Of a DNA stretch of 46,850 nucleotides, positions 1-46,850 are shown one piece after another. Origin of the DNA: an uncultured Prevotella sp. (GTDB lineage: Bacteria > Bacteroidota > Bacteroidia > Bacteroidales > Bacteroidaceae). Numbering within the stretch: position 1 is the stretch's first letter; the number at the start of each line of letters is the position of its first letter. Made by a program: the position numbers and the translations under genes. Under the pieces are notes generated by a model, which was not told the DNA's origin, did no database searches, and worked only from the letters and a program-made list of their open reading frames with translations. Location: NCBI GenBank assembly GCA_905210845.1, contig CAJLYG010000003.1, positions 1 to 46,850 on the forward strand, in the 5' to 3' direction.

Positions 1-94
1 TATCATTGCAAAAGAAAAGAGGATGCATCATAAAACTTAATTTTGATACACCCTCATGTTTGTTTTACCCTATCCTCCCGTATCGAACTAATTC

Positions 95-1282
95 TTATAA
101 CTTTGCCATTTGCTCTTTCTTTACCTGTCCACAAAGAGGAACTGTAAGCAAGAGACAGCCCAAAGCTCCAACGACCATCATGGAAGCTGATGAGATGAGC
201 ATATTGCCTAACGCTACGATCGGACTGGCAATGGCACCTGCCACGAAATTACTGGCTCCGAAGATAGCACTGGCAGCACCCGCATTTTCCCTTTCACTGT
301 CAAGAGCAATCGCTGTAGCTACAGGTTGCATGAGACCAAAGCTCATCAACAACATGACATAACAAGGCATCAATACCGCCAACGGTGCATGCAACACCTG
401 GCATACGGCAACAAGCAAGGAAGCGCAAAAGAGGAAAATGGAACCCCACTTGAGTGCAGTATTCTGGTGATGAAATCGAGTAGCCAATGCAGCACCAATC
501 ACAATCATAAAGGCATTCAGGCCAAAGCACAAACTAAACTCAAAGGCCGTTAAGCCATATATCTTCTGAAAGATAAAAGGCGAGGAAGCAATATAACTGA
601 AAAAGGTAAAGAAACAAAGCATGATACTCAACGTACACAGCGTAAACCGAGGATTGCGGAATACCTTAAACAAGTTGCCATACAGCCTGATCACCGGTTT
701 CCGGATTCTCAGCTCAGGCTTTAAGGTCTCTTTCAACCGCATCGAACAAATCATCAAGATCATACAGATGGCAATCAACATGCAGAAAATGCCCTGCCAA
801 GTAGTAAAATTCGTCATTGTCCCACCGACAATAGGTGCTACGACAGGTGCAATTCCATTGATAGAACCTAAGATTGCCATGAAATCAGCCAATGCTTTCC
901 CAGAGAACATATCCGTGGAAATACTCTTGGAAAGCACGATTCCACCTGCCCCTGCAAACCCTTGTAGAAGTCGGCAGGCATTGAAGATGACGATATTCGG
1001 AGCAAATATACACAAGATAGAAGTGATGCAAAAAAGAGCCATCGAACCTACCAACAATTTCTTCCTGCCATATTTATCTGACAAAGGACCTATCATGATC
1101 TGTCCCGCAGCAAGTCCAATCATTCCTGTCGTCAAGGACATGGAAACAAGGGAAGGAGAAGTGTGAAAAAAGTCAACCATTTCCGGCATGGCAGGCAAAT
1201 AGAAATCAGTAACAAAGGGACCGAATGCCGTGAGCATACCGAGTGTAACGTAAGTAAAAACGCCTACTTTCTTATCCATCAT
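95..1282 (-). CDS. MFS multidrug efflux transporter, Bcr/CflA family
   Basis: An inner-membrane proton-driven drug exporter of the major facilitator superfamily. About 12 hydrophobic segments are visible. The segment TDFYLPAMPEM near the N-terminus matches the TDxYLPAxP signature of Bcr/CflA transporters, and GPLSDKYGRKK is the MFS motif A loop between helices 2 and 3. The reading frame is open upstream to 1381, but those residues are hydrophilic and not MFS-like, so I place the start at the double ATG at 1282/1279, giving about 395 residues, normal for the family. It is transcribed away from greA. The substrate cannot be inferred; chloramphenicol, bicyclomycin or sulfonamide export is known for relatives. 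The family call is solid, the specificity unknown. Confidence 0.9.
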   Translation of the reverse strand: MMDKKVGVFTYVTLGMLTAFGPFVTDFYLPAMPEMVDFFHTSPSLVSMSLTTGMIGLAAGQIMIGPLSDKYGRKKLLVGSMALFCITSILCIFAPNIVIFNACRLLQGFAGAGGIVLSKSISTDMFSGKALADFMAILGSINGIAPVVAPIVGGTMTNFTTWQGIFCMLIAICMILMICSMRLKETLKPELRIRKPVIRLYGNLFKVFRNPRFTLCTLSIMLCFFTFFSYIASSPFIFQKIYGLTAFEFSLCFGLNAFMIVIGAALATRFHHQNTALKWGSIFLFCASLLVAVCQVLHAPLAVLMPCYVMLLMSFGLMQPVATAIALDSERENAGAASAIFGASNFVAGAIASPIVALGNMLISSASMMVVGALGCLLLTVPLCGQVKKEQMAKL

Positions 1283-1676
1283 TATATTAATTTTTAGACA
1301 AAATGTTCCAATATATTGACAAAGATTATCTTTTTCTTCCCCCCTAAAAGTTCCCAACTGACGGGTCGGCAGCAATTGCAACCATCATCACCATAATCAT
1401 CACCATTCTTTTCATAAATCTCATTTTTAAAGTTTCTTTCCCCTTTGACGAAAAGACAAGCCGAGAAGTTTAAATTAGACAAGCCGTTTTTCAACAAATG
1501 GACGGTTTCTGTCAACAAACCGCCTCTCCTATTCCTTGAATCTGCATGATTGCAGAGGGGCCCTCGGTTTGCAGTATCTCTCGATAAGTTACGCTGCACC
1601 TCGGAAATAAAAATAAAACAAGTTTTATTTTGTATTTCTCTCGGTTTGCTGTACCTTTGCAAGAAAAAGGGATGAA
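1283..1676. other. Divergent intergenic region between MFS exporter and greA
   Basis: No gene is supported here. The region carries the greA promoter, a perfect 10-bp inverted repeat (AAAATAAAAC, AA spacer, GTTTTATTTT, 1610-1631) that overlaps the -33 element, and a 14-base near-identical direct repeat (CTCGGTTTGCAGTA and CTCGGTTTGCTGTA) around 1563-1576 and 1639-1652. A second short direct repeat, AGACAAGCCG, lies near 1454 and 1478. No convincing promoter was found for the minus-strand exporter. Confidence 0.6.
1629..1659 (+). promoter_or_regulatory. Bacteroidota-type promoter of greA
   Basis: A -33 element TTTG (1629-1632) and a -7 element TACCTTTG (1652-1659) are separated by exactly 19 bases, the canonical spacing of the primary sigma factor promoter in Bacteroidota. 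Initiation would fall about 1665, leaving a very short leader before the ATG at 1677. The 10-bp inverted repeat at 1610-1631 overlaps the -33 box and could be an operator, which is inference. Confidence 0.75.
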
Positions 1677-2141
1677 ATGGAATTTATGTCACAGGAAGGC
1701 TATGATAAACTCGTAGCTGAACTACATCAACTGATCGAAGAAGAACTGCCACGCGTGATCAATGCAGTCTCTGAAGCACGTGACAAAGGCGACCTAAGCG
1801 AGAACTACGAGTATCGTTCCGCAAAACGGGAGCAGTCACGCCTTTTAGGAAAAATACGTTTTAAGCAAAACGTATTATCACACTGTCGGGTACTTGACAC
1901 GACCAAGCTCCATACTGACAGCGTGCAATTGCTCAGCAAGGTAGAGCTCACCGTCTTGAGCAATCATCACCAGATGACTTATACAATTGTCAGTCCGCAC
2001 GAGGCAAACATCAAGGAAGGCAAGATCTCCATCAAATCACCGATTGCCCAAGCTTTAAAAAACAAGAAGAAAGGAGATATTGTAGAAGTCCGCGTACCCG
2101 CAGGTACCCTTCGTCTCCGAATTGACAGCATACAACTTTAA
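1677..2141 (+). CDS. greA: Transcription elongation factor GreA
   Basis: GreA enters the RNA polymerase secondary channel and stimulates cleavage of backtracked RNA, rescuing stalled complexes. The 154-residue protein has the N-terminal antiparallel coiled coil with the acidic tip in ARDKGDLSENYEYRSAK (D39 and E42 here, equivalent to the catalytic acidic pair at the tip) and a C-terminal FKBP-like domain ending in a beta-rich segment. Length is typical. An alternative start is the ATG three codons later (MSQEGYDKL), close to the usual GreA N-terminus; I keep the first because it follows the promoter closely. It is followed 15 bases later by yaaA on the same strand, so the two are probably cotranscribed. 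Confidence 0.97.
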   Translation: MEFMSQEGYDKLVAELHQLIEEELPRVINAVSEARDKGDLSENYEYRSAKREQSRLLGKIRFKQNVLSHCRVLDTTKLHTDSVQLLSKVELTVLSNHHQMTYTIVSPHEANIKEGKISIKSPIAQALKNKKKGDIVEVRVPAGTLRLRIDSIQL

Positions 2142-2156
2142 TCCCGCCCATACGCC

Positions 2157-2921
2157 ATGCAGATCATACTTGCCAGCGCAAAGATCATGAACGCACAGAC
2201 AAAGGTGAGAACACCTTTCGTAACAACTCCGACCTTTGAGAAAGAAGCCGGTCGGTTCGCCATGGAACTGGCACAGATACCCATTGAAGACTTGGCAAAA
2301 TCACTTTCATGTAGCCAAGCCATTGCCTTGGAAAATCACCTGCGTTATCAGTCCTTTTTCTGTGAGGAAGAAAAGTTGCCAGCCCTATTGGCTTATTATG
2401 GACAAGCCTACAAATACCTCTCGGCACAAGACTTCTCACAAGATGAGTTCCGGTTTGCCCAACTACACCTGCAAATCCTGTCTTTCCTTTATGGCATGTT
2501 ACGTCCCTTGGACCTGATCCACCCTTACCGCTTGGAAGTCAAGGTGAAATTAAAAGCCATAGGAGGAAAAAACATGTTCGACTGGTGGAAAGACCGGTTG
2601 ACTAACCAGCTCATTAGCACGGTCAAAGCCGACGACGGAATCCTACTCCACCTTGCCACAGAAGAGTTTGAGCACCTCTTCCATTGGAAGGAAGTAGAGC
2701 GAGCAGTCGAAGTCATCAAGCCCCTTTTCGTTGTGGATGAAGGTACCCGCTATAAGGTCGTTGCGATGTATGCCAAAGGATGCCGCGGAGCGATGGCACG
2801 TTATGTGATCAAGAACAAGATCACGGATCCCGCCTTGCTGAAAAACTTCTCTGTCGACCAATTCACATACCAGCCCCACATGGGTGATGCTCAGCATCCC
2901 TACTACGTGAAAAACAGATAA
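2157..2921 (+). CDS. yaaA: Peroxide stress protein YaaA (DUF328/UPF0246)
   Basis: A 254-residue member of the YaaA family, which in E. coli lowers free intracellular iron and limits DNA damage under peroxide stress. Family-typical segments are the N-terminal MQIILASAK strand, FLYGMLRPLDLIHPYRLEV around residues 111-129, and the basic GCRGAMARYVIKNK region near residue 205. Full length, no irregularities. It lies 15 bases after greA on the same strand, consistent with one transcript from the greA promoter. Its stop is only 9 bases from the convergent stop of the next gene, so there is almost no room for a terminator and read-through between the two converging genes is possible. Confidence 0.95.
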   Translation: MQIILASAKIMNAQTKVRTPFVTTPTFEKEAGRFAMELAQIPIEDLAKSLSCSQAIALENHLRYQSFFCEEEKLPALLAYYGQAYKYLSAQDFSQDEFRFAQLHLQILSFLYGMLRPLDLIHPYRLEVKVKLKAIGGKNMFDWWKDRLTNQLISTVKADDGILLHLATEEFEHLFHWKEVERAVEVIKPLFVVDEGTRYKVVAMYAKGCRGAMARYVIKNKITDPALLKNFSVDQFTYQPHMGDAQHPYYVKNR

Positions 2922-2930
2922 TAAAGAAAG

Positions 2931-3614
2931 CTACAATTGATAATATGCACCATGACGAATCCTACGGTAAGTAAAGCCAAAACTGTTAATAATTACATCC
3001 GTAATTTCTGCACCATTGTTTTGCGTCTCTGCCGATTCAATCATCAAATACCGATCCATAGGATGTAACATACGCTTTAAAGGATCATCATACGAGTTAA
3101 TCTTATAAGCCATGAGACACTGTTTATCCTCCATACAATTGAAATAAGATCGTATTGTAGGGACCTCCATTAATGTTGCAAGACTCTCTCCAAGTTGTTT
3201 AGCTGCTTTCTCATATTTTCCGCCACGATATTCCAGATCCTGACCTTTTCTAATAGGTCTTGCAAGATTATATGCCCCACCTAATGCAGAAGTAAGTTCC
3301 GCCAATATGACATGGCCTTTATTTTCCGCTTGCCTCATAGAGCAAACTACATAGTCACACCGCTTGCGTCCATTAGCAAAGACCTGCGGCTTCTTACACT
3401 GTGCAATGAAGTCCTCATAATGTACAACCTCAATCTGTTCAGAATTACCTTCAAATGACAAGCCACCTTTACCAAGTGGCAAGATTTTAATAGGACTTGG
3501 CATATCATCCAAGTCAAACTCTTCAGCAGCAGTTGTCTGATAGTCAACGACGACGTCTTTTGAAGTTATGTTGTAATGAACTATAAAGTCCTTCCGTAAT
3601 AGGTCATTGAGCAT
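2931..3614 (-). CDS. Putative degenerate PD-(D/E)xK-like partner of AAA ATPase
   Basis: A 227-residue protein I do not recognise at family level. Its start overlaps the end of the upstream ATPase gene by 11 bases, so the two form an operon and probably one system. The central part has the layout of a PD-(D/E)xK nuclease core: KRCDYVV (D87), then a hydrophobic strand HVILAELTS (E106), then KAAKQLGESLATL (Q140), which resembles the 'A..QL' helix of such nucleases. The usual lysine of ExK is a threonine (T108), so the fold may be present with a migrated or lost catalytic residue. This is inference from pattern only. No signal peptide or membrane segments. It ends convergently with yaaA. Confidence 0.45.
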   Translation of the reverse strand: MLNDLLRKDFIVHYNITSKDVVVDYQTTAAEEFDLDDMPSPIKILPLGKGGLSFEGNSEQIEVVHYEDFIAQCKKPQVFANGRKRCDYVVCSMRQAENKGHVILAELTSALGGAYNLARPIRKGQDLEYRGGKYEKAAKQLGESLATLMEVPTIRSYFNCMEDKQCLMAYKINSYDDPLKRMLHPMDRYLMIESAETQNNGAEITDVIINSFGFTYRRIRHGAYYQL

Positions 3615-4767
3615 AAAGGTTTTCTTTTATGGCCTCATATTGATTATAAATATCATCCAATGGCTGAGATAAATACTCCGGATTGATCAAATGCGCATTT
3701 TTAACCTTGATATCCTTTAAGATGCCATTTTCCATGACATAAACATTCGTATAATTGTAATTAAGACTTGCACCTTCAATTTCCTTGCCTAAATCATAAG
3801 CTTTGAATAATAAATTCAACTGGTTGAGCATATAAGGACTATGCGTTGTAAACATCAACGACAACTCATAATCGTTGTCTCTATGATGTATCACCTTTAC
3901 AATATAGTTGAGGAGATGCAGCTGATTGTCAGGATACAAGCAAATCTCTGGCTCTTCTATATGAATATCAATATGCTTTCGCTTAATGTCACCAACATCC
4001 TCGCTTGGTTTAAAAAACTTAAACCCATCATTGTCAGCAAGAAATTTAAGCACGGCATTATTAAGCGATTTTACCAAATCGAAATGATGTGCGTAATAAT
4101 CCATCAGCATATTTAAAGGCGCAAGTGACTGGATACCAGACGAGGCATCCTCTAAGTGAATATAGAAATTCTGGCCCTCGCTTTCATTATTCTTAATGAA
4201 CCATTGGTCTATACCATTAATTTTTTGTGAGTATAAGTTTACGCCCACTGCTGACAAAGGTAAACCTTTCGTTATCAAAGAGGCCTTTTGGAATTCCTCC
4301 AATAACTGGCGGACATAAAACGGTGCATCCTTCTCTTTCATGCGGTTGGCAAGAAGATCGGGAATCATATTCCTTTTTTCAGTGATGAATACCACTTTTT
4401 CAAGACAAAGGTTCTCGTCAGAAACTTTGCTTATTTGCTTAAAATCTCCGTTTTTTCCTTCAATGACTAAACAAACTTCATCATTCCGATATTCAATATA
4501 AGTATCATTTTTCAGGTAGTCATGCAAGCCATCATCCTGCAAATAACTTTTAAGATTCAACCGAAATGGTGATCGTTTGAAGCCTGATTTTTGCAAATAT
4601 GCACGAATATTCAACATCTTATACAGCCACCGGAACAAAGAGATCAGCTTCATGATTGTACTTTTGCCTGATCCCGATGTACCGACAATGATGGTGAACT
4701 TCTGGATATCCCGAAGTTCTGCTTCCTTGACAGGACCGAAATTCTTTATAATTACCGACTCACCCAT
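3604..4767 (-). CDS. AAA/ABC-type ATPase (AAA_15-like, OLD/RecF-like family)
   Basis: A 387-residue P-loop ATPase. Walker A is GTSGSGKST at residues 29-37 after a short N-terminal FGPVKEAEL strand pair typical of RecF/OLD/AAA_15 ATPases. Towards the C-terminus IDIHIEEPE is the Walker B with a glutamate pair, followed by the D-loop-like LYPDNQ and the switch strand LMFTTHSPYML. A short linker replaces the long coiled coil of SMC proteins. ATPases of this class typically act as sensors in two-gene defence or toxin systems with a nuclease partner (OLD, PARIS, Septu). The partner here is the overlapping downstream gene, which matches none of those partners obviously. It is preceded by a canonical promoter, so it is independent of the polysaccharide locus. 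Confidence 0.8.
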   Translation of the reverse strand: MGESVIIKNFGPVKEAELRDIQKFTIIVGTSGSGKSTIMKLISLFRWLYKMLNIRAYLQKSGFKRSPFRLNLKSYLQDDGLHDYLKNDTYIEYRNDEVCLVIEGKNGDFKQISKVSDENLCLEKVVFITEKRNMIPDLLANRMKEKDAPFYVRQLLEEFQKASLITKGLPLSAVGVNLYSQKINGIDQWFIKNNESEGQNFYIHLEDASSGIQSLAPLNMLMDYYAHHFDLVKSLNNAVLKFLADNDGFKFFKPSEDVGDIKRKHIDIHIEEPEICLYPDNQLHLLNYIVKVIHHRDNDYELSLMFTTHSPYMLNQLNLLFKAYDLGKEIEGASLNYNYTNVYVMENGILKDIKVKNAHLINPEYLSQPLDDIYNQYEAIKENLYAQ

Positions 4768-4785
4768 AACATATTAGATATATGG

Positions 4786-4816
4786 CAAAATTAGCATAAA
4801 AGAATGAGATAACAAA
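4786..4816 (-). promoter_or_regulatory. Promoter of the AAA ATPase operon
   Basis: Read on the minus strand: -33 TTTG (4816-4813), a 19-base spacer, and -7 TAATTTTG (4793-4786), a full match to the Bacteroidota consensus with optimal spacing. The predicted start leaves roughly a dozen bases before the ATG at 4767. Confidence 0.7.
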
Positions 4817-4885
4817 GAAAAACTACATCTTTATTTTAGAATATGCCCCCAAGTTGCATCTGAATATTCTAAGAGTTCTGCCCAT

Positions 4886-5209
4886 TTACGCTGGGTCCCA
4901 CAAGTCTTTAGGTTCCAAGCTCAGGTCGATGGCATTCTTCTTGCGCTTCTTCCTGAAGCATTTACTACCATCCGTGTACTGGTATTGGTTGACCCGCTGA
5001 TACTTTGCAGCCTCAGCCAGCAACTCATTAAACTTCTCTTTCCTGCTTTCCTTGAAGATCCCCTTGTTGAGCAACTTACGGTTATGCTTCGCCCAGTTGA
5101 CGAGATCCCGTTCCTCCATCTTATATTTCGATGGCCTACGCTCTTTCGTGTGCAGGAAATCCATGTACTGCTGCCACATTTGCAGCCAATGTTCATCAAT
5201 TGTTATCAT
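4886..5209 (-). CDS. Small helicase-associated-domain-like protein
   Basis: A 107-residue basic protein. The core (WLQMWQQYMDFLHTKERRPS..., then LVNWAKHNRKLLNKG... and KFNELLAE) has the conserved tryptophan spacing of the 'helicase associated' (HA) three-helix domain, here as a stand-alone module, with a lysine/arginine-rich tail (KCFRKKRKKNA). It follows the WecG/TagA/CpsF gene by 22 bases and is the last gene of the polysaccharide operon. Its role is unknown. Nucleic-acid binding is plausible from the domain and charge, but that is inference. Confidence 0.6.
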   Translation of the reverse strand: MITIDEHWLQMWQQYMDFLHTKERRPSKYKMEERDLVNWAKHNRKLLNKGIFKESRKEKFNELLAEAAKYQRVNQYQYTDGSKCFRKKRKKNAIDLSLEPKDLWDPA

Positions 5210-5231
5210 GAGAAAATCCTTTGTTTAATCA

Positions 5232-6023
5232 TTATTTCTGATTTGCTTCTTTCAACATGTAAAGGAGGAAAAGAGCATTGCCGATGATATACCGTTTCCA
5301 CATACGGCGCGGCTCCTTAAGCAGTCGGTAAAGCCATTCCACTCCATGCTGCTGCCACCACTGAGGAGCCCGTTCCACAGTGCCTGCAAAGAAGTCAAAC
5401 ACCGCCCCGATTGTCCCAACATGGCAATGAACATCCAGTTCCTTCCAGTGAGCATACGTCCATTTCTCCTGCTTGGGAGCAGTCATGCCAATCCACAACA
5501 GGTCTGGGTCTGCATCATTGATCGCCAGAATGATCGCACGGTCATCTTCCTCGCTGAATACCTGTTTATAAGGAGGAGAATAGGTGACGACCTCCAAATA
5601 AGGATATTGCTGGTTACACTCCTTGACATCCAGGGCAAGCGTTTCCTCTGACGATCCCATGAACATCACCTTCTTTTTTCGTCCCTGACGCGAAGGCAAG
5701 CCTTTCTTCCCTTCTATCTCTTTCCGGGAAGCCTCATTCAACCGCGACATTTCCCATTCGAACAGGTCCCAGCCTGCTATTCTCTCTTGAGGACGTGACT
5801 TTGCCCGGATCCACTTACAAGCTTTGACAATGCTCATCCCATCAGGAATCAACACATCACCATGAGTAAGAGCCTCCGCAAAAAGCGGGTCTTTCCGTGC
5901 CACATTATAAGAATGAGCATTGATCGTATTGATGAGTAACTTACCGTCGGGCAAGACATTCAAGGCATCCTTACGCTCCACGATATCTAAATCTTTCAAT
6001 CTAAACATAACGCATCTTGTCAT
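5232..6023 (-). CDS. WecG/TagA/CpsF family glycosyltransferase
   Basis: Transfers a sugar (ManNAc, ManNAcA or similar in relatives) to a lipid-linked acceptor on the cytoplasmic side during surface polysaccharide synthesis. Family motifs are in order: INTINAHSYN (residues 31-40), LIPDGMSIVKA (D61, G62), the VMFMGSSEET Rossmann-like strand, DPDLLWIGMTAPKQEKW, and the C-terminal GAVFDFFAGTVERAP...WLYRLLKEPRRMWKRY region. At 263 residues it is full length. A second start five codons in (MFRLKDL) is equally possible. It lies 12 bases downstream of the nucleotidyltransferase-family gene, within the long minus-strand operon. Confidence 0.93.
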   Translation of the reverse strand: MTRCVMFRLKDLDIVERKDALNVLPDGKLLINTINAHSYNVARKDPLFAEALTHGDVLIPDGMSIVKACKWIRAKSRPQERIAGWDLFEWEMSRLNEASRKEIEGKKGLPSRQGRKKKVMFMGSSEETLALDVKECNQQYPYLEVVTYSPPYKQVFSEEDDRAIILAINDADPDLLWIGMTAPKQEKWTYAHWKELDVHCHVGTIGAVFDFFAGTVERAPQWWQQHGVEWLYRLLKEPRRMWKRYIIGNALFLLYMLKEANQK

Positions 6024-6035
6024 TCAATCTATATC

Positions 6036-7157
6036 TTAATGGCGGCATCGCCAAAAGAAATGCCAGATTCTGAAGAAAGGCTCGGCTATAGCCTCAGACG
6101 GGAAATAGCGCAACAACCTGGCATCCCGCCAGAGCCGTTGTAAGTTACGCCCCAAAGCCCCATGCCCGAAACGGTTTCGACAGTCAAACTTCCCAAAATT
6201 ACCGCCCAGCATGATCTCGTTAAGCACAAGCCTCCCTCGCCTTTCATCAGGATCTACAAGACAGAATCTTGGCTCCATGCCAAGTTCTTCTGTGAAAATC
6301 CACATGACCGCTCCCAACATGCCATGCAGTCCAAGGGGTTTCAATATCTTTCCCCAATCGTGTTGCCGTTCCTCATCCGTCAAGTGTTGCAGGACATAAT
6401 AGTAGTCGATCAACTGCCTCATTCCGATTCCCTCATGGAACAAGTGATTGAATATATGGCTCAGTTGGAATACCACATTAAAAACTGTCGTTGGGACATG
6501 AATCTCCCCCTCCTCCAGAGCAATGCAATGGTCAAACTGCTCATCGGCATGGCAAGCAAAGAAACGTTGGAGACGACGATTGTGCAGGAAAGAGAATAAG
6601 AACTGAGGACGGTAATGCACTTCCACCGGAGTGCCTTGATAAGGAGGGCATTCCACGTGGTGATAAGATATCTCCGCCTTCTGGTCCATCTTTCTTACGA
6701 AAGCGATAATCTCCCTGACCATCCCATCCATGTCCAATCCTTTCATCCGAGGACGCACCCAAATATCAATATCACCAGGTGTACGGGAGAAAGGATGAGG
6801 ATAAAGCATGGCATTCCCCTGCCCTTTCAGGATACAACTATCAAAGCCCGCCTTTTGAAACGCCCTTGATACGCCGATGCAATCTCTGTTGATCTTGCTA
6901 TTGATCTGCTTACAGCGCAGTCCACTTCCCATCCATTTCAGAATCAGATGTGAAAACTCCGTCCGAGCCTCAGGCGTAGGTTCCACCAACACGTCCTTTG
7001 CCCGATCCAAAGCATCACCAACGAAAGCGACGATACACTGTTCCTGGCAAATCTTGAACATCACCTTCCATTCGCTTATCGTCATTTTCGGGCAATCCGG
7101 TTCAGTGCCTAAAGCAAAACGAAGAAGTTGGAAGAACAGTTGATTAGATTCACTCAT
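6036..7157 (-). CDS. Nucleotidyltransferase-fold family protein (NTP_transf_5)
   Basis: A 373-residue protein of the uncharacterised nucleotidyltransferase family often found in polysaccharide loci. The signature is FDSCILKGQGNAMLYPHPFS followed by TPGDIDIWV: a glycine-rich turn (GQG, residues 112-114) and the paired aspartates D129 and D131 that would bind metal. The N-terminal helices (NQLFFQLLRFALG) match the family start, so the ATG at 7157 is well supported. No membrane segments. The substrate is unknown. It is separated from the upstream TAC module by 142 bases containing a stem-loop, so it may start from read-through or from an unrecognised promoter. Confidence 0.85.
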   Translation of the reverse strand: MSESNQLFFQLLRFALGTEPDCPKMTISEWKVMFKICQEQCIVAFVGDALDRAKDVLVEPTPEARTEFSHLILKWMGSGLRCKQINSKINRDCIGVSRAFQKAGFDSCILKGQGNAMLYPHPFSRTPGDIDIWVRPRMKGLDMDGMVREIIAFVRKMDQKAEISYHHVECPPYQGTPVEVHYRPQFLFSFLHNRRLQRFFACHADEQFDHCIALEEGEIHVPTTVFNVVFQLSHIFNHLFHEGIGMRQLIDYYYVLQHLTDEERQHDWGKILKPLGLHGMLGAVMWIFTEELGMEPRFCLVDPDERRGRLVLNEIMLGGNFGKFDCRNRFGHGALGRNLQRLWRDARLLRYFPSEAIAEPFFRIWHFFWRCRH

Positions 7158-7247
7158 ATAAATAATGAGAATTAAAAAGACTCTACAAGGTTACATCTAT
7201 TAGAAAAGAATTATACGTCAAAGATTAAGGCTAAATCCTTTATTACA

Positions 7248-7270
7248 CATAGAGGCCAAGGACCTCTATG
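7248..7270 (-). terminator. Stem-loop after the TAC module
   Basis: A perfect 8-bp inverted repeat (CATAGAGG / CCTCTATG) with a 7-base loop, 30 bases downstream of the SecB-like gene stop. There is no strong T-run on the minus strand, so it may be an imperfect terminator or an mRNA-stabilising hairpin that separates the TAC transcript from the polysaccharide genes. Confidence 0.35.
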
Positions 7271-7299
7271 CATTTAAATTATTTTGAAAATTTGTTGAT

Positions 7300-7725
7300 C
7301 TATAATCTCTGCTTGTGTGATTCTGAAATGACTTTCATAGGAATCAAAGGTAAAACAATACCATCAAGATATGTACCTAGCATATTTTTAGAAAAAATTC
7401 CACGCAAAGCCCCTAACGTTACGTTGATAAACGTATCAATTAATTGGGGTACAGGTGTTCGAAATGTAATCCCATCTACCTTAATAACATCATCAAATGG
7501 CATGATCGAAAATTCCGCCCTTACAGAATTCTTCGCTAATTCTGTGTTGTCCTTTACAGAGACTACACTGCACCCTGCTTCCACGACAATAACCTTAGCA
7601 TTTGAATCTGCCTTTTCGGTATGGAAGAATTCAAACGTCACGGCTGCTTTATCCTCCAAATTGTAGTCATAATTTATCTTAAACTCTGACTCTTTTAGAG
7701 ATTGTATGTTATATCTTATCTGCAT
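7300..7725 (-). CDS. SecB-like chaperone of a toxin-antitoxin-chaperone module
   Basis: A 141-residue protein with a SecB-like layout: an N-terminal beta region with alternating strands (ITYDYN-type, VTFEFF, KVIVVEAGCSVVSV, VRAEFSIMPF) and a C-terminal helix-turn with TPVPQLIDTFINVTLGALRG and the LGTYLDGIVLPLIP segment, echoing the 'RG...LP' end of SecB relatives. It is third in a toxin / HTH antitoxin / SecB-like order, the same order as the HigB1-HigA1-Rv1957 TAC system of Mycobacterium tuberculosis. By analogy it would protect the aggregation-prone antitoxin and release the toxin when occupied by unfolded proteins. It starts 9 bases after the antitoxin stop. The family assignment is pattern-based. 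Confidence 0.6.
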   Translation of the reverse strand: MQIRYNIQSLKESEFKINYDYNLEDKAAVTFEFFHTEKADSNAKVIVVEAGCSVVSVKDNTELAKNSVRAEFSIMPFDDVIKVDGITFRTPVPQLIDTFINVTLGALRGIFSKNMLGTYLDGIVLPLIPMKVISESHKQRL

Positions 7726-7734
7726 TTTAAATCT

Positions 7735-8145
7735 TTAAGCACTTTCCAAATTATCAAACACATACGAAGGCAATTTAACAGAATCCACCTTGTAAGAATA
7801 TGATTGATATTGTTTGGACGTTTTAATATTTACCATGCATTCTTTTTCCATCTTGCAGGTATCCATCAATGTAGTATCAAGCAAGTGCATATCAAGTGCT
7901 CGCTCGATATCCGACATAGTATCAATAGTCAGATTTCTGTCTCCTGATAGTATATCAGATACTTCTGGAGCCGATTTTCCAATTTTCTCTGCGAATTCTT
8001 TCTGGGGCATCCCCAATTCGCGGAGACGACGACTGATTTTAGTCGCAATTATAAGTTTATTGCGAACCTTATGTTTATTGGCCTCACCGTATTTTAACAA
8101 AGCTTCAGCAATTATACTTTTTTTCTCATTCATAGTCTTCTGCAT
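7735..8145 (-). CDS. HTH (XRE/HigA-like) antitoxin with C-terminal extension
   Basis: A 136-residue protein with a helix-turn-helix at about residues 46-87 (MPQKEFAEKIGKSAPEVSDILSG...), the Cro/C1-type fold of HigA antitoxins that bind their own operator. After the HTH there is an extra tail of about 45 residues ending in SYKVDSVKLPSYVF, matching the position of the chaperone-addiction (ChAD) region of TAC antitoxins, which keeps the antitoxin unstable unless the SecB-like chaperone binds. The ORF overlaps the toxin gene end by 20 bases; an internal start at MNEKKS (8133) shortens the overlap and is likely. Autorepression of the operon is expected for the family. Confidence 0.8.
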   Translation of the reverse strand: MQKTMNEKKSIIAEALLKYGEANKHKVRNKLIIATKISRRLRELGMPQKEFAEKIGKSAPEVSDILSGDRNLTIDTMSDIERALDMHLLDTTLMDTCKMEKECMVNIKTSKQYQSYSYKVDSVKLPSYVFDNLESA

Positions 8146-8608
8146 AAATGTTTATAGTTCCATCACTTTCTATATCCATGATGCCGCTTTGGAGAAATTT
8201 GTTTAACACAGCAGCAACATTCTTCATCTTCTCAGCAGCGTTGTTAAGTATTTCGTCTTCTTGATATGCTTTTATATTTGGGCTTTTCCATCCTCCAGAT
8301 CCACAAATTACAAGTTTATCGCCAAAATACATACAATATAGGCGAAAGCGCTTGCTATCGTCCTTGAGACATACGACACCATCACCGGCTCTTCCTTCAT
8401 TGTGCTTAAACAAATTTGATTCGCAGCCAGTATAATGTCCCATGATATTTAACTTCTCAAGAATGTTCCCTACCTCATTTGGATATTTATTTATATTGTC
8501 CTCAACAAAATGCTCTAGATAAGTAAGCTCATCACCCTCATCCCGAACACTGTATATCTTCGCTTTATTGCCTGATAATGTTTCATCTTCTTCTATGCGA
8601 AAATCCAT
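8126..8608 (-). CDS. Putative toxin of the TAC module (HigB-like position)
   Basis: A 160-residue protein, first gene of the toxin/antitoxin/chaperone operon. The central segment GDGVVCLKDDSKRFRLYCMYFGDKLVICGSGGWKSP has the two strands and the basic-aromatic 'RLYC...GDKLVI' pattern seen in RelE/HigB-related toxins, with the glycine-rich turn GSGGWKSP after it. It is longer than classic HigB (about 100 residues), with an N-terminal extension and a C-terminal helical part. If it is a HigB-type toxin it would cleave translated mRNA; that activity is inferred from gene order and weak motif likeness only. It has its own promoter, so the module is a transcriptional unit inserted in the polysaccharide locus. 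Confidence 0.6.
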   Translation of the reverse strand: MDFRIEEDETLSGNKAKIYSVRDEGDELTYLEHFVEDNINKYPNEVGNILEKLNIMGHYTGCESNLFKHNEGRAGDGVVCLKDDSKRFRLYCMYFGDKLVICGSGGWKSPNIKAYQEDEILNNAAEKMKNVAAVLNKFLQSGIMDIESDGTINIYAEDYE

Positions 8609-8627
8609 TTCATATATTATCTAAGTG

Positions 8628-8635
8628 CAAAGTTA
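8628..8635 (-). promoter_or_regulatory. -7 element of the TAC operon promoter
   Basis: On the minus strand TAACTTTG matches the -7 consensus TAnnTTTG perfectly. No clear TTTG -33 box is present at the expected spacing, so the promoter may be weak or regulated. The predicted start leaves about a dozen bases before the toxin ATG at 8608. Confidence 0.5.
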
Positions 8636-8791
8636 ATCTAAAATTAGTATATATCCTAATTCTGACGGAGAAATATCAAATATTTAACATTTATCATTAG
8701 AAGTTCCATAGACATATATCTAATAAAATTGGGTAAAACTGTTCTCTGTCAAAGCATATCCATTATTGCTATTTGGCATTAATAGCAGTGG

Positions 8792-10192
8792 TCATTTTTT
8801 CTTAAATATTATATTGTTCTGCTGTATATGACGGAAACCATGAGGTACGAGATGGAGAACAAATCTAATATTATTGGATATATTAGCCAACATTTCCACC
8901 CCTTTACTCGCCATGACGATCAATATCCATAGCACTGGATAATGGTAACGAGGCTGAACAGGGAAAAGACAAGTGACCATCACGACAGCCACGAGTACCG
9001 CCATCAGCCAAATGCCATAACGGTCGTGCCTGCGCCACGACTCCACCATCCCCCATACTGCCAACACGAGCATAATATAATACGGGATGCTCTTACTCAT
9101 TTTCAACAACAACTTCAACGCGACTTCCTTCGATGTATACTCCCCATGACGCCATTTGTAATAAAACTGATCACTGGGGAAGACCCGTTGGTCCGTCCAA
9201 GAGTCCTCCGCAAAAAGAATGGGCATCTTCTTCAGATAGAGTGCTGTATAACGAACGGGATGCTTCCCTATCCACTCTACTGCCCGTGTCCGCCAAATAG
9301 AGTCCCTTTGCAAGCAATCATAACGTTCGATATCCTGGATATAAGCAGTTGAACTAGGATCTTGCCAGGCCTGTGTGTCCACGCCCCCGAAAGCCAGGTC
9401 GTTAGCCGACATGATCAAGTTGAATCCTCCAGTCGTCGATTGGCAAATAAAATGCCCAGTCCTCATGCGGGTCGTTTCTCCAATGACGGCTACCATCATG
9501 CCAAAGCCGATGATAACCACCATCCCACGACTCACAATCCTGCGTAGGCTGTGTTCGCCTTTCACCGTAATGGCAGCAAACAAAATCACAGCAAGCACGT
9601 AGATGAAACCTAAAGGACGTATCCAGTTAGCAAGAGCCATACAGATCCCAGCTACGAGATAAACAGTTCCAATCGTCCACCGCCTTGGTCCTCCATGCCA
9701 ACACTTGCCTTGATTTTCCGAAAAGACGACCATCCATAATCCCGTGATACAGAGAAATAGGAAAGGCAGTTCACTATTTGCCGACAGTGTAATGAACCAA
9801 TTACTATATAACAAGCAAGAAATGATCAATGTCCTGCACGCCACCTTTGCAGAAAACATCCTCCGCGCCATGTCGGCTGTCATTGCCATCACACCGATGT
9901 TCATCAACAAATACAGCCATTTATTCACCCAAATACCATGGCAGATCCTCGCTTCAGCGCTGAGCAAGTTGACCAATCCTGGCGCAAAAATATAATTATC
10001 CTCCCTGATATTCTCCGCCATCGGATACCATTGTCCTGCATCATAACATTGACGAGCCAATGCGATATAATGCCCCCAGTCCCCTCCTTGAGGACCAAAA
10101 TGGCAGGACATCAAGATCAGTTGTCCCATCAGCCATACCAACAGGATGGCTGCGGTGACATAGGTGAGGAGATTTGCTTGCTTACGCCTCAT
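8792..10192 (-). CDS. Polytopic membrane glycosyltransferase (GT39/PMT-like)
   Basis: A 466-residue integral membrane protein with about nine or ten hydrophobic segments, beginning with LLTYVTAAILLVWLMGQLIL. The first periplasmic loop carries QGGDWGHYIALARQ and acidic residues followed by a W/Y-rich stretch (GQWYPMAENIREDNYIFAPG), as in GT-C fold enzymes that use polyprenyl-phosphate sugars (ArnT/PMT-like). It probably adds a sugar on the periplasmic side. It lies 21 bases downstream of a GT4 gene in the operon. It could instead be a membrane protein with another role in polysaccharide export; the GT-C call is moderate. Confidence 0.7.
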   Translation of the reverse strand: MRRKQANLLTYVTAAILLVWLMGQLILMSCHFGPQGGDWGHYIALARQCYDAGQWYPMAENIREDNYIFAPGLVNLLSAEARICHGIWVNKWLYLLMNIGVMAMTADMARRMFSAKVACRTLIISCLLYSNWFITLSANSELPFLFLCITGLWMVVFSENQGKCWHGGPRRWTIGTVYLVAGICMALANWIRPLGFIYVLAVILFAAITVKGEHSLRRIVSRGMVVIIGFGMMVAVIGETTRMRTGHFICQSTTGGFNLIMSANDLAFGGVDTQAWQDPSSTAYIQDIERYDCLQRDSIWRTRAVEWIGKHPVRYTALYLKKMPILFAEDSWTDQRVFPSDQFYYKWRHGEYTSKEVALKLLLKMSKSIPYYIMLVLAVWGMVESWRRHDRYGIWLMAVLVAVVMVTCLFPVQPRYHYPVLWILIVMASKGVEMLANISNNIRFVLHLVPHGFRHIQQNNIIFKKK

Positions 10193-10213
10193 TTGATCAA
10201 GTCTGGTAATGCG

Positions 10214-11293
10214 TTAAGCCTGGTTATAAATACGATTCAATCTCTTCACATAACTTGTTGGACCAAAGCCAGAAAAGATCGTCCGTCGTGCTTCCGTGCC
10301 CAGTGTCCTCAATAACGCCCTATCCTGATTCAGACGTGCAATAGCCTCCACAATTGATGACACATCATGGTGACGGATAAAAATGCCGTTCACGCCATCT
10401 TTGACCACCTCGGGGATGCTCCCCACAGGTGTGATAACGGGCGTGACACCATAACTCATGCATTCGAGTAATGACATGGGCAGTCCTTCGAAGTAGCTGG
10501 GCAGTATAAAGATATCAAGACTCCTTAGGAAACGGCATTTTTCCTCGCCGAACACCAGTCCGGCATATTCGAAATGGCTGCCAAGCTCTCGCTCAAAACG
10601 AGGGAGATATTCACCGTCTGTCTGCTCCTTACCCGCCAAAACCAAAGTAAACTCACACCCCATATTCTTCAATTGGCTACAAGCGTTAAGCAGCTCCGTC
10701 ATCCCCTTATTCGGTTCTATCCGTCCCAGGTATCCTATGCGCAATTTCTCATGAGAGACATCATCCGTTTGCTCTTGCGCATACTTCTCTGCATCCTTCA
10801 AGTCAACGACATTGGGCAACACAAATACGCTCCTTGCTCCAAACCTACTTTCGATCATATCTTTCTCCTTGTCGCTGAGTACGATGAAGGGGGTATCCTG
10901 ATGAAATACCGTCCTCAAGATCATCCATGGTAGAATAGGAATGTGCTGTGCAGAAAGAAAGAATCCGCCATGGATATGTACGACCACCTTTCGCCCATGT
11001 TTCAGTGCATAACAGATAAACCAAGGATCACGCAGTATTGATGCCATTGACAAGGGAAAATTATAGTGGATCAATGCCAGAGGATATGCTTTTAGGAGTT
11101 TTTTCCATTCCCTGTATCGTCTGGTTAAAGCCACGAATCTGTGCCATCCCCCTTTTTCATGATCCTTACGCCCTATCTCGAAATGCACATAATGATGAGC
11201 AACATTATTCTCGATGATGAGCTTCGTCACCGAAGAGATGCCACTTACATTTTCATGTGGGTTTAGAGATGGAGAAGTTATGATGATTTCCAT
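10214..11293 (-). CDS. Glycosyltransferase family 4
   Basis: A 359-residue GT-B fold transferase. The N-terminal acceptor domain begins MEIIITSPSLNPHENVSGISS. The donor-binding C-terminal domain shows RIGYLGRIEPNKGMTELL (around residue 185), LPSYFEGLPMSLLECMSYG with the E-x7-E motif, and TPVGSIPEVVKDGVNGIF, all typical of retaining GT4 enzymes using nucleotide sugars. Cytoplasmic, acting on the lipid-linked repeat unit. It starts only 2 bases after the upstream acyltransferase stop. Donor and linkage cannot be predicted. Base composition is more GC-rich than the 15-28 kb genes. Confidence 0.93.
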   Translation of the reverse strand: MEIIITSPSLNPHENVSGISSVTKLIIENNVAHHYVHFEIGRKDHEKGGWHRFVALTRRYREWKKLLKAYPLALIHYNFPLSMASILRDPWFICYALKHGRKVVVHIHGGFFLSAQHIPILPWMILRTVFHQDTPFIVLSDKEKDMIESRFGARSVFVLPNVVDLKDAEKYAQEQTDDVSHEKLRIGYLGRIEPNKGMTELLNACSQLKNMGCEFTLVLAGKEQTDGEYLPRFERELGSHFEYAGLVFGEEKCRFLRSLDIFILPSYFEGLPMSLLECMSYGVTPVITPVGSIPEVVKDGVNGIFIRHHDVSSIVEAIARLNQDRALLRTLGTEARRTIFSGFGPTSYVKRLNRIYNQA

Positions 11294-11295
11294 TA

Positions 11296-11862
11296 TTACG
11301 AGTTTAATAGCCTTTCATGCTCAGCGATTTGCTCTGGCGTAAAGCGCATTTTGATTAGACGAGCAGGCACGCCGCCGATGATGCTATAAGGAGGAAATGA
11401 TTTTGTCACGACAGAACCTGCTGCGATTACAGAGCCTCTACCGATAGTTACGCCTTTGAGAATCGTTACATTGGCACCTGTCCACACATCATCTTCAATG
11501 ACTACAGGGGCATCGTAAGGATTCTTACCATCCACGGTTTTTTCCTCAACGGTCACGTCAATCATATACTTGCCTATCAGGTCAATCCGATGGTCACCAG
11601 TAATAATCGTAGGATGAGGGCCGAAGATAACCTTTTTGCCAATTGTACAAGAAGCCTCCGTACAATAGATTATACTTCCCTTCGGAATAGAGGATCCGTC
11701 TCCAACGGAAAGATTTTCTATTCCTTTAATATCCGATGACATGGGACGTAAATACACACCTTTCCCACAATGTTTCATACTGCGTTTCCATATCGGAGCC
11801 CAAAGGACATCCCATAGAAAAGATGGTACTAAACTTAATTGTCGAAATAATCTTATCAGCAT
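11296..11862 (-). CDS. Hexapeptide-repeat (LbH) acyltransferase
   Basis: A 188-residue left-handed beta-helix acyltransferase of the serine/maltose/WcaF O-acetyltransferase group, probably acetylating a sugar of the repeat unit. Hexapeptide repeats run from about residue 45 to the end. The catalytic-loop histidine lies in TGDHRIDLIG, and the terminal coils are DDVWTGANVTILKGVTIG followed by SVIAAGSVVTKSFPPYS and GGVPARLIK, the standard C-terminal signature. A hydrophobic-basic N-terminal extension (LIRLFRQLSLVPSFLWDVL) is common in capsule-locus members. It lies 1 base from the Wzy-like gene stop and 2 bases from the GT4 start, so it is fully embedded in the operon. Confidence 0.92.
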   Translation of the reverse strand: MLIRLFRQLSLVPSFLWDVLWAPIWKRSMKHCGKGVYLRPMSSDIKGIENLSVGDGSSIPKGSIIYCTEASCTIGKKVIFGPHPTIITGDHRIDLIGKYMIDVTVEEKTVDGKNPYDAPVVIEDDVWTGANVTILKGVTIGRGSVIAAGSVVTKSFPPYSIIGGVPARLIKMRFTPEQIAEHERLLNS

Positions 11863-11863
11863 C

Positions 11864-13093
11864 TTACTTGTCTGTATTTGATAGGATGTGAGTACCTCTT
11901 CTTGTCCTTATTTGCTTGAATCCTGCATTCAGACAAACAGCCAAGATCATGAAATACCCCATACCCTTACCGGAAAGATAGGAACTATCAGCAGTGCTCT
12001 CCAAGGCGAGAGCCAGGATACACATCAATGCCATGCGATAATACACAATGTCTTGTATACGGTTTGCTTCCTGTAGCCTTCGTTTCCAGAACCAAAGAAA
12101 GAAGAAGAGCCCAACGATACCATATTCTGCCAATGTTGGATAAAATGCATCGGCAAGGAACATAGGATTGCTCGGATCCAATCCCCATATTTCACTAAGC
12201 CCATACTCGTAATAAAGGGGAGAATATTCTTTTGCGGCTGCCGCTGTTGCAAAAGAACCAAGCCCACTGCCAAACGGGACATAATCATGGAACATGATCT
12301 GTAATCCTGTTTTATAAGTGGCAGGTCGTGCCATTTCTTCCGCATTTTGTTCAAAACCCTCTACGTAATAGGCATTAAACTTCGTCCACGTAAAGAAGAG
12401 AACAACAGCTGCCAATAGGGTAACTTTCAATATAGTTATTGGAGAAGTATAATTGATCTTACTTTTTACAAAACCTACCAAAGCGATGAAACAAATACAT
12501 TCGCCAAAATATTTCGACTTTCCAGATGCCAATCCTAACAGCATGATGAAGATGGCGATATTGCGATTACTCTTCGTCTGTTTTGAAAAAAGATAATAAA
12601 TCATCCCACAACATAGGGCAAGCTGCCCCAAAGCAGCCGACTCTCCACGACCAAGCCCTCCTTCAGCATAGGGATCCACCCATGAAGGCTTAAAGAACAA
12701 AGCGAAGAGATAGATGGCAAACGACAGCAACATGACCCATTTGATGCGCCTCTTTTGCAGGCTTGTAAACTGGGGAGCCAGCATCCAAGTAAGGTAAAAC
12801 ACGACATAAGGCCGTACCTGCTGTAAAATGTCAAGGACAACTCCTCTTGTTGTGGTAACATCAATTGTCAAAGAGTACGTCAGATAAAAGATCATGATGA
12901 AGATGTACAGCATGATTTCTTTCCATCTCCTTTTATCTTTCACCAAATATCGCTGCTTAATAACAGCATACATCAAAAGTAGAGCTGTTAATATCTCATC
13001 ACTCCAATCAAAGTTTACTGCAACTGTGAATGCGATGCAGACGGGGAAGTAGATGATCCAAAACCAGGTATAGAACTTTGCTATAGCTTTCAT
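11864..13093 (-). CDS. Wzy-like O-antigen/capsule polymerase
   Basis: A 409-residue membrane protein with about ten to twelve hydrophobic segments. The large periplasmic loop between late helices contains YVPFGSGLGSFATAAAAKEY followed by LGLDPSNP-like and FYPTLAEYGIVGLFFF, the layout of Wzy_C/O-antigen ligase-type polymerases (a GxGxGS turn then an acidic-E/Y-G segment). It would join flipped repeat units in the periplasm. It is the only polymerase candidate in the locus. Its start overlaps the end of the GT32 gene by 4 bases (ATGA-type), showing translational coupling. Wzy proteins diverge strongly, so the assignment rests on topology and position. Confidence 0.8.
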   Translation of the reverse strand: MKAIAKFYTWFWIIYFPVCIAFTVAVNFDWSDEILTALLLMYAVIKQRYLVKDKRRWKEIMLYIFIMIFYLTYSLTIDVTTTRGVVLDILQQVRPYVVFYLTWMLAPQFTSLQKRRIKWVMLLSFAIYLFALFFKPSWVDPYAEGGLGRGESAALGQLALCCGMIYYLFSKQTKSNRNIAIFIMLLGLASGKSKYFGECICFIALVGFVKSKINYTSPITILKVTLLAAVVLFFTWTKFNAYYVEGFEQNAEEMARPATYKTGLQIMFHDYVPFGSGLGSFATAAAAKEYSPLYYEYGLSEIWGLDPSNPMFLADAFYPTLAEYGIVGLFFFLWFWKRRLQEANRIQDIVYYRMALMCILALALESTADSSYLSGKGMGYFMILAVCLNAGFKQIRTRRGTHILSNTDK

Positions 13094-13875
13094 TTCCTTT
13101 TTGATTTCTGTTGAATGATTTTAAGAACTATATTTTCAGGAAGAACGCGCTTGATCCATTTCTTGAATGAAAATTTTCCATGTACCCAAGAACCACTATA
13201 ATGATGGATTGTGCGCGTATTCGAAGTAATATGCAGTCTCCCCGTGGTAAGATTGATGGGACAAAAATATTCAGATGGATAAATGTTGACTCCATCTAAC
13301 CGCTGTATTCCTGGCTCCAATTGAAGACCATTTTCCAATAAGATGTGGGTAGTAATATGAACAACGGTAATCTGGTTGCGCATATTGGATTCATTCACAA
13401 AATGGGCACCCTCATAGTAATCCAATACCTTTTTTACAAGGCCGAGACCGGGAGCTACCCCAAGGCCGAGGCCAGGAGATACACCCAAACCAAGATCAGA
13501 AGAGACTTCTGTCTCGTTTCCTCCTGACAAACAAACGTCAACCGAGGACGGTTGGGGATCGGTCTCATAACCCATAAATCCACCTGCAGCGATAATATCA
13601 TCAATTGGGCGTATCATCTCCACATCCGTATCAAAATAGATGCCACCATATTTGTAAAGTATCCAGAAGCGGGCATAATCTGTTACAAATGCATACTTTC
13701 CAGCAGCATACGCCTCTCGGGTATAAGGAATGATATTTACATCGAAGTTCTCCTCATTCCATTCCTTGATCTCATAATCGGGCAAATACTTTTTCCATGA
13801 AGCAATACATTTCAAGGCCAATGGAGGCAAAGGGTTATGCCCGAACCAACAATAATGAATTATCTTTGGTATCAT
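13090..13875 (-). CDS. GT32-type glycosyltransferase with internal 8-residue repeats
   Basis: A transferase of the Gly_transf_sug/GT32 type. The ATG at 13875 gives the family start MIPKIIHYCWFG; the frame is open 18 codons further upstream (to 13929), but those residues are lysine/asparagine-rich and untypical. Key motifs are YAFVTDYARFWILYKYGGIY and the metal-binding DXD in FDTDVEM. In the region where relatives have a single 'PGLGLG' loop there is a threefold repeat of an 8-residue unit: EVSSDLGL, GVSPGLGL, GVAPGLGL. The gene remains in frame. It probably transfers a hexose to the growing repeat unit in the cytoplasm. The 4-base overlap with the polymerase start indicates coupled translation. 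Confidence 0.9.
   Translation of the reverse strand: MIPKIIHYCWFGHNPLPPLALKCIASWKKYLPDYEIKEWNEENFDVNIIPYTREAYAAGKYAFVTDYARFWILYKYGGIYFDTDVEMIRPIDDIIAAGGFMGYETDPQPSSVDVCLSGGNETEVSSDLGLGVSPGLGLGVAPGLGLVKKVLDYYEGAHFVNESNMRNQITVVHITTHILLENGLQLEPGIQRLDGVNIYPSEYFCPINLTTGRLHITSNTRTIHHYSGSWVHGKFSFKKWIKRVLPENIVLKIIQQKSKRK
13437..13508 (-). repeat. Three 24-bp tandem repeats inside the GT32 gene
   Basis: Two close copies (13437-13460, 13461-13484) and one degenerate copy (13485-13508, about 14 of 24 bases matching). All are in frame and encode the xVSxxLGL-type 8-residue units. Expansion or contraction would change protein length by 8 residues without a frameshift. Confidence 0.8.
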
Positions 13876-13984
13876 TGTTTTTATTCGATTTATCTTGTAA
13901 TTATTGAGCTTTATCTTTACTAAATTCATCAGACGACATAGACATATCTAGTTCATCTGTCATTTATCCTTCATTCACAGCTCT

Positions 13985-14959
13985 TTATGTTGGTGAGAAA
14001 CAACTATACCCCACGCTTTCCAGCCATTCCATCACCATTTTCATTCTCACCCTCCAAGTACCTATTCTCAGAGCCGTTTCGCGATTGCGGTCAACCAGTG
14101 GCTGGTAGGCTGAGATGTGCGAGAGGACATCCGTAATCAAGTCCTCCGCAGGCATATCTTCGCGGAGCTCTATTACCGGATTATAACCTACCAAATCCAC
14201 TAACTCCTTGGGCGCATGCCCCACCATAACCATACGGGAAATCATACACTCCCAATAACGCTGCGTTAGGGTCTCGATATCGCCAGCCACCTCCGGCTGT
14301 GTCATTGAACGGGGCAACGCAATCGCAATACGAGCATCCGCCATGGCATCGTAGAGCTGCTCATTACTGAAAATGAAACGTCCGCCTTGACGAGTAGCTA
14401 TATGGCGCAACATATGTCCATCAGCAAGCCGGACGTGCTGCAACCTATCAGCATGAATCACCCGCTCATTCGACCTTCCAAATTCCAACACGTCAATCGT
14501 ACGTTCTGCGAGCCCTTTCCCAGCATGATAAGGAGCAGGATCTATGGCTTCGGGACACCACAGTATATTTACGTCAGGCAGAGTCTCCTGCATCCGCTCC
14601 GCCGTCTGCCGGGAAGTAAAGATAGCCGTTCGAACATGATGCCTTTTCAGCCATTCCACCATCATCTCGAAATACCTTGGCCAGCAGTCCCAAACCATCG
14701 GGATGATCTCATACCGTACATAATCTGGGAAGGTATCGAAATGGATGGACACCGGCTCCACAAATCTCAACCGCGCGTCGCCCCTATGCTTTGGCAATTG
14801 TGGCAGTTCCCAGCGGAATGCGAAACTGTGCAGCAACCGCGGAGGATAATGCGCCGGTGCCGTCCCTCCACCCCATTCTTTCCATGCCTGATAGGGTAGT
14901 AACTTAAAATTAAGCTGCTGAGGGTGGCGGTAAGGAGCTACAGCCTTGAGTATATTCAT
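13985..14959 (-). CDS. Putative GT-B glycosyltransferase (GT1/GT4-like)
   Basis: A 324-residue soluble protein without membrane segments. The pattern fits a GT-B transferase of the DUF3880/glycosyltransferase-1-like group. It has an N-terminal half with YEIIPMVWDCWPRYFEMMVEWL (a Rossmann strand and helix), then ILWCPEAIDPAPYH (a hinge motif like 'pxgvDpxxF'). The C-terminal donor part has RTIDVLEFGRSNERV, and then DARIAIALPRSMTQPE and ETLTQRYWECMISRMVMVGH. The latter corresponds to the acidic E-x7-E donor site of relatives. It sits between the GT32 gene (55 bases away) and a hexapeptide acyltransferase with a 4-base overlap. It is more GC-rich than the acyltransferase upstream, hinting at a different origin. 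Confidence 0.7.
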   Translation of the reverse strand: MNILKAVAPYRHPQQLNFKLLPYQAWKEWGGGTAPAHYPPRLLHSFAFRWELPQLPKHRGDARLRFVEPVSIHFDTFPDYVRYEIIPMVWDCWPRYFEMMVEWLKRHHVRTAIFTSRQTAERMQETLPDVNILWCPEAIDPAPYHAGKGLAERTIDVLEFGRSNERVIHADRLQHVRLADGHMLRHIATRQGGRFIFSNEQLYDAMADARIAIALPRSMTQPEVAGDIETLTQRYWECMISRMVMVGHAPKELVDLVGYNPVIELREDMPAEDLITDVLSHISAYQPLVDRNRETALRIGTWRVRMKMVMEWLESVGYSCFSPT

Positions 14960-15570
14960 ATTAAACTTTTTATTACTTTACCTGGATTTCCAGCAACAAC
15001 GGAATACGGCGGGACATTCTTTGTTACGACCGCATTTGCAGCAATAACTGATCCATCTCCGATTTTTACTCCAGAAAGAATAGTCGCCTTATCCCCAATC
15101 CAAACATTATTGCCAATCTCTATAGGTCCTTTAGAAAAGAGTTCTCTTTCTAATGGGCGCATTTTCATCACTTTCAAGCTGGTTTTACCATGATTATTAT
15201 CTACAATAGTTACCCATTTGCCTGTCAACAAATTATCACCAATAGTGATTCTGTTTATCGATGATATATGACAATAACAACCAAAAGAGCAGTTATCTCC
15301 TATACAGATAACTCCCTGTCCCCATGCAGTAAGGAAAAGGTGTGACAAAAAAATTGTATTAGACCCGACCTGAATAATACTTAGACCTGTACAGAACTCT
15401 ACTTTTCCGAACCGAGTACCCGTTCCACAATATTTCAATTGCCTGCTTAAACTAAAAGATTTTATAACATCGATATAATGGCGAATTGTGTTTATTGCTT
15501 TATATGGATACAAATAAGACAATTTGCTCAATACAAATTCTTTCATTCTATTTAAATCTATATTCGTCAA
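14956..15570 (-). CDS. Hexapeptide-repeat acyltransferase (WcaF/VatB-like)
   Basis: A 204-residue left-handed beta-helix O-acyltransferase. The N-terminal basic helix (FVLSKLSYLYPYKAINTIRHY) precedes hexapeptide coils from about residue 55. DNNHGKTSLKV contains the catalytic histidine region, and [20 protein letters not shown] then [28 protein letters not shown] is the canonical terminal part. It would O-acetylate a sugar of the repeat unit. Its start overlaps the upstream WbsX gene by 23 bases, and its stop overlaps the GT-B gene by 4 bases. It is a paralogue in layout of the frameshifted gene at 25813-26435, which allows a direct comparison of the disrupted region. Confidence 0.92.
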   Translation of the reverse strand: MTNIDLNRMKEFVLSKLSYLYPYKAINTIRHYIDVIKSFSLSRQLKYCGTGTRFGKVEFCTGLSIIQVGSNTIFLSHLFLTAWGQGVICIGDNCSFGCYCHISSINRITIGDNLLTGKWVTIVDNNHGKTSLKVMKMRPLERELFSKGPIEIGNNVWIGDKATILSGVKIGDGSVIAANAVVTKNVPPYSVVAGNPGKVIKSLI

Positions 15571-16639
15571 CCACCTTCCTCAGTGCTTCAATATATCCCC
15601 GACCATTTGTCAGATCTGGTTCCATATAATTGCCTTCTGCCCATTCATTCCAAGATTTTAGAATTAGAATTTGATGCTCATCATTCTTATTCTTTATTAG
15701 TTCCATAGCTTGGCGAACATTCTTCTCAAAAAGGTCAGGAGTAGTTCCTGTAAAAATCAGAGTTTTGCGTCCCCCCCGTGGGGAATGATCCCACTGAGGA
15801 AGAATTTGCGGTATGACGTCTTCAGCACGATCGTCTTCAGAATATAGATAGGGTGATAATTCTTTGTAGTTATAGGCATGGGCAGGACGATGGAAGAATA
15901 TGCCTTCCAAGTGTTTCTTAACACGATGCCGGAACGATGAAGTATCAAAGCCTCCATGTCCAAGGATTTCGCCATTACATACAGCATCAAAACCCTTAGC
16001 TATCATATCTTCTTTTTTGATCTGGTTATTTGTATTTGCTACTAAATATATACCTCTGAGCCCTGTTTCAACACTCATGTGCTTAAAACATTGTATATAT
16101 TCTATAGGTAGATTAACTGGATCAAAAATATAGAGGAAAGGCTTTCCATCAACCTTTACATATCTTGGATCTTGGAAAGCCGTTAGCAATAACTTGAAAT
16201 GAGCCTGGGCATCTTCAATACCAGGATATGTTTGTTCTGCAAGGATTGAATTCGACTTGAAGTCTGCTGTCAATCCCACTGCTCTCCACGTATGGTTTGC
16301 CCATGCCAATGCAAATGGGAAATCAGGCTTTCCTGTTGTCAAGACTTCATGAAAGACTTCAGGTAATAATCTTCTACCTCCCCCCAGCCAATAATGCCAA
16401 TATAAGAATGCTGTAACCCCTGCATCCTTTGCCATCTCAGCTTGTTGTTCGCGGATGAGAGGTAACCTCAAGTCATAGTATCCTAATTCTGATGGAACAC
16501 GTGGTTGATCATGTCCTTTGAAGAGAGGTTTTGCCTTTCCCACATTCGTCCATTCTGTAAAACCCTTCCCCCACCACAGATCATTTTCGGGAAAAGGATG
16601 AAATTGTGGCAGATATAATGCCAATATTTTTGGATTCAT
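15548..16639 (-). CDS. WbsX family protein, GH99-like domain (copy 1)
   Basis: A 363-residue member of the WbsX family found in O-antigen and capsule loci, with a TIM-barrel domain related to GH99 endo-mannosidases. Signature segments are LYLPQFHPFPENDLWWGKGF, TEWTNVGKAKPLFKGH, FLYWHYWLGGGRRLL, LAWANHTWRA near residue 105, and the C-terminal LKSWNEWAEGNYMEPD. The acidic residues in NEWAEGN and the WANHTW block probably line the active cleft. Its role in the locus is not established: it could cleave or transfer mannose-containing glycans. It carries a G7 tract (coding strand) in PRGGRK but is in frame. A second copy lies at 17946-19031. Confidence 0.92.
   Translation of the reverse strand: MNPKILALYLPQFHPFPENDLWWGKGFTEWTNVGKAKPLFKGHDQPRVPSELGYYDLRLPLIREQQAEMAKDAGVTAFLYWHYWLGGGRRLLPEVFHEVLTTGKPDFPFALAWANHTWRAVGLTADFKSNSILAEQTYPGIEDAQAHFKLLLTAFQDPRYVKVDGKPFLYIFDPVNLPIEYIQCFKHMSVETGLRGIYLVANTNNQIKKEDMIAKGFDAVCNGEILGHGGFDTSSFRHRVKKHLEGIFFHRPAHAYNYKELSPYLYSEDDRAEDVIPQILPQWDHSPRGGRKTLIFTGTTPDLFEKNVRQAMELIKNKNDEHQILILKSWNEWAEGNYMEPDLTNGRGYIEALRKVVDEYRFK
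15771..15777 (-). repeat. G7 homopolymer tract in WbsX copy 1
   Basis: Seven consecutive G on the coding strand within PRGGRK. The current length keeps the gene in frame, unlike the two G8 tracts upstream in the operon. It could act as a contingency tract, but nothing in this copy shows switching. Confidence 0.5.
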
Positions 16640-16647
16640 AACTGAAA

Positions 16648-17892
16648 CTATTGCTTAATGATTGTATTATAACAAGTCAGCAGGTCGTATAAAATATGTT
16701 CTGGATTATGTCTATCCAATGCTTGAGTCATATTCCATTTTGAGAAAGACTTTTGTTTATCTTCATCCTGACAAAGCTCAAGTATGGCACTTGCCATTTC
16801 ATAGCAAGAATTTGAAGGTACAAGAATAGCTCCTTTCCCTTCACCTACAAGTGTGGGAATTCCCCCCACATTTGTCGCAACGATGGGCAAGCCTAAGACT
16901 TGTGCTTCACAAATTGAGTTAGGACTATTATCAATATATGCGGTATGGACATAAATATTAGAAGATAATAATAATTCCAACAATGCTGCTGCATCGGTAA
17001 ATCCATTGATATAGACATTATTCTCTTCAAAACAGAGGTGCTCTTTCTTCTCTATGTAATGTTTGACTGAATTCATGTTACCAACAACTACCCATTCAAA
17101 ATTAAAATTCAATTCTTTTAAAACATGAGCTGTTCGTAACAACGTATCCATTCCTTTCCAATGACTTGAACATCCGACAGTTATTAATCGGTGAACACTT
17201 CGTTTATCTTTTACTTTCCATTTCTCTGTTGTATTCAAAAATATTGGACGTAGAGCCTCCCAAACATGGAAATAATTGGCATTGGGATGAAATATGTCAA
17301 TTATCTTTCTATCCCAAGCAGTCCTTCCCATATAGTATACTACATTCTTGTAATTGCTTCTCTCTAACTCTCTCCAGGATTTATTAAAATGACGTCCGCG
17401 GAAATTATACCATTGAATTTTTAAATTGAGACCATCATAAAGAATTTTATCAAGAAAACTATATCGTGGAGGATACTCTGCATCTAAATATGGATTCACG
17501 CTCCCTTGCATATGAACTACAATAGGAATTTTACAATACTTAGCAACCTGGGCAAATTCACTTTCCGTTCCAAATATCTGTATTAAATCTGGCTTCACAC
17601 GATTTATACATTCAAGTGCTAATGGAATAATTTTATTTACTGTATTCCAACGATTTGAAAAGTTAGAATATATTTTATTCCATCGATTGTATTTAGGAAT
17701 AATAGGTATATATCTTACTCCCTCAACAGTTTTTTCTCTAAAACCCGATTGGCCTAAAAATGCAATGATCAGCTCAATTCCTTTTCCTCTTTTCTTAACA
17801 ATATCTTCTAACGAATCTTGCCACCCTGCAACTGGGGAATTATTCGTAGTATATCTACTTGGGACAGTAACTTCGAACCAAAGTACCTTCAT
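16648..17892 (-). CDS. Glycosyltransferase family 4
   Basis: A 414-residue GT-B transferase. The N-terminus (MKVLWFEVTVPSRYT) is a typical first beta strand; IQIFGTESEFAQVAKYCKIP and VVHMQGSVNPYL belong to the acceptor domain. The donor domain shows LITVGCSSHWKGMDTLL, then YVHTAYIDNSPNSICEAQVLG with the E of the E-x7-E region, and VATNVGGIPTLVGEGKGAILV. It has a long form with an insert of about 70 residues between the halves (FRGRHFNKSWRELERSNYKN), seen in some capsule-locus GT4 proteins. Codon use is AT-rich compared with the GT4 gene at 10214-11293. It acts in the cytoplasm on lipid-linked intermediates; the donor is unknown. Confidence 0.92.
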   Translation of the reverse strand: MKVLWFEVTVPSRYTTNNSPVAGWQDSLEDIVKKRGKGIELIIAFLGQSGFREKTVEGVRYIPIIPKYNRWNKIYSNFSNRWNTVNKIIPLALECINRVKPDLIQIFGTESEFAQVAKYCKIPIVVHMQGSVNPYLDAEYPPRYSFLDKILYDGLNLKIQWYNFRGRHFNKSWRELERSNYKNVVYYMGRTAWDRKIIDIFHPNANYFHVWEALRPIFLNTTEKWKVKDKRSVHRLITVGCSSHWKGMDTLLRTAHVLKELNFNFEWVVVGNMNSVKHYIEKKEHLCFEENNVYINGFTDAAALLELLLSSNIYVHTAYIDNSPNSICEAQVLGLPIVATNVGGIPTLVGEGKGAILVPSNSCYEMASAILELCQDEDKQKSFSKWNMTQALDRHNPEHILYDLLTCYNTIIKQ

Positions 17893-17945
17893 TGAATATT
17901 TTATTTACTAATTGTAGGAATAAAGTATGAATATCACAAGGCATG

Positions 17946-19031
17946 TTATTTCGAAAAGGAATCAACAACCTTCCTTAAATTTCGAATATAAGCCTTTCCA
18001 TATTTCAAATCGGGCTCAAGATAATTACCTTCGCCCCATTCGTTCCATGACTTTATGAAAACTATATTGTCTTCATGTGACCGATGGGAAACTTTATCAA
18101 AAATCACTTGACACAGATGCTGCCATTTTTCCGGTGTGGATCCTTGTAAAATCACACCACGATTTTTACTTCTCGGCGAATGGTCAAAACTTGGTCCTAC
18201 ACATGGATAATATCCCGCTTGAGGCTTAAATTCTTTAATCATTTGCCTCACGTACCTATTATAAGTCATATATCTTGGAAAACGAGTAAACTTCATGACA
18301 ACATGCCACAACAATGAAGATAATTTATTTTTAGTAACTCCCTGAAGTGGCATATAATCTACACAAGCTCCATTATAATAGCCTGGATTAAGATTTACAT
18401 AACGATCTTTCATCCCATTTTCAAGAGCAAAGAACCAAAAGCCCTGTAATCCATTCTGTAAAGCCAACTCATTCCAAGTCTCAATGAAGAGCTTAGTATT
18501 ATCATCATCTAAGGGCAAAAACAATCCGAAGATGAGTTTGCCTTCACGCTTCATATACCTTGGGTCTTTAAAAGCAGGAAGTAAGGCATAAAAATGGTCA
18601 ATATAATCCTGCTTACCTGGATACGTTTGTTCTATAAGCAACGTGTTCGGCTTAGTAGGATCCCATACCTTCTTATACCAAGAATGATTGGCCCAACAGA
18701 GACAGAACGGATAATCAGGTTTGCCTGATTCAACGACTTCACGAAATACGCGATCAAGAAGTTGGCGGCCTGCAAACCAATAATGCCAATAACAAAATCC
18801 CTCAATACCTGCTTCTTTTGCCAATTCTGCTTGCTTCTCTCGAGTTTCAGGAACTCTCAAATCATAGTAGCCCAGATCGGCAGGTATCCTTGGTTGATAA
18901 TGTCCCGGGAATAGTGGCTTAGCTTGTCCAACATTGGTCCACTCTGTGAATCCGGGTTGCCACCATTCGTCATTTTCCTTTGTAGGATAAAACTGAGGTA
19001 GATAGAACGCAATTAAACGCGGTTTACTCAT
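17946..19031 (-). CDS. WbsX family protein, GH99-like domain (copy 2)
   Basis: A 361-residue paralogue of the WbsX protein at 15548-16639, sharing the same ordered motifs: FYLPQFYPTKENDEWWQPGF, TEWTNVGQAKPLFPGH, FCYWHYWFAGRQLL, LCWANHSWYK and FIKSWNEWGEGNYLEPD. The middle third differs clearly from copy 1 (TRFPRYMTYNRYVRQM instead of the histidine-rich segment), so the two probably act on different acceptors rather than being a recent duplication. No homopolymer tract corresponds to the G7 of copy 1. It lies in the operon between GT4 and GT2 genes; the gap of 53 bases to the GT4 gene is unusually wide for this locus. Confidence 0.92.
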   Translation of the reverse strand: MSKPRLIAFYLPQFYPTKENDEWWQPGFTEWTNVGQAKPLFPGHYQPRIPADLGYYDLRVPETREKQAELAKEAGIEGFCYWHYWFAGRQLLDRVFREVVESGKPDYPFCLCWANHSWYKKVWDPTKPNTLLIEQTYPGKQDYIDHFYALLPAFKDPRYMKREGKLIFGLFLPLDDDNTKLFIETWNELALQNGLQGFWFFALENGMKDRYVNLNPGYYNGACVDYMPLQGVTKNKLSSLLWHVVMKFTRFPRYMTYNRYVRQMIKEFKPQAGYYPCVGPSFDHSPRSKNRGVILQGSTPEKWQHLCQVIFDKVSHRSHEDNIVFIKSWNEWGEGNYLEPDLKYGKAYIRNLRKVVDSFSK

Positions 19032-19058
19032 TATAATTAAATTAATAATATTGTTTGA

Positions 19059-20009
19059 CTATAATTTTAAAAGCTTTAACAGCTTATCAAGATAGGAATG
19101 TAGGGAAGAAAGATAGAAGGTCAAGACTGGATGCTTCATAGCATGAGACAATTGCCATCCAAGCCCATAAGGTTCATCATGACTTCCCTCATCTATCAGC
19201 CTCTGATGAATTTCAGGATAGAGACGGGATATGATGCGGAACATCTTCCCTTGATAAGCATACATAATCGCATATTTCTTACGACTATATAAATTGTCAT
19301 AACTTGATGCATCTACAAGATGCTCCAATTCATGAATAACAGCCACAATAGATTCAAGCTTCTTCATGGAATGATGATGAGTTAAGCTATGGGAGTTGTA
19401 AGTGAAGTAATGATAGTAAGCTTTGTGTTCATGTGTAGCCAGAGCTCCTGCTGAAAGTAAGCGAGCTATGAACAGAAAATCTTCACTCATGGTAAGCCAC
19501 TTTGGACTGAATGAGATGCCATGCTCTACAATGAACGAACGTTTTACAAAGCAGTTCCAACAGACACAGATACAGGATACATTAATAATTTTGAGCAAGA
19601 GGTCCTGACTGTCAGTATAATTCTGCTCCATAAGACAATCGTTCATAAAAAAATCACACGTCACTACATCAGCCCCTGTCCTTATAGCTTCCTGCAAAAG
19701 GTCTTCTATCATATTCTTGTCAACGTAATCATCGGGGTCGGCATGAATCACATAGTCTCCAGAAGCAGCATCAAGCCCGGTTTGCCGTGCCGCACTAACC
19801 CCTTCATTGCGCTTATGTACCACATGAACGCGAGTATCCCTATGGGCATACTCGTCACAGATGGATGGGCAGCTGTCAGTGGATCCATCATCAACAAGGA
19901 TCACTTCTATATTTTGATACGTTTGTGACAATAGACTATTGACACAACGGTGAATGTATCGTTCTACATTATAGACCGCAACGATAACGCTGACTTTATT
20001 ATCGATCAT
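19059..20009 (-). CDS. Glycosyltransferase family 2
   Basis: A GT-A inverting transferase. I start it at the ATG at 20009, giving MIDNKVSVIVAVYNVERYI, the standard GT2 beginning; the frame is open 40 codons further upstream, but that part lies inside the preceding gene. Motifs are EVILVDDGSTDSCPSICDEY for nucleotide binding, NEGVSAARQTGLDAASGDYV and HADPDDYVDKNM with the DXD-type metal site (DPDD). A helical C-terminal part of about 150 residues follows the catalytic domain, common in capsule GT2 proteins. It overlaps the upstream GT2 gene by 11 bases, so the two are translationally coupled. Confidence 0.94.
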   Translation of the reverse strand: MIDNKVSVIVAVYNVERYIHRCVNSLLSQTYQNIEVILVDDGSTDSCPSICDEYAHRDTRVHVVHKRNEGVSAARQTGLDAASGDYVIHADPDDYVDKNMIEDLLQEAIRTGADVVTCDFFMNDCLMEQNYTDSQDLLLKIINVSCICVCWNCFVKRSFIVEHGISFSPKWLTMSEDFLFIARLLSAGALATHEHKAYYHYFTYNSHSLTHHHSMKKLESIVAVIHELEHLVDASSYDNLYSRKKYAIMYAYQGKMFRIISRLYPEIHQRLIDEGSHDEPYGLGWQLSHAMKHPVLTFYLSSLHSYLDKLLKLLKL

Positions 20010-20940
20010 AAAAACAAAATATAGAGAAACATCTATATAATAAGAACTTAATTCTGTTTTTGAGAGAATAACTTCTCCAACAAATAGAGTGAATTCTCCT
20101 AACTGCAGGGCACATCTCCCAATGAACACTGCTACAGAATGAGCAAGTACCTATCTTTGTGAAATAGTAATATTCCAAAAGAAGTAATAAGCGTTGACAG
20201 TTTACATTGAGTTGTTCATAACTTTCCATAAAAGTAGTCAAATAAGATGTTGCCTCGTTATACGAAAGATTATATTTAGACGGAATGGGGCGAAGATACA
20301 CATATCCTACTTTGTCAACGGTCTCGATAGTATTGCAAAACTCCAAATAGGAAAGAACAAACAAAGTATCTTCTCCAACATGATAATTCACATTAAATCT
20401 AAGATGACGACTACGTATTATGTTATTTCTGAACAATTTAGCCCAAGGACAACGAAATATAAAATCAACTAAGTGATGGTTCAGAAAAGTCCTTTTAGCT
20501 TTTTCAACATAGATGCTGTCAGAAAGGTGCTCATCTTCCTGTTCGCCTGTCGTATATTCCCAATTAAAGCATATCAAGTCGGCTAAAGCCTTCGGCTTAA
20601 ATGTTAAAATGTCAGCCAATGCAGTATCGTCGGCATCTACAAATGTTATCCATTCCCCTTTAGCATTCTCTAACCCACAGTTGCGAGCACTACTGACACC
20701 ACCATTAAACTTATGGAAGACTTTAAATCGCAAATCCTGCTGGGCGAAATTATCGCAAATTAAGGGGGACCTATCTGTACTGCCATCATCAACGATGATG
20801 AACTCTATATCGTCATCGTTAACTATGCTAAGGCTATGCAGACAACTATCTAATGTTGTCTGCGCGTTATAAACCGGGACAATTACAGATAGCCTAATGT
20901 GTGAGCATATATCCATACCAAGTATACTCTCCTTGTTCAT
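19999..20940 (-). CDS. Glycosyltransferase family 2
   Basis: A 313-residue GT2 enzyme with LSVIVPVYNAQTTLDSCLHS, EFIIVDDGSTDRSPLICDNF, NGGVSSARNCGLENAKGEW and FVDADDT (the DADD metal site). The C-terminal third is cysteine- and aromatic-rich (SFCSSVHWEMC) and differs from its neighbour. Either the ATG at 20940 or the internal one at 20916 may be used; both overlap the end of the upstream CapS-type gene (by 47 or 23 bases). Cytoplasmic, sugar donor unknown. It is not a duplicate of the adjacent GT2 gene: identity is limited to the catalytic core motifs. Confidence 0.93.
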   Translation of the reverse strand: MNKESILGMDICSHIRLSVIVPVYNAQTTLDSCLHSLSIVNDDDIEFIIVDDGSTDRSPLICDNFAQQDLRFKVFHKFNGGVSSARNCGLENAKGEWITFVDADDTALADILTFKPKALADLICFNWEYTTGEQEDEHLSDSIYVEKAKRTFLNHHLVDFIFRCPWAKLFRNNIIRSRHLRFNVNYHVGEDTLFVLSYLEFCNTIETVDKVGYVYLRPIPSKYNLSYNEATSYLTTFMESYEQLNVNCQRLLLLLEYYYFTKIGTCSFCSSVHWEMCPAVRRIHSICWRSYSLKNRIKFLLYRCFSIFCFYDR

Positions 20941-21796
20941 TTCTTATGACAAGTTTCCCAAAATAATCCCGATAAGTCATTTTGAAGAATGGCCATTCCT
21001 TGACGATGCTTTTATAGAGTTGCAGGTCAATAGGTCTATCAATATGACTCTGCGGGTAGAATAACTTATCTGTAAACCAGACACCATTATCGACTGATTG
21101 TTTAATTTGAGTGATATGGTCATAGGCCAACACAATTCCCAAATCAATGAGGAAATAATCAAGTAATTCGTTATGATTTCTCCAATAGTCATAAAACAAC
21201 TGGCGAACAAATCCAAACAAGGGATGTCCTTTTACCCCTCCCATGAAAAATCCAGTCCATAAACATCTTGACACCCACTCCCCCTCCATCGGTGTGCGCA
21301 CAGAAAAGAAAGCATTTGCAAACACTTTTTCGGGAATATCAGAAGCAGTATACATCGTGGCATCCATCCATAGACCTCCGTACTGCCAAAGAAGCGACAT
21401 CCGCAAGATATCAGAGAAATGAGTTAAGGAAATAATATTTCTTTGAACCTTATCTAATATATAATTCGGAATGCTTACATACTTCTGAATATTCTGCTTT
21501 GTAACAAGAATAACAGGGTGATCTTTTGGAGCATGGACGTTTGCCAGTTGATAGCATTTCTGAACGATTGGTGGCATAGAATTCTCACCTTGCCACCAAA
21601 ACATCCAAATAGGGCCATCATTAGGCTCTGTTGGTATATCAAGCGTCTTATATCGTTCTAATAAGTAAGTATAATGTTTTTTGAAATACCATGTACGCAT
21701 CCTTTGGTTTGAACCACGAGTCCAATGTCCTCTCTTTATTTTGCGTAAGAATAGATCTGCTATTTTGACTAACAATATGTCAAATTTATCTAACAT
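20894..21796 (-). CDS. Capsular polysaccharide synthesis glycosyltransferase (CapS/GT32-like)
   Basis: A 300-residue protein of the Caps_synth/GT32 clan. Family segments are PIWMFWWQGENSMPPIVQKCYQ, HPVILVTKQN, ISLTHFSDILRMSLLWQYGG and the DXD-like LWMDATMYT, followed by FFSVRTPMEGEWVSRCLWTGFF. These correspond to the N-terminal Rossmann part and the metal-binding site of this transferase family. The N-terminus is basic (FLRKIKRGHWTRGSNQRMRTW), possibly a membrane-surface anchor. A full-length, intact gene, located directly downstream of the decayed acyltransferase remnant (11 bases away). Confidence 0.9.
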   Translation of the reverse strand: MLDKFDILLVKIADLFLRKIKRGHWTRGSNQRMRTWYFKKHYTYLLERYKTLDIPTEPNDGPIWMFWWQGENSMPPIVQKCYQLANVHAPKDHPVILVTKQNIQKYVSIPNYILDKVQRNIISLTHFSDILRMSLLWQYGGLWMDATMYTASDIPEKVFANAFFSVRTPMEGEWVSRCLWTGFFMGGVKGHPLFGFVRQLFYDYWRNHNELLDYFLIDLGIVLAYDHITQIKQSVDNGVWFTDKLFYPQSHIDRPIDLQLYKSIVKEWPFFKMTYRDYFGKLVIRNEQGEYTWYGYMLTH

Positions 21797-21807
21797 AAGT
21801 CTTCTAT

Positions 21808-22212
21808 CTAATTATGATCCTGAAGCTGGAATCTATTAAATAAATTCTCAATACTAATAAGAATAGGTTTACAAATAAGCATCCTCACCTTATCAATACT
21901 GCAACAGGTCACGAAACTTAGTATAACAACAAATAGAGTTAGATAGGCACTCAAGACAGTGGCATCAAATGTACACAAAAAAACATTATTCGCAAGATGT
22001 CTCCACCGATTCCTAATACCAAAGTAACCTGTTATTAGTACGAAGAGATCAACATGTGACGTAATGAGCAAATTGATATAATTGAGTGGTTCACGAATGC
22101 GGAGGAAATCGTGTGGAAAAAGAGGCTACATTTCGCCAGAAATATGCCATTACAATATTAGAATCATTGCAAAAATACGCAATAATTCAATGTTGAGTTG
22201 CCGATGTTTCAT
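21808..22212 (-). pseudogene. Decayed acyltransferase-3 (OafA-like) remnant
   Basis: Reading the minus strand in a single frame from an ATG at 22212 gives MKHRQLNIELLRIFAMILIL, the typical first helix of membrane acyltransferase family 3 proteins. A TAA follows, then a TAG about nine codons later, and then the same frame continues into SHVDLFVLITGYFGIRNRWR, a standard second-helix signature of the family, and on through a hydrophobic segment to a stop at 21808. Two nonsense mutations and loss of the C-terminal two thirds (about 135 codons remain of the usual 330-380) show it is dead. It begins 1 base after the pyruvyl transferase stop, so it was once an operon member. Confidence 0.75.
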
Positions 22213-22213
22213 A

Positions 22214-23284
22214 CTAAATGTTCGATATTCTTTTTAGATATGAGATAGATTCGGCTTTCTCTCTTTTCAAACGCTCCTCAATCATCATATAATCCATCTC
22301 TTGAGGCATGCTAACCTTAGAAGGATCCATCATGCAAGACTCCATCCCTAATATATTGAGCAAATTGATAAATCTGAGATCTGACGATTGCCCCGTCCTA
22401 ACAACAGAAAAGACTTTATGAAATATAATGGAAAAGACCATTGCATGGAAAGAAGCTGTAACTACAAAATCAGCATGATATATAAGAGAAACGAAATCTG
22501 ATGGTGAATACTGATAACGACTTGCATCAATAAACTCTAACCCTTGTTTGTTTGCAATCAATTTTGACTTTTCCGTCATTGTGCTGATGACATTCTCAGG
22601 ACCTCCAACGTGATAAAGCAACAAATACTTACGTTTAGTCATACGATGCTTAATCATGGGTAGCCAAAAGTCTACGTCTGTTAGTAATATAGGGTCTAAA
22701 ACAGTTTCGCAATGCCTTTGTGTTATTTCTGAAATTTTCTTTGTTAGCGCATTCTCTCGGAAAGACAATGCATCAAAATGATTTGCATATTGAGCCACAT
22801 TCTCCCATCCTACCTTGCTAATTGCTTCTACTGATCCACTCATTGCATAAGTAACTATGCGAGAAGACTCTGGCTTAGAAAATTGTCCATAATATACCAG
22901 ATCAGTTCCCCCTGTCAAATTAGGATTCCACGGCTGATCGCTTCCAATCACATATAAGTCCATTGGTGGAATATCATGTAAGCTAAAGCATTTTTTTGTC
23001 AATCTCATATACTTATGACGAAAGTGAGAAAAGTCATAGTAACATTGATAAGGATGTATGGAGTCCTTAATATATTTCCCTGTTCTCTTGTTTATTACAG
23101 CTTTGATAAAGCTTCTTAGCCCAAAAAGTCTTTTGGGGCGGAACCATTTTCTTATGAAATGCTGTTGATAATTAATCACCCAAACGTTATTACCCATGCG
23201 CTTCAATACTTCTTGAAGAGCATAACATTGTAGTACAGCACCATAATTAAGTGCCAAATGAAATGTCAAGATTCCTATTCGCAC
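22214..23284 (-). CDS. Polysaccharide pyruvyl transferase family protein
   Basis: A 356-residue enzyme that would transfer pyruvate from phosphoenolpyruvate to a sugar as a ketal, adding negative charge to the polymer. The N-terminus MRIGILTFHLALNYGAVLQ and YALQEVLKRMGNNVWVINYQ, then YVIGSDQPWNPNLTGG, LSFRENALTKKISEIT and the C-terminal FVVTASFHAMVFSIIFHK (with the conserved S-x-H) are diagnostic for the PS_pyruv_trans family. Full length. It overlaps nothing but lies 2 bases from the flippase stop and 1 base from the acyltransferase remnant. Confidence 0.93.
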   Translation of the reverse strand: MRIGILTFHLALNYGAVLQCYALQEVLKRMGNNVWVINYQQHFIRKWFRPKRLFGLRSFIKAVINKRTGKYIKDSIHPYQCYYDFSHFRHKYMRLTKKCFSLHDIPPMDLYVIGSDQPWNPNLTGGTDLVYYGQFSKPESSRIVTYAMSGSVEAISKVGWENVAQYANHFDALSFRENALTKKISEITQRHCETVLDPILLTDVDFWLPMIKHRMTKRKYLLLYHVGGPENVISTMTEKSKLIANKQGLEFIDASRYQYSPSDFVSLIYHADFVVTASFHAMVFSIIFHKVFSVVRTGQSSDLRFINLLNILGMESCMMDPSKVSMPQEMDYMMIEERLKREKAESISYLKRISNI

Positions 23285-23286
23285 GA

Positions 23287-24834
23287 TTATATCCTTTTAG
23301 CCCCAAAAAGATTATTAAATTTCTTCTGAATAGCGCAAGTCACGGTACACCTTTCCTGTGAGGACAAGCCTACCAAATATATTACTGACAAACAAACAAT
23401 GATGGACAAACCAGAAAACACACATAATCCTAAAAAATTGTCTGCTATGAACCCATTAAATAACAAAGCAAAGAATACAGAGATGAAAGTAACTATGACG
23501 GTCGGTAATAGTACTTTTCTCATGAAGGGAACTACATGTTCTTTCCCTGTCACATTTTGTAAACAGATTAAGCGTACCACCAAAGAGATTATTTCCATAA
23601 ATATTTGAACAACAACCACTAAATAAGCAAAGTGGAACAACGATAGAACGATATACTCTAATGGTAGAATCAATAGCCTAAGGGTACCCACCCACAAATT
23701 AAAGGCTGCCACCTTACCAGAAGCCAACATTTCAGTTACTAATGTATCCGACAAGAGTACAAGCATTGTAAGAACAATGACCAAACGAGAGAAGATGATA
23801 GCCTGCTGTGGGTAAATTTTCAACCAGAAAGTCAGTATATAGGGAGTTCTTATTATGAGGGGAACCGCCAATATTAAAGTTAAGAAGAAAGCGAACTTGG
23901 ATCCTCTAAAAGCTAATAGCATAGAGCGTTCAATATGTCCAGCTGCATATTCTTTGGTAATCTGAGGCTTTAACGCGGTAACAAAATCCCCAACAAATTT
24001 TGTAGAAAGTCCTTGTACTTGGCTTGCTATTCCTATTGCTGCATTTAAAGTAACTCCGAAGAAGAGATTTACTAAGATGTTAGTACCCTGTGTACTCAAC
24101 ATACTCGCTATTCCTCCAAGAAAGTTATATCCTGCGAATTTAAAAATAATATCATAACCTTCCTTCTCTCTAACAAATTGATATTTCGCTTCCGGAAATT
24201 TCTTACGGGCATATAAATAATATATAGCAATCACGATAATATTCGTGAAGAGATAGAATGCAGAATAGGTAATCAGTCTATCAAAGGGAGTTATGTATAG
24301 TAAATATACGATAATAAGTTTTAGTGTGACATCTAAGAATGACATGTACGCAAAAGCCCCCATACGCTCATGCGCTATGATTAAACCAGTATAAGGGGAA
24401 TTGATAATTCCCACAGCCATTGAGATAACCGCAAAATGGAAAACCCAATTTGCAGCACCCATTCTTGCTTGTGGGATATTTAGGCCATGATTTAAAAAAT
24501 AAAGCCCAACTGTTTCCAAAATCAGGACCATAAATAATGCCAAACCTATGTGAATAGTCATAGCAATTCCAAAAATCTTCTTAGGATTAGAATCACGTCC
24601 CTTACCGAGTTCAAAAGTCATAAAACGTGTGGTCGAATTGGTAAGGGTAGACTGGACAACAGAAAACATGGCTATAAATCCAGCCACGACATTATTAATA
24701 CCATAATTCTCTATTCCTAAGGTATTTAAAATCAAACGAGACGTAAAAAAGCCAATAATCATCGTGATGAATGTACGAATGTACAACATCATTGTATTCT
24801 TGGCTAAACGCTTGTTATCTGAGAGTGATTCCAT
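23287..24834 (-). CDS. Wzx-type polysaccharide flippase (MOP superfamily)
   Basis: A 515-residue membrane protein with about 14 hydrophobic segments, the full length of an oligosaccharide flippase that moves lipid-linked repeat units across the inner membrane. It begins NKRLAKNTMMLYIRTFITMIIGFFTSRLIL and contains NYGINNVVAGFIAMFSV and the RMGAANWVFHFAVISMAVG region, features of Bacteroidota Wzx proteins. It is the only intact flippase here; a truncated homologue lies at 27787-28272. It follows the MurB-like gene by 8 bases and precedes the pyruvyl transferase by 2. Confidence 0.93.
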   Translation of the reverse strand: MESLSDNKRLAKNTMMLYIRTFITMIIGFFTSRLILNTLGIENYGINNVVAGFIAMFSVVQSTLTNSTTRFMTFELGKGRDSNPKKIFGIAMTIHIGLALFMVLILETVGLYFLNHGLNIPQARMGAANWVFHFAVISMAVGIINSPYTGLIIAHERMGAFAYMSFLDVTLKLIIVYLLYITPFDRLITYSAFYLFTNIIVIAIYYLYARKKFPEAKYQFVREKEGYDIIFKFAGYNFLGGIASMLSTQGTNILVNLFFGVTLNAAIGIASQVQGLSTKFVGDFVTALKPQITKEYAAGHIERSMLLAFRGSKFAFFLTLILAVPLIIRTPYILTFWLKIYPQQAIIFSRLVIVLTMLVLLSDTLVTEMLASGKVAAFNLWVGTLRLLILPLEYIVLSLFHFAYLVVVVQIFMEIISLVVRLICLQNVTGKEHVVPFMRKVLLPTVIVTFISVFFALLFNGFIADNFLGLCVFSGLSIIVCLSVIYLVGLSSQERCTVTCAIQKKFNNLFGAKRI

Positions 24835-24842
24835 CTAAAAGA

Positions 24843-25775
24843 CTATTTTCTGATCTCGATCTCATAATGAGCATCCGGAAACATTTTTTTTATAAACTTT
24901 TCGTATTCAAACAGTAGGTCGTATGACTTGTTGTCCCTGAACATCCAACGTCCTAAATCAAAAAGATAAGGAGTGAAGCGATACCCTCCCATAAGGGTCA
25001 GGGTCATTGCTTGTAGCAAGCTACGATTGTTAATGTGCAACCATTTTTGGATATTACTTTTAATACTATAATACTTATGACCTTGTGATGAAAGAGTCTT
25101 GCCTAAAACAAAAGTTGAGCCCAAATTGTTGACACCATTAGGTTGTGTTGCATGACGTTTCCTCTGCATTTCTTTTGATTTTTCAATTTCTTCCTCCCTA
25201 TTTCCCAGGTCTTTTTTAAGTGCGACTTTAATAATTGTCCCCCTTAATTTTCCTGACTTAAGAGCTGTAGAACGGACTTGAGGATACATATCATGCGGGG
25301 TGACATTCACTATGTTTCCATTTGGTGTCAGCAGATCTACATAGCTAACAAGCTCCATTACAGAACAATCATAACACCCACAATTTCCATAGACCGCAGC
25401 TGCTATTGTACCAGGAAGCTCGATAAGACCATAGTAACCTTTATAACCTTTTTCTACACATATCCTCGCAAGCTTTGAAACGGGAACTCCACAATCACAG
25501 ATAATCTCGTTGTCTGTTTCGTGCCATTGATTTATATGCTTTGTACAGATAAGATAATCGATTTGATAAGTGGGCATAAACAAAGTGTTAGAAGACCAGC
25601 CAATCAGATCGAAATTCTTTTTTTCTCTGTAAAGATTTAAAATCAGCTTTGAAAACTCCTCCGTATTATCAGGATACAACAAGTGCTTGATCGCATTCTG
25701 ATTTCTCTCTAAAGCGATTCTGTTGGATTTAAGCCAAGACACACTTTGTGCAGAAACGTCTTTATACTCCTTCAT
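24843..25775 (-). CDS. MurB-like FAD-binding oxidoreductase in polysaccharide locus
   Basis: A protein of about 310 residues related to UDP-N-acetylenolpyruvoylglucosamine reductase (MurB). It keeps the flavin-binding segment GLIELPGTIAAAVYGNCGCYDCSVMELV, which corresponds to the MurB 'G.PGT.GGA...N.G.Y' motif, and QPNGVNNLGSTFVLGK, corresponding to the 'QP...aGStFkNP' motif with the catalytic serine. It is not the housekeeping MurB: the pieces between motifs differ and the gene sits among glycosyltransferases. It may reduce an enolpyruvyl sugar or another nucleotide-sugar precursor, which is inference. The frame is open 11 codons upstream to 25808; I prefer MKEYKDVSAQ as the start. It follows the phase-variable acyltransferase. 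Confidence 0.8.
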   Translation of the reverse strand: MKEYKDVSAQSVSWLKSNRIALERNQNAIKHLLYPDNTEEFSKLILNLYREKKNFDLIGWSSNTLFMPTYQIDYLICTKHINQWHETDNEIICDCGVPVSKLARICVEKGYKGYYGLIELPGTIAAAVYGNCGCYDCSVMELVSYVDLLTPNGNIVNVTPHDMYPQVRSTALKSGKLRGTIIKVALKKDLGNREEEIEKSKEMQRKRHATQPNGVNNLGSTFVLGKTLSSQGHKYYSIKSNIQKWLHINNRSLLQAMTLTLMGGYRFTPYLFDLGRWMFRDNKSYDLLFEYEKFIKKMFPDAHYEIEIRK

Positions 25776-25812
25776 TAGATAAATCGTTGTGTTAGAAAAG
25801 ATCGGCAAAGAC

Positions 25813-26435
25813 CTAATTCTGTCTACAATCTCTAATTATCCTCGCCGGAACTCCACCTACCAAGCAATAAGGAGGTACATCTTTTGTTACAACGGCATTC
25901 GCAGCTATAACTGCTCCATCGCCGATGTTAACACCTGAAAGAATGCAAACTCGATCGCCGATCCAAACATTATTGCCAACGCGTACCCCCCCCGAATATA
26001 TAGTTCCCTTTGTACTGGGGGAAGTTGTAAGCTTTTAAAGTTTACAGTTCCGTGGTTGTTATCAGAGATATAACAGAATCGCCCCATAAGTACACCATCC
26101 CCTATGGATATAGAAAGGGCTGAAGTTAGATGACAGTACTCACCAATAAAAGAATTATCCCCTATTCTAATACTTGGTGAATAAGCTGTCTTACCATAGT
26201 TTGACCAACACTCAAGAATAGAATGTTTCCCAATTCCAGAATTATTTCCAATAAATACATGATCAGCTCCATGAAGCTGACAACCACGACCAATCATACT
26301 ATTGCAACCAATCGCGCCTACATAATGCCTTATCCAATGAGAATAGAGAATGTCCCATACATGCTGAATCATATTATGTAATCTCATTGGATAAAGCAAC
26401 AAAACTATATCTAAGAAGCTTCTTTTTTGTTTCAT
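25813..26435 (-). pseudogene. Hexapeptide acyltransferase, frameshifted at a G8 tract (OFF)
   Basis: The frame from the ATG at 26435 encodes a left-handed beta-helix acyltransferase (IGCNSMIGRG..., SDNNHGTVN with the catalytic-loop histidine) but leaves the family pattern right after ELYIRGG, at eight G residues (25986-25993), and stops at 25905 with an unrelated tail. Adding one G restores [51 protein letters not shown] and a stop at 25813, giving a normal 207-residue enzyme. Everything else in the gene is intact, so this is a contingency-type OFF state rather than decay. It aligns in layout with the intact gene at 14956-15570. A homopolymer base-calling error is the main alternative. Confidence 0.85.
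25986..25993 (-). repeat. G8 homopolymer (candidate phase-variation tract)
   Basis: Eight G on the coding strand, at the exact point where the acyltransferase reading frame is lost. A length of 9 or 6 puts the gene in frame. Slipped-strand mispairing at such tracts is a known ON/OFF switch for surface-glycan genes. Confidence 0.75.
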
Positions 26436-26628
26436 TCTTTCCTATATTAAGCCCTTACTTTACTATAATCTATTTTTTGATACATGATTTCTGTTAGACT
26501 TGAGAAATAAACCATTGAATACAACGTTCAGCCTTTGAAATCATTCGCCACAAATACCGCCAGTTTTTTCAGATACTCTTTTCAAACTTCAATTATTGGG
26601 GACCTTAGCAGAATTATCATTTCACCTA

Positions 26629-27740
26629 TTAAGTATATTTATTCTTTCTACCAGTTAGTAATTGGCAAATACGTGGGAAATGATTACTCAAAAAAACATA
26701 TATATAATAGCTAGCAATTGCTGTCGCCAACGGGATAAATAAATATAATGCTATTTTAAGCCATATTGAAGAATAAGAAATATGTAGGGTACTCAATATA
26801 ATCTCTATAGATTGAAGAATAAACATGTGAAATGCATATACGAAGAAAGAGCTATCGCCTAATTGCTTTGGAATACTCAAACCGTTCCTAGTGTATTTAA
26901 TAGTCAATCTAATTATTATCGCCATCATAATCAGGACAAATAACGGTTTAACCTGGCAGTAAAAATTTCGATGAGGATAATACAAAACCATTAGGACTAA
27001 GACTACTGGGAGAATTATATATGAAGCGATAGCATTAATGCATAATATAAATTTATCAGACGGACATTGAAAGATATCAGCAAGCAGAATCCCCCCCCTA
27101 AATTAAAGAAAAGTAAACTTTCTATACTTAATCCTGGTATTGGAGGCATAAGATTTAATAAATAACAAACTAATAATACACCCAGCAGACATCGACATAG
27201 AAATTTGTTCTTTATCAAAGGATAAAAAAATGGGGTTAAAACAACCATAACCATTAAGTCCCTAATGAACCAAAATGGCACATGAATAGGATAGGTGGAA
27301 TCGCGCATAGCCCAGAGCATCATTGGCTGGGTATAATCCTTTATCCAAAGGCATGCAGCCTGAAAACCTTCATGATGAAATATATGAAAGCCAGGTGGGA
27401 GAATATTAAATAGATAACGAACGATATTCCATATTAGATAAGGAATCATAAGTGTATAAAAACGACGATGGATCTTGCCTTTCCACACTTTCCAATTCCA
27501 TTTTTCTAAATTTTGATAGAACAGAAAACCTGATATTAAAAAAAATATTGGCACAGCTATTTGACATAGACCATACGAAATATAAACTCTAATGATATTA
27601 TAAAGACTATCAAATGTATAATAAGGAGATAATAGCTCATTTTCATTATTTATTTTAGCTCCAAAAAAGTGAACGTAAACGACCATAACCGCCAGGGGAA
27701 ACCTTAAATTGGAAATAGTTTTTGATATTATACTATCCAT
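26629..27740 (-). pseudogene. Membrane acyltransferase 3 (OafA/WecH-like), frameshifted at a G8 tract (OFF)
   Basis: The ATG at 27740 begins MDSIISKTISNLRFPLAVMV, with VYVHFFG and PIFFLISGFLFYQN helix motifs of acyltransferase family 3, then several hydrophobic segments. The frame is lost at eight G residues (27091-27098): as written it ends at 27015 with a non-family tail. With one extra G it reads LGGGILLADIFQCP and continues through MVLYYPHRNF to the stop at 26629, joining a separate open frame of 120 residues (26629-26991) that has the missing C-terminal helices. The restored protein is 370 residues, normal length. It would O-acylate the polysaccharide in the membrane. Confidence 0.85.
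27091..27098 (-). repeat. G8 homopolymer (candidate phase-variation tract)
   Basis: Eight G on the coding strand. Nine or six restore the full acyltransferase frame, seven gives an immediate stop. It is the second such tract, about 1.1 kb from the first and in the same operon. Confidence 0.75.
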
Positions 27741-27786
27741 TATGCTTTGCTAATCTAATTAATTTTGAAAAAAGTTATATAGTTAT

Positions 27787-28272
27787 TTAAATGTCCATCC
27801 GCACACGTGTGTCAATAGCTGAACTATAAAGTGTTTGCGTTACGCCAAGCATTACAGAAATAATGCCGAACTGATAAATCCAGTTGGCTGCCCCCATTCT
27901 ATCGTGAGGTATCACCAATTGTGTATTTACGAACCATAGCCCAATGGTCTCCAATACAATGAAAAGAACAATTGCTATGGCAATATGAATGGTCAATGTC
28001 GTGGAAAATGTATCTTTAAGTCGTTTCTCGTCACCTCGACCAAGTTCAAATGTGATAAAACGTGAGGTAGCACCAATCACGCACACTTGAATGACGCTAA
28101 ACATGCCAATGACACCCCAAACGACATTATTTATGCCATAGTCCTCTACGCCTAAAGTCCGCAATACCACACGCCCCGTAATAATAGACAGACCCAAGGA
28201 TATGAACATTCTAAAATAGAGGAACAATGTATTCTTCGCTATTCGCTGGTTACTTTCTTGCGTTGCTTGCAT
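27787..28272 (-). pseudogene. Truncated Wzx flippase (N-terminal fragment)
   Basis: The frame encodes 161 residues that match the first third of the intact flippase at 23287-24834 (QRIAKNTLFLYFRMF, DYGINNVVWGVIGMFSVIQV, RMGAANWIYQFGIISVMLG), and then stops after SSAIDTRVRMDI, a point where the intact homologue continues for more than 350 residues. The remaining part is absent downstream, where the acyltransferase gene follows after 46 bases, so this is a deletion remnant and not a frameshift. It is the first recognisable gene of the minus-strand polysaccharide operon and its start region carries a promoter element, so the fragment may still be transcribed and translated. Confidence 0.8.
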
Positions 28273-28288
28273 AGATAAGATTGTTATC

Positions 28289-28296
28289 CAAAGTTA
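28289..28296 (-). promoter_or_regulatory. -7 element at the head of the polysaccharide operon
   Basis: On the minus strand TAACTTTG fits the TAnnTTTG consensus. Initiation would be about 10 bases before the ATG at 28272. The -33 box is not recognisable at normal spacing. It is the only good candidate for the promoter driving the 28-9 kb gene block. Confidence 0.4.
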
Positions 28297-28512
28297 TAAT
28301 CACTACATTCTACGACTTGCATGGGTATATCCATATGGAAAGGAGCAAGGAAAAACTAAGATACAGTAAAAGAAAGCATTACAAACCAAATTCTCTATTT
28401 TACCTATATACACATACCCACAAATACTGGACATTTCCATTTTATTATGCTTCATATATCGAAACCTTACTGGAGTCTTCTTTATAAATGATAATATTTA
28501 TAGGACTATGAA

Positions 28513-28674
28513 TTATTCAAAATTTAAGAGAATTGTATTTATAATGACATTAAGTGCTTGATCATATGTAAGTCCAGATCTAGGCATCCCTGCTCTCATT
28601 ACTGGTACATAGTATTCCAATCCTTGCCCGCTTTTATCCACAAATTTTAATAAAGATTTAATAGTACTTATCAC
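28513..28674 (-). CDS. Small ORF downstream of the Lamassu-like pair
   Basis: A GTG-started open frame of 53 codons, 23 bases after the Rad50-like ATPase stop on the same strand. The translation begins VISTIKSLLKFVDKSGQGLEY and ends NVIINTILLNFE; it has an amphipathic N-terminal helix and no recognisable motif. An in-frame stop lies two codons before the GTG, so there is no longer version. Lamassu loci often carry a third small gene (lmuC), but this is much shorter than known LmuC and I do not assign it. It could be noncoding. Between it and 28272 nothing else is visible. Confidence 0.3.
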   Translation of the reverse strand: MISTIKSLLKFVDKSGQGLEYYVPVMRAGMPRSGLTYDQALNVIINTILLNFE

Positions 28675-28697
28675 AGTTTACTCAACACTCTCAAAAA

Positions 28698-30377
28698 TTA
28701 ATTTTCTAACCTAAAATTTTTAACCAATAAATTTTCTACTTCATACTTTACAGACATGAATTCATCCGAGTTCAATACGTTTTTGTCCGAACTTAAATGA
28801 ATATATTGTGCACCAGATATATTTCCTACGTGTTCATCTTCTGTTAAGGAAATTACTAATTGGCTATCTATTGGTCGATTTTCAATAATGAATTTCAATA
28901 TTTTATTTAGACTTTCTTGTTCTATTCCATTCTGTTTGGGACCATCAATTACTAAAGGGGCAATAATAGGACAAGTCCTTCGGCTCATAACGGAAAGCAA
29001 GGCATAATTGTAGGCCATTATGTATTTAGGGACATTAGAACCAGAAATATTAATCTTCCCATTAATCAAAAACTTTATAGGCTTGTCTCTCTTAATACCA
29101 AACTTCATCAAAGCAATATTTACGTTATTGCTAAATTCTTGTTGGATATCTTTTCTTCTATCTTCTTTGCGTTCGATCTTTATTGTCCCTTCTAATGATA
29201 ATAACTCTGTGGCTAACTTTTGCAATTGAGTGGACATATCCATACATTTTTCTTTAATTAAATGTTCTATCTCTTCTTTAACACGTATCTCCAAATAATC
29301 TTTCAGACTAAGGTCTTCTTGTTTTTTACTTAATAAATTCTGGATATCATTAATTTTATCCGAAATTTCTTTTGATAAATTTAACTTTTGGCATAATTCT
29401 TTCTTGACTTCATCAAGCCTCTTGTCATTTTCAATAAGACGATCTATACATTCATCTCTATCGTGAAGATATTGAAATCTTGATGATTCATCATTATCAA
29501 TTTCTGCACCACACATAGGGCATCTCATAACATCTTCTCTATTTAAAGCAAATTTATAATCTTTCTCTATCTCATCTATATTATTGTGAAGCTTTTGGAT
29601 ACTAAATTCTAGCGAATATTTTTCACCATTGAGTTTTTCTATTCTCTTCAGTAATTCTATCCTATTTGAATTTAAGTCATTTAAATCATTTAAGAGCTCT
29701 TCAATTCCCTCTTTAAAGCGATTCTCATCTATACAAAGTAAAGGTATATCCTTGAATTTCTTTATATATAGATCTAAAAGGCACCGATTCTGGTTAAGTT
29801 CAATCTGTATTACTTTCTTTTTGTCAATAATTTTTTCTCGCTTTGAATATAAATTCAAATAGTCATCTGAGATTATTGTTGTATGTAACCTTAAAGTAGT
29901 AAGTTTACTAGGCAATTTTCCGAAAGATTCGAAGGGTTGTGACCATCCTGAGTCTTGATCTAAGTAAAAAGGAATAAATAATGAATTAGTGTTTAAAACA
30001 CTTTTGTCAATATCGCTTGATAAATTAATGCTCAAATAAAATCTGAAAATATTAGATATCTCATCTTGGCTTTTTGTATGTAAAATACATTTTTCATCTG
30101 AAGTAAACAGATAATAGTCATTACCCATTCTAATAGATTGAAAGCTTACATTATTTATTGAAAATTTTAACAATGTTATTATATTATCAAATAACCATCC
30201 TGGTGCTATTTGCCTTATGCTGCATCCTAAAGCAAAATATAATGACTTTAAGACGCAAGATTTCCCTGATTCGTTTTCTCCTTTGACTATTATAGTTCTA
30301 TAATTTAAATTAATCCTTCTTGCTGTCTTCCTTTTGTAGGAGAGGAATAGTATCTCTTTGAATTGTACTCTTTTCAT
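28698..30377 (-). CDS. Rad50/SMC-like ATPase, LmuB-like
   Basis: A 559-residue ATPase with Walker A GENESGKSC at residues 33-41, long coiled-coil arms rich in K/E/L (about residues 180-280 and 300-400), and between them a zinc-hook-like CPMC (C286 and C289, followed by GAEIDND). The C-terminal lobe has the Walker B region LVIDGPKQNGIEQES (D478) and the VISLTEDEH switch strand. This is the architecture of LmuB, the SMC-like sensor of Lamassu defence systems, and of DUF3732-type partners of ABC-3C systems. It lies 56 bases after the nuclease gene on the same strand. It probably senses replication-linked or foreign DNA structures and releases the nuclease, known for Lamassu and inferred here. 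Confidence 0.7.
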   Translation of the reverse strand: MKRVQFKEILFLSYKRKTARRINLNYRTIIVKGENESGKSCVLKSLYFALGCSIRQIAPGWLFDNIITLLKFSINNVSFQSIRMGNDYYLFTSDEKCILHTKSQDEISNIFRFYLSINLSSDIDKSVLNTNSLFIPFYLDQDSGWSQPFESFGKLPSKLTTLRLHTTIISDDYLNLYSKREKIIDKKKVIQIELNQNRCLLDLYIKKFKDIPLLCIDENRFKEGIEELLNDLNDLNSNRIELLKRIEKLNGEKYSLEFSIQKLHNNIDEIEKDYKFALNREDVMRCPMCGAEIDNDESSRFQYLHDRDECIDRLIENDKRLDEVKKELCQKLNLSKEISDKINDIQNLLSKKQEDLSLKDYLEIRVKEEIEHLIKEKCMDMSTQLQKLATELLSLEGTIKIERKEDRRKDIQQEFSNNVNIALMKFGIKRDKPIKFLINGKINISGSNVPKYIMAYNYALLSVMSRRTCPIIAPLVIDGPKQNGIEQESLNKILKFIIENRPIDSQLVISLTEDEHVGNISGAQYIHLSSDKNVLNSDEFMSVKYEVENLLVKNFRLEN

Positions 30378-30433
30378 ACCTTTTTGTTCTTAGATTTCTG
30401 ATAAAGACTTTTAAGTCTCCTTTTCTTTTCAAT

Positions 30434-31567
30434 TTATTTTGCATAATAGTACATACATAAACCTAATATTAGTTCATCACCAAATTGTAACGGATCTGTA
30501 TATCCGCTCTTTACAATTTGAAATATTTTTTGAGAAAAGTCATAAAATGTATCATTGGAATCGCTATCAGACAATTGCGCAATTGCATTTGAAATTTTTC
30601 CTTTAAGATATATCAATTCAGAGTTATTATAGTCATACAATAAACTTTGAATATTTTCCTTAATAACATGCAAAAATTTCCTTTTTTTATTAAAGCTTAC
30701 TCCTGACCTATCAAGTTGATTTGATATCTCATTGACAACAATTATAAAATCTTTGTTATCTGCAATTGATTTTATATGGCCTCTAAATGATTTACGTGTT
30801 ATAGATTTTCTATTTTCTAAGATATTATCTTCGGTAATAATGTCTTCTTTATTTTGCTTTCTTTCTATTTCATTAATTAAATGCTCGTAAAGGGTATCTA
30901 CTGAAATTGTTGCATCGGATAGATTCATATTACTTATGAATTCACCAATTAAGCCCTTTAAGGTTGGAATATACAAATCAGCTTTTACAGAGAGCTCATG
31001 TTGCTTAACAAAAAAATTATCAAAGGCTTTTTTATTAATATCAGGTAACTCCTTACAAATCTTGTCCTTTGCTATTTTTTGTTTATCCTTACTAAAATCA
31101 GCGAAATTTAGTTCATCGTCTTTTGGTCCTTTTTTCTCTTTTGCATTTCTATCATTGCTCTTCTTGTCAAATTGAGACTGAGGAAAATAAGAGTTCGTTA
31201 CAAAGTAATATCTTCTCGCATTATTAAAATCTATTGAATGTTTTAATAATTTACCAAGTATAGAATGAATTGTATTCTCATTCTTAGACATACTCGAAGA
31301 ACATAATTCAGACATGGTCCAAGTTGCACCATCTCTTGACTTTATTTGATAGAAATCAATATTTCTTTCTTTTATTGATTTATCAACCACTATAACATCT
31401 TCATGATAATCTAATATAATAGAAAAATCTTTCCCTTCCTTATCTAATTCCAGAAGCTTGTTTAATGCCCAATGCTTTTGATAACCAAACCGATTAGAAG
31501 CCATTGAGCCAGAATTTTCATCTGGCTTTTTATTAACTAATTCACGAATCGAACTTTCTTGTTCCAT
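30434..31567 (-). CDS. DUF4297/Cap4-type nuclease, LmuA-like
   Basis: A 377-residue protein whose N-terminus fits the DUF4297 (Cap4-type) endonuclease: FGYQKHWALNKLLEL, then ILDYHEDVIVVD with D57, then IDFYQIKSRDGATW with the Q74-x-K76 catalytic pair, a PD-(D/E)xK variant. The C-terminal half is helical and charged, lacking recognised domains, as in LmuA where it binds the ATPase. Together with the downstream Rad50-like gene the pair resembles a Lamassu-Cap4 system, in which the nuclease is held inactive by the SMC-like complex and degrades DNA when infection is sensed. It has no recognisable promoter; the upstream side is occupied by the decayed transposase. Confidence 0.72.
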   Translation of the reverse strand: MEQESSIRELVNKKPDENSGSMASNRFGYQKHWALNKLLELDKEGKDFSIILDYHEDVIVVDKSIKERNIDFYQIKSRDGATWTMSELCSSSMSKNENTIHSILGKLLKHSIDFNNARRYYFVTNSYFPQSQFDKKSNDRNAKEKKGPKDDELNFADFSKDKQKIAKDKICKELPDINKKAFDNFFVKQHELSVKADLYIPTLKGLIGEFISNMNLSDATISVDTLYEHLINEIERKQNKEDIITEDNILENRKSITRKSFRGHIKSIADNKDFIIVVNEISNQLDRSGVSFNKKRKFLHVIKENIQSLLYDYNNSELIYLKGKISNAIAQLSDSDSNDTFYDFSQKIFQIVKSGYTDPLQFGDELILGLCMYYYAK

Positions 31568-31669
31568 TTAATATAACCTCTTATTTCACCTATTATTGAT
31601 TTTTAGCCGTAAGTATCTAGTAGGCTATCTCTTAAGCATGGCATTTCCTGACTTCGTCATTGCGTCACC

Positions 31670-32760
31670 CTAAATACCCAAATAGTCAAAAAGAGGCTTT
31701 AATGACTGTTGGGCAGGGGTCAGCATCATTGTCTTGCTGATGATTTTGTTATTTAGTGGTAGTCTCAAGCGTATAGTTGTGATGGTTTTCGCAATTTTCA
31801 ATACAGCATCTACACTCCTTCCCATCTTTATCTCATGAATGATACGCTCAAGCTCCTTGTAGACCTTATATGCTATAAAGCACAAGCACACATGTGCCTC
31901 GATACGTCTTTCCGTGAAGTGAAATACTGGACGTGTCTCCAAGGTTCCTTTGGTTATCCGAAAGGCTCGTTCCACTACCCAAAGTCTATATTGAGAGACA
32001 ACCTCAGACGCTGGAATGTCGGTGTTGGTCACATAGCCTTTTAGACCGTCCCACATCTCGTCTTCTGCAATTTTCACCTCACTTATGCTTACCTTACATC
32101 GTTCTCAATTTTGAGAAACTTACTATATTCACGCTTGCTGATCTTGTCTTTGGTGATTCTGCCTGTAGCATATGCCTTACGAAGTCTCTCTATGCCCTTA
32201 TTGCGATTATAAGCATCCTTTGCAGCGCGCTTGGAACTGTAGGTTACTATGAGTCTGTCGCCATTGTCAAGCTTATGCTCATAAAATACGTTATCAACGT
32301 GTGCCAGTGTCTTTATCCATTCAAGGATATCACTTTTCTGCTTCTTGATTCTTCCTCCTACGATGAACTTGTAGCCACCATTTCGAAGCAATTCTATGTT
32401 TCGGCTGATCATGAAGCCAGAGTCGGCAACGACAATGAAGTCACCGAGGTTGAAGCACTGCTTGAAGTCATCTATTAGCGGTATCATGGTATAGCTCTCG
32501 TACTGAACTCCGTTGAATAACGAATATGACAAAGGATATCCGTTCTCGCATACCAGCAGACCCAAAATTATCTGAATCTCAGCAGTCTTTCCATCCTTGG
32601 AGAATCCAGGTGTGCGTAGTACATCTTCTTGAAAACACTCAAAATACAGCGATGTGACATCATAGAATAGCATCTCAACACGACCTCCCAAAACTGAGAA
32701 AGTGTGGTGTACACTTATCCTCTGAGCCAGTTCCTCATATTGTTTCGATTGATTCCAACA
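31670..32760 (-). pseudogene. Decayed IS1634-type transposase
   Basis: Two adjacent frames (32089-32691 and 31670-32077) give the C-terminal two thirds of an IS1634/IS4-type DDE transposase: GGRVEMLFYDVTSLYFE with the first catalytic D, FIVVADSGFMIS with the second, and WVVERAFRITKGTLETRPV with the glutamate region (YREK-like). They are out of phase; one added base near 32090 rejoins KIENDVR with SISEVKIAEDEMWDGLKGY, so a single deletion broke the gene. The frame is open upstream only to 32760 (YEELAQRISVHH), so about the first 200 residues are missing. No terminal inverted repeats were recognised. It is an old remnant between two defence genes. Confidence 0.8.
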
Positions 32761-32776
32761 TCATTTGCTAAAACTT

Positions 32777-33160
32777 TCATGGAAGTGATTCTGGCGAATA
32801 ATTAAGTATATCGTAGAGACAAAGTAATCGCCTGTTACTGGATTTTAATATATCTCTGCTAGCACACAGTCGTTTTAAATAATTTTTAGTAAATTCCAAG
32901 GGTATCTGACGTTTTCTAACGGCATAAAACACGGCTCCATCCTTATATGAACTACTAATGGAATCATCATTTAATATATCTTCAATACTTTGATGAGTAT
33001 TGGCTCTTGGTTGAACTTTACTTATATAATTTCTTATATTATTCACTTCATTTGATTTTAACCTCTCAATATCAGTTATTTCTTTACAAACAGTAGAAAA
33101 TCCAAACACAGGAAAATATTGATTGCTACTGATTTTTTGCTTATTTAACAGGGTAATCAT
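32777..33160 (-). pseudogene. 3' fragment of SIR2-domain gene, cut off by IS66
   Basis: A frame of 127 codons beginning MITLLNKQKISSN and ending in SPESLP at a TGA at 32777. It is the C-terminal part of the SIR2 gene. Its ATG lies within the left 8-bp target duplication of the IS66 element, and removing the IS plus one duplication fuses it in frame to the SIR2 part, giving KEANSAMITLLNKQ. On its own it has no recognisable domain; it is basic with a helical end (FTKNYLKRLCASRDILKSSN). It lacks a promoter unless the IS supplies one, so it is probably not functional. Confidence 0.75.
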
Positions 33161-33165
33161 AGCTG
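33158..33165. repeat. Left 8-bp target site duplication of IS66 (CATAGCTG)
   Basis: Identical to 34762-34769. IS66-family elements generate 8-bp duplications, so this fixes the insertion boundaries and shows it is recent enough to be unmutated. Confidence 0.9.
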
Positions 33166-34761
33166 GTAACTATTTAGCGGTAGTGTCCAGTCAATACTTT
33201 CTCTTCAAAAATCTTATAAAAGGCTATCATAAATCGCTTGTTTTTCTTGCGTATTTGAGATATTTTTTGTACCTTTATACCTATGAAAGAGCAAGTTACG
33301 GACATATCAAAAGTATTGCAAGACATGACGGAAGAGATGCGGCTGATGCGGGAAACCATCAATCAGCAGTATGCCGAGATTGTCAAATTGAACCGTAACA
33401 TAGATGCCCTGAATCTCCAAATCCGCAAGAAAGACAAAGAAATCGAGAAGTTGCTGGAGCGCTTGTCTAAGTATGAAAATCCTGACAAGAACTCTAACAA
33501 CAGCAGCACACCACCAAGCAAGGAGCGTATGGAGGATGAGATTGTCAGGCGGACGAGGACACTCCGTAAGCCAAGCGGTAGGAAGCCCGGAGGACAAAGC
33601 GGACATGAGGGGCACAAACTGTCTTGTTCTTCCATGCCGGACGTGGTGATTGATGACATACCCGGCTATTGCACCCGTTGCGGAGAATCTTTGGCGGATG
33701 CAGAACGTGTGCTTGATTATGTGACGCAGGTTGTTTCTATTCCAGAATTGAAGCCGGTAATCAAGGAAATCCGAAACTATGTGATGGTGTGCAAGAATTG
33801 CGGTGAACGTATTCGGACGGCACCGAGACGGCGGTCAAACGACGTGGTATATGATTCGAGCGTAAAGGCTCTGGTGGTTTACCTGAGTGTCGTACAGTTC
33901 CTGCCATACGGTCGTATAGCAAGTTTCTTGCGTGAGGTATTTGGTCTCACTCCGAGCGAAGGCTCGCTGGTGAACTGGGTGAATGAGGCAAAGAGAAATG
34001 CGCAGCCTGTTATTGACAAGATTAAGGAATATATCATGTCATCAGCAGTTGTCGGTTTCGATGAGAGCGGCTTGTACTGCAACAAAAAGCTCGACTGGGC
34101 TTGGATAGCACAGACCGTTTATTACACACTGCTTTTCCGTGCTGACGGAAGAGGCTCGAAGGTGTTGACAGACAAGTTTGGTGACAGCCTGGAACGGATG
34201 ACTGCCGTGACGGACCGCCATAGTGCGTACTTTACACTCCACTTCCTCAATCATCAGGTCTGCCTTGCACACTTGCTTCGCGAACTGCAATATCTCTCAG
34301 AGTTGAACACCGGGCAAGACTGGTCCAAAAAAGTAACCAATCTGTTCCGTGAGGCCATTCACGAAAGGAATACCAATCCGAGCAACATTATAGACAAGGT
34401 GTCATGGACCCGGCGTTTGGACAATCTGCTCAAACAGAATATAGACCGGCTTGGTCAAAAGTTCATTACGTTCAAAAAGGGCTTGGTCAAATGCAGAGAC
34501 TACATTTTCAGTTTTCTTGAAAATCCGATGATACCATCAGACAATAATGGAAGCGAGCGGGGAATACGCAAACTGAAAATCAAACTGAAGAACTCCTGCA
34601 CGTTTCGTTCAGACTTCGGGGCGGACGCTTTCCTCGAACTTCATTCGGTCGTTGAAACAGCCAAGAAGCACAACAAAACTCCTTATCATGCAATTCAAGC
34701 CTTATTTGAGGCTTGATGAATTGGCATATTCTGTACCTAACGATTATCGCTGAATAGTTAC
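33166..34761 (+). mobile_element. IS66-family insertion sequence, single transposase gene
   Basis: A 1596-bp element. Its ends are imperfect inverted repeats starting with GTAA, as usual for IS66: left GTAACTATTTAGCG and right (reverse complement) GTAACTATTCAGCG, 13 of 14 identical. The flanks are the perfect 8-bp duplication CATAGCTG. It carries only the transposase gene on the plus strand and no TnpA or TnpB accessory genes, like the compact IS66 elements of Bacteroidota. It interrupts a minus-strand SIR2 gene in the opposite orientation. Confidence 0.92.
33283..34716 (+). CDS. IS66 family transposase (TnpC)
   Basis: A 477-residue IS66 transposase. Order of domains: an N-terminal coiled coil (residues 20-70, leucine-zipper-like), the IS66 DNA-binding linker with NSNNSSTPPSKE and GRKPGGQSGHEGHKL, a zinc-finger-like region (CTRCGESL, CKNCGERI), and a DDE catalytic domain with D260 in VVGFDESG, D311 in VTDRHSAYF and E425 in NGSERGIRKLKIK. 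Complete and without frameshift, so the element is probably still active. The C-terminus FEA ends 45 bases before the right IS end. Its start is 117 bases from the left IS end, where a promoter is expected. Confidence 0.95.
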   Translation: MKEQVTDISKVLQDMTEEMRLMRETINQQYAEIVKLNRNIDALNLQIRKKDKEIEKLLERLSKYENPDKNSNNSSTPPSKERMEDEIVRRTRTLRKPSGRKPGGQSGHEGHKLSCSSMPDVVIDDIPGYCTRCGESLADAERVLDYVTQVVSIPELKPVIKEIRNYVMVCKNCGERIRTAPRRRSNDVVYDSSVKALVVYLSVVQFLPYGRIASFLREVFGLTPSEGSLVNWVNEAKRNAQPVIDKIKEYIMSSAVVGFDESGLYCNKKLDWAWIAQTVYYTLLFRADGRGSKVLTDKFGDSLERMTAVTDRHSAYFTLHFLNHQVCLAHLLRELQYLSELNTGQDWSKKVTNLFREAIHERNTNPSNIIDKVSWTRRLDNLLKQNIDRLGQKFITFKKGLVKCRDYIFSFLENPMIPSDNNGSERGIRKLKIKLKNSCTFRSDFGADAFLELHSVVETAKKHNKTPYHAIQALFEA

Positions 34762-35898
34762 CATAGCTGAATTTGCCTCCTTTATAAGCCGGAAGTAATT
34801 CTGGATCATTTCGTTAGTGTTCATAAAGTTGTAGGAAAGTGTATTGTCCGTACCAATAGCTAGTATCCTGTCCCCATTTTCCATTTCATCATAGCTAGCT
34901 ATGACAACTTTGATTGATCCACCTGAGTAGATATCTTTAACAACATTTTGAACCTTCCGTATGTCTAGTGCACTTACAGGTAATACTAAATCAGACAAAG
35001 CATTGTAAATCGCAATGTAATTATCAGTTGAAATTTTGTTAATCCTTATCGTGCCAGGAATCTCATTTATATCTATATCATGCTCTGATATGTCAAGATT
35101 TGTAGAGCCTTCGGAATATTCCACTAATAGAAAGTTCTTTCTTATTTTCTTTGCTAGTTCTGTATTTGGATCTACATAAGTAAAAATGGTTTTCAACAAG
35201 CTTTTGATGTTCTCGTCCTGAATGGAATAACCAAGAAAAATAATAGGATTGTTAATAAAGAGAGATAAAAGTTGTGCTCGAATCAACTCATACTTACTGT
35301 CAAATCGATCATAATCTTCTTTCGTTATGATAATGTCCCCGGGATAGTCGTAGCTTCCATGAATTTTATAAACAGAACCATAGGGATTACTCAATAAAAT
35401 GTTATTGCCTATCAATGGAGTGAACTCAAAGACTTTCTCTATAAGATTATCGTAATTTGTGGTAATGACAGATCCAACATTCTTTCTGACCTTTGTAAAC
35501 ACTTCTATTTCATCTTTTTTCTCATCCCGATAATGCATGTCTTTAAAGAGACTTGAAATATAAATTTTGAAACGACTTAGTTTCTTTTCTGCAGCCATAT
35601 TCTCATAGAAAATGTCATTCACTTCCTTGAATTTCCCGTTTCTATTATTCTCTGCGTATTCATTAAAATCTGCTTCTAATAGAGAACCAAGTTTAGGGTA
35701 ATTACAAATATTGTTAGAATCCGTACACTTTGATTTCAAGTCGAGGTAATACTCTGGATCACCATTGTATTCATTACATATTTTCGAGAGTAGACCATCC
35801 CATGTGTAGGAATTGTCAAAGTAACGCAATGACAATCCAGTGCCTATGAATAGGACAGGATAGGTTTTAAAGTTTGCTACGAAATCATTAATGTTCAT
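34744..35898 (-). pseudogene. SIR2-domain defence effector, 5' part (disrupted by IS66)
   Basis: The N-terminal part, 379 genuine residues, of an originally 505-residue protein. It has the SIR2 NADase core: VLFIGTGLSLRYF (GTG-S at 19-23), SVITTNYDNLIEK (146-151), KIHGS with H180, and IFLGYS around 221-225. SIR2-domain proteins in defence systems hydrolyse NAD+ and stop growth on phage infection. The frame now runs 5 residues into the IS66 end (VTIQR) and stops at 34744. Whether the truncated protein works is unclear; the NADase domain itself is complete, but the lost C-terminal quarter may be the sensor. A promoter lies about 200 bases upstream. Confidence 0.85.
34762..34769. repeat. Right 8-bp target site duplication of IS66 (CATAGCTG)
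   Basis: Identical to 33158-33165, immediately outside the right inverted repeat of the IS66 element, and the first codons of the disrupted part of the SIR2 gene. Confidence 0.9.
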
Positions 35899-36097
35899 AT
35901 TTTGTTTCCTTTCAATTATTTCTCAATGTCCTTTATCTGATACTCTTTGAGATTGACAACACTCTTGCCACATGCGCCCAGGCGTTGCTGATTCGTTCTT
36001 AACATCTCGGTTGATCAACTTTATTATCTGACTAGTACTGAATGTCCGGAAAAATTAGGATCTTTGCTCATGTTACCTTCATTTTTGTTTTGCAACA

Positions 36098-36126
36098 CAA
36101 AGATAGTAAATTTGGGGAAGAATCAA
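36098..36126 (-). promoter_or_regulatory. Putative promoter of the SIR2 gene
   Basis: On the minus strand: TTG (36126-36124), an 18-base spacer, and -7 TATCTTTG (36105-36098). Matches the Bacteroidota consensus apart from one base shorter spacing. The leader would be about 190 bases before the ATG at 35898. It lies in the 286-base gap between the DGQHR gene and the SIR2 gene, in which nothing else was found. Confidence 0.45.
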
Positions 36127-36184
36127 GCAGGATTTATTCTCATTTTTATCGCTCGTTTTTTGTTAGCTGACAATGATAAAATTG

Positions 36185-37495
36185 TTAATTTAAAATTTGC
36201 GAATCACTTGCATTTCTCGACAGTTTTTTGATTTCTTCCTCTTTATCATGTATTGTAGGATCGTCGGGGAATAATTTAATGAACATAGTATCATAGAAGA
36301 TTTTTTTTCCCACATTGGACATGGGATAAGTCTTAACGTCTAATACATTTATGTCTTTTATGCTTTTCATGTAAGAGTCAAAACATCCCGGAACGAATTC
36401 TATAGAACTGTTTCTGTCAAGAATGTCTGACAATATATTAATCATTGCATTATAACCTACAGTTGACTGAAGGATGTTTGACGGTTTTGATAAACCATTA
36501 TACTCCCACGCTTTAGAGAAAGAGTTCCTTATTGAATTGAAGAAGTAGTACATACAATCGGCAATTTTATTATCTTCATCATTAGCATAAAACTGACGGA
36601 AAGGCAACTTTTTTGTAGAGGTACACATCATTAGTTCTTTTCTCTTCATATATCTGTTTCTCTCAGCCTCTGCGGAATTAGCGCTTATTAGTGAAACTAT
36701 AGATTTAACCATTGTAGCTTGTGACAAAGGAGGACTCATTTGCGATTCATATGTTCCCCCATAGAGTTTTATCCTATTATAAAACGGAGAACCTTTATGT
36801 CCATTAAGTGCAAGGGCTATCTCCAAGGCAGTCTTATATGGAGAATCAGAAGTTGTGATTCCGAACAAGCTGTACACTAAGTCTTGAGAAACTCTTTTTT
36901 GAGTTCTGTTAATGGTTGAGAATATCATTGCTTGATATTCAAGAGTCTTGTCTATGAAACAAGATATAACAAGCTCCATGTTGTTCAAACCATCTAATTT
37001 TGAACACCACTCTTCTCTCATTCCTTTATAATCAATATTAATGTATTCCTTCAAACGATCTATTGCCAGTTCAATGCCACGTATGCGGTGCTGACCATCT
37101 ATTATTGAAACAAAAATGTCTGCATTTTCAACACCTTCTCTCTTAGCTTTTGCTATCTGCTCAACAACAGCATCCTTAAAGCCAATAAACAACAGCCCTC
37201 CAGGAATTTGCTTTTGTGACTCAATTACGTTTTGTGGAATATTCAATATTATGTTAGTTGGAAATGTCGGAGAATCGTCAAAGATGAGAAAATCTGCTAT
37301 TTTTTTTGCCCGACTATTATCTACTTTACGCTGAACATTTTTATTATATAGAGGTTTCCCCTCTTCATCATATCCAACTATTAATCTTTCTGTAAATTTT
37401 GTATATTCAAGGACTTCTCTTACAGTAGCTTTACCTATAACAAAATCTTGTCCGTTTTGGTAAACGGGAATACCAGTAATTCCTATATGTGACAT
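36185..37495 (-). CDS. DGQHR-domain protein, DndB-like
   Basis: A 436-residue member of the DGQHR family with the defining motif VSIIDGQHRIRGIELAI (D133-R137), DndB-type. The N-terminus (GITGIPVYQNGQDFVIGK) and the RKVDNSRAKKIADFL segment are also family-typical. DndB is a negative regulator or accessory of DNA phosphorothioate modification in known Dnd systems. It is the last gene of the minus-strand operon with DndC, D and E, 1 base after the membrane-protein stop. DGQHR proteins also occur outside Dnd loci, but the linkage here leaves little doubt of a Dnd role. Full length. Confidence 0.85.
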   Translation of the reverse strand: MSHIGITGIPVYQNGQDFVIGKATVREVLEYTKFTERLIVGYDEEGKPLYNKNVQRKVDNSRAKKIADFLIFDDSPTFPTNIILNIPQNVIESQKQIPGGLLFIGFKDAVVEQIAKAKREGVENADIFVSIIDGQHRIRGIELAIDRLKEYINIDYKGMREEWCSKLDGLNNMELVISCFIDKTLEYQAMIFSTINRTQKRVSQDLVYSLFGITTSDSPYKTALEIALALNGHKGSPFYNRIKLYGGTYESQMSPPLSQATMVKSIVSLISANSAEAERNRYMKRKELMMCTSTKKLPFRQFYANDEDNKIADCMYYFFNSIRNSFSKAWEYNGLSKPSNILQSTVGYNAMINILSDILDRNSSIEFVPGCFDSYMKSIKDINVLDVKTYPMSNVGKKIFYDTMFIKLFPDDPTIHDKEEEIKKLSRNASDSQILN

Positions 37496-37496
37496 A

Positions 37497-37958
37497 TTAT
37501 TTCCAATTTTTAGTTATTTTTTTAACTTTATTCTCGACATCATGGTTGAAATCATCATCATCGAGTTTAATATTATCATTATTTTCAATTTTCCACAACA
37601 AGATTGCTTCTATTAGTAAGATAAATCCTGGTATCAGCGGATAATTTTGATAGAACATCAAAAATAAGATGATATCTATAACGAGCAAGGTAGTTTGAAA
37701 AAGTTTCCAACTTGGCTTATTTTTAAATTCCAAGAACGATAAGGACAGAGAATAGTAGGAAGGTCCAATGATAGCAATAGAGAATGTAATTAAATTATCC
37801 GGGAAATTCAACTTCCCGTTAGAAATATCTTTAATGAAAGGAATCCACACACCTGCGCCTCCAATTACAAATACATACACGATGAAATACCAGTAAAAAC
37901 TTACTGATTTATGCTCCGTTATTTTATCTTTTAATTCTTTTAAAAAGCTTACATCCAT
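37497..37958 (-). CDS. Small membrane protein inside the Dnd operon
   Basis: A 153-residue protein of unknown function. Four hydrophobic segments are visible: FYWYFIVYVFVIGGAGVWIP, LITFSIAIIGPSYYSLSLSF, FQTTLLVIDIILFLMF and PLIPGFILLIEAILLW, with an acidic C-terminal tail (DNIKLDDDDFNHDVE). No known Dnd component is an integral membrane protein of this size. It overlaps the dndE gene by 10 bases and lies 1 base before the dndB-like gene, so it is firmly part of the operon. It may anchor the complex or act as a membrane effector upon sensing; both are inference. Confidence 0.75.
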   Translation of the reverse strand: MDVSFLKELKDKITEHKSVSFYWYFIVYVFVIGGAGVWIPFIKDISNGKLNFPDNLITFSIAIIGPSYYSLSLSFLEFKNKPSWKLFQTTLLVIDIILFLMFYQNYPLIPGFILLIEAILLWKIENNDNIKLDDDDFNHDVENKVKKITKNWK

Positions 37959-38377
37959 ATTTTATTAAGCCCTCCTTTTATTTTGTATACTAAGTAATCA
38001 AATCCTATAAGATTCGGATTGACTTTGACATCAGATGCTATCATCTCCAGTCCATCATCAAGGTGTAACTTGAAGTATTTGGGAATATCTTTATCTGACG
38101 ACTTGATATTATAAAGTGTGCAGATCATTGCCTCATATATGCTATAATAGTTACCGAAGAGAATCTTCTTAGAATATTCCTTTCCACCAGAATCCTTAAC
38201 ATCAGAAATTTTCAATTTATGACCAGACCCCATGGAATATGTTAATGCAATACGAGCAATAACATTCTCTGCACCAAGCCCAAACTTACGAGTAAGATTG
38301 GTGACGACATCTTTATTTCCTTTACTTGTTTTGATTGATGAGAACATGCTTTTGTATTTTTGTAATAGTTGAACCAT
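37949..38377 (-). CDS. dndE: DNA sulfur modification protein DndE
   Basis: A 142-residue protein. LTRKFGLGAENVIARIALTYSM is the conserved DndE core; the rest is helical and basic, consistent with the known tetrameric nicked-DNA-binding protein that acts with DndC and DndD in the phosphorothioate-transferring complex. The ORF overlaps the end of dndD by 56 bases; an internal ATG at 38347 (MFSSIKTSKG) reduces the overlap to 26 bases and is a plausible alternative start. It is longer than some DndE proteins (about 110-125 residues), with a C-terminal extension from about residue 95. Confidence 0.85.
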   Translation of the reverse strand: MVQLLQKYKSMFSSIKTSKGNKDVVTNLTRKFGLGAENVIARIALTYSMGSGHKLKISDVKDSGGKEYSKKILFGNYYSIYEAMICTLYNIKSSDKDIPKYFKLHLDDGLEMIASDVKVNPNLIGFDYLVYKIKGGLNKIWM

Positions 38378-40373
38378 CTATTGAGTTGATTATCTCATAC
38401 TGTTGGTTTATTATAGGCTCAAGCCATTCGTATTCGGTTTCAGTTAACTCTTTTTTAGCAATAGGGAATAATACTACCTGTTTCGATATCTGTGGGTAGA
38501 AATCTTTGATTATAGTCTGCGTATGCCTCTCATCAAACTTTTGAAGAGGGCTGTCTATGAAAACAGGGAATTCAATACCAGACTCTTCAACAAGTGCTTG
38601 CAAAAAAGCAGAAGCATACAATTGTTGTTCACCTTTTGACAAAGAATTTTTTCTTATTTCTTCTCCATCTTTACCCATCAGAATGACATTGAGCATATTG
38701 CCGTCATCTTCAATTCTAACATCCTTCACAAATTCTTGTTTATGCATGAGGTTGTTAAGGCTGTTTCTTATTTTGTTACCCAAAGAAGCCCTCTTATCTA
38801 ATTTGAGAGACTTCAAAAAAGTTTCTAACTCTTTTATAAGTTGATCGGCAAGAATGTCCTTCTTTGTATCTCTTTCAAGGGCCTTTACTTTATACTCATA
38901 CTTCTTAGCCGCTTCATGGTTCTTATCTAACTGGGCTTGTAAAGAGCCAATCTCTTGATTTATAACGGCAATTTCTTGACTACGATTTTCCATTTCTATA
39001 TAAAGATTCTCAGTTTTCAACTTGAGCTCCTTTATAAGAACATCGCTCTCTTCAACTTGCGCCTGACGAATTCTCCGGTTTAGTTTTTCAATTTTTATTT
39101 TATTTTGTCTGTAATCTTCTATCAAGTTATTAAGTTCAACTTGATATGTCCCTTTCAGATAATGATATACAGCCAGAAATTCATCATAATCCTCTTTACT
39201 GATATTCAGTTGCGTATCATCATTAATTGCATCTCCGGCATATTGTTGCAAGATATCACTTATTCCATCCTTTAAAGTCTTTTTGTAAAAGCTTTCTAAA
39301 GGCGCATTATCGAGGTAATTAATTATTGAAAACTTGATTTTATCAACAATTTCATTCTGCTTTTCAAAATTGTCCTTTGATAAGGCAACTTTATAGTCAT
39401 GTTCCACAATAGATTTGGATTGTGAAAGTAACGAGCCAGCAATGGCAAGTGGAGCGAGCTCCAAAAAGCCATTTAACTTTTTCTTTAAATGTATATTATA
39501 AGCTTCACAATTGGCACGTTCCTTTTGTGCCCTGCTTAGTTCATCTACAGAAACATTGCTACCTTCCTTTAGGAGATTTATGGAGACTGCGTTATATTCT
39601 TCTCTTAAAGAAGCTAGACTTTCATTCGTTTCTGATAACATAACTTTTTTATCATGAAGTTTAAACTCTAAGTCTCTGATTGATTCTTTTAGCAGATTAA
39701 ACTTTTGAAGTTCTTCCTCAGATAGTGCAGCCTTTGTGTACTTTTGTCTCAGATTAAGAAGATTAAATCGTAAATCCTCGTATTTTTTGACTCCAAGGAC
39801 TTGATTATATGCATTACTAAGCCGGATCTTCTCATTAACAGATTGATCCTCTACAATTTTTACGACATGTTCAGAGTCGAAGAAAAAAAGTCTAGCAATG
39901 TCTTTGTTAAGGATGAAGTCATTAATGAAAAGATCATATCCTATCTGTTTTGCAAGTTCATTTTCATGACCATCTATATTGACCTCTATATTCTCTCTCT
40001 TTAAATTATAATCGTATGATCTTCTTACAAGAAGTGACTTACATGGCACCGAAGGTATAGATACACCTTCAAATTCAATTTGCACGCTATATTTTTTACT
40101 CTTTCCTTCATCAAACGCAACGGAGTGGTTGAGGTTAGAATCTAAGTATGCTTTGTACCCATTCTCTCCGATCCCTTTCTTAGCAGATTCATCAATGTCA
40201 ATAATCATCTTACCATATAGACACCAAAGTAAGGCATGAAGGAATGTAGTCTTACCAAAGCCGTTCTCTCCAAAAATCAAAATGACATTCTTCTGGTCTG
40301 TCACATCGAAGTTCAACGAGACATCTCCTTTATAGATTCTGAAATTATACAGACTTATGTTCCTAATTATCAT
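38322..40373 (-). CDS. dndD: DNA sulfur modification protein DndD (SMC-like ATPase)
   Basis: A 683-residue ATPase. Walker A is GENGFGKTT at residues 35-43 (IFGENGFGKTTFLHALLWCLYGK), then long coiled-coil arms of about residues 190-530, then the ABC signature LSKGEQQLYAS and Walker B PVFIDSPLQKFDERHT with a terminal VVLFPI strand. The layout is that of DndD, which provides ATPase activity during sulfur insertion and probably nicks or unwinds DNA with DndE. The start overlaps dndC by 4 bases (ATGA), showing tight coupling. Full length. Confidence 0.93.
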   Translation of the reverse strand: MIIRNISLYNFRIYKGDVSLNFDVTDQKNVILIFGENGFGKTTFLHALLWCLYGKMIIDIDESAKKGIGENGYKAYLDSNLNHSVAFDEGKSKKYSVQIEFEGVSIPSVPCKSLLVRRSYDYNLKRENIEVNIDGHENELAKQIGYDLFINDFILNKDIARLFFFDSEHVVKIVEDQSVNEKIRLSNAYNQVLGVKKYEDLRFNLLNLRQKYTKAALSEEELQKFNLLKESIRDLEFKLHDKKVMLSETNESLASLREEYNAVSINLLKEGSNVSVDELSRAQKERANCEAYNIHLKKKLNGFLELAPLAIAGSLLSQSKSIVEHDYKVALSKDNFEKQNEIVDKIKFSIINYLDNAPLESFYKKTLKDGISDILQQYAGDAINDDTQLNISKEDYDEFLAVYHYLKGTYQVELNNLIEDYRQNKIKIEKLNRRIRQAQVEESDVLIKELKLKTENLYIEMENRSQEIAVINQEIGSLQAQLDKNHEAAKKYEYKVKALERDTKKDILADQLIKELETFLKSLKLDKRASLGNKIRNSLNNLMHKQEFVKDVRIEDDGNMLNVILMGKDGEEIRKNSLSKGEQQLYASAFLQALVEESGIEFPVFIDSPLQKFDERHTQTIIKDFYPQISKQVVLFPIAKKELTETEYEWLEPIINQQYEIINSIDGSTITKIQKHVLINQNK

Positions 40374-41707
40374 TTTCTTCCCTCCAAAAACAAATCAAGC
40401 TGATGTTCTATGTCGTTTTGGAGACCATACTTACGCATCATCAGATTTTTTGATTTTTGCAAAGCTAATAATTCTTCTATCAGCTGATAGTGACCCTTTT
40501 CTCTACAACTTTTTTCTAATAGCAGACGCTCATCAAGTGGAATTTGGTCATTGGGAATATCATAACCATACACATCATTATATATATCGTTCACAGTAGG
40601 AGCGAAATAGCCATCTCGATACCATATAATCTGAATAGCCATCAATTCTTGCTGACTTATTAACTCTATACTGCCACGGTGCTCCTGTATTTGTTTTTGG
40701 ACTTCCAATAATTCTTTCAGGACCTGTTGACGATATTCTATGGTGTAATTTCCTAGATTATGTCCTGTATCATCAACTGCCTTTTGGTTATTACGTCGAC
40801 GGTCACGTCTGTATTCTGACTTGTTCCTATTCTCAACAAGCCGATTCCTGAATTCCAACAACGGCCGCATCCATTTGACACCATTATTAATTAATGAAGT
40901 CATAGATTTATCTTCAGCAACAACGGTGCAAACCCAACAGCCAAATCGGCTTTGCCCACAAGACCTTTGTTTGGTGCTGGTCATCATTGTAGGACATTCG
41001 TAATCATCGGCTGACGCATCTTTATAGATATTGAATAGCACATTGTTATCAAATTCCCATGGGCTTGGAATTATCTGTATTATCCACCAAATTTCCTCTA
41101 ACATCAAATCCTTAATGGGTGAATATATATATGTGTTTGGATTTAATGGATGCTTAGATAATCTGTGACCTTTTATCTCATGTTTATCTATAGACTTAGC
41201 ACGTTGTGCGCTTTCACCACGCCGGGTACCGATAAGCACAACAGCCTCGCCATCTAAAGTTACCCTATCCTCAATGAATTTAGAAGTTGGCTTTATCTTC
41301 ATTTTCTCAGTACAAAAGCGGAAAGTATTGTTTGGAACCGGATATCCCTTTCCTATGACCAGACACCAGAAACTGTCTTCTAGTTCTGGTAGAGTCTTAT
41401 AAACCTTTATGGGCATTGCCTGCTTTTTAGCTGCATCCTCTATCTTCTTGAGAACTTCTTGTACATATTCCTCAATTACAGGATTTTCCACCATCGTGTC
41501 GTTACAGACAACGTATACACGTCTGGTCAAGTCTTTGCCTTGCATTCGAAGTTGCTGAAGGGCTAGCCATGTCAACGTGAGGAGTACAGTGGAATCTTTA
41601 CCTCCTGAAAAACCTATTATCCAAGGTCGGTTATATCTATCCTTTTCAAGATATTGCTCGGCTATTTCATCTATCACTGCTTGTATATGCTTTGGAAGTT
41701 TTCTCAT
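40370..41707 (-). CDS. dndC: DNA sulfur modification protein DndC (PAPS reductase-like)
   Basis: A 445-residue ATP pyrophosphatase with the PP-loop SGGKDST at residues 34-40 and an iron-sulfur cysteine set: ECPTMM, then SCGQSRFGCWVCT, matching the [4Fe-4S] site of DndC. Between them, KGHRLSKHPLNP and YSPIKDLMLEEIWW are typical of DndC. It would adenylate the DNA backbone or hold sulfur delivered by a cysteine desulfurase. No dndA gene is present, so a chromosomal IscS-type enzyme probably supplies sulfur, as known in other Dnd loci. It overlaps its neighbours on both sides by 4 bases. Full length and intact. Confidence 0.94.
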   Translation of the reverse strand: MRKLPKHIQAVIDEIAEQYLEKDRYNRPWIIGFSGGKDSTVLLTLTWLALQQLRMQGKDLTRRVYVVCNDTMVENPVIEEYVQEVLKKIEDAAKKQAMPIKVYKTLPELEDSFWCLVIGKGYPVPNNTFRFCTEKMKIKPTSKFIEDRVTLDGEAVVLIGTRRGESAQRAKSIDKHEIKGHRLSKHPLNPNTYIYSPIKDLMLEEIWWIIQIIPSPWEFDNNVLFNIYKDASADDYECPTMMTSTKQRSCGQSRFGCWVCTVVAEDKSMTSLINNGVKWMRPLLEFRNRLVENRNKSEYRRDRRRNNQKAVDDTGHNLGNYTIEYRQQVLKELLEVQKQIQEHRGSIELISQQELMAIQIIWYRDGYFAPTVNDIYNDVYGYDIPNDQIPLDERLLLEKSCREKGHYQLIEELLALQKSKNLMMRKYGLQNDIEHQLDLFLEGRK

Positions 41708-42639
41708 AACCTTACGTCGAAGTAGTTAGGAATATACTTATAAAACTTTTTGTAATTTTCGTATTCCTTTTGTTTAATAATTGACTTATTAATTAACTCA
41801 TGATTTATTGCATCCTCATCTGTAATGGAGTGATTAATACATGACATTTCCCGAAGTGTAAAGTTTGGAATGCAAATTTCAAGAACTCCATCAGTATTAA
41901 TAAAAGGAAAATCATTTAATTGTAAATCTGTAATTGACATCTCATTCGATAGAACGATCCCACCATATGTGATCATTGGGGCTTTATTATCTACATAAGT
42001 GAAATTATATAATTTTTGGAACTTAACTTGATCTCCAAGTTTATTTCTTTTTTCTATTATTCTATTACATTCATCTCCAATGATACGAGAAACCGTAGTT
42101 GGTGCCTTCTTTTCTGCGCAACAATTTTCTGGAAGGTTAAAGGGTACCAAATCTCGAAATTTGTCTGTTAATTCAGAAAGCGACATCGTTTCATTCTCTT
42201 CATTTTTAAGTAAGCTATTGCATGACATTACATATATACTTCCAACAGGAACATTTTGGAGTACTAAATTTAAATCATCAAACATTAAAGGATCTAATCT
42301 ATTATCATAATCAAGCCAGATAATTGTTGGTTTAGTCAAATCTAGCCTTGTCAATACGTTAGTAGACTCACCTTGCTCGATTTGTATCTGTGCGTAACGT
42401 TTATTGAATTCCAATTTATCTTTGGTATACATTTTCTCAATACTATGAAGCTCTTCTATATTGAGTTCCTTATGAATCAATTTAAAGTCAGTAAATGCTA
42501 TACCACCAAAACCTACATATTGGTATTTTTGCTTAAAATATCCCATGATACGAGCCAATGAAGAGATAAACATTCTTCTTTCTACAAATTTGTTAGGCCT
42601 TAATTCATAATTAATATTATTAGTACTCTTCATCCTCAA
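41704..42639 (-). CDS. Rossmann-like (methyltransferase-like) protein of Dnd-linked pair
   Basis: A 311-residue protein not matching a known Dnd component. YVGFGGIAFTDFKLIHKELNI followed by ELHSIEKMY has the glycine-rich turn and acidic strand end of a SAM- or nucleotide-binding Rossmann fold; TIIWLDYDNRLDPLMFDDL would be the next strand with D-Y-D acidic residues, and SIYVMSCNSLL the fifth. It therefore looks like a class I methyltransferase-type fold, but catalytic motifs of DNA methylases (DPPY, NPPY) are absent. It overlaps the GHKL ATPase by 20 bases and dndC by 4 bases. It may be a substrate-binding or nucleotide-using subunit; the function is unknown. Confidence 0.6.
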   Translation of the reverse strand: MRMKSTNNINYELRPNKFVERRMFISSLARIMGYFKQKYQYVGFGGIAFTDFKLIHKELNIEELHSIEKMYTKDKLEFNKRYAQIQIEQGESTNVLTRLDLTKPTIIWLDYDNRLDPLMFDDLNLVLQNVPVGSIYVMSCNSLLKNEENETMSLSELTDKFRDLVPFNLPENCCAEKKAPTTVSRIIGDECNRIIEKRNKLGDQVKFQKLYNFTYVDNKAPMITYGGIVLSNEMSITDLQLNDFPFINTDGVLEICIPNFTLREMSCINHSITDEDAINHELINKSIIKQKEYENYKKFYKYIPNYFDVRL

Positions 42640-43981
42640 TGCACTCTAATTTTATGTAATAATTAAAAGTCTTTTCACCAAGCTCCTTATATGATCTAGC
42701 TCCAGAATGCTCAAGAGCAGCGTCCGCAATGTCTTTGCTCACAGTATATGATATTCTACGTGTATTTTCTTTAACTACGGGATTATCCTTATCTATCTTT
42801 GGCGCATAAAATTTTCCTCTTTCCTGATTAGAAAAGTCCTTCATTTTGAGTTGTACAGCACTGTATGCATGTAAACTTTCTCCTAATTGCTTGCGGTAAT
42901 CATTAGCATATGCACCTAAATTGTCTATTTCATTTAGAAAAACATTTACTCTTCTCATGGCATCTTGCATCAAAGGCAATACAGCCTGATAAATATTTGA
43001 AGTAACATCTATACCTTTCTTGGTTGTAGTCAAAGGCAATTTAATAGTGTCAGGACTATCTAAGAAAAGCAGACCTCTAAACATAGCATGTTTAACTGCC
43101 CATTGGGGTAATCCATTCATATGCCAACCGGTTATTGTTGACTGATCTGCCTCGACAACAAGTCGATTGTTACAATATATATACCAACCAGACTCCTTAG
43201 GATGTCCTGTTACCCCTATGCCCGCAATTATTTTATAAGACACTCCGCCAATATTACCATCTTTAAAGTATGGCATAATTTTGTATTCTTGAGACATCAA
43301 CAGTTCCACCTTATTTCCAACTAGAGACTTGCCATTCAAAATAATATTCATTTTACGCGCAAGACTAAAGTTTAAAATTCGCTGAATATCTGTGGATAAA
43401 TCCGTTAAGAAATGTTCATCATTAAAAAGATTCTCAAGCTCTTCGTTAAGTTTCTCAACCTTTATATAAGTACCATCAACGCGCAAGCCTTCCTGGTCAG
43501 TTATATTAATATACGAGAAGTTCCAATCATCAATCTGTTGCCCGTTATTGTCACAAATTGTTTGTTTACTCCATTGTTCTACGTCAACATCAACCTTAAA
43601 ATGATTTTCCTTGTGTTTGCTTTCAACTGAAAAATGTTTACCCATTTTAAAGAGGGACCGCTTCATCCCGATACCGAATCTGCCAACCGAATTATTCAAC
43701 TTCGGTGTCACATCATCAGGCCTTCCAAATCGAAATGCATACTTTTGAGCTGTTTCAAGAGAGAATCCTCCACAATTATCTTCTATTATGAATTCGTCCT
43801 TGTTCAATGTTAACTTTACATACAGGCTTTCAAAGGTAGAATCTTTATCTGGGTGCAATCGGTTTGCGCCATCTATCGAATTATCGATTAAGTCAATAAT
43901 AGCATCTTCTATAGATATATCACGAGTTATCATATCTATGAAGAATTTCTTCGTTGGTCTTCCCTGTATAATGTTAGTCAT
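42620..43981 (-). CDS. GHKL (MORC/Hsp90-like) ATPase heading the Dnd operon
   Basis: A 453-residue ATPase of the GHKL type (HATPase_c_3, MORC-like). N-box DLIDNSIDGA at residues 30-39 (N34), G1 box IEDNCGGFS (D68), G2 box VGRFGIGMKRSLFKMG at 99-114, and an N-terminal MTNIIQGRPTKKFFIDMI cap. The C-terminal 150 residues form a helical region (QAVLPLMQDAMRRVNVFLNEI). It is the first gene of the minus-strand seven-gene operon, overlapping the Rossmann-like gene by 20 bases. GHKL ATPases clamp DNA or client proteins on ATP binding, so it is a candidate sensor or restriction motor. No such protein is a known part of Dnd, Ssp or DptFGH systems. Confidence 0.82.
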   Translation of the reverse strand: MTNIIQGRPTKKFFIDMITRDISIEDAIIDLIDNSIDGANRLHPDKDSTFESLYVKLTLNKDEFIIEDNCGGFSLETAQKYAFRFGRPDDVTPKLNNSVGRFGIGMKRSLFKMGKHFSVESKHKENHFKVDVDVEQWSKQTICDNNGQQIDDWNFSYINITDQEGLRVDGTYIKVEKLNEELENLFNDEHFLTDLSTDIQRILNFSLARKMNIILNGKSLVGNKVELLMSQEYKIMPYFKDGNIGGVSYKIIAGIGVTGHPKESGWYIYCNNRLVVEADQSTITGWHMNGLPQWAVKHAMFRGLLFLDSPDTIKLPLTTTKKGIDVTSNIYQAVLPLMQDAMRRVNVFLNEIDNLGAYANDYRKQLGESLHAYSAVQLKMKDFSNQERGKFYAPKIDKDNPVVKENTRRISYTVSKDIADAALEHSGARSYKELGEKTFNYYIKLECIEDEEY

Positions 43982-44524
43982 ATTTTATAATTGTTTAATT
44001 GTTGTGATCCTGTTTTCAGAGAGAATACAGATTTTATTTGTGAATCGCATAGTTTCAAGAATACGTAAGCATTATTTTGGTGTCAGTCCTCGATTAATAA
44101 GGAAACTCTTCATGGGCAACTAAGTCTAAACTGACTGATATAATAATAGTCTTCCAGGCAACATTTGAGCTAAATCACGGCTGCCTTCAGTTATTTTCTT
44201 GAAGTTGAAAAACTCCTGAAAGTATTTCTGTATCTTGGCTCCCATCATGCTGCTGGTATTGATTATTGTTTTTAAATGTCGAGCACGCTATTAACAGATT
44301 TTAAGTTCTAGGACAAGATGCCAATTTGTTACGCTTACATAACTATTACCTTATTTCAAAGGATATGGTTCCACTATAAGACTCCGTTTATAGCTTTGTC
44401 CTTTATTGTTTATAATCAGGTTATTTAGTATGTCACATTTTGAGCCCTCAGCATATCCATGATATGTATGGATTGAACTCCGAAATGAGTACATACATTC
44501 GGAAACTTGTCTGCAAATTCTGGA
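43982..44524. other. Intergenic region upstream of the Dnd operon
   Basis: A 543-base region without a supported gene. A short minus-strand frame at 44126-44248 (40 codons, MMGAKIQKYFQEFFNFKKIT...) extends open upstream for about 16 further codons and may be the tail of a lost gene; I give it low weight. A small inverted repeat (TCCAT/ATGGA) lies near 44455-44475. No Bacteroidota -7 consensus was found immediately upstream of the GHKL ATPase start, so the Dnd operon promoter remains undefined here. Confidence 0.4.
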
Positions 44525-45913
44525 TTAATCGATCATATAGCGTTCATTGATTTCCCCTAACTCCAATAATTTGTCAAACTGTTGGTCGGTAAGCTTAAAG
44601 AATCCCCAATAATTGGCATAAATCCCTGCCTTTTCCTTCATGTCTTTATTGATGACTTTCTTGCTGAAAGCTATATTGTAGAGCATCTTGATGACGATGA
44701 AGTTTGGCTTCATACGATACCACCTCCTCAAGTCTGCTTCCGAAAAAACAGAATATTTGTTCGTGTATTTGACATAGGCATCCTCGTCTTTGAAATCGTT
44801 ATAAGATTTTATCTGACAAATGGTGCAAACTGACGTGCATGCGCTTCTGTAAGCTGCTGGCCCCTTATTGTCGTTTGTCCTATAGATAACTACCTTGTCG
44901 CCTGGTACAAGCACCTTGGCTTCTTTCATCCAACAGATATAAATCTTGTAGATGCTATTGGTTTCTGAAACGTCCTGGATGATGTCATATTTGGCTTCAT
45001 TCTTGATAATCGAGTCTGGGAACAGCTTTGTGTGATATTCGGGTATGATGGAGAACACATATTTGTTTCCTGCCCTTTTTACAAAAGGATAATCAAGTAG
45101 GAAATTATTCGCCATCGCCCTCATATTCTTTACAAGGACATATTCCGCCTTGCCTCCTATATGTTGCTTATCGGCGACATGGTAAAATCCGAAATATTCA
45201 AACATCAAGATTCGCTTCTTCGATGATTCTGTCGGGAATATTGTCACATAGATTTCTTCTACATCCTTTTCTATGGCTACATCCATGATTTTCTTCATGA
45301 ATCTTTCACCTCGTGTCGTATGCAGGGTTTCATTATCGATCTCGAAGGTCCCAACTTTCAGGCGTTTTTTCTTGGGCAATACTGGCGTTACATCTGTCAG
45401 CTCTTCGTCTTCTATTTTAAGATATAGGAAGTCTTTTAGTTGCCCATTAATAAAATAGGTATAGGCAGTTGCTCCTGCCTCTGACTTTTTCTTAAACCAT
45501 GCATCAAACTCTGGATAATTTTCTCTCTGCGAATCAAAGAATGGATCCGCAATATTGATTTCAGAGAATTTCCGTATCTGCAAAAAGGTATTCGTGGCAA
45601 ACGATTGTAGCAATGTACCCGTAGGTCTGAATGGATAAGGTATTTCATGAAGATATCCTTGATTCAGTGCTCTTTCACCGACAATATCTTCGCATATCAA
45701 TTGGGCATTGGAGGCAATGGTATTCGTTCCTCCAAATATGTTGAAGATGGTCGGACTTTGCTTTTCTCTTATTTCATCTATCCATCGATGATATTCCTGA
45801 GGCATGATCTTCCGTAGAAGACAATGCAAACGGGAGATGTCAGCATGGCTATTCTCATTTATGAATTCCTGTGCCTTTTGTATCTGGTACAGGAAGATGT
45901 CTTCGGGCATCAT
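44525..45913 (-). CDS. GNAT-like and PUA/EVE-like domain protein with FNIxGG motif
   Basis: A 462-residue protein of unknown function. Residues 54-72 hold SPTIFNIFGGTNTIASNAQ, a motif also present in the neighbouring small protein. The middle has LKVGTFEIDNETLHTTRGER and FMKKIMDVAIEKDVEEIYVT, then FEYFGFYHV, matching a GNAT acetyltransferase core, and the C-terminal part (VPGDKVVIYRTN, SVCTICQIKSYNDFKDED, then VFSEADLRRWYRMKPNFIVIKML) looks like a PUA/EVE/ASCH-type beta barrel. GNAT+PUA proteins occur in defence and toxin contexts. The start is MMPEDIF at 45913 or the second ATG. It is preceded by the 22-bp tandem repeats. Confidence 0.6.
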   Translation of the reverse strand: MMPEDIFLYQIQKAQEFINENSHADISRLHCLLRKIMPQEYHRWIDEIREKQSPTIFNIFGGTNTIASNAQLICEDIVGERALNQGYLHEIPYPFRPTGTLLQSFATNTFLQIRKFSEINIADPFFDSQRENYPEFDAWFKKKSEAGATAYTYFINGQLKDFLYLKIEDEELTDVTPVLPKKKRLKVGTFEIDNETLHTTRGERFMKKIMDVAIEKDVEEIYVTIFPTESSKKRILMFEYFGFYHVADKQHIGGKAEYVLVKNMRAMANNFLLDYPFVKRAGNKYVFSIIPEYHTKLFPDSIIKNEAKYDIIQDVSETNSIYKIYICWMKEAKVLVPGDKVVIYRTNDNKGPAAYRSACTSVCTICQIKSYNDFKDEDAYVKYTNKYSVFSEADLRRWYRMKPNFIVIKMLYNIAFSKKVINKDMKEKAGIYANYWGFFKLTDQQFDKLLELGEINERYMID

Positions 45914-45929
45914 AACCGATGAGAATTTT

Positions 45930-46017
45930 ATATATTGGATACTTTTCTGTCTATCTTAGCATACTTGCCTCAGTATCTTAGCATACTTGGCAATGTATCT
46001 TATGGTACTTCTTGGAA
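45930..46017. repeat. Three to four tandem 22-bp repeats upstream of the GNAT-like gene
   Basis: Units TATCTTAGCATACTTGCCTC+AG at 45952-45973, a close second copy at 45974-45995, a diverged third at 45996-46017 and a weak fourth at 45930-45951. They fill the gap between the two FNIxGG genes and end 17 bases from the ATG at 45913. Iteron-like, so an operator array or regulatory RNA element is possible. Confidence 0.7.
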
Positions 46018-46030
46018 TAGCGAACGACTA

Positions 46031-46483
46031 CTACCGCAAGCTGCTTTTGACGGCTTTCTTTCGGGCTACCCATGCATTGTTGATCGCTACACGGATATTG
46101 TCGATAGTCCTACCTTGCTTCCAAGATGGAACAAACGGAAGTAGCAGCTCTATGAAACGCTGCTTGACGATGATGTCCGCCGTCACACGAGGCTCTTTTT
46201 GACAGATCGTGACAACAACCTCTCCCAAATCTCTTGCACAACGACAGGAGGCGAGTTGGGTGACATAGGCTTTGAGGTCTTCTGCATGATCTATATAAAT
46301 AGACAATGCTTCCTTCTCTTTCTCAAGCGCGCCTGTAAGGTTGGTGTCCACGGACTCATTGGCTGATGCGGAGCATTCTTGGTTACAAAAGTTCTGTACT
46401 GCTTGTGTGGCATTGGGGAGGATTTTGTTATTTCCCCCATAGATGTTAAATGTCACACTTAATGGTTTTTCTTGTGCTTTCAT
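46031..46483 (-). CDS. Small protein with FNIxGG motif, unknown function
   Basis: A 150-residue protein, which I do not recognise. Near the N-terminus SVTFNIYGGNNKILPNATQAV (residues 9-29 region) repeats the motif of the neighbouring 462-residue protein, and the remainder is helical (EKEKEALSIYIDHAEDLKAYV, DIIVKQRFIELLLPFV). Shared short N-terminal motifs in adjacent genes of different domain content often mark a common binding partner or adaptor domain, similar to effector-associated domains; this is inference. It is upstream of the GNAT-like gene in the same direction, separated by 117 bases containing the tandem repeats. The gene is divergent from the HU-like gene. Confidence 0.6.
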   Translation of the reverse strand: MKAQEKPLSVTFNIYGGNNKILPNATQAVQNFCNQECSASANESVDTNLTGALEKEKEALSIYIDHAEDLKAYVTQLASCRCARDLGEVVVTICQKEPRVTADIIVKQRFIELLLPFVPSWKQGRTIDNIRVAINNAWVARKKAVKSSLR

Positions 46484-46544
46484 CGTGTGTCTCTTTAATA
46501 AGATTCAATAGTCTTTCCATATTTTTCAACGTCTTTCAACCGGC

Positions 46545-46575
46545 TTGCTTTCTGCTTTCCTATGCTATAACTTTG
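46545..46575 (+). promoter_or_regulatory. Promoter of the HU-like gene
   Basis: A -33-like TTG (46545-46547), a 20-base spacer and a perfect -7 TAACTTTG (46568-46575) on the plus strand. Initiation near 46582 gives a leader of about 110 bases before the ATG at 46694; such long leaders are usual for this protein family. The remainder of 46484-46693 holds nothing else recognised. Confidence 0.6.
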
Positions 46576-46693
46576 CAATCGGAACCAGTTGTGAATGACG
46601 GCTCATTTGCATTTACTTGACCGGTCGAAATGCTTAGGGGTTCATTTAGCTGGTTGAAAAGTATATTGTAATTAATCAGTAACATTTTAAACT

Positions 46694-46850
46694 ATGATTG
46701 AATATTCTGTATTCATGATGAAAAATCCCATCAAGCCCAAAGAAGCTCCGAAGGCTTACGCGAAGAATCAGGTTCGCGAAATTTGGGATCTTGACAAGTT
46801 TTGCAAGCACATTGCAACCCATCACAGTGGCTACAGCCGTGGCATGGTGA
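46694..46850 (+). CDS. HU family DNA-binding protein, 5' part
   Basis: The frame runs off the window: 52 codons are present, beginning MIEYSVFMMKNPIKPKEAPK and continuing AYAKNQVREIWDLDKFCKHI. This is the N-terminus of the HU-like DNA-binding proteins common in Bacteroidales (pattern 'Y.V..rkNP..P..p.kfYA......v....l...Ia'), which bind DNA as dimers and contribute to nucleoid structure or serve as phage/mobile-element-linked DNA binders. It reads away from the FNIxGG genes behind a good promoter. The C-terminal arm and the stop lie outside the window, so the exact family member cannot be determined. Confidence 0.8.
   Translation, partial: MIEYSVFMMKNPIKPKEAPKAYAKNQVREIWDLDKFCKHIATHHSGYSRGMV

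Follow-up and report, generated by a model that had tools for sequence, protein, structure and literature searches.

A MORC-type ATPase and a methyltransferase-fold partner lead a predicted phosphorothioation operon and recur beside other DNA-marking systems

Described Dnd systems of DNA phosphorothioation combine DndBCDE with DndFGH, DndI or PbeABCD (PMC10853773, PMC11662687), and prokaryotic MORC ATPases were described in restriction-modification systems in 2008 (Iyer et al., PMC2292703, as excerpted). In the literature searched, no paper was found that links MORC with Dnd, and the terms GHKL, HATPase, MORC, MutL, Hsp90 and GyrB are missing from the main text of PMC10853773. The operon analyzed here lies in a 46,850-nucleotide stretch of DNA from an uncultured Prevotella sp. 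(the window). Like Dnd systems, it holds DndC, DndD, DndE and a DGQHR/DndB-like gene in a single operon; unlike them, it has no DndH-sized gene and is led by a pair of genes encoding a MORC-type ATPase and a PF20553 protein. The seven open reading frames are co-directional, running from 43981 down to 36185:

42620..43981, minus strand: MORC-family GHKL ATPase, 453 aa, the operon's first gene; PF13589, 56.2 bits (cut-off 25)
41704..42639, minus strand: PF20553 Methyltransf_35 protein, 311 aa; PF20553, 293 bits (cut-off 27)
40370..41707, minus strand: DndC, sulfurtransferase of phosphorothioation, 445 aa; TIGR03183, 410.6 bits (cut-off 290.4)
38322..40373, minus strand: DndD, ABC-type ATPase, 683 aa; TIGR03185, 260.4 bits (cut-off 245.85)
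37949..38377, minus strand: DndE, 142 aa; PF08870, 90.1 bits (cut-off 25)
37497..37958, minus strand: small membrane protein, 153 aa; no family
36185..37495, minus strand: DGQHR / DndB-like protein, 436 aa; TIGR03187, 129.2 bits (cut-off 58.85)

From the GHKL gene to the membrane-protein gene, successive overlaps are 14-20, 4, 4, 56 and 10 nt, and a gap of 1 nt separates the latter from the DGQHR gene; the coordinates thus bear out a preliminary description of seven genes in one direction that overlap or nearly touch. Its family assignments for DndCDE and the DGQHR protein also hold, with TIGR03183, TIGR03185, PF08870 and TIGR03187 all above their cut-offs, while the two genes it left unassigned can be placed: the Rossmann-like protein belongs to an existing Pfam family, PF20553 (Methyltransf_35, 293 bits), and the GHKL protein can be assigned to the MORC type. 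Most aligned relatives of the PF20553 protein start where it has the ATG at 42633, its likely start. Promoter and terminator scans of the operon region stayed at or below chance. By profile, the DndC, DndD and DndE genes occur together, as expected of a Dnd system, and the DndCDE operon is predicted to tag host DNA with sulphur. DndE, above the Pfam cut-off with PF08870, scored 58.5 bits with TIGR03184, below the NCBIfam cut-off of 71.85, and in PADLOC the top model for DndD was PbeC (356 bits), with DndD second (289).

The GHKL protein is a MORC-type ATPase. Its ATP-binding motifs are intact, with D33, N34, D37, D68, G72, G105, K107 and K321 invariant among 55 relatives; an S5-type domain follows the GHKL domain, the overall fold is MORC-like, and the MORC signature GhXhhpXXRhl (as defined in the excerpted text of PMC2292703) is present at residues 265-275 (GWYIYCNNRLV). 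The same GHKL and S5 architecture with this signature characterizes the prokaryotic MORC proteins of that excerpt. The signature was found in 61 of 65 pair loci, in 119/120 among the homologues listed and in 5/1414 other ORFs, and in its strict form in neither of the GHKL proteins of two loci with N4/N6 methylases (0/2). Ranked by Foldseek E-value, the top matches of the GHKL model were Hsp90/TRAP1, not MORC. Only PF13589 matched the protein in Pfam at E≤0.1, a search in which no C-terminal nuclease (DUF4263) domain was found. VcSduA (GHKL-Shedu, paraMORC3), likewise a GHKL ATPase module in anti-phage defence, is in the excerpted account (PMC12137116) a single polypeptide that carries its nuclease domain at the C-terminus, whereas the window protein has no nuclease domain in Pfam. 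Unlike eukaryotic MORC2, MORC3 and MORC4, it is bacterial and has a partner with a methyltransferase fold; a CW zinc finger, part of the solved MORC3/4 chains, gave no Pfam match here. The GHKL C-terminus has two helices with conserved I410, G435 and F439. DndE has been described as two ribbon-helix-helix domains (PMC10853773); a domain of this kind at the GHKL C-terminus found no support, the profile comparison with DndE giving a probability of 0.3%, within the 0.1-0.5% of eight control families.

The PF20553 profile matched all 70 of 70 aligned relatives of the second protein. Its structure model (pLDDT 93.7) matched proteins with a class I SAM-methyltransferase fold, the best structural match being the tRNA methyltransferase Trm1, and the SAM-site residues G43, G45, E68, D110, Y111 and D112 are conserved; by predicted fold and these residues, it is a putative class I SAM-dependent methyltransferase. 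The profile had no significant match in the PDB (best E 2.5). A genome scan with a single PF20553 sequence returned no relative, while the alignment A1 as query did find relatives; plasmids gave two distant matches, neither reaching 80% query coverage. The conserved SAM-site residues are also compatible with a second modification instead of an effector role, and in this respect speak against the latter.

The GHKL and PF20553 genes travel together, as the preliminary description had proposed in treating them as a unit, though they do so beyond phosphorothioation too. A GHKL gene of >300 aa adjoins the PF20553 gene in 65/69 loci, 60 of 68 adjacent pairs overlap, and the distances of the two proteins are correlated (r=0.92), with 0/2000 permutations as high. 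The 69 pair loci comprise 33 with Dnd, 27 with a C5-cytosine methylase (including all seven viral-contig loci), 2 with an N4/N6 methylase, 1 inside DISARM and 6 without assigned context; this tally leaves out L022 (a duplicate of L001), L105 (which covers the L003 stretch again), L046 (whose PF20553 frame is split) and L101-L104. The Dnd label was set by hand for L052 (dndC just beyond the locus end) and for L004 and L018 (where dndC lies on a different contig of the genome), and the count without these three is 30. DndC and a C5 methylase never occurred in one locus among the 69. The pair recurs with DndCDE in many lineages, and well-supported branches on both trees force at least three changes of context. 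In the DISARM locus (L090) DrmMI and DrmA flank the pair, whereas the window operon has no drm genes; the operon does not qualify as MZA either, with 27.3 bits for MzaB NF041932 against a cut-off of 850.

These contexts revise the proposal of a new arm joined to dnd: the unit and its recurrence with DndCDE stand, but not its specificity for phosphorothioation. The preliminary description took homologues lying mostly apart from dnd genes as evidence against its proposal, and the phylum-wide samples show just this, the loci other than the centre having a DNA methylase nearby in 9/9 cases and Dnd in 0/9. Dnd does not need the pair, since only 1/10 DndC-positive Bacteroidota genomes, the centre genome, has it. 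The prokaryotic MORC genes of the PMC2292703 excerpt likewise occur in neighbourhoods with cytosine methylase and Vsr; their main neighbours there are helicases and nucleases, whereas the window operon offers DndCDE marking and a constant partner, PF20553. The HEF_HK / Response_reg_2 pair has been placed beside C5 methylases and Vsr (PMC8011034, as excerpted). It too joins a HATPase_c_3 protein to a dedicated partner near C5 methylases, Vsr and HNH_2 in that partial account. Its domains are different ones, PF19191 and PF19192, and neither protein of our pair matched either of them at E≤0.1.

No genes other than MORC and PF20553 were found common to the Dnd, C5, N4/N6 and DISARM contexts, so the discriminating or effector step that these contexts share likely falls to the two. 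On our best reading, the pair is a MORC-methyltransferase effector module that does not depend on the kind of mark and is here coupled to phosphorothioation, and likely a general arm that would act against untagged, invading DNA; that the operon combines DndCDE marking with the pair as its likely effector arm is a proposal we hold with moderate confidence. Unmarked DNA would be entrapped, silenced or helped to be cut. A MORC dimer may close on DNA in an ATP-dependent manner, with marked DNA releasing it or keeping it off and unmarked DNA becoming trapped; trapped DNA would be silenced or passed to any nuclease that is available in the locus or the genome. With SAM, the PF20553 protein could act on this DNA or on associated RNA or protein, and the DGQHR and membrane proteins might regulate marking or position the complex. 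A bolder version, which we advance tentatively, is that MORC and its partner form a portable silencing arm that clamps and compacts any untagged DNA, whether the tag is sulphur or a base methyl, and that operates in phosphorothioation systems without DNA cleavage; such an arm would parallel, in prokaryotes, the silencing of transposons and viruses by MORC in eukaryotes. If the effector reading is true, a MORC-type arm joins DndFGH, DndI, PbeABCD and SspE/SspFGH as a phosphorothioation partner, and a single module is exchanged among chemically different self-marks, which asks directly how one effector distinguishes marked from unmarked DNA and offers a tractable bacterial setting for MORC ATPase action on DNA.

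It is doubtful that the pair instead belongs to the marking arm, with PF20553 adding a second mark, for example DNA methyl, MORC loading or scanning for the modification enzymes, and restriction falling to other genes. The retained residues of an active methyltransferase suggest as much, as do the marking enzymes beside the pair in all nine phylum-wide loci and the co-divergence of GHKL and DndC distances (r=0.87, 22 Dnd loci), on which the effector reading draws as well. However, the marks that this one pair accompanies differ widely and each have a complete marking enzyme of their own, and the lack of a significant PDB match (E 2.5) together with Trm1 as best structural match disfavours a simple DNA methylase.

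The restriction genes near the pair bear on a further alternative. In line with the preliminary description, no gene of DndH or SspE size lies in the window: no ORF there exceeds the 683 aa of DndD, and no nuclease of the modelled families is present. Its claim that the pair stands in place of known restriction genes is weak. DptH is missing from 27/32 DndC-positive pair genomes, but the replacement is weakened by four Dnd loci in which DptH shares a contig with the pair, and the absence of DptH is common in Bacteroidota regardless, since only one of eight dndC loci examined there without the pair (L094) has a DptH-sized ORF; DptH was judged at these loci only, and G264, another Bacteroidota dndC genome without the pair, is outside the eight. 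The genome search for DndC and DptH took in 50/60 loci and 49 genomes (L059 outside), leaving out L002, L022, L027, L030, L034, L046, L051, L054, L056 and L060. With DptH beside the pair in four loci, PLD-helicase in 11/33 and Mrr in 8/33 Dnd loci, and DISARM in one, the pair may be accessory, a DndFGH or other phosphorothioation-dependent nuclease elsewhere in the genome cleaving while MORC-PF20553 only tunes. We consider this unlikely given the genomes without DptH and the 18/27 C5 loci without any modelled nuclease. Mrr, PLD-helicase and DptH are all missing in 16/33 Dnd loci, or in 14/33 after subtracting two whose contig carries DptH farther away, in counts that cover modelled families only and many loci cut by contig ends or the 10-kb flank. 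No modelled nuclease is constant across pair loci; Vsr as a shared restriction nuclease was ruled out by its presence in 0/33 Dnd loci. The pair is very unlikely to sense infection in an abortive defence whose killing effector would be the SIR2-like gene at 34744-35898 (PADLOC PDC-S25, 427 bits; 286 bp downstream of the operon): L024 does encode another SIR2_2 protein immediately upstream of its GHKL gene, but the window SIR2 protein had no match at E 1e-4 in 67 pair loci, the PDC-S25 model matched it by itself, and no constant effector of the SIR2 kind accompanies the pair.

The DGQHR protein scored 42.1 bits with PF14072 (DndB; cut-off 29.1) and 133.9 bits with TIGR04172, below the cut-off of 450. 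The 153-aa membrane protein, with hydrophobic stretches at about residues 19-45 and 83-126, had no match among the families of Pfam, PADLOC and NCBIfam. Small ORFs of L012 and L098 were considered as its relatives and ruled out by low hydropathy and no match. A weak relative was identified in the Dnd locus L101 (26%, E 0.003), where it adjoins a relative of the DGQHR protein (28%, E 2e-28).

The seven genes run co-directionally on the minus strand from 43981 to 36185, with neighbours overlapping or abutting throughout, and both the ORF listing and the family scans bear out the operon of the preliminary description.

Genes of the operon, in order of reading
43981-42620, minus strand: gene 1, GHKL ATPase of the MORC family (PF13589), 453 aa
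42639-41704, minus strand: gene 2, 'Methyltransf_35' protein (PF20553), 311 aa
gene 3, minus strand: DndC, above the NCBI curated cut-off
gene 4, minus strand: DndD, above the NCBI curated cut-off
gene 5, minus strand: DndE, above the Pfam cut-off and below that of NCBI
gene 6, minus strand: membrane protein of 153 aa, without a family in the scans
gene 7, minus strand: DGQHR/DndB-like protein, from the family scans

The ORF listing of the window contains no DndH- or SspE-sized ORF. The operon in the window also has no DndA, which is described in PMC11662687 as replaceable by IscS in other systems. When the proteins were compared with PADLOC, the window DndD matched PbeC as the top model (356 bits; DndD model second, 289), and the sole match of the window GHKL was a weak one to MzaB (23.8 bits). 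PADLOC matched neither the PF20553 proteins of the window and pair locus L028 nor the L028 GHKL and that of C5-methylase locus L049. Another dnd operon ends in adjoining relatives of the window membrane protein and DGQHR protein (L101:3-1501).

The GHKL and PF20553 genes form a unit. In 65 of the 67 pair loci (60 from genomes, 7 from viral contigs), the GHKL gene was found by tblastn, and a GHKL gene longer than 300 aa adjoins PF20553 in 65 of the 69 loci used in the trees, the other four being fragments or contig ends. Adjacent pairs overlap in 60 of 68 cases; their spacing, with ORFs counted from the first possible start, ranges from -134 to +73 nt. GHKL distances correlate with those of PF20553 (r=0.92, 65 loci) and of DndC (r=0.87, 22 Dnd loci), with none of 2000 permutations as high in either case.

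This unit was proposed as a new phosphorothioate (PT)-sensing or restriction arm; it does recur with Dnd genes, but its association extends beyond phosphorothioation. Clustering of the neighbouring genes separated two main contexts, one with DndCDE and one with a C5-cytosine methylase, sometimes accompanied by Vsr. Of the 69 loci in the trees, 33 were labelled Dnd (three by hand), 27 C5 (including seven viral contigs), 2 N4/N6 methylase, 1 DISARM, and 6 none; DndC and a C5 methylase never shared a locus. The Dnd label requires 4 changes on the PF20553 tree and 5 on the GHKL tree, with at least three changes forced by well-supported branches in both, and the window falls in a supported set of 20 loci, 19 of them Dnd. 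In the DISARM operon (L090), the pair lies between DrmMI and DrmA; the gene order at L090:401-15680 is DrmMI, GHKL, PF20553, DrmA, DrmB, DrmC, then a 653-aa GHKL and Vsr. Two C5 loci (L041:8604-14161 and L049:6399-10017) each encode two related GHKLs of ~460 and ~580 aa, the MORC signature being present in the longer ones. Another type of GHKL adjoins Dnd genes at L099:4967-10930, where DndC, DndD, and DndE precede a 556-aa GHKL from a different subfamily, which carries the MORC signature, and then a 188-aa protein slightly below the GIY-YIG cut-off.

The initial loci were fetched through relatives of the window's own protein, which biases the sampling. In phylum-wide samples, PF20553 was present in 4 of 395 genomes from the phylum of a Bacteroides, 5 of 398 from that of an Altererythrobacter, and 3 of 299 from that of a Desulfosporosinus, with the centre genome counted in each. 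In all nine non-centre loci a GHKL gene adjoins PF20553 and a DNA methylase is nearby: C5 (L114, L115, L116, L118, L119), adjacent N4/N6 (L091, L092), N4/N6 ~4 kb away on the opposite strand (L117), or DISARM (L090). None of the nine has Dnd genes, so that homologues in these samples occur mostly without dnd, against the preliminary proposal. Of the 395 genomes in the Bacteroides sample, 10 have DndC above the cut-off, and of these only the centre genome also has PF20553. In these samples the Dnd-linked pair is thus a minority on both sides, yet it is a recurrent one. Compared with the first description, the pair is narrower in identity (MORC) and broader in context (several self-marks).

The nucleases vary. 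DndC was above the cut-off in 32 of 49 pair genomes searched, and DptH (DndH) occurred in 5 of 52, all five DndC-positive and one below the family cut-off. DptH is therefore lacking in 27 of 32 DndC-positive pair genomes. Of the five with DptH, four carry it on one contig with dndC and the pair; in the fifth (that of L047), the pair adjoins a C5 methylase. Among the 33 Dnd loci, we found a Mrr-type gene in 8, a PLD-helicase (PbeA-like) in 11, a PbeC-like ATPase in 11, a fusion of DndE with a HerA/FtsK-like ATPase in 14 (e.g., L001, L009, L010, L013, and L019), DndA in 13, and DptH within the locus in 2. Mrr, PLD-helicase, and DptH are all absent in 16, or 14 if two loci are set aside whose contigs carry DptH farther along. 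Vsr is present in 9 of the 27 C5 loci and HNH_2 in 2, both alongside Vsr, leaving 18 without any modelled nuclease; HNH_2 adjoins the pair in two of the five phylum-sample C5 loci (L115, L116). Vsr was rejected as a shared restriction step, being found in none of the 33 Dnd loci, and its distribution is more consistent with repair of deaminated 5mC.

Because GHKL-PF20553 is what persists in the sulphur, 5mC, N4/N6, and DISARM contexts alike, the step common to these systems seems best placed in the pair itself. MORC, MutL, and Hsp90 relatives are ATP-gated dimers, and MORC2-DNA structures were among the matches listed. A MORC dimer could close on DNA, with marked DNA releasing it or keeping it off and unmarked DNA becoming trapped; trapped DNA would then be silenced, or cut by the variable nuclease, and PF20553 may act SAM-dependently on whatever is trapped.

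Restriction systems that combine MORC ATPases with cytosine methylases and Vsr were reported in 2008 (PMC2292703), and a HATPase_c_3 pair adjoining C5 methylases in 2021 (PMC8011034). A survey of Dnd neighbourhoods names HKD, HNH, REase, URI, HEPN, and PIN nucleases; its main text contains none of the terms GHKL, HATPase, MORC, MutL, Hsp90, and GyrB (PMC10853773). DndI is an example of a single-protein PT-sensing arm (PMC11662687). Searches of the open-licence literature yielded no paper that links either MORC or GHKL ATPases with Dnd; in some containing both 'phosphorothioation' and a word beginning with MORC, the match was confined to the reference list. We regard the operon as a new variant in which a putative restriction-modification arm of MORC type accompanies Dnd modification.

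Downstream of the operon are further defence genes and transposase-type ORFs.

34744-35898, minus strand: SIR2-like gene, 286 bp downstream of the operon (PADLOC PDC-S25, 427 bits)
33283-34716, plus strand: IS66 transposase gene, between the SIR2 gene and the Lamassu pair
31670-33160, minus strand: three ORFs, also between these, resembling pieces of one broken putative transposase
28698-31567, minus strand: Lamassu-type pair (PADLOC: LmuB 28698-30377, LmuA 30434-31567)

The nearby Lamassu-type pair places the operon within a defence island. In another pair locus, L024, the gene immediately upstream of GHKL (1449-2720) encodes a different SIR2_2 protein. Genes at 16648-27740, adjoining the defence genes, encode domains of polysaccharide type (glycosyl transferase, pyruvyl transferase, Polysacc_synt, acyltransferase). 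A 462-aa protein encoded upstream of the operon, also on the minus strand (44525-46483), has a weak EVE-domain match (17.1 bits against a cut-off of 23), and a 150-aa ORF in this region matches it over a short segment (50% over 22 aa, E 0.5-1.6).
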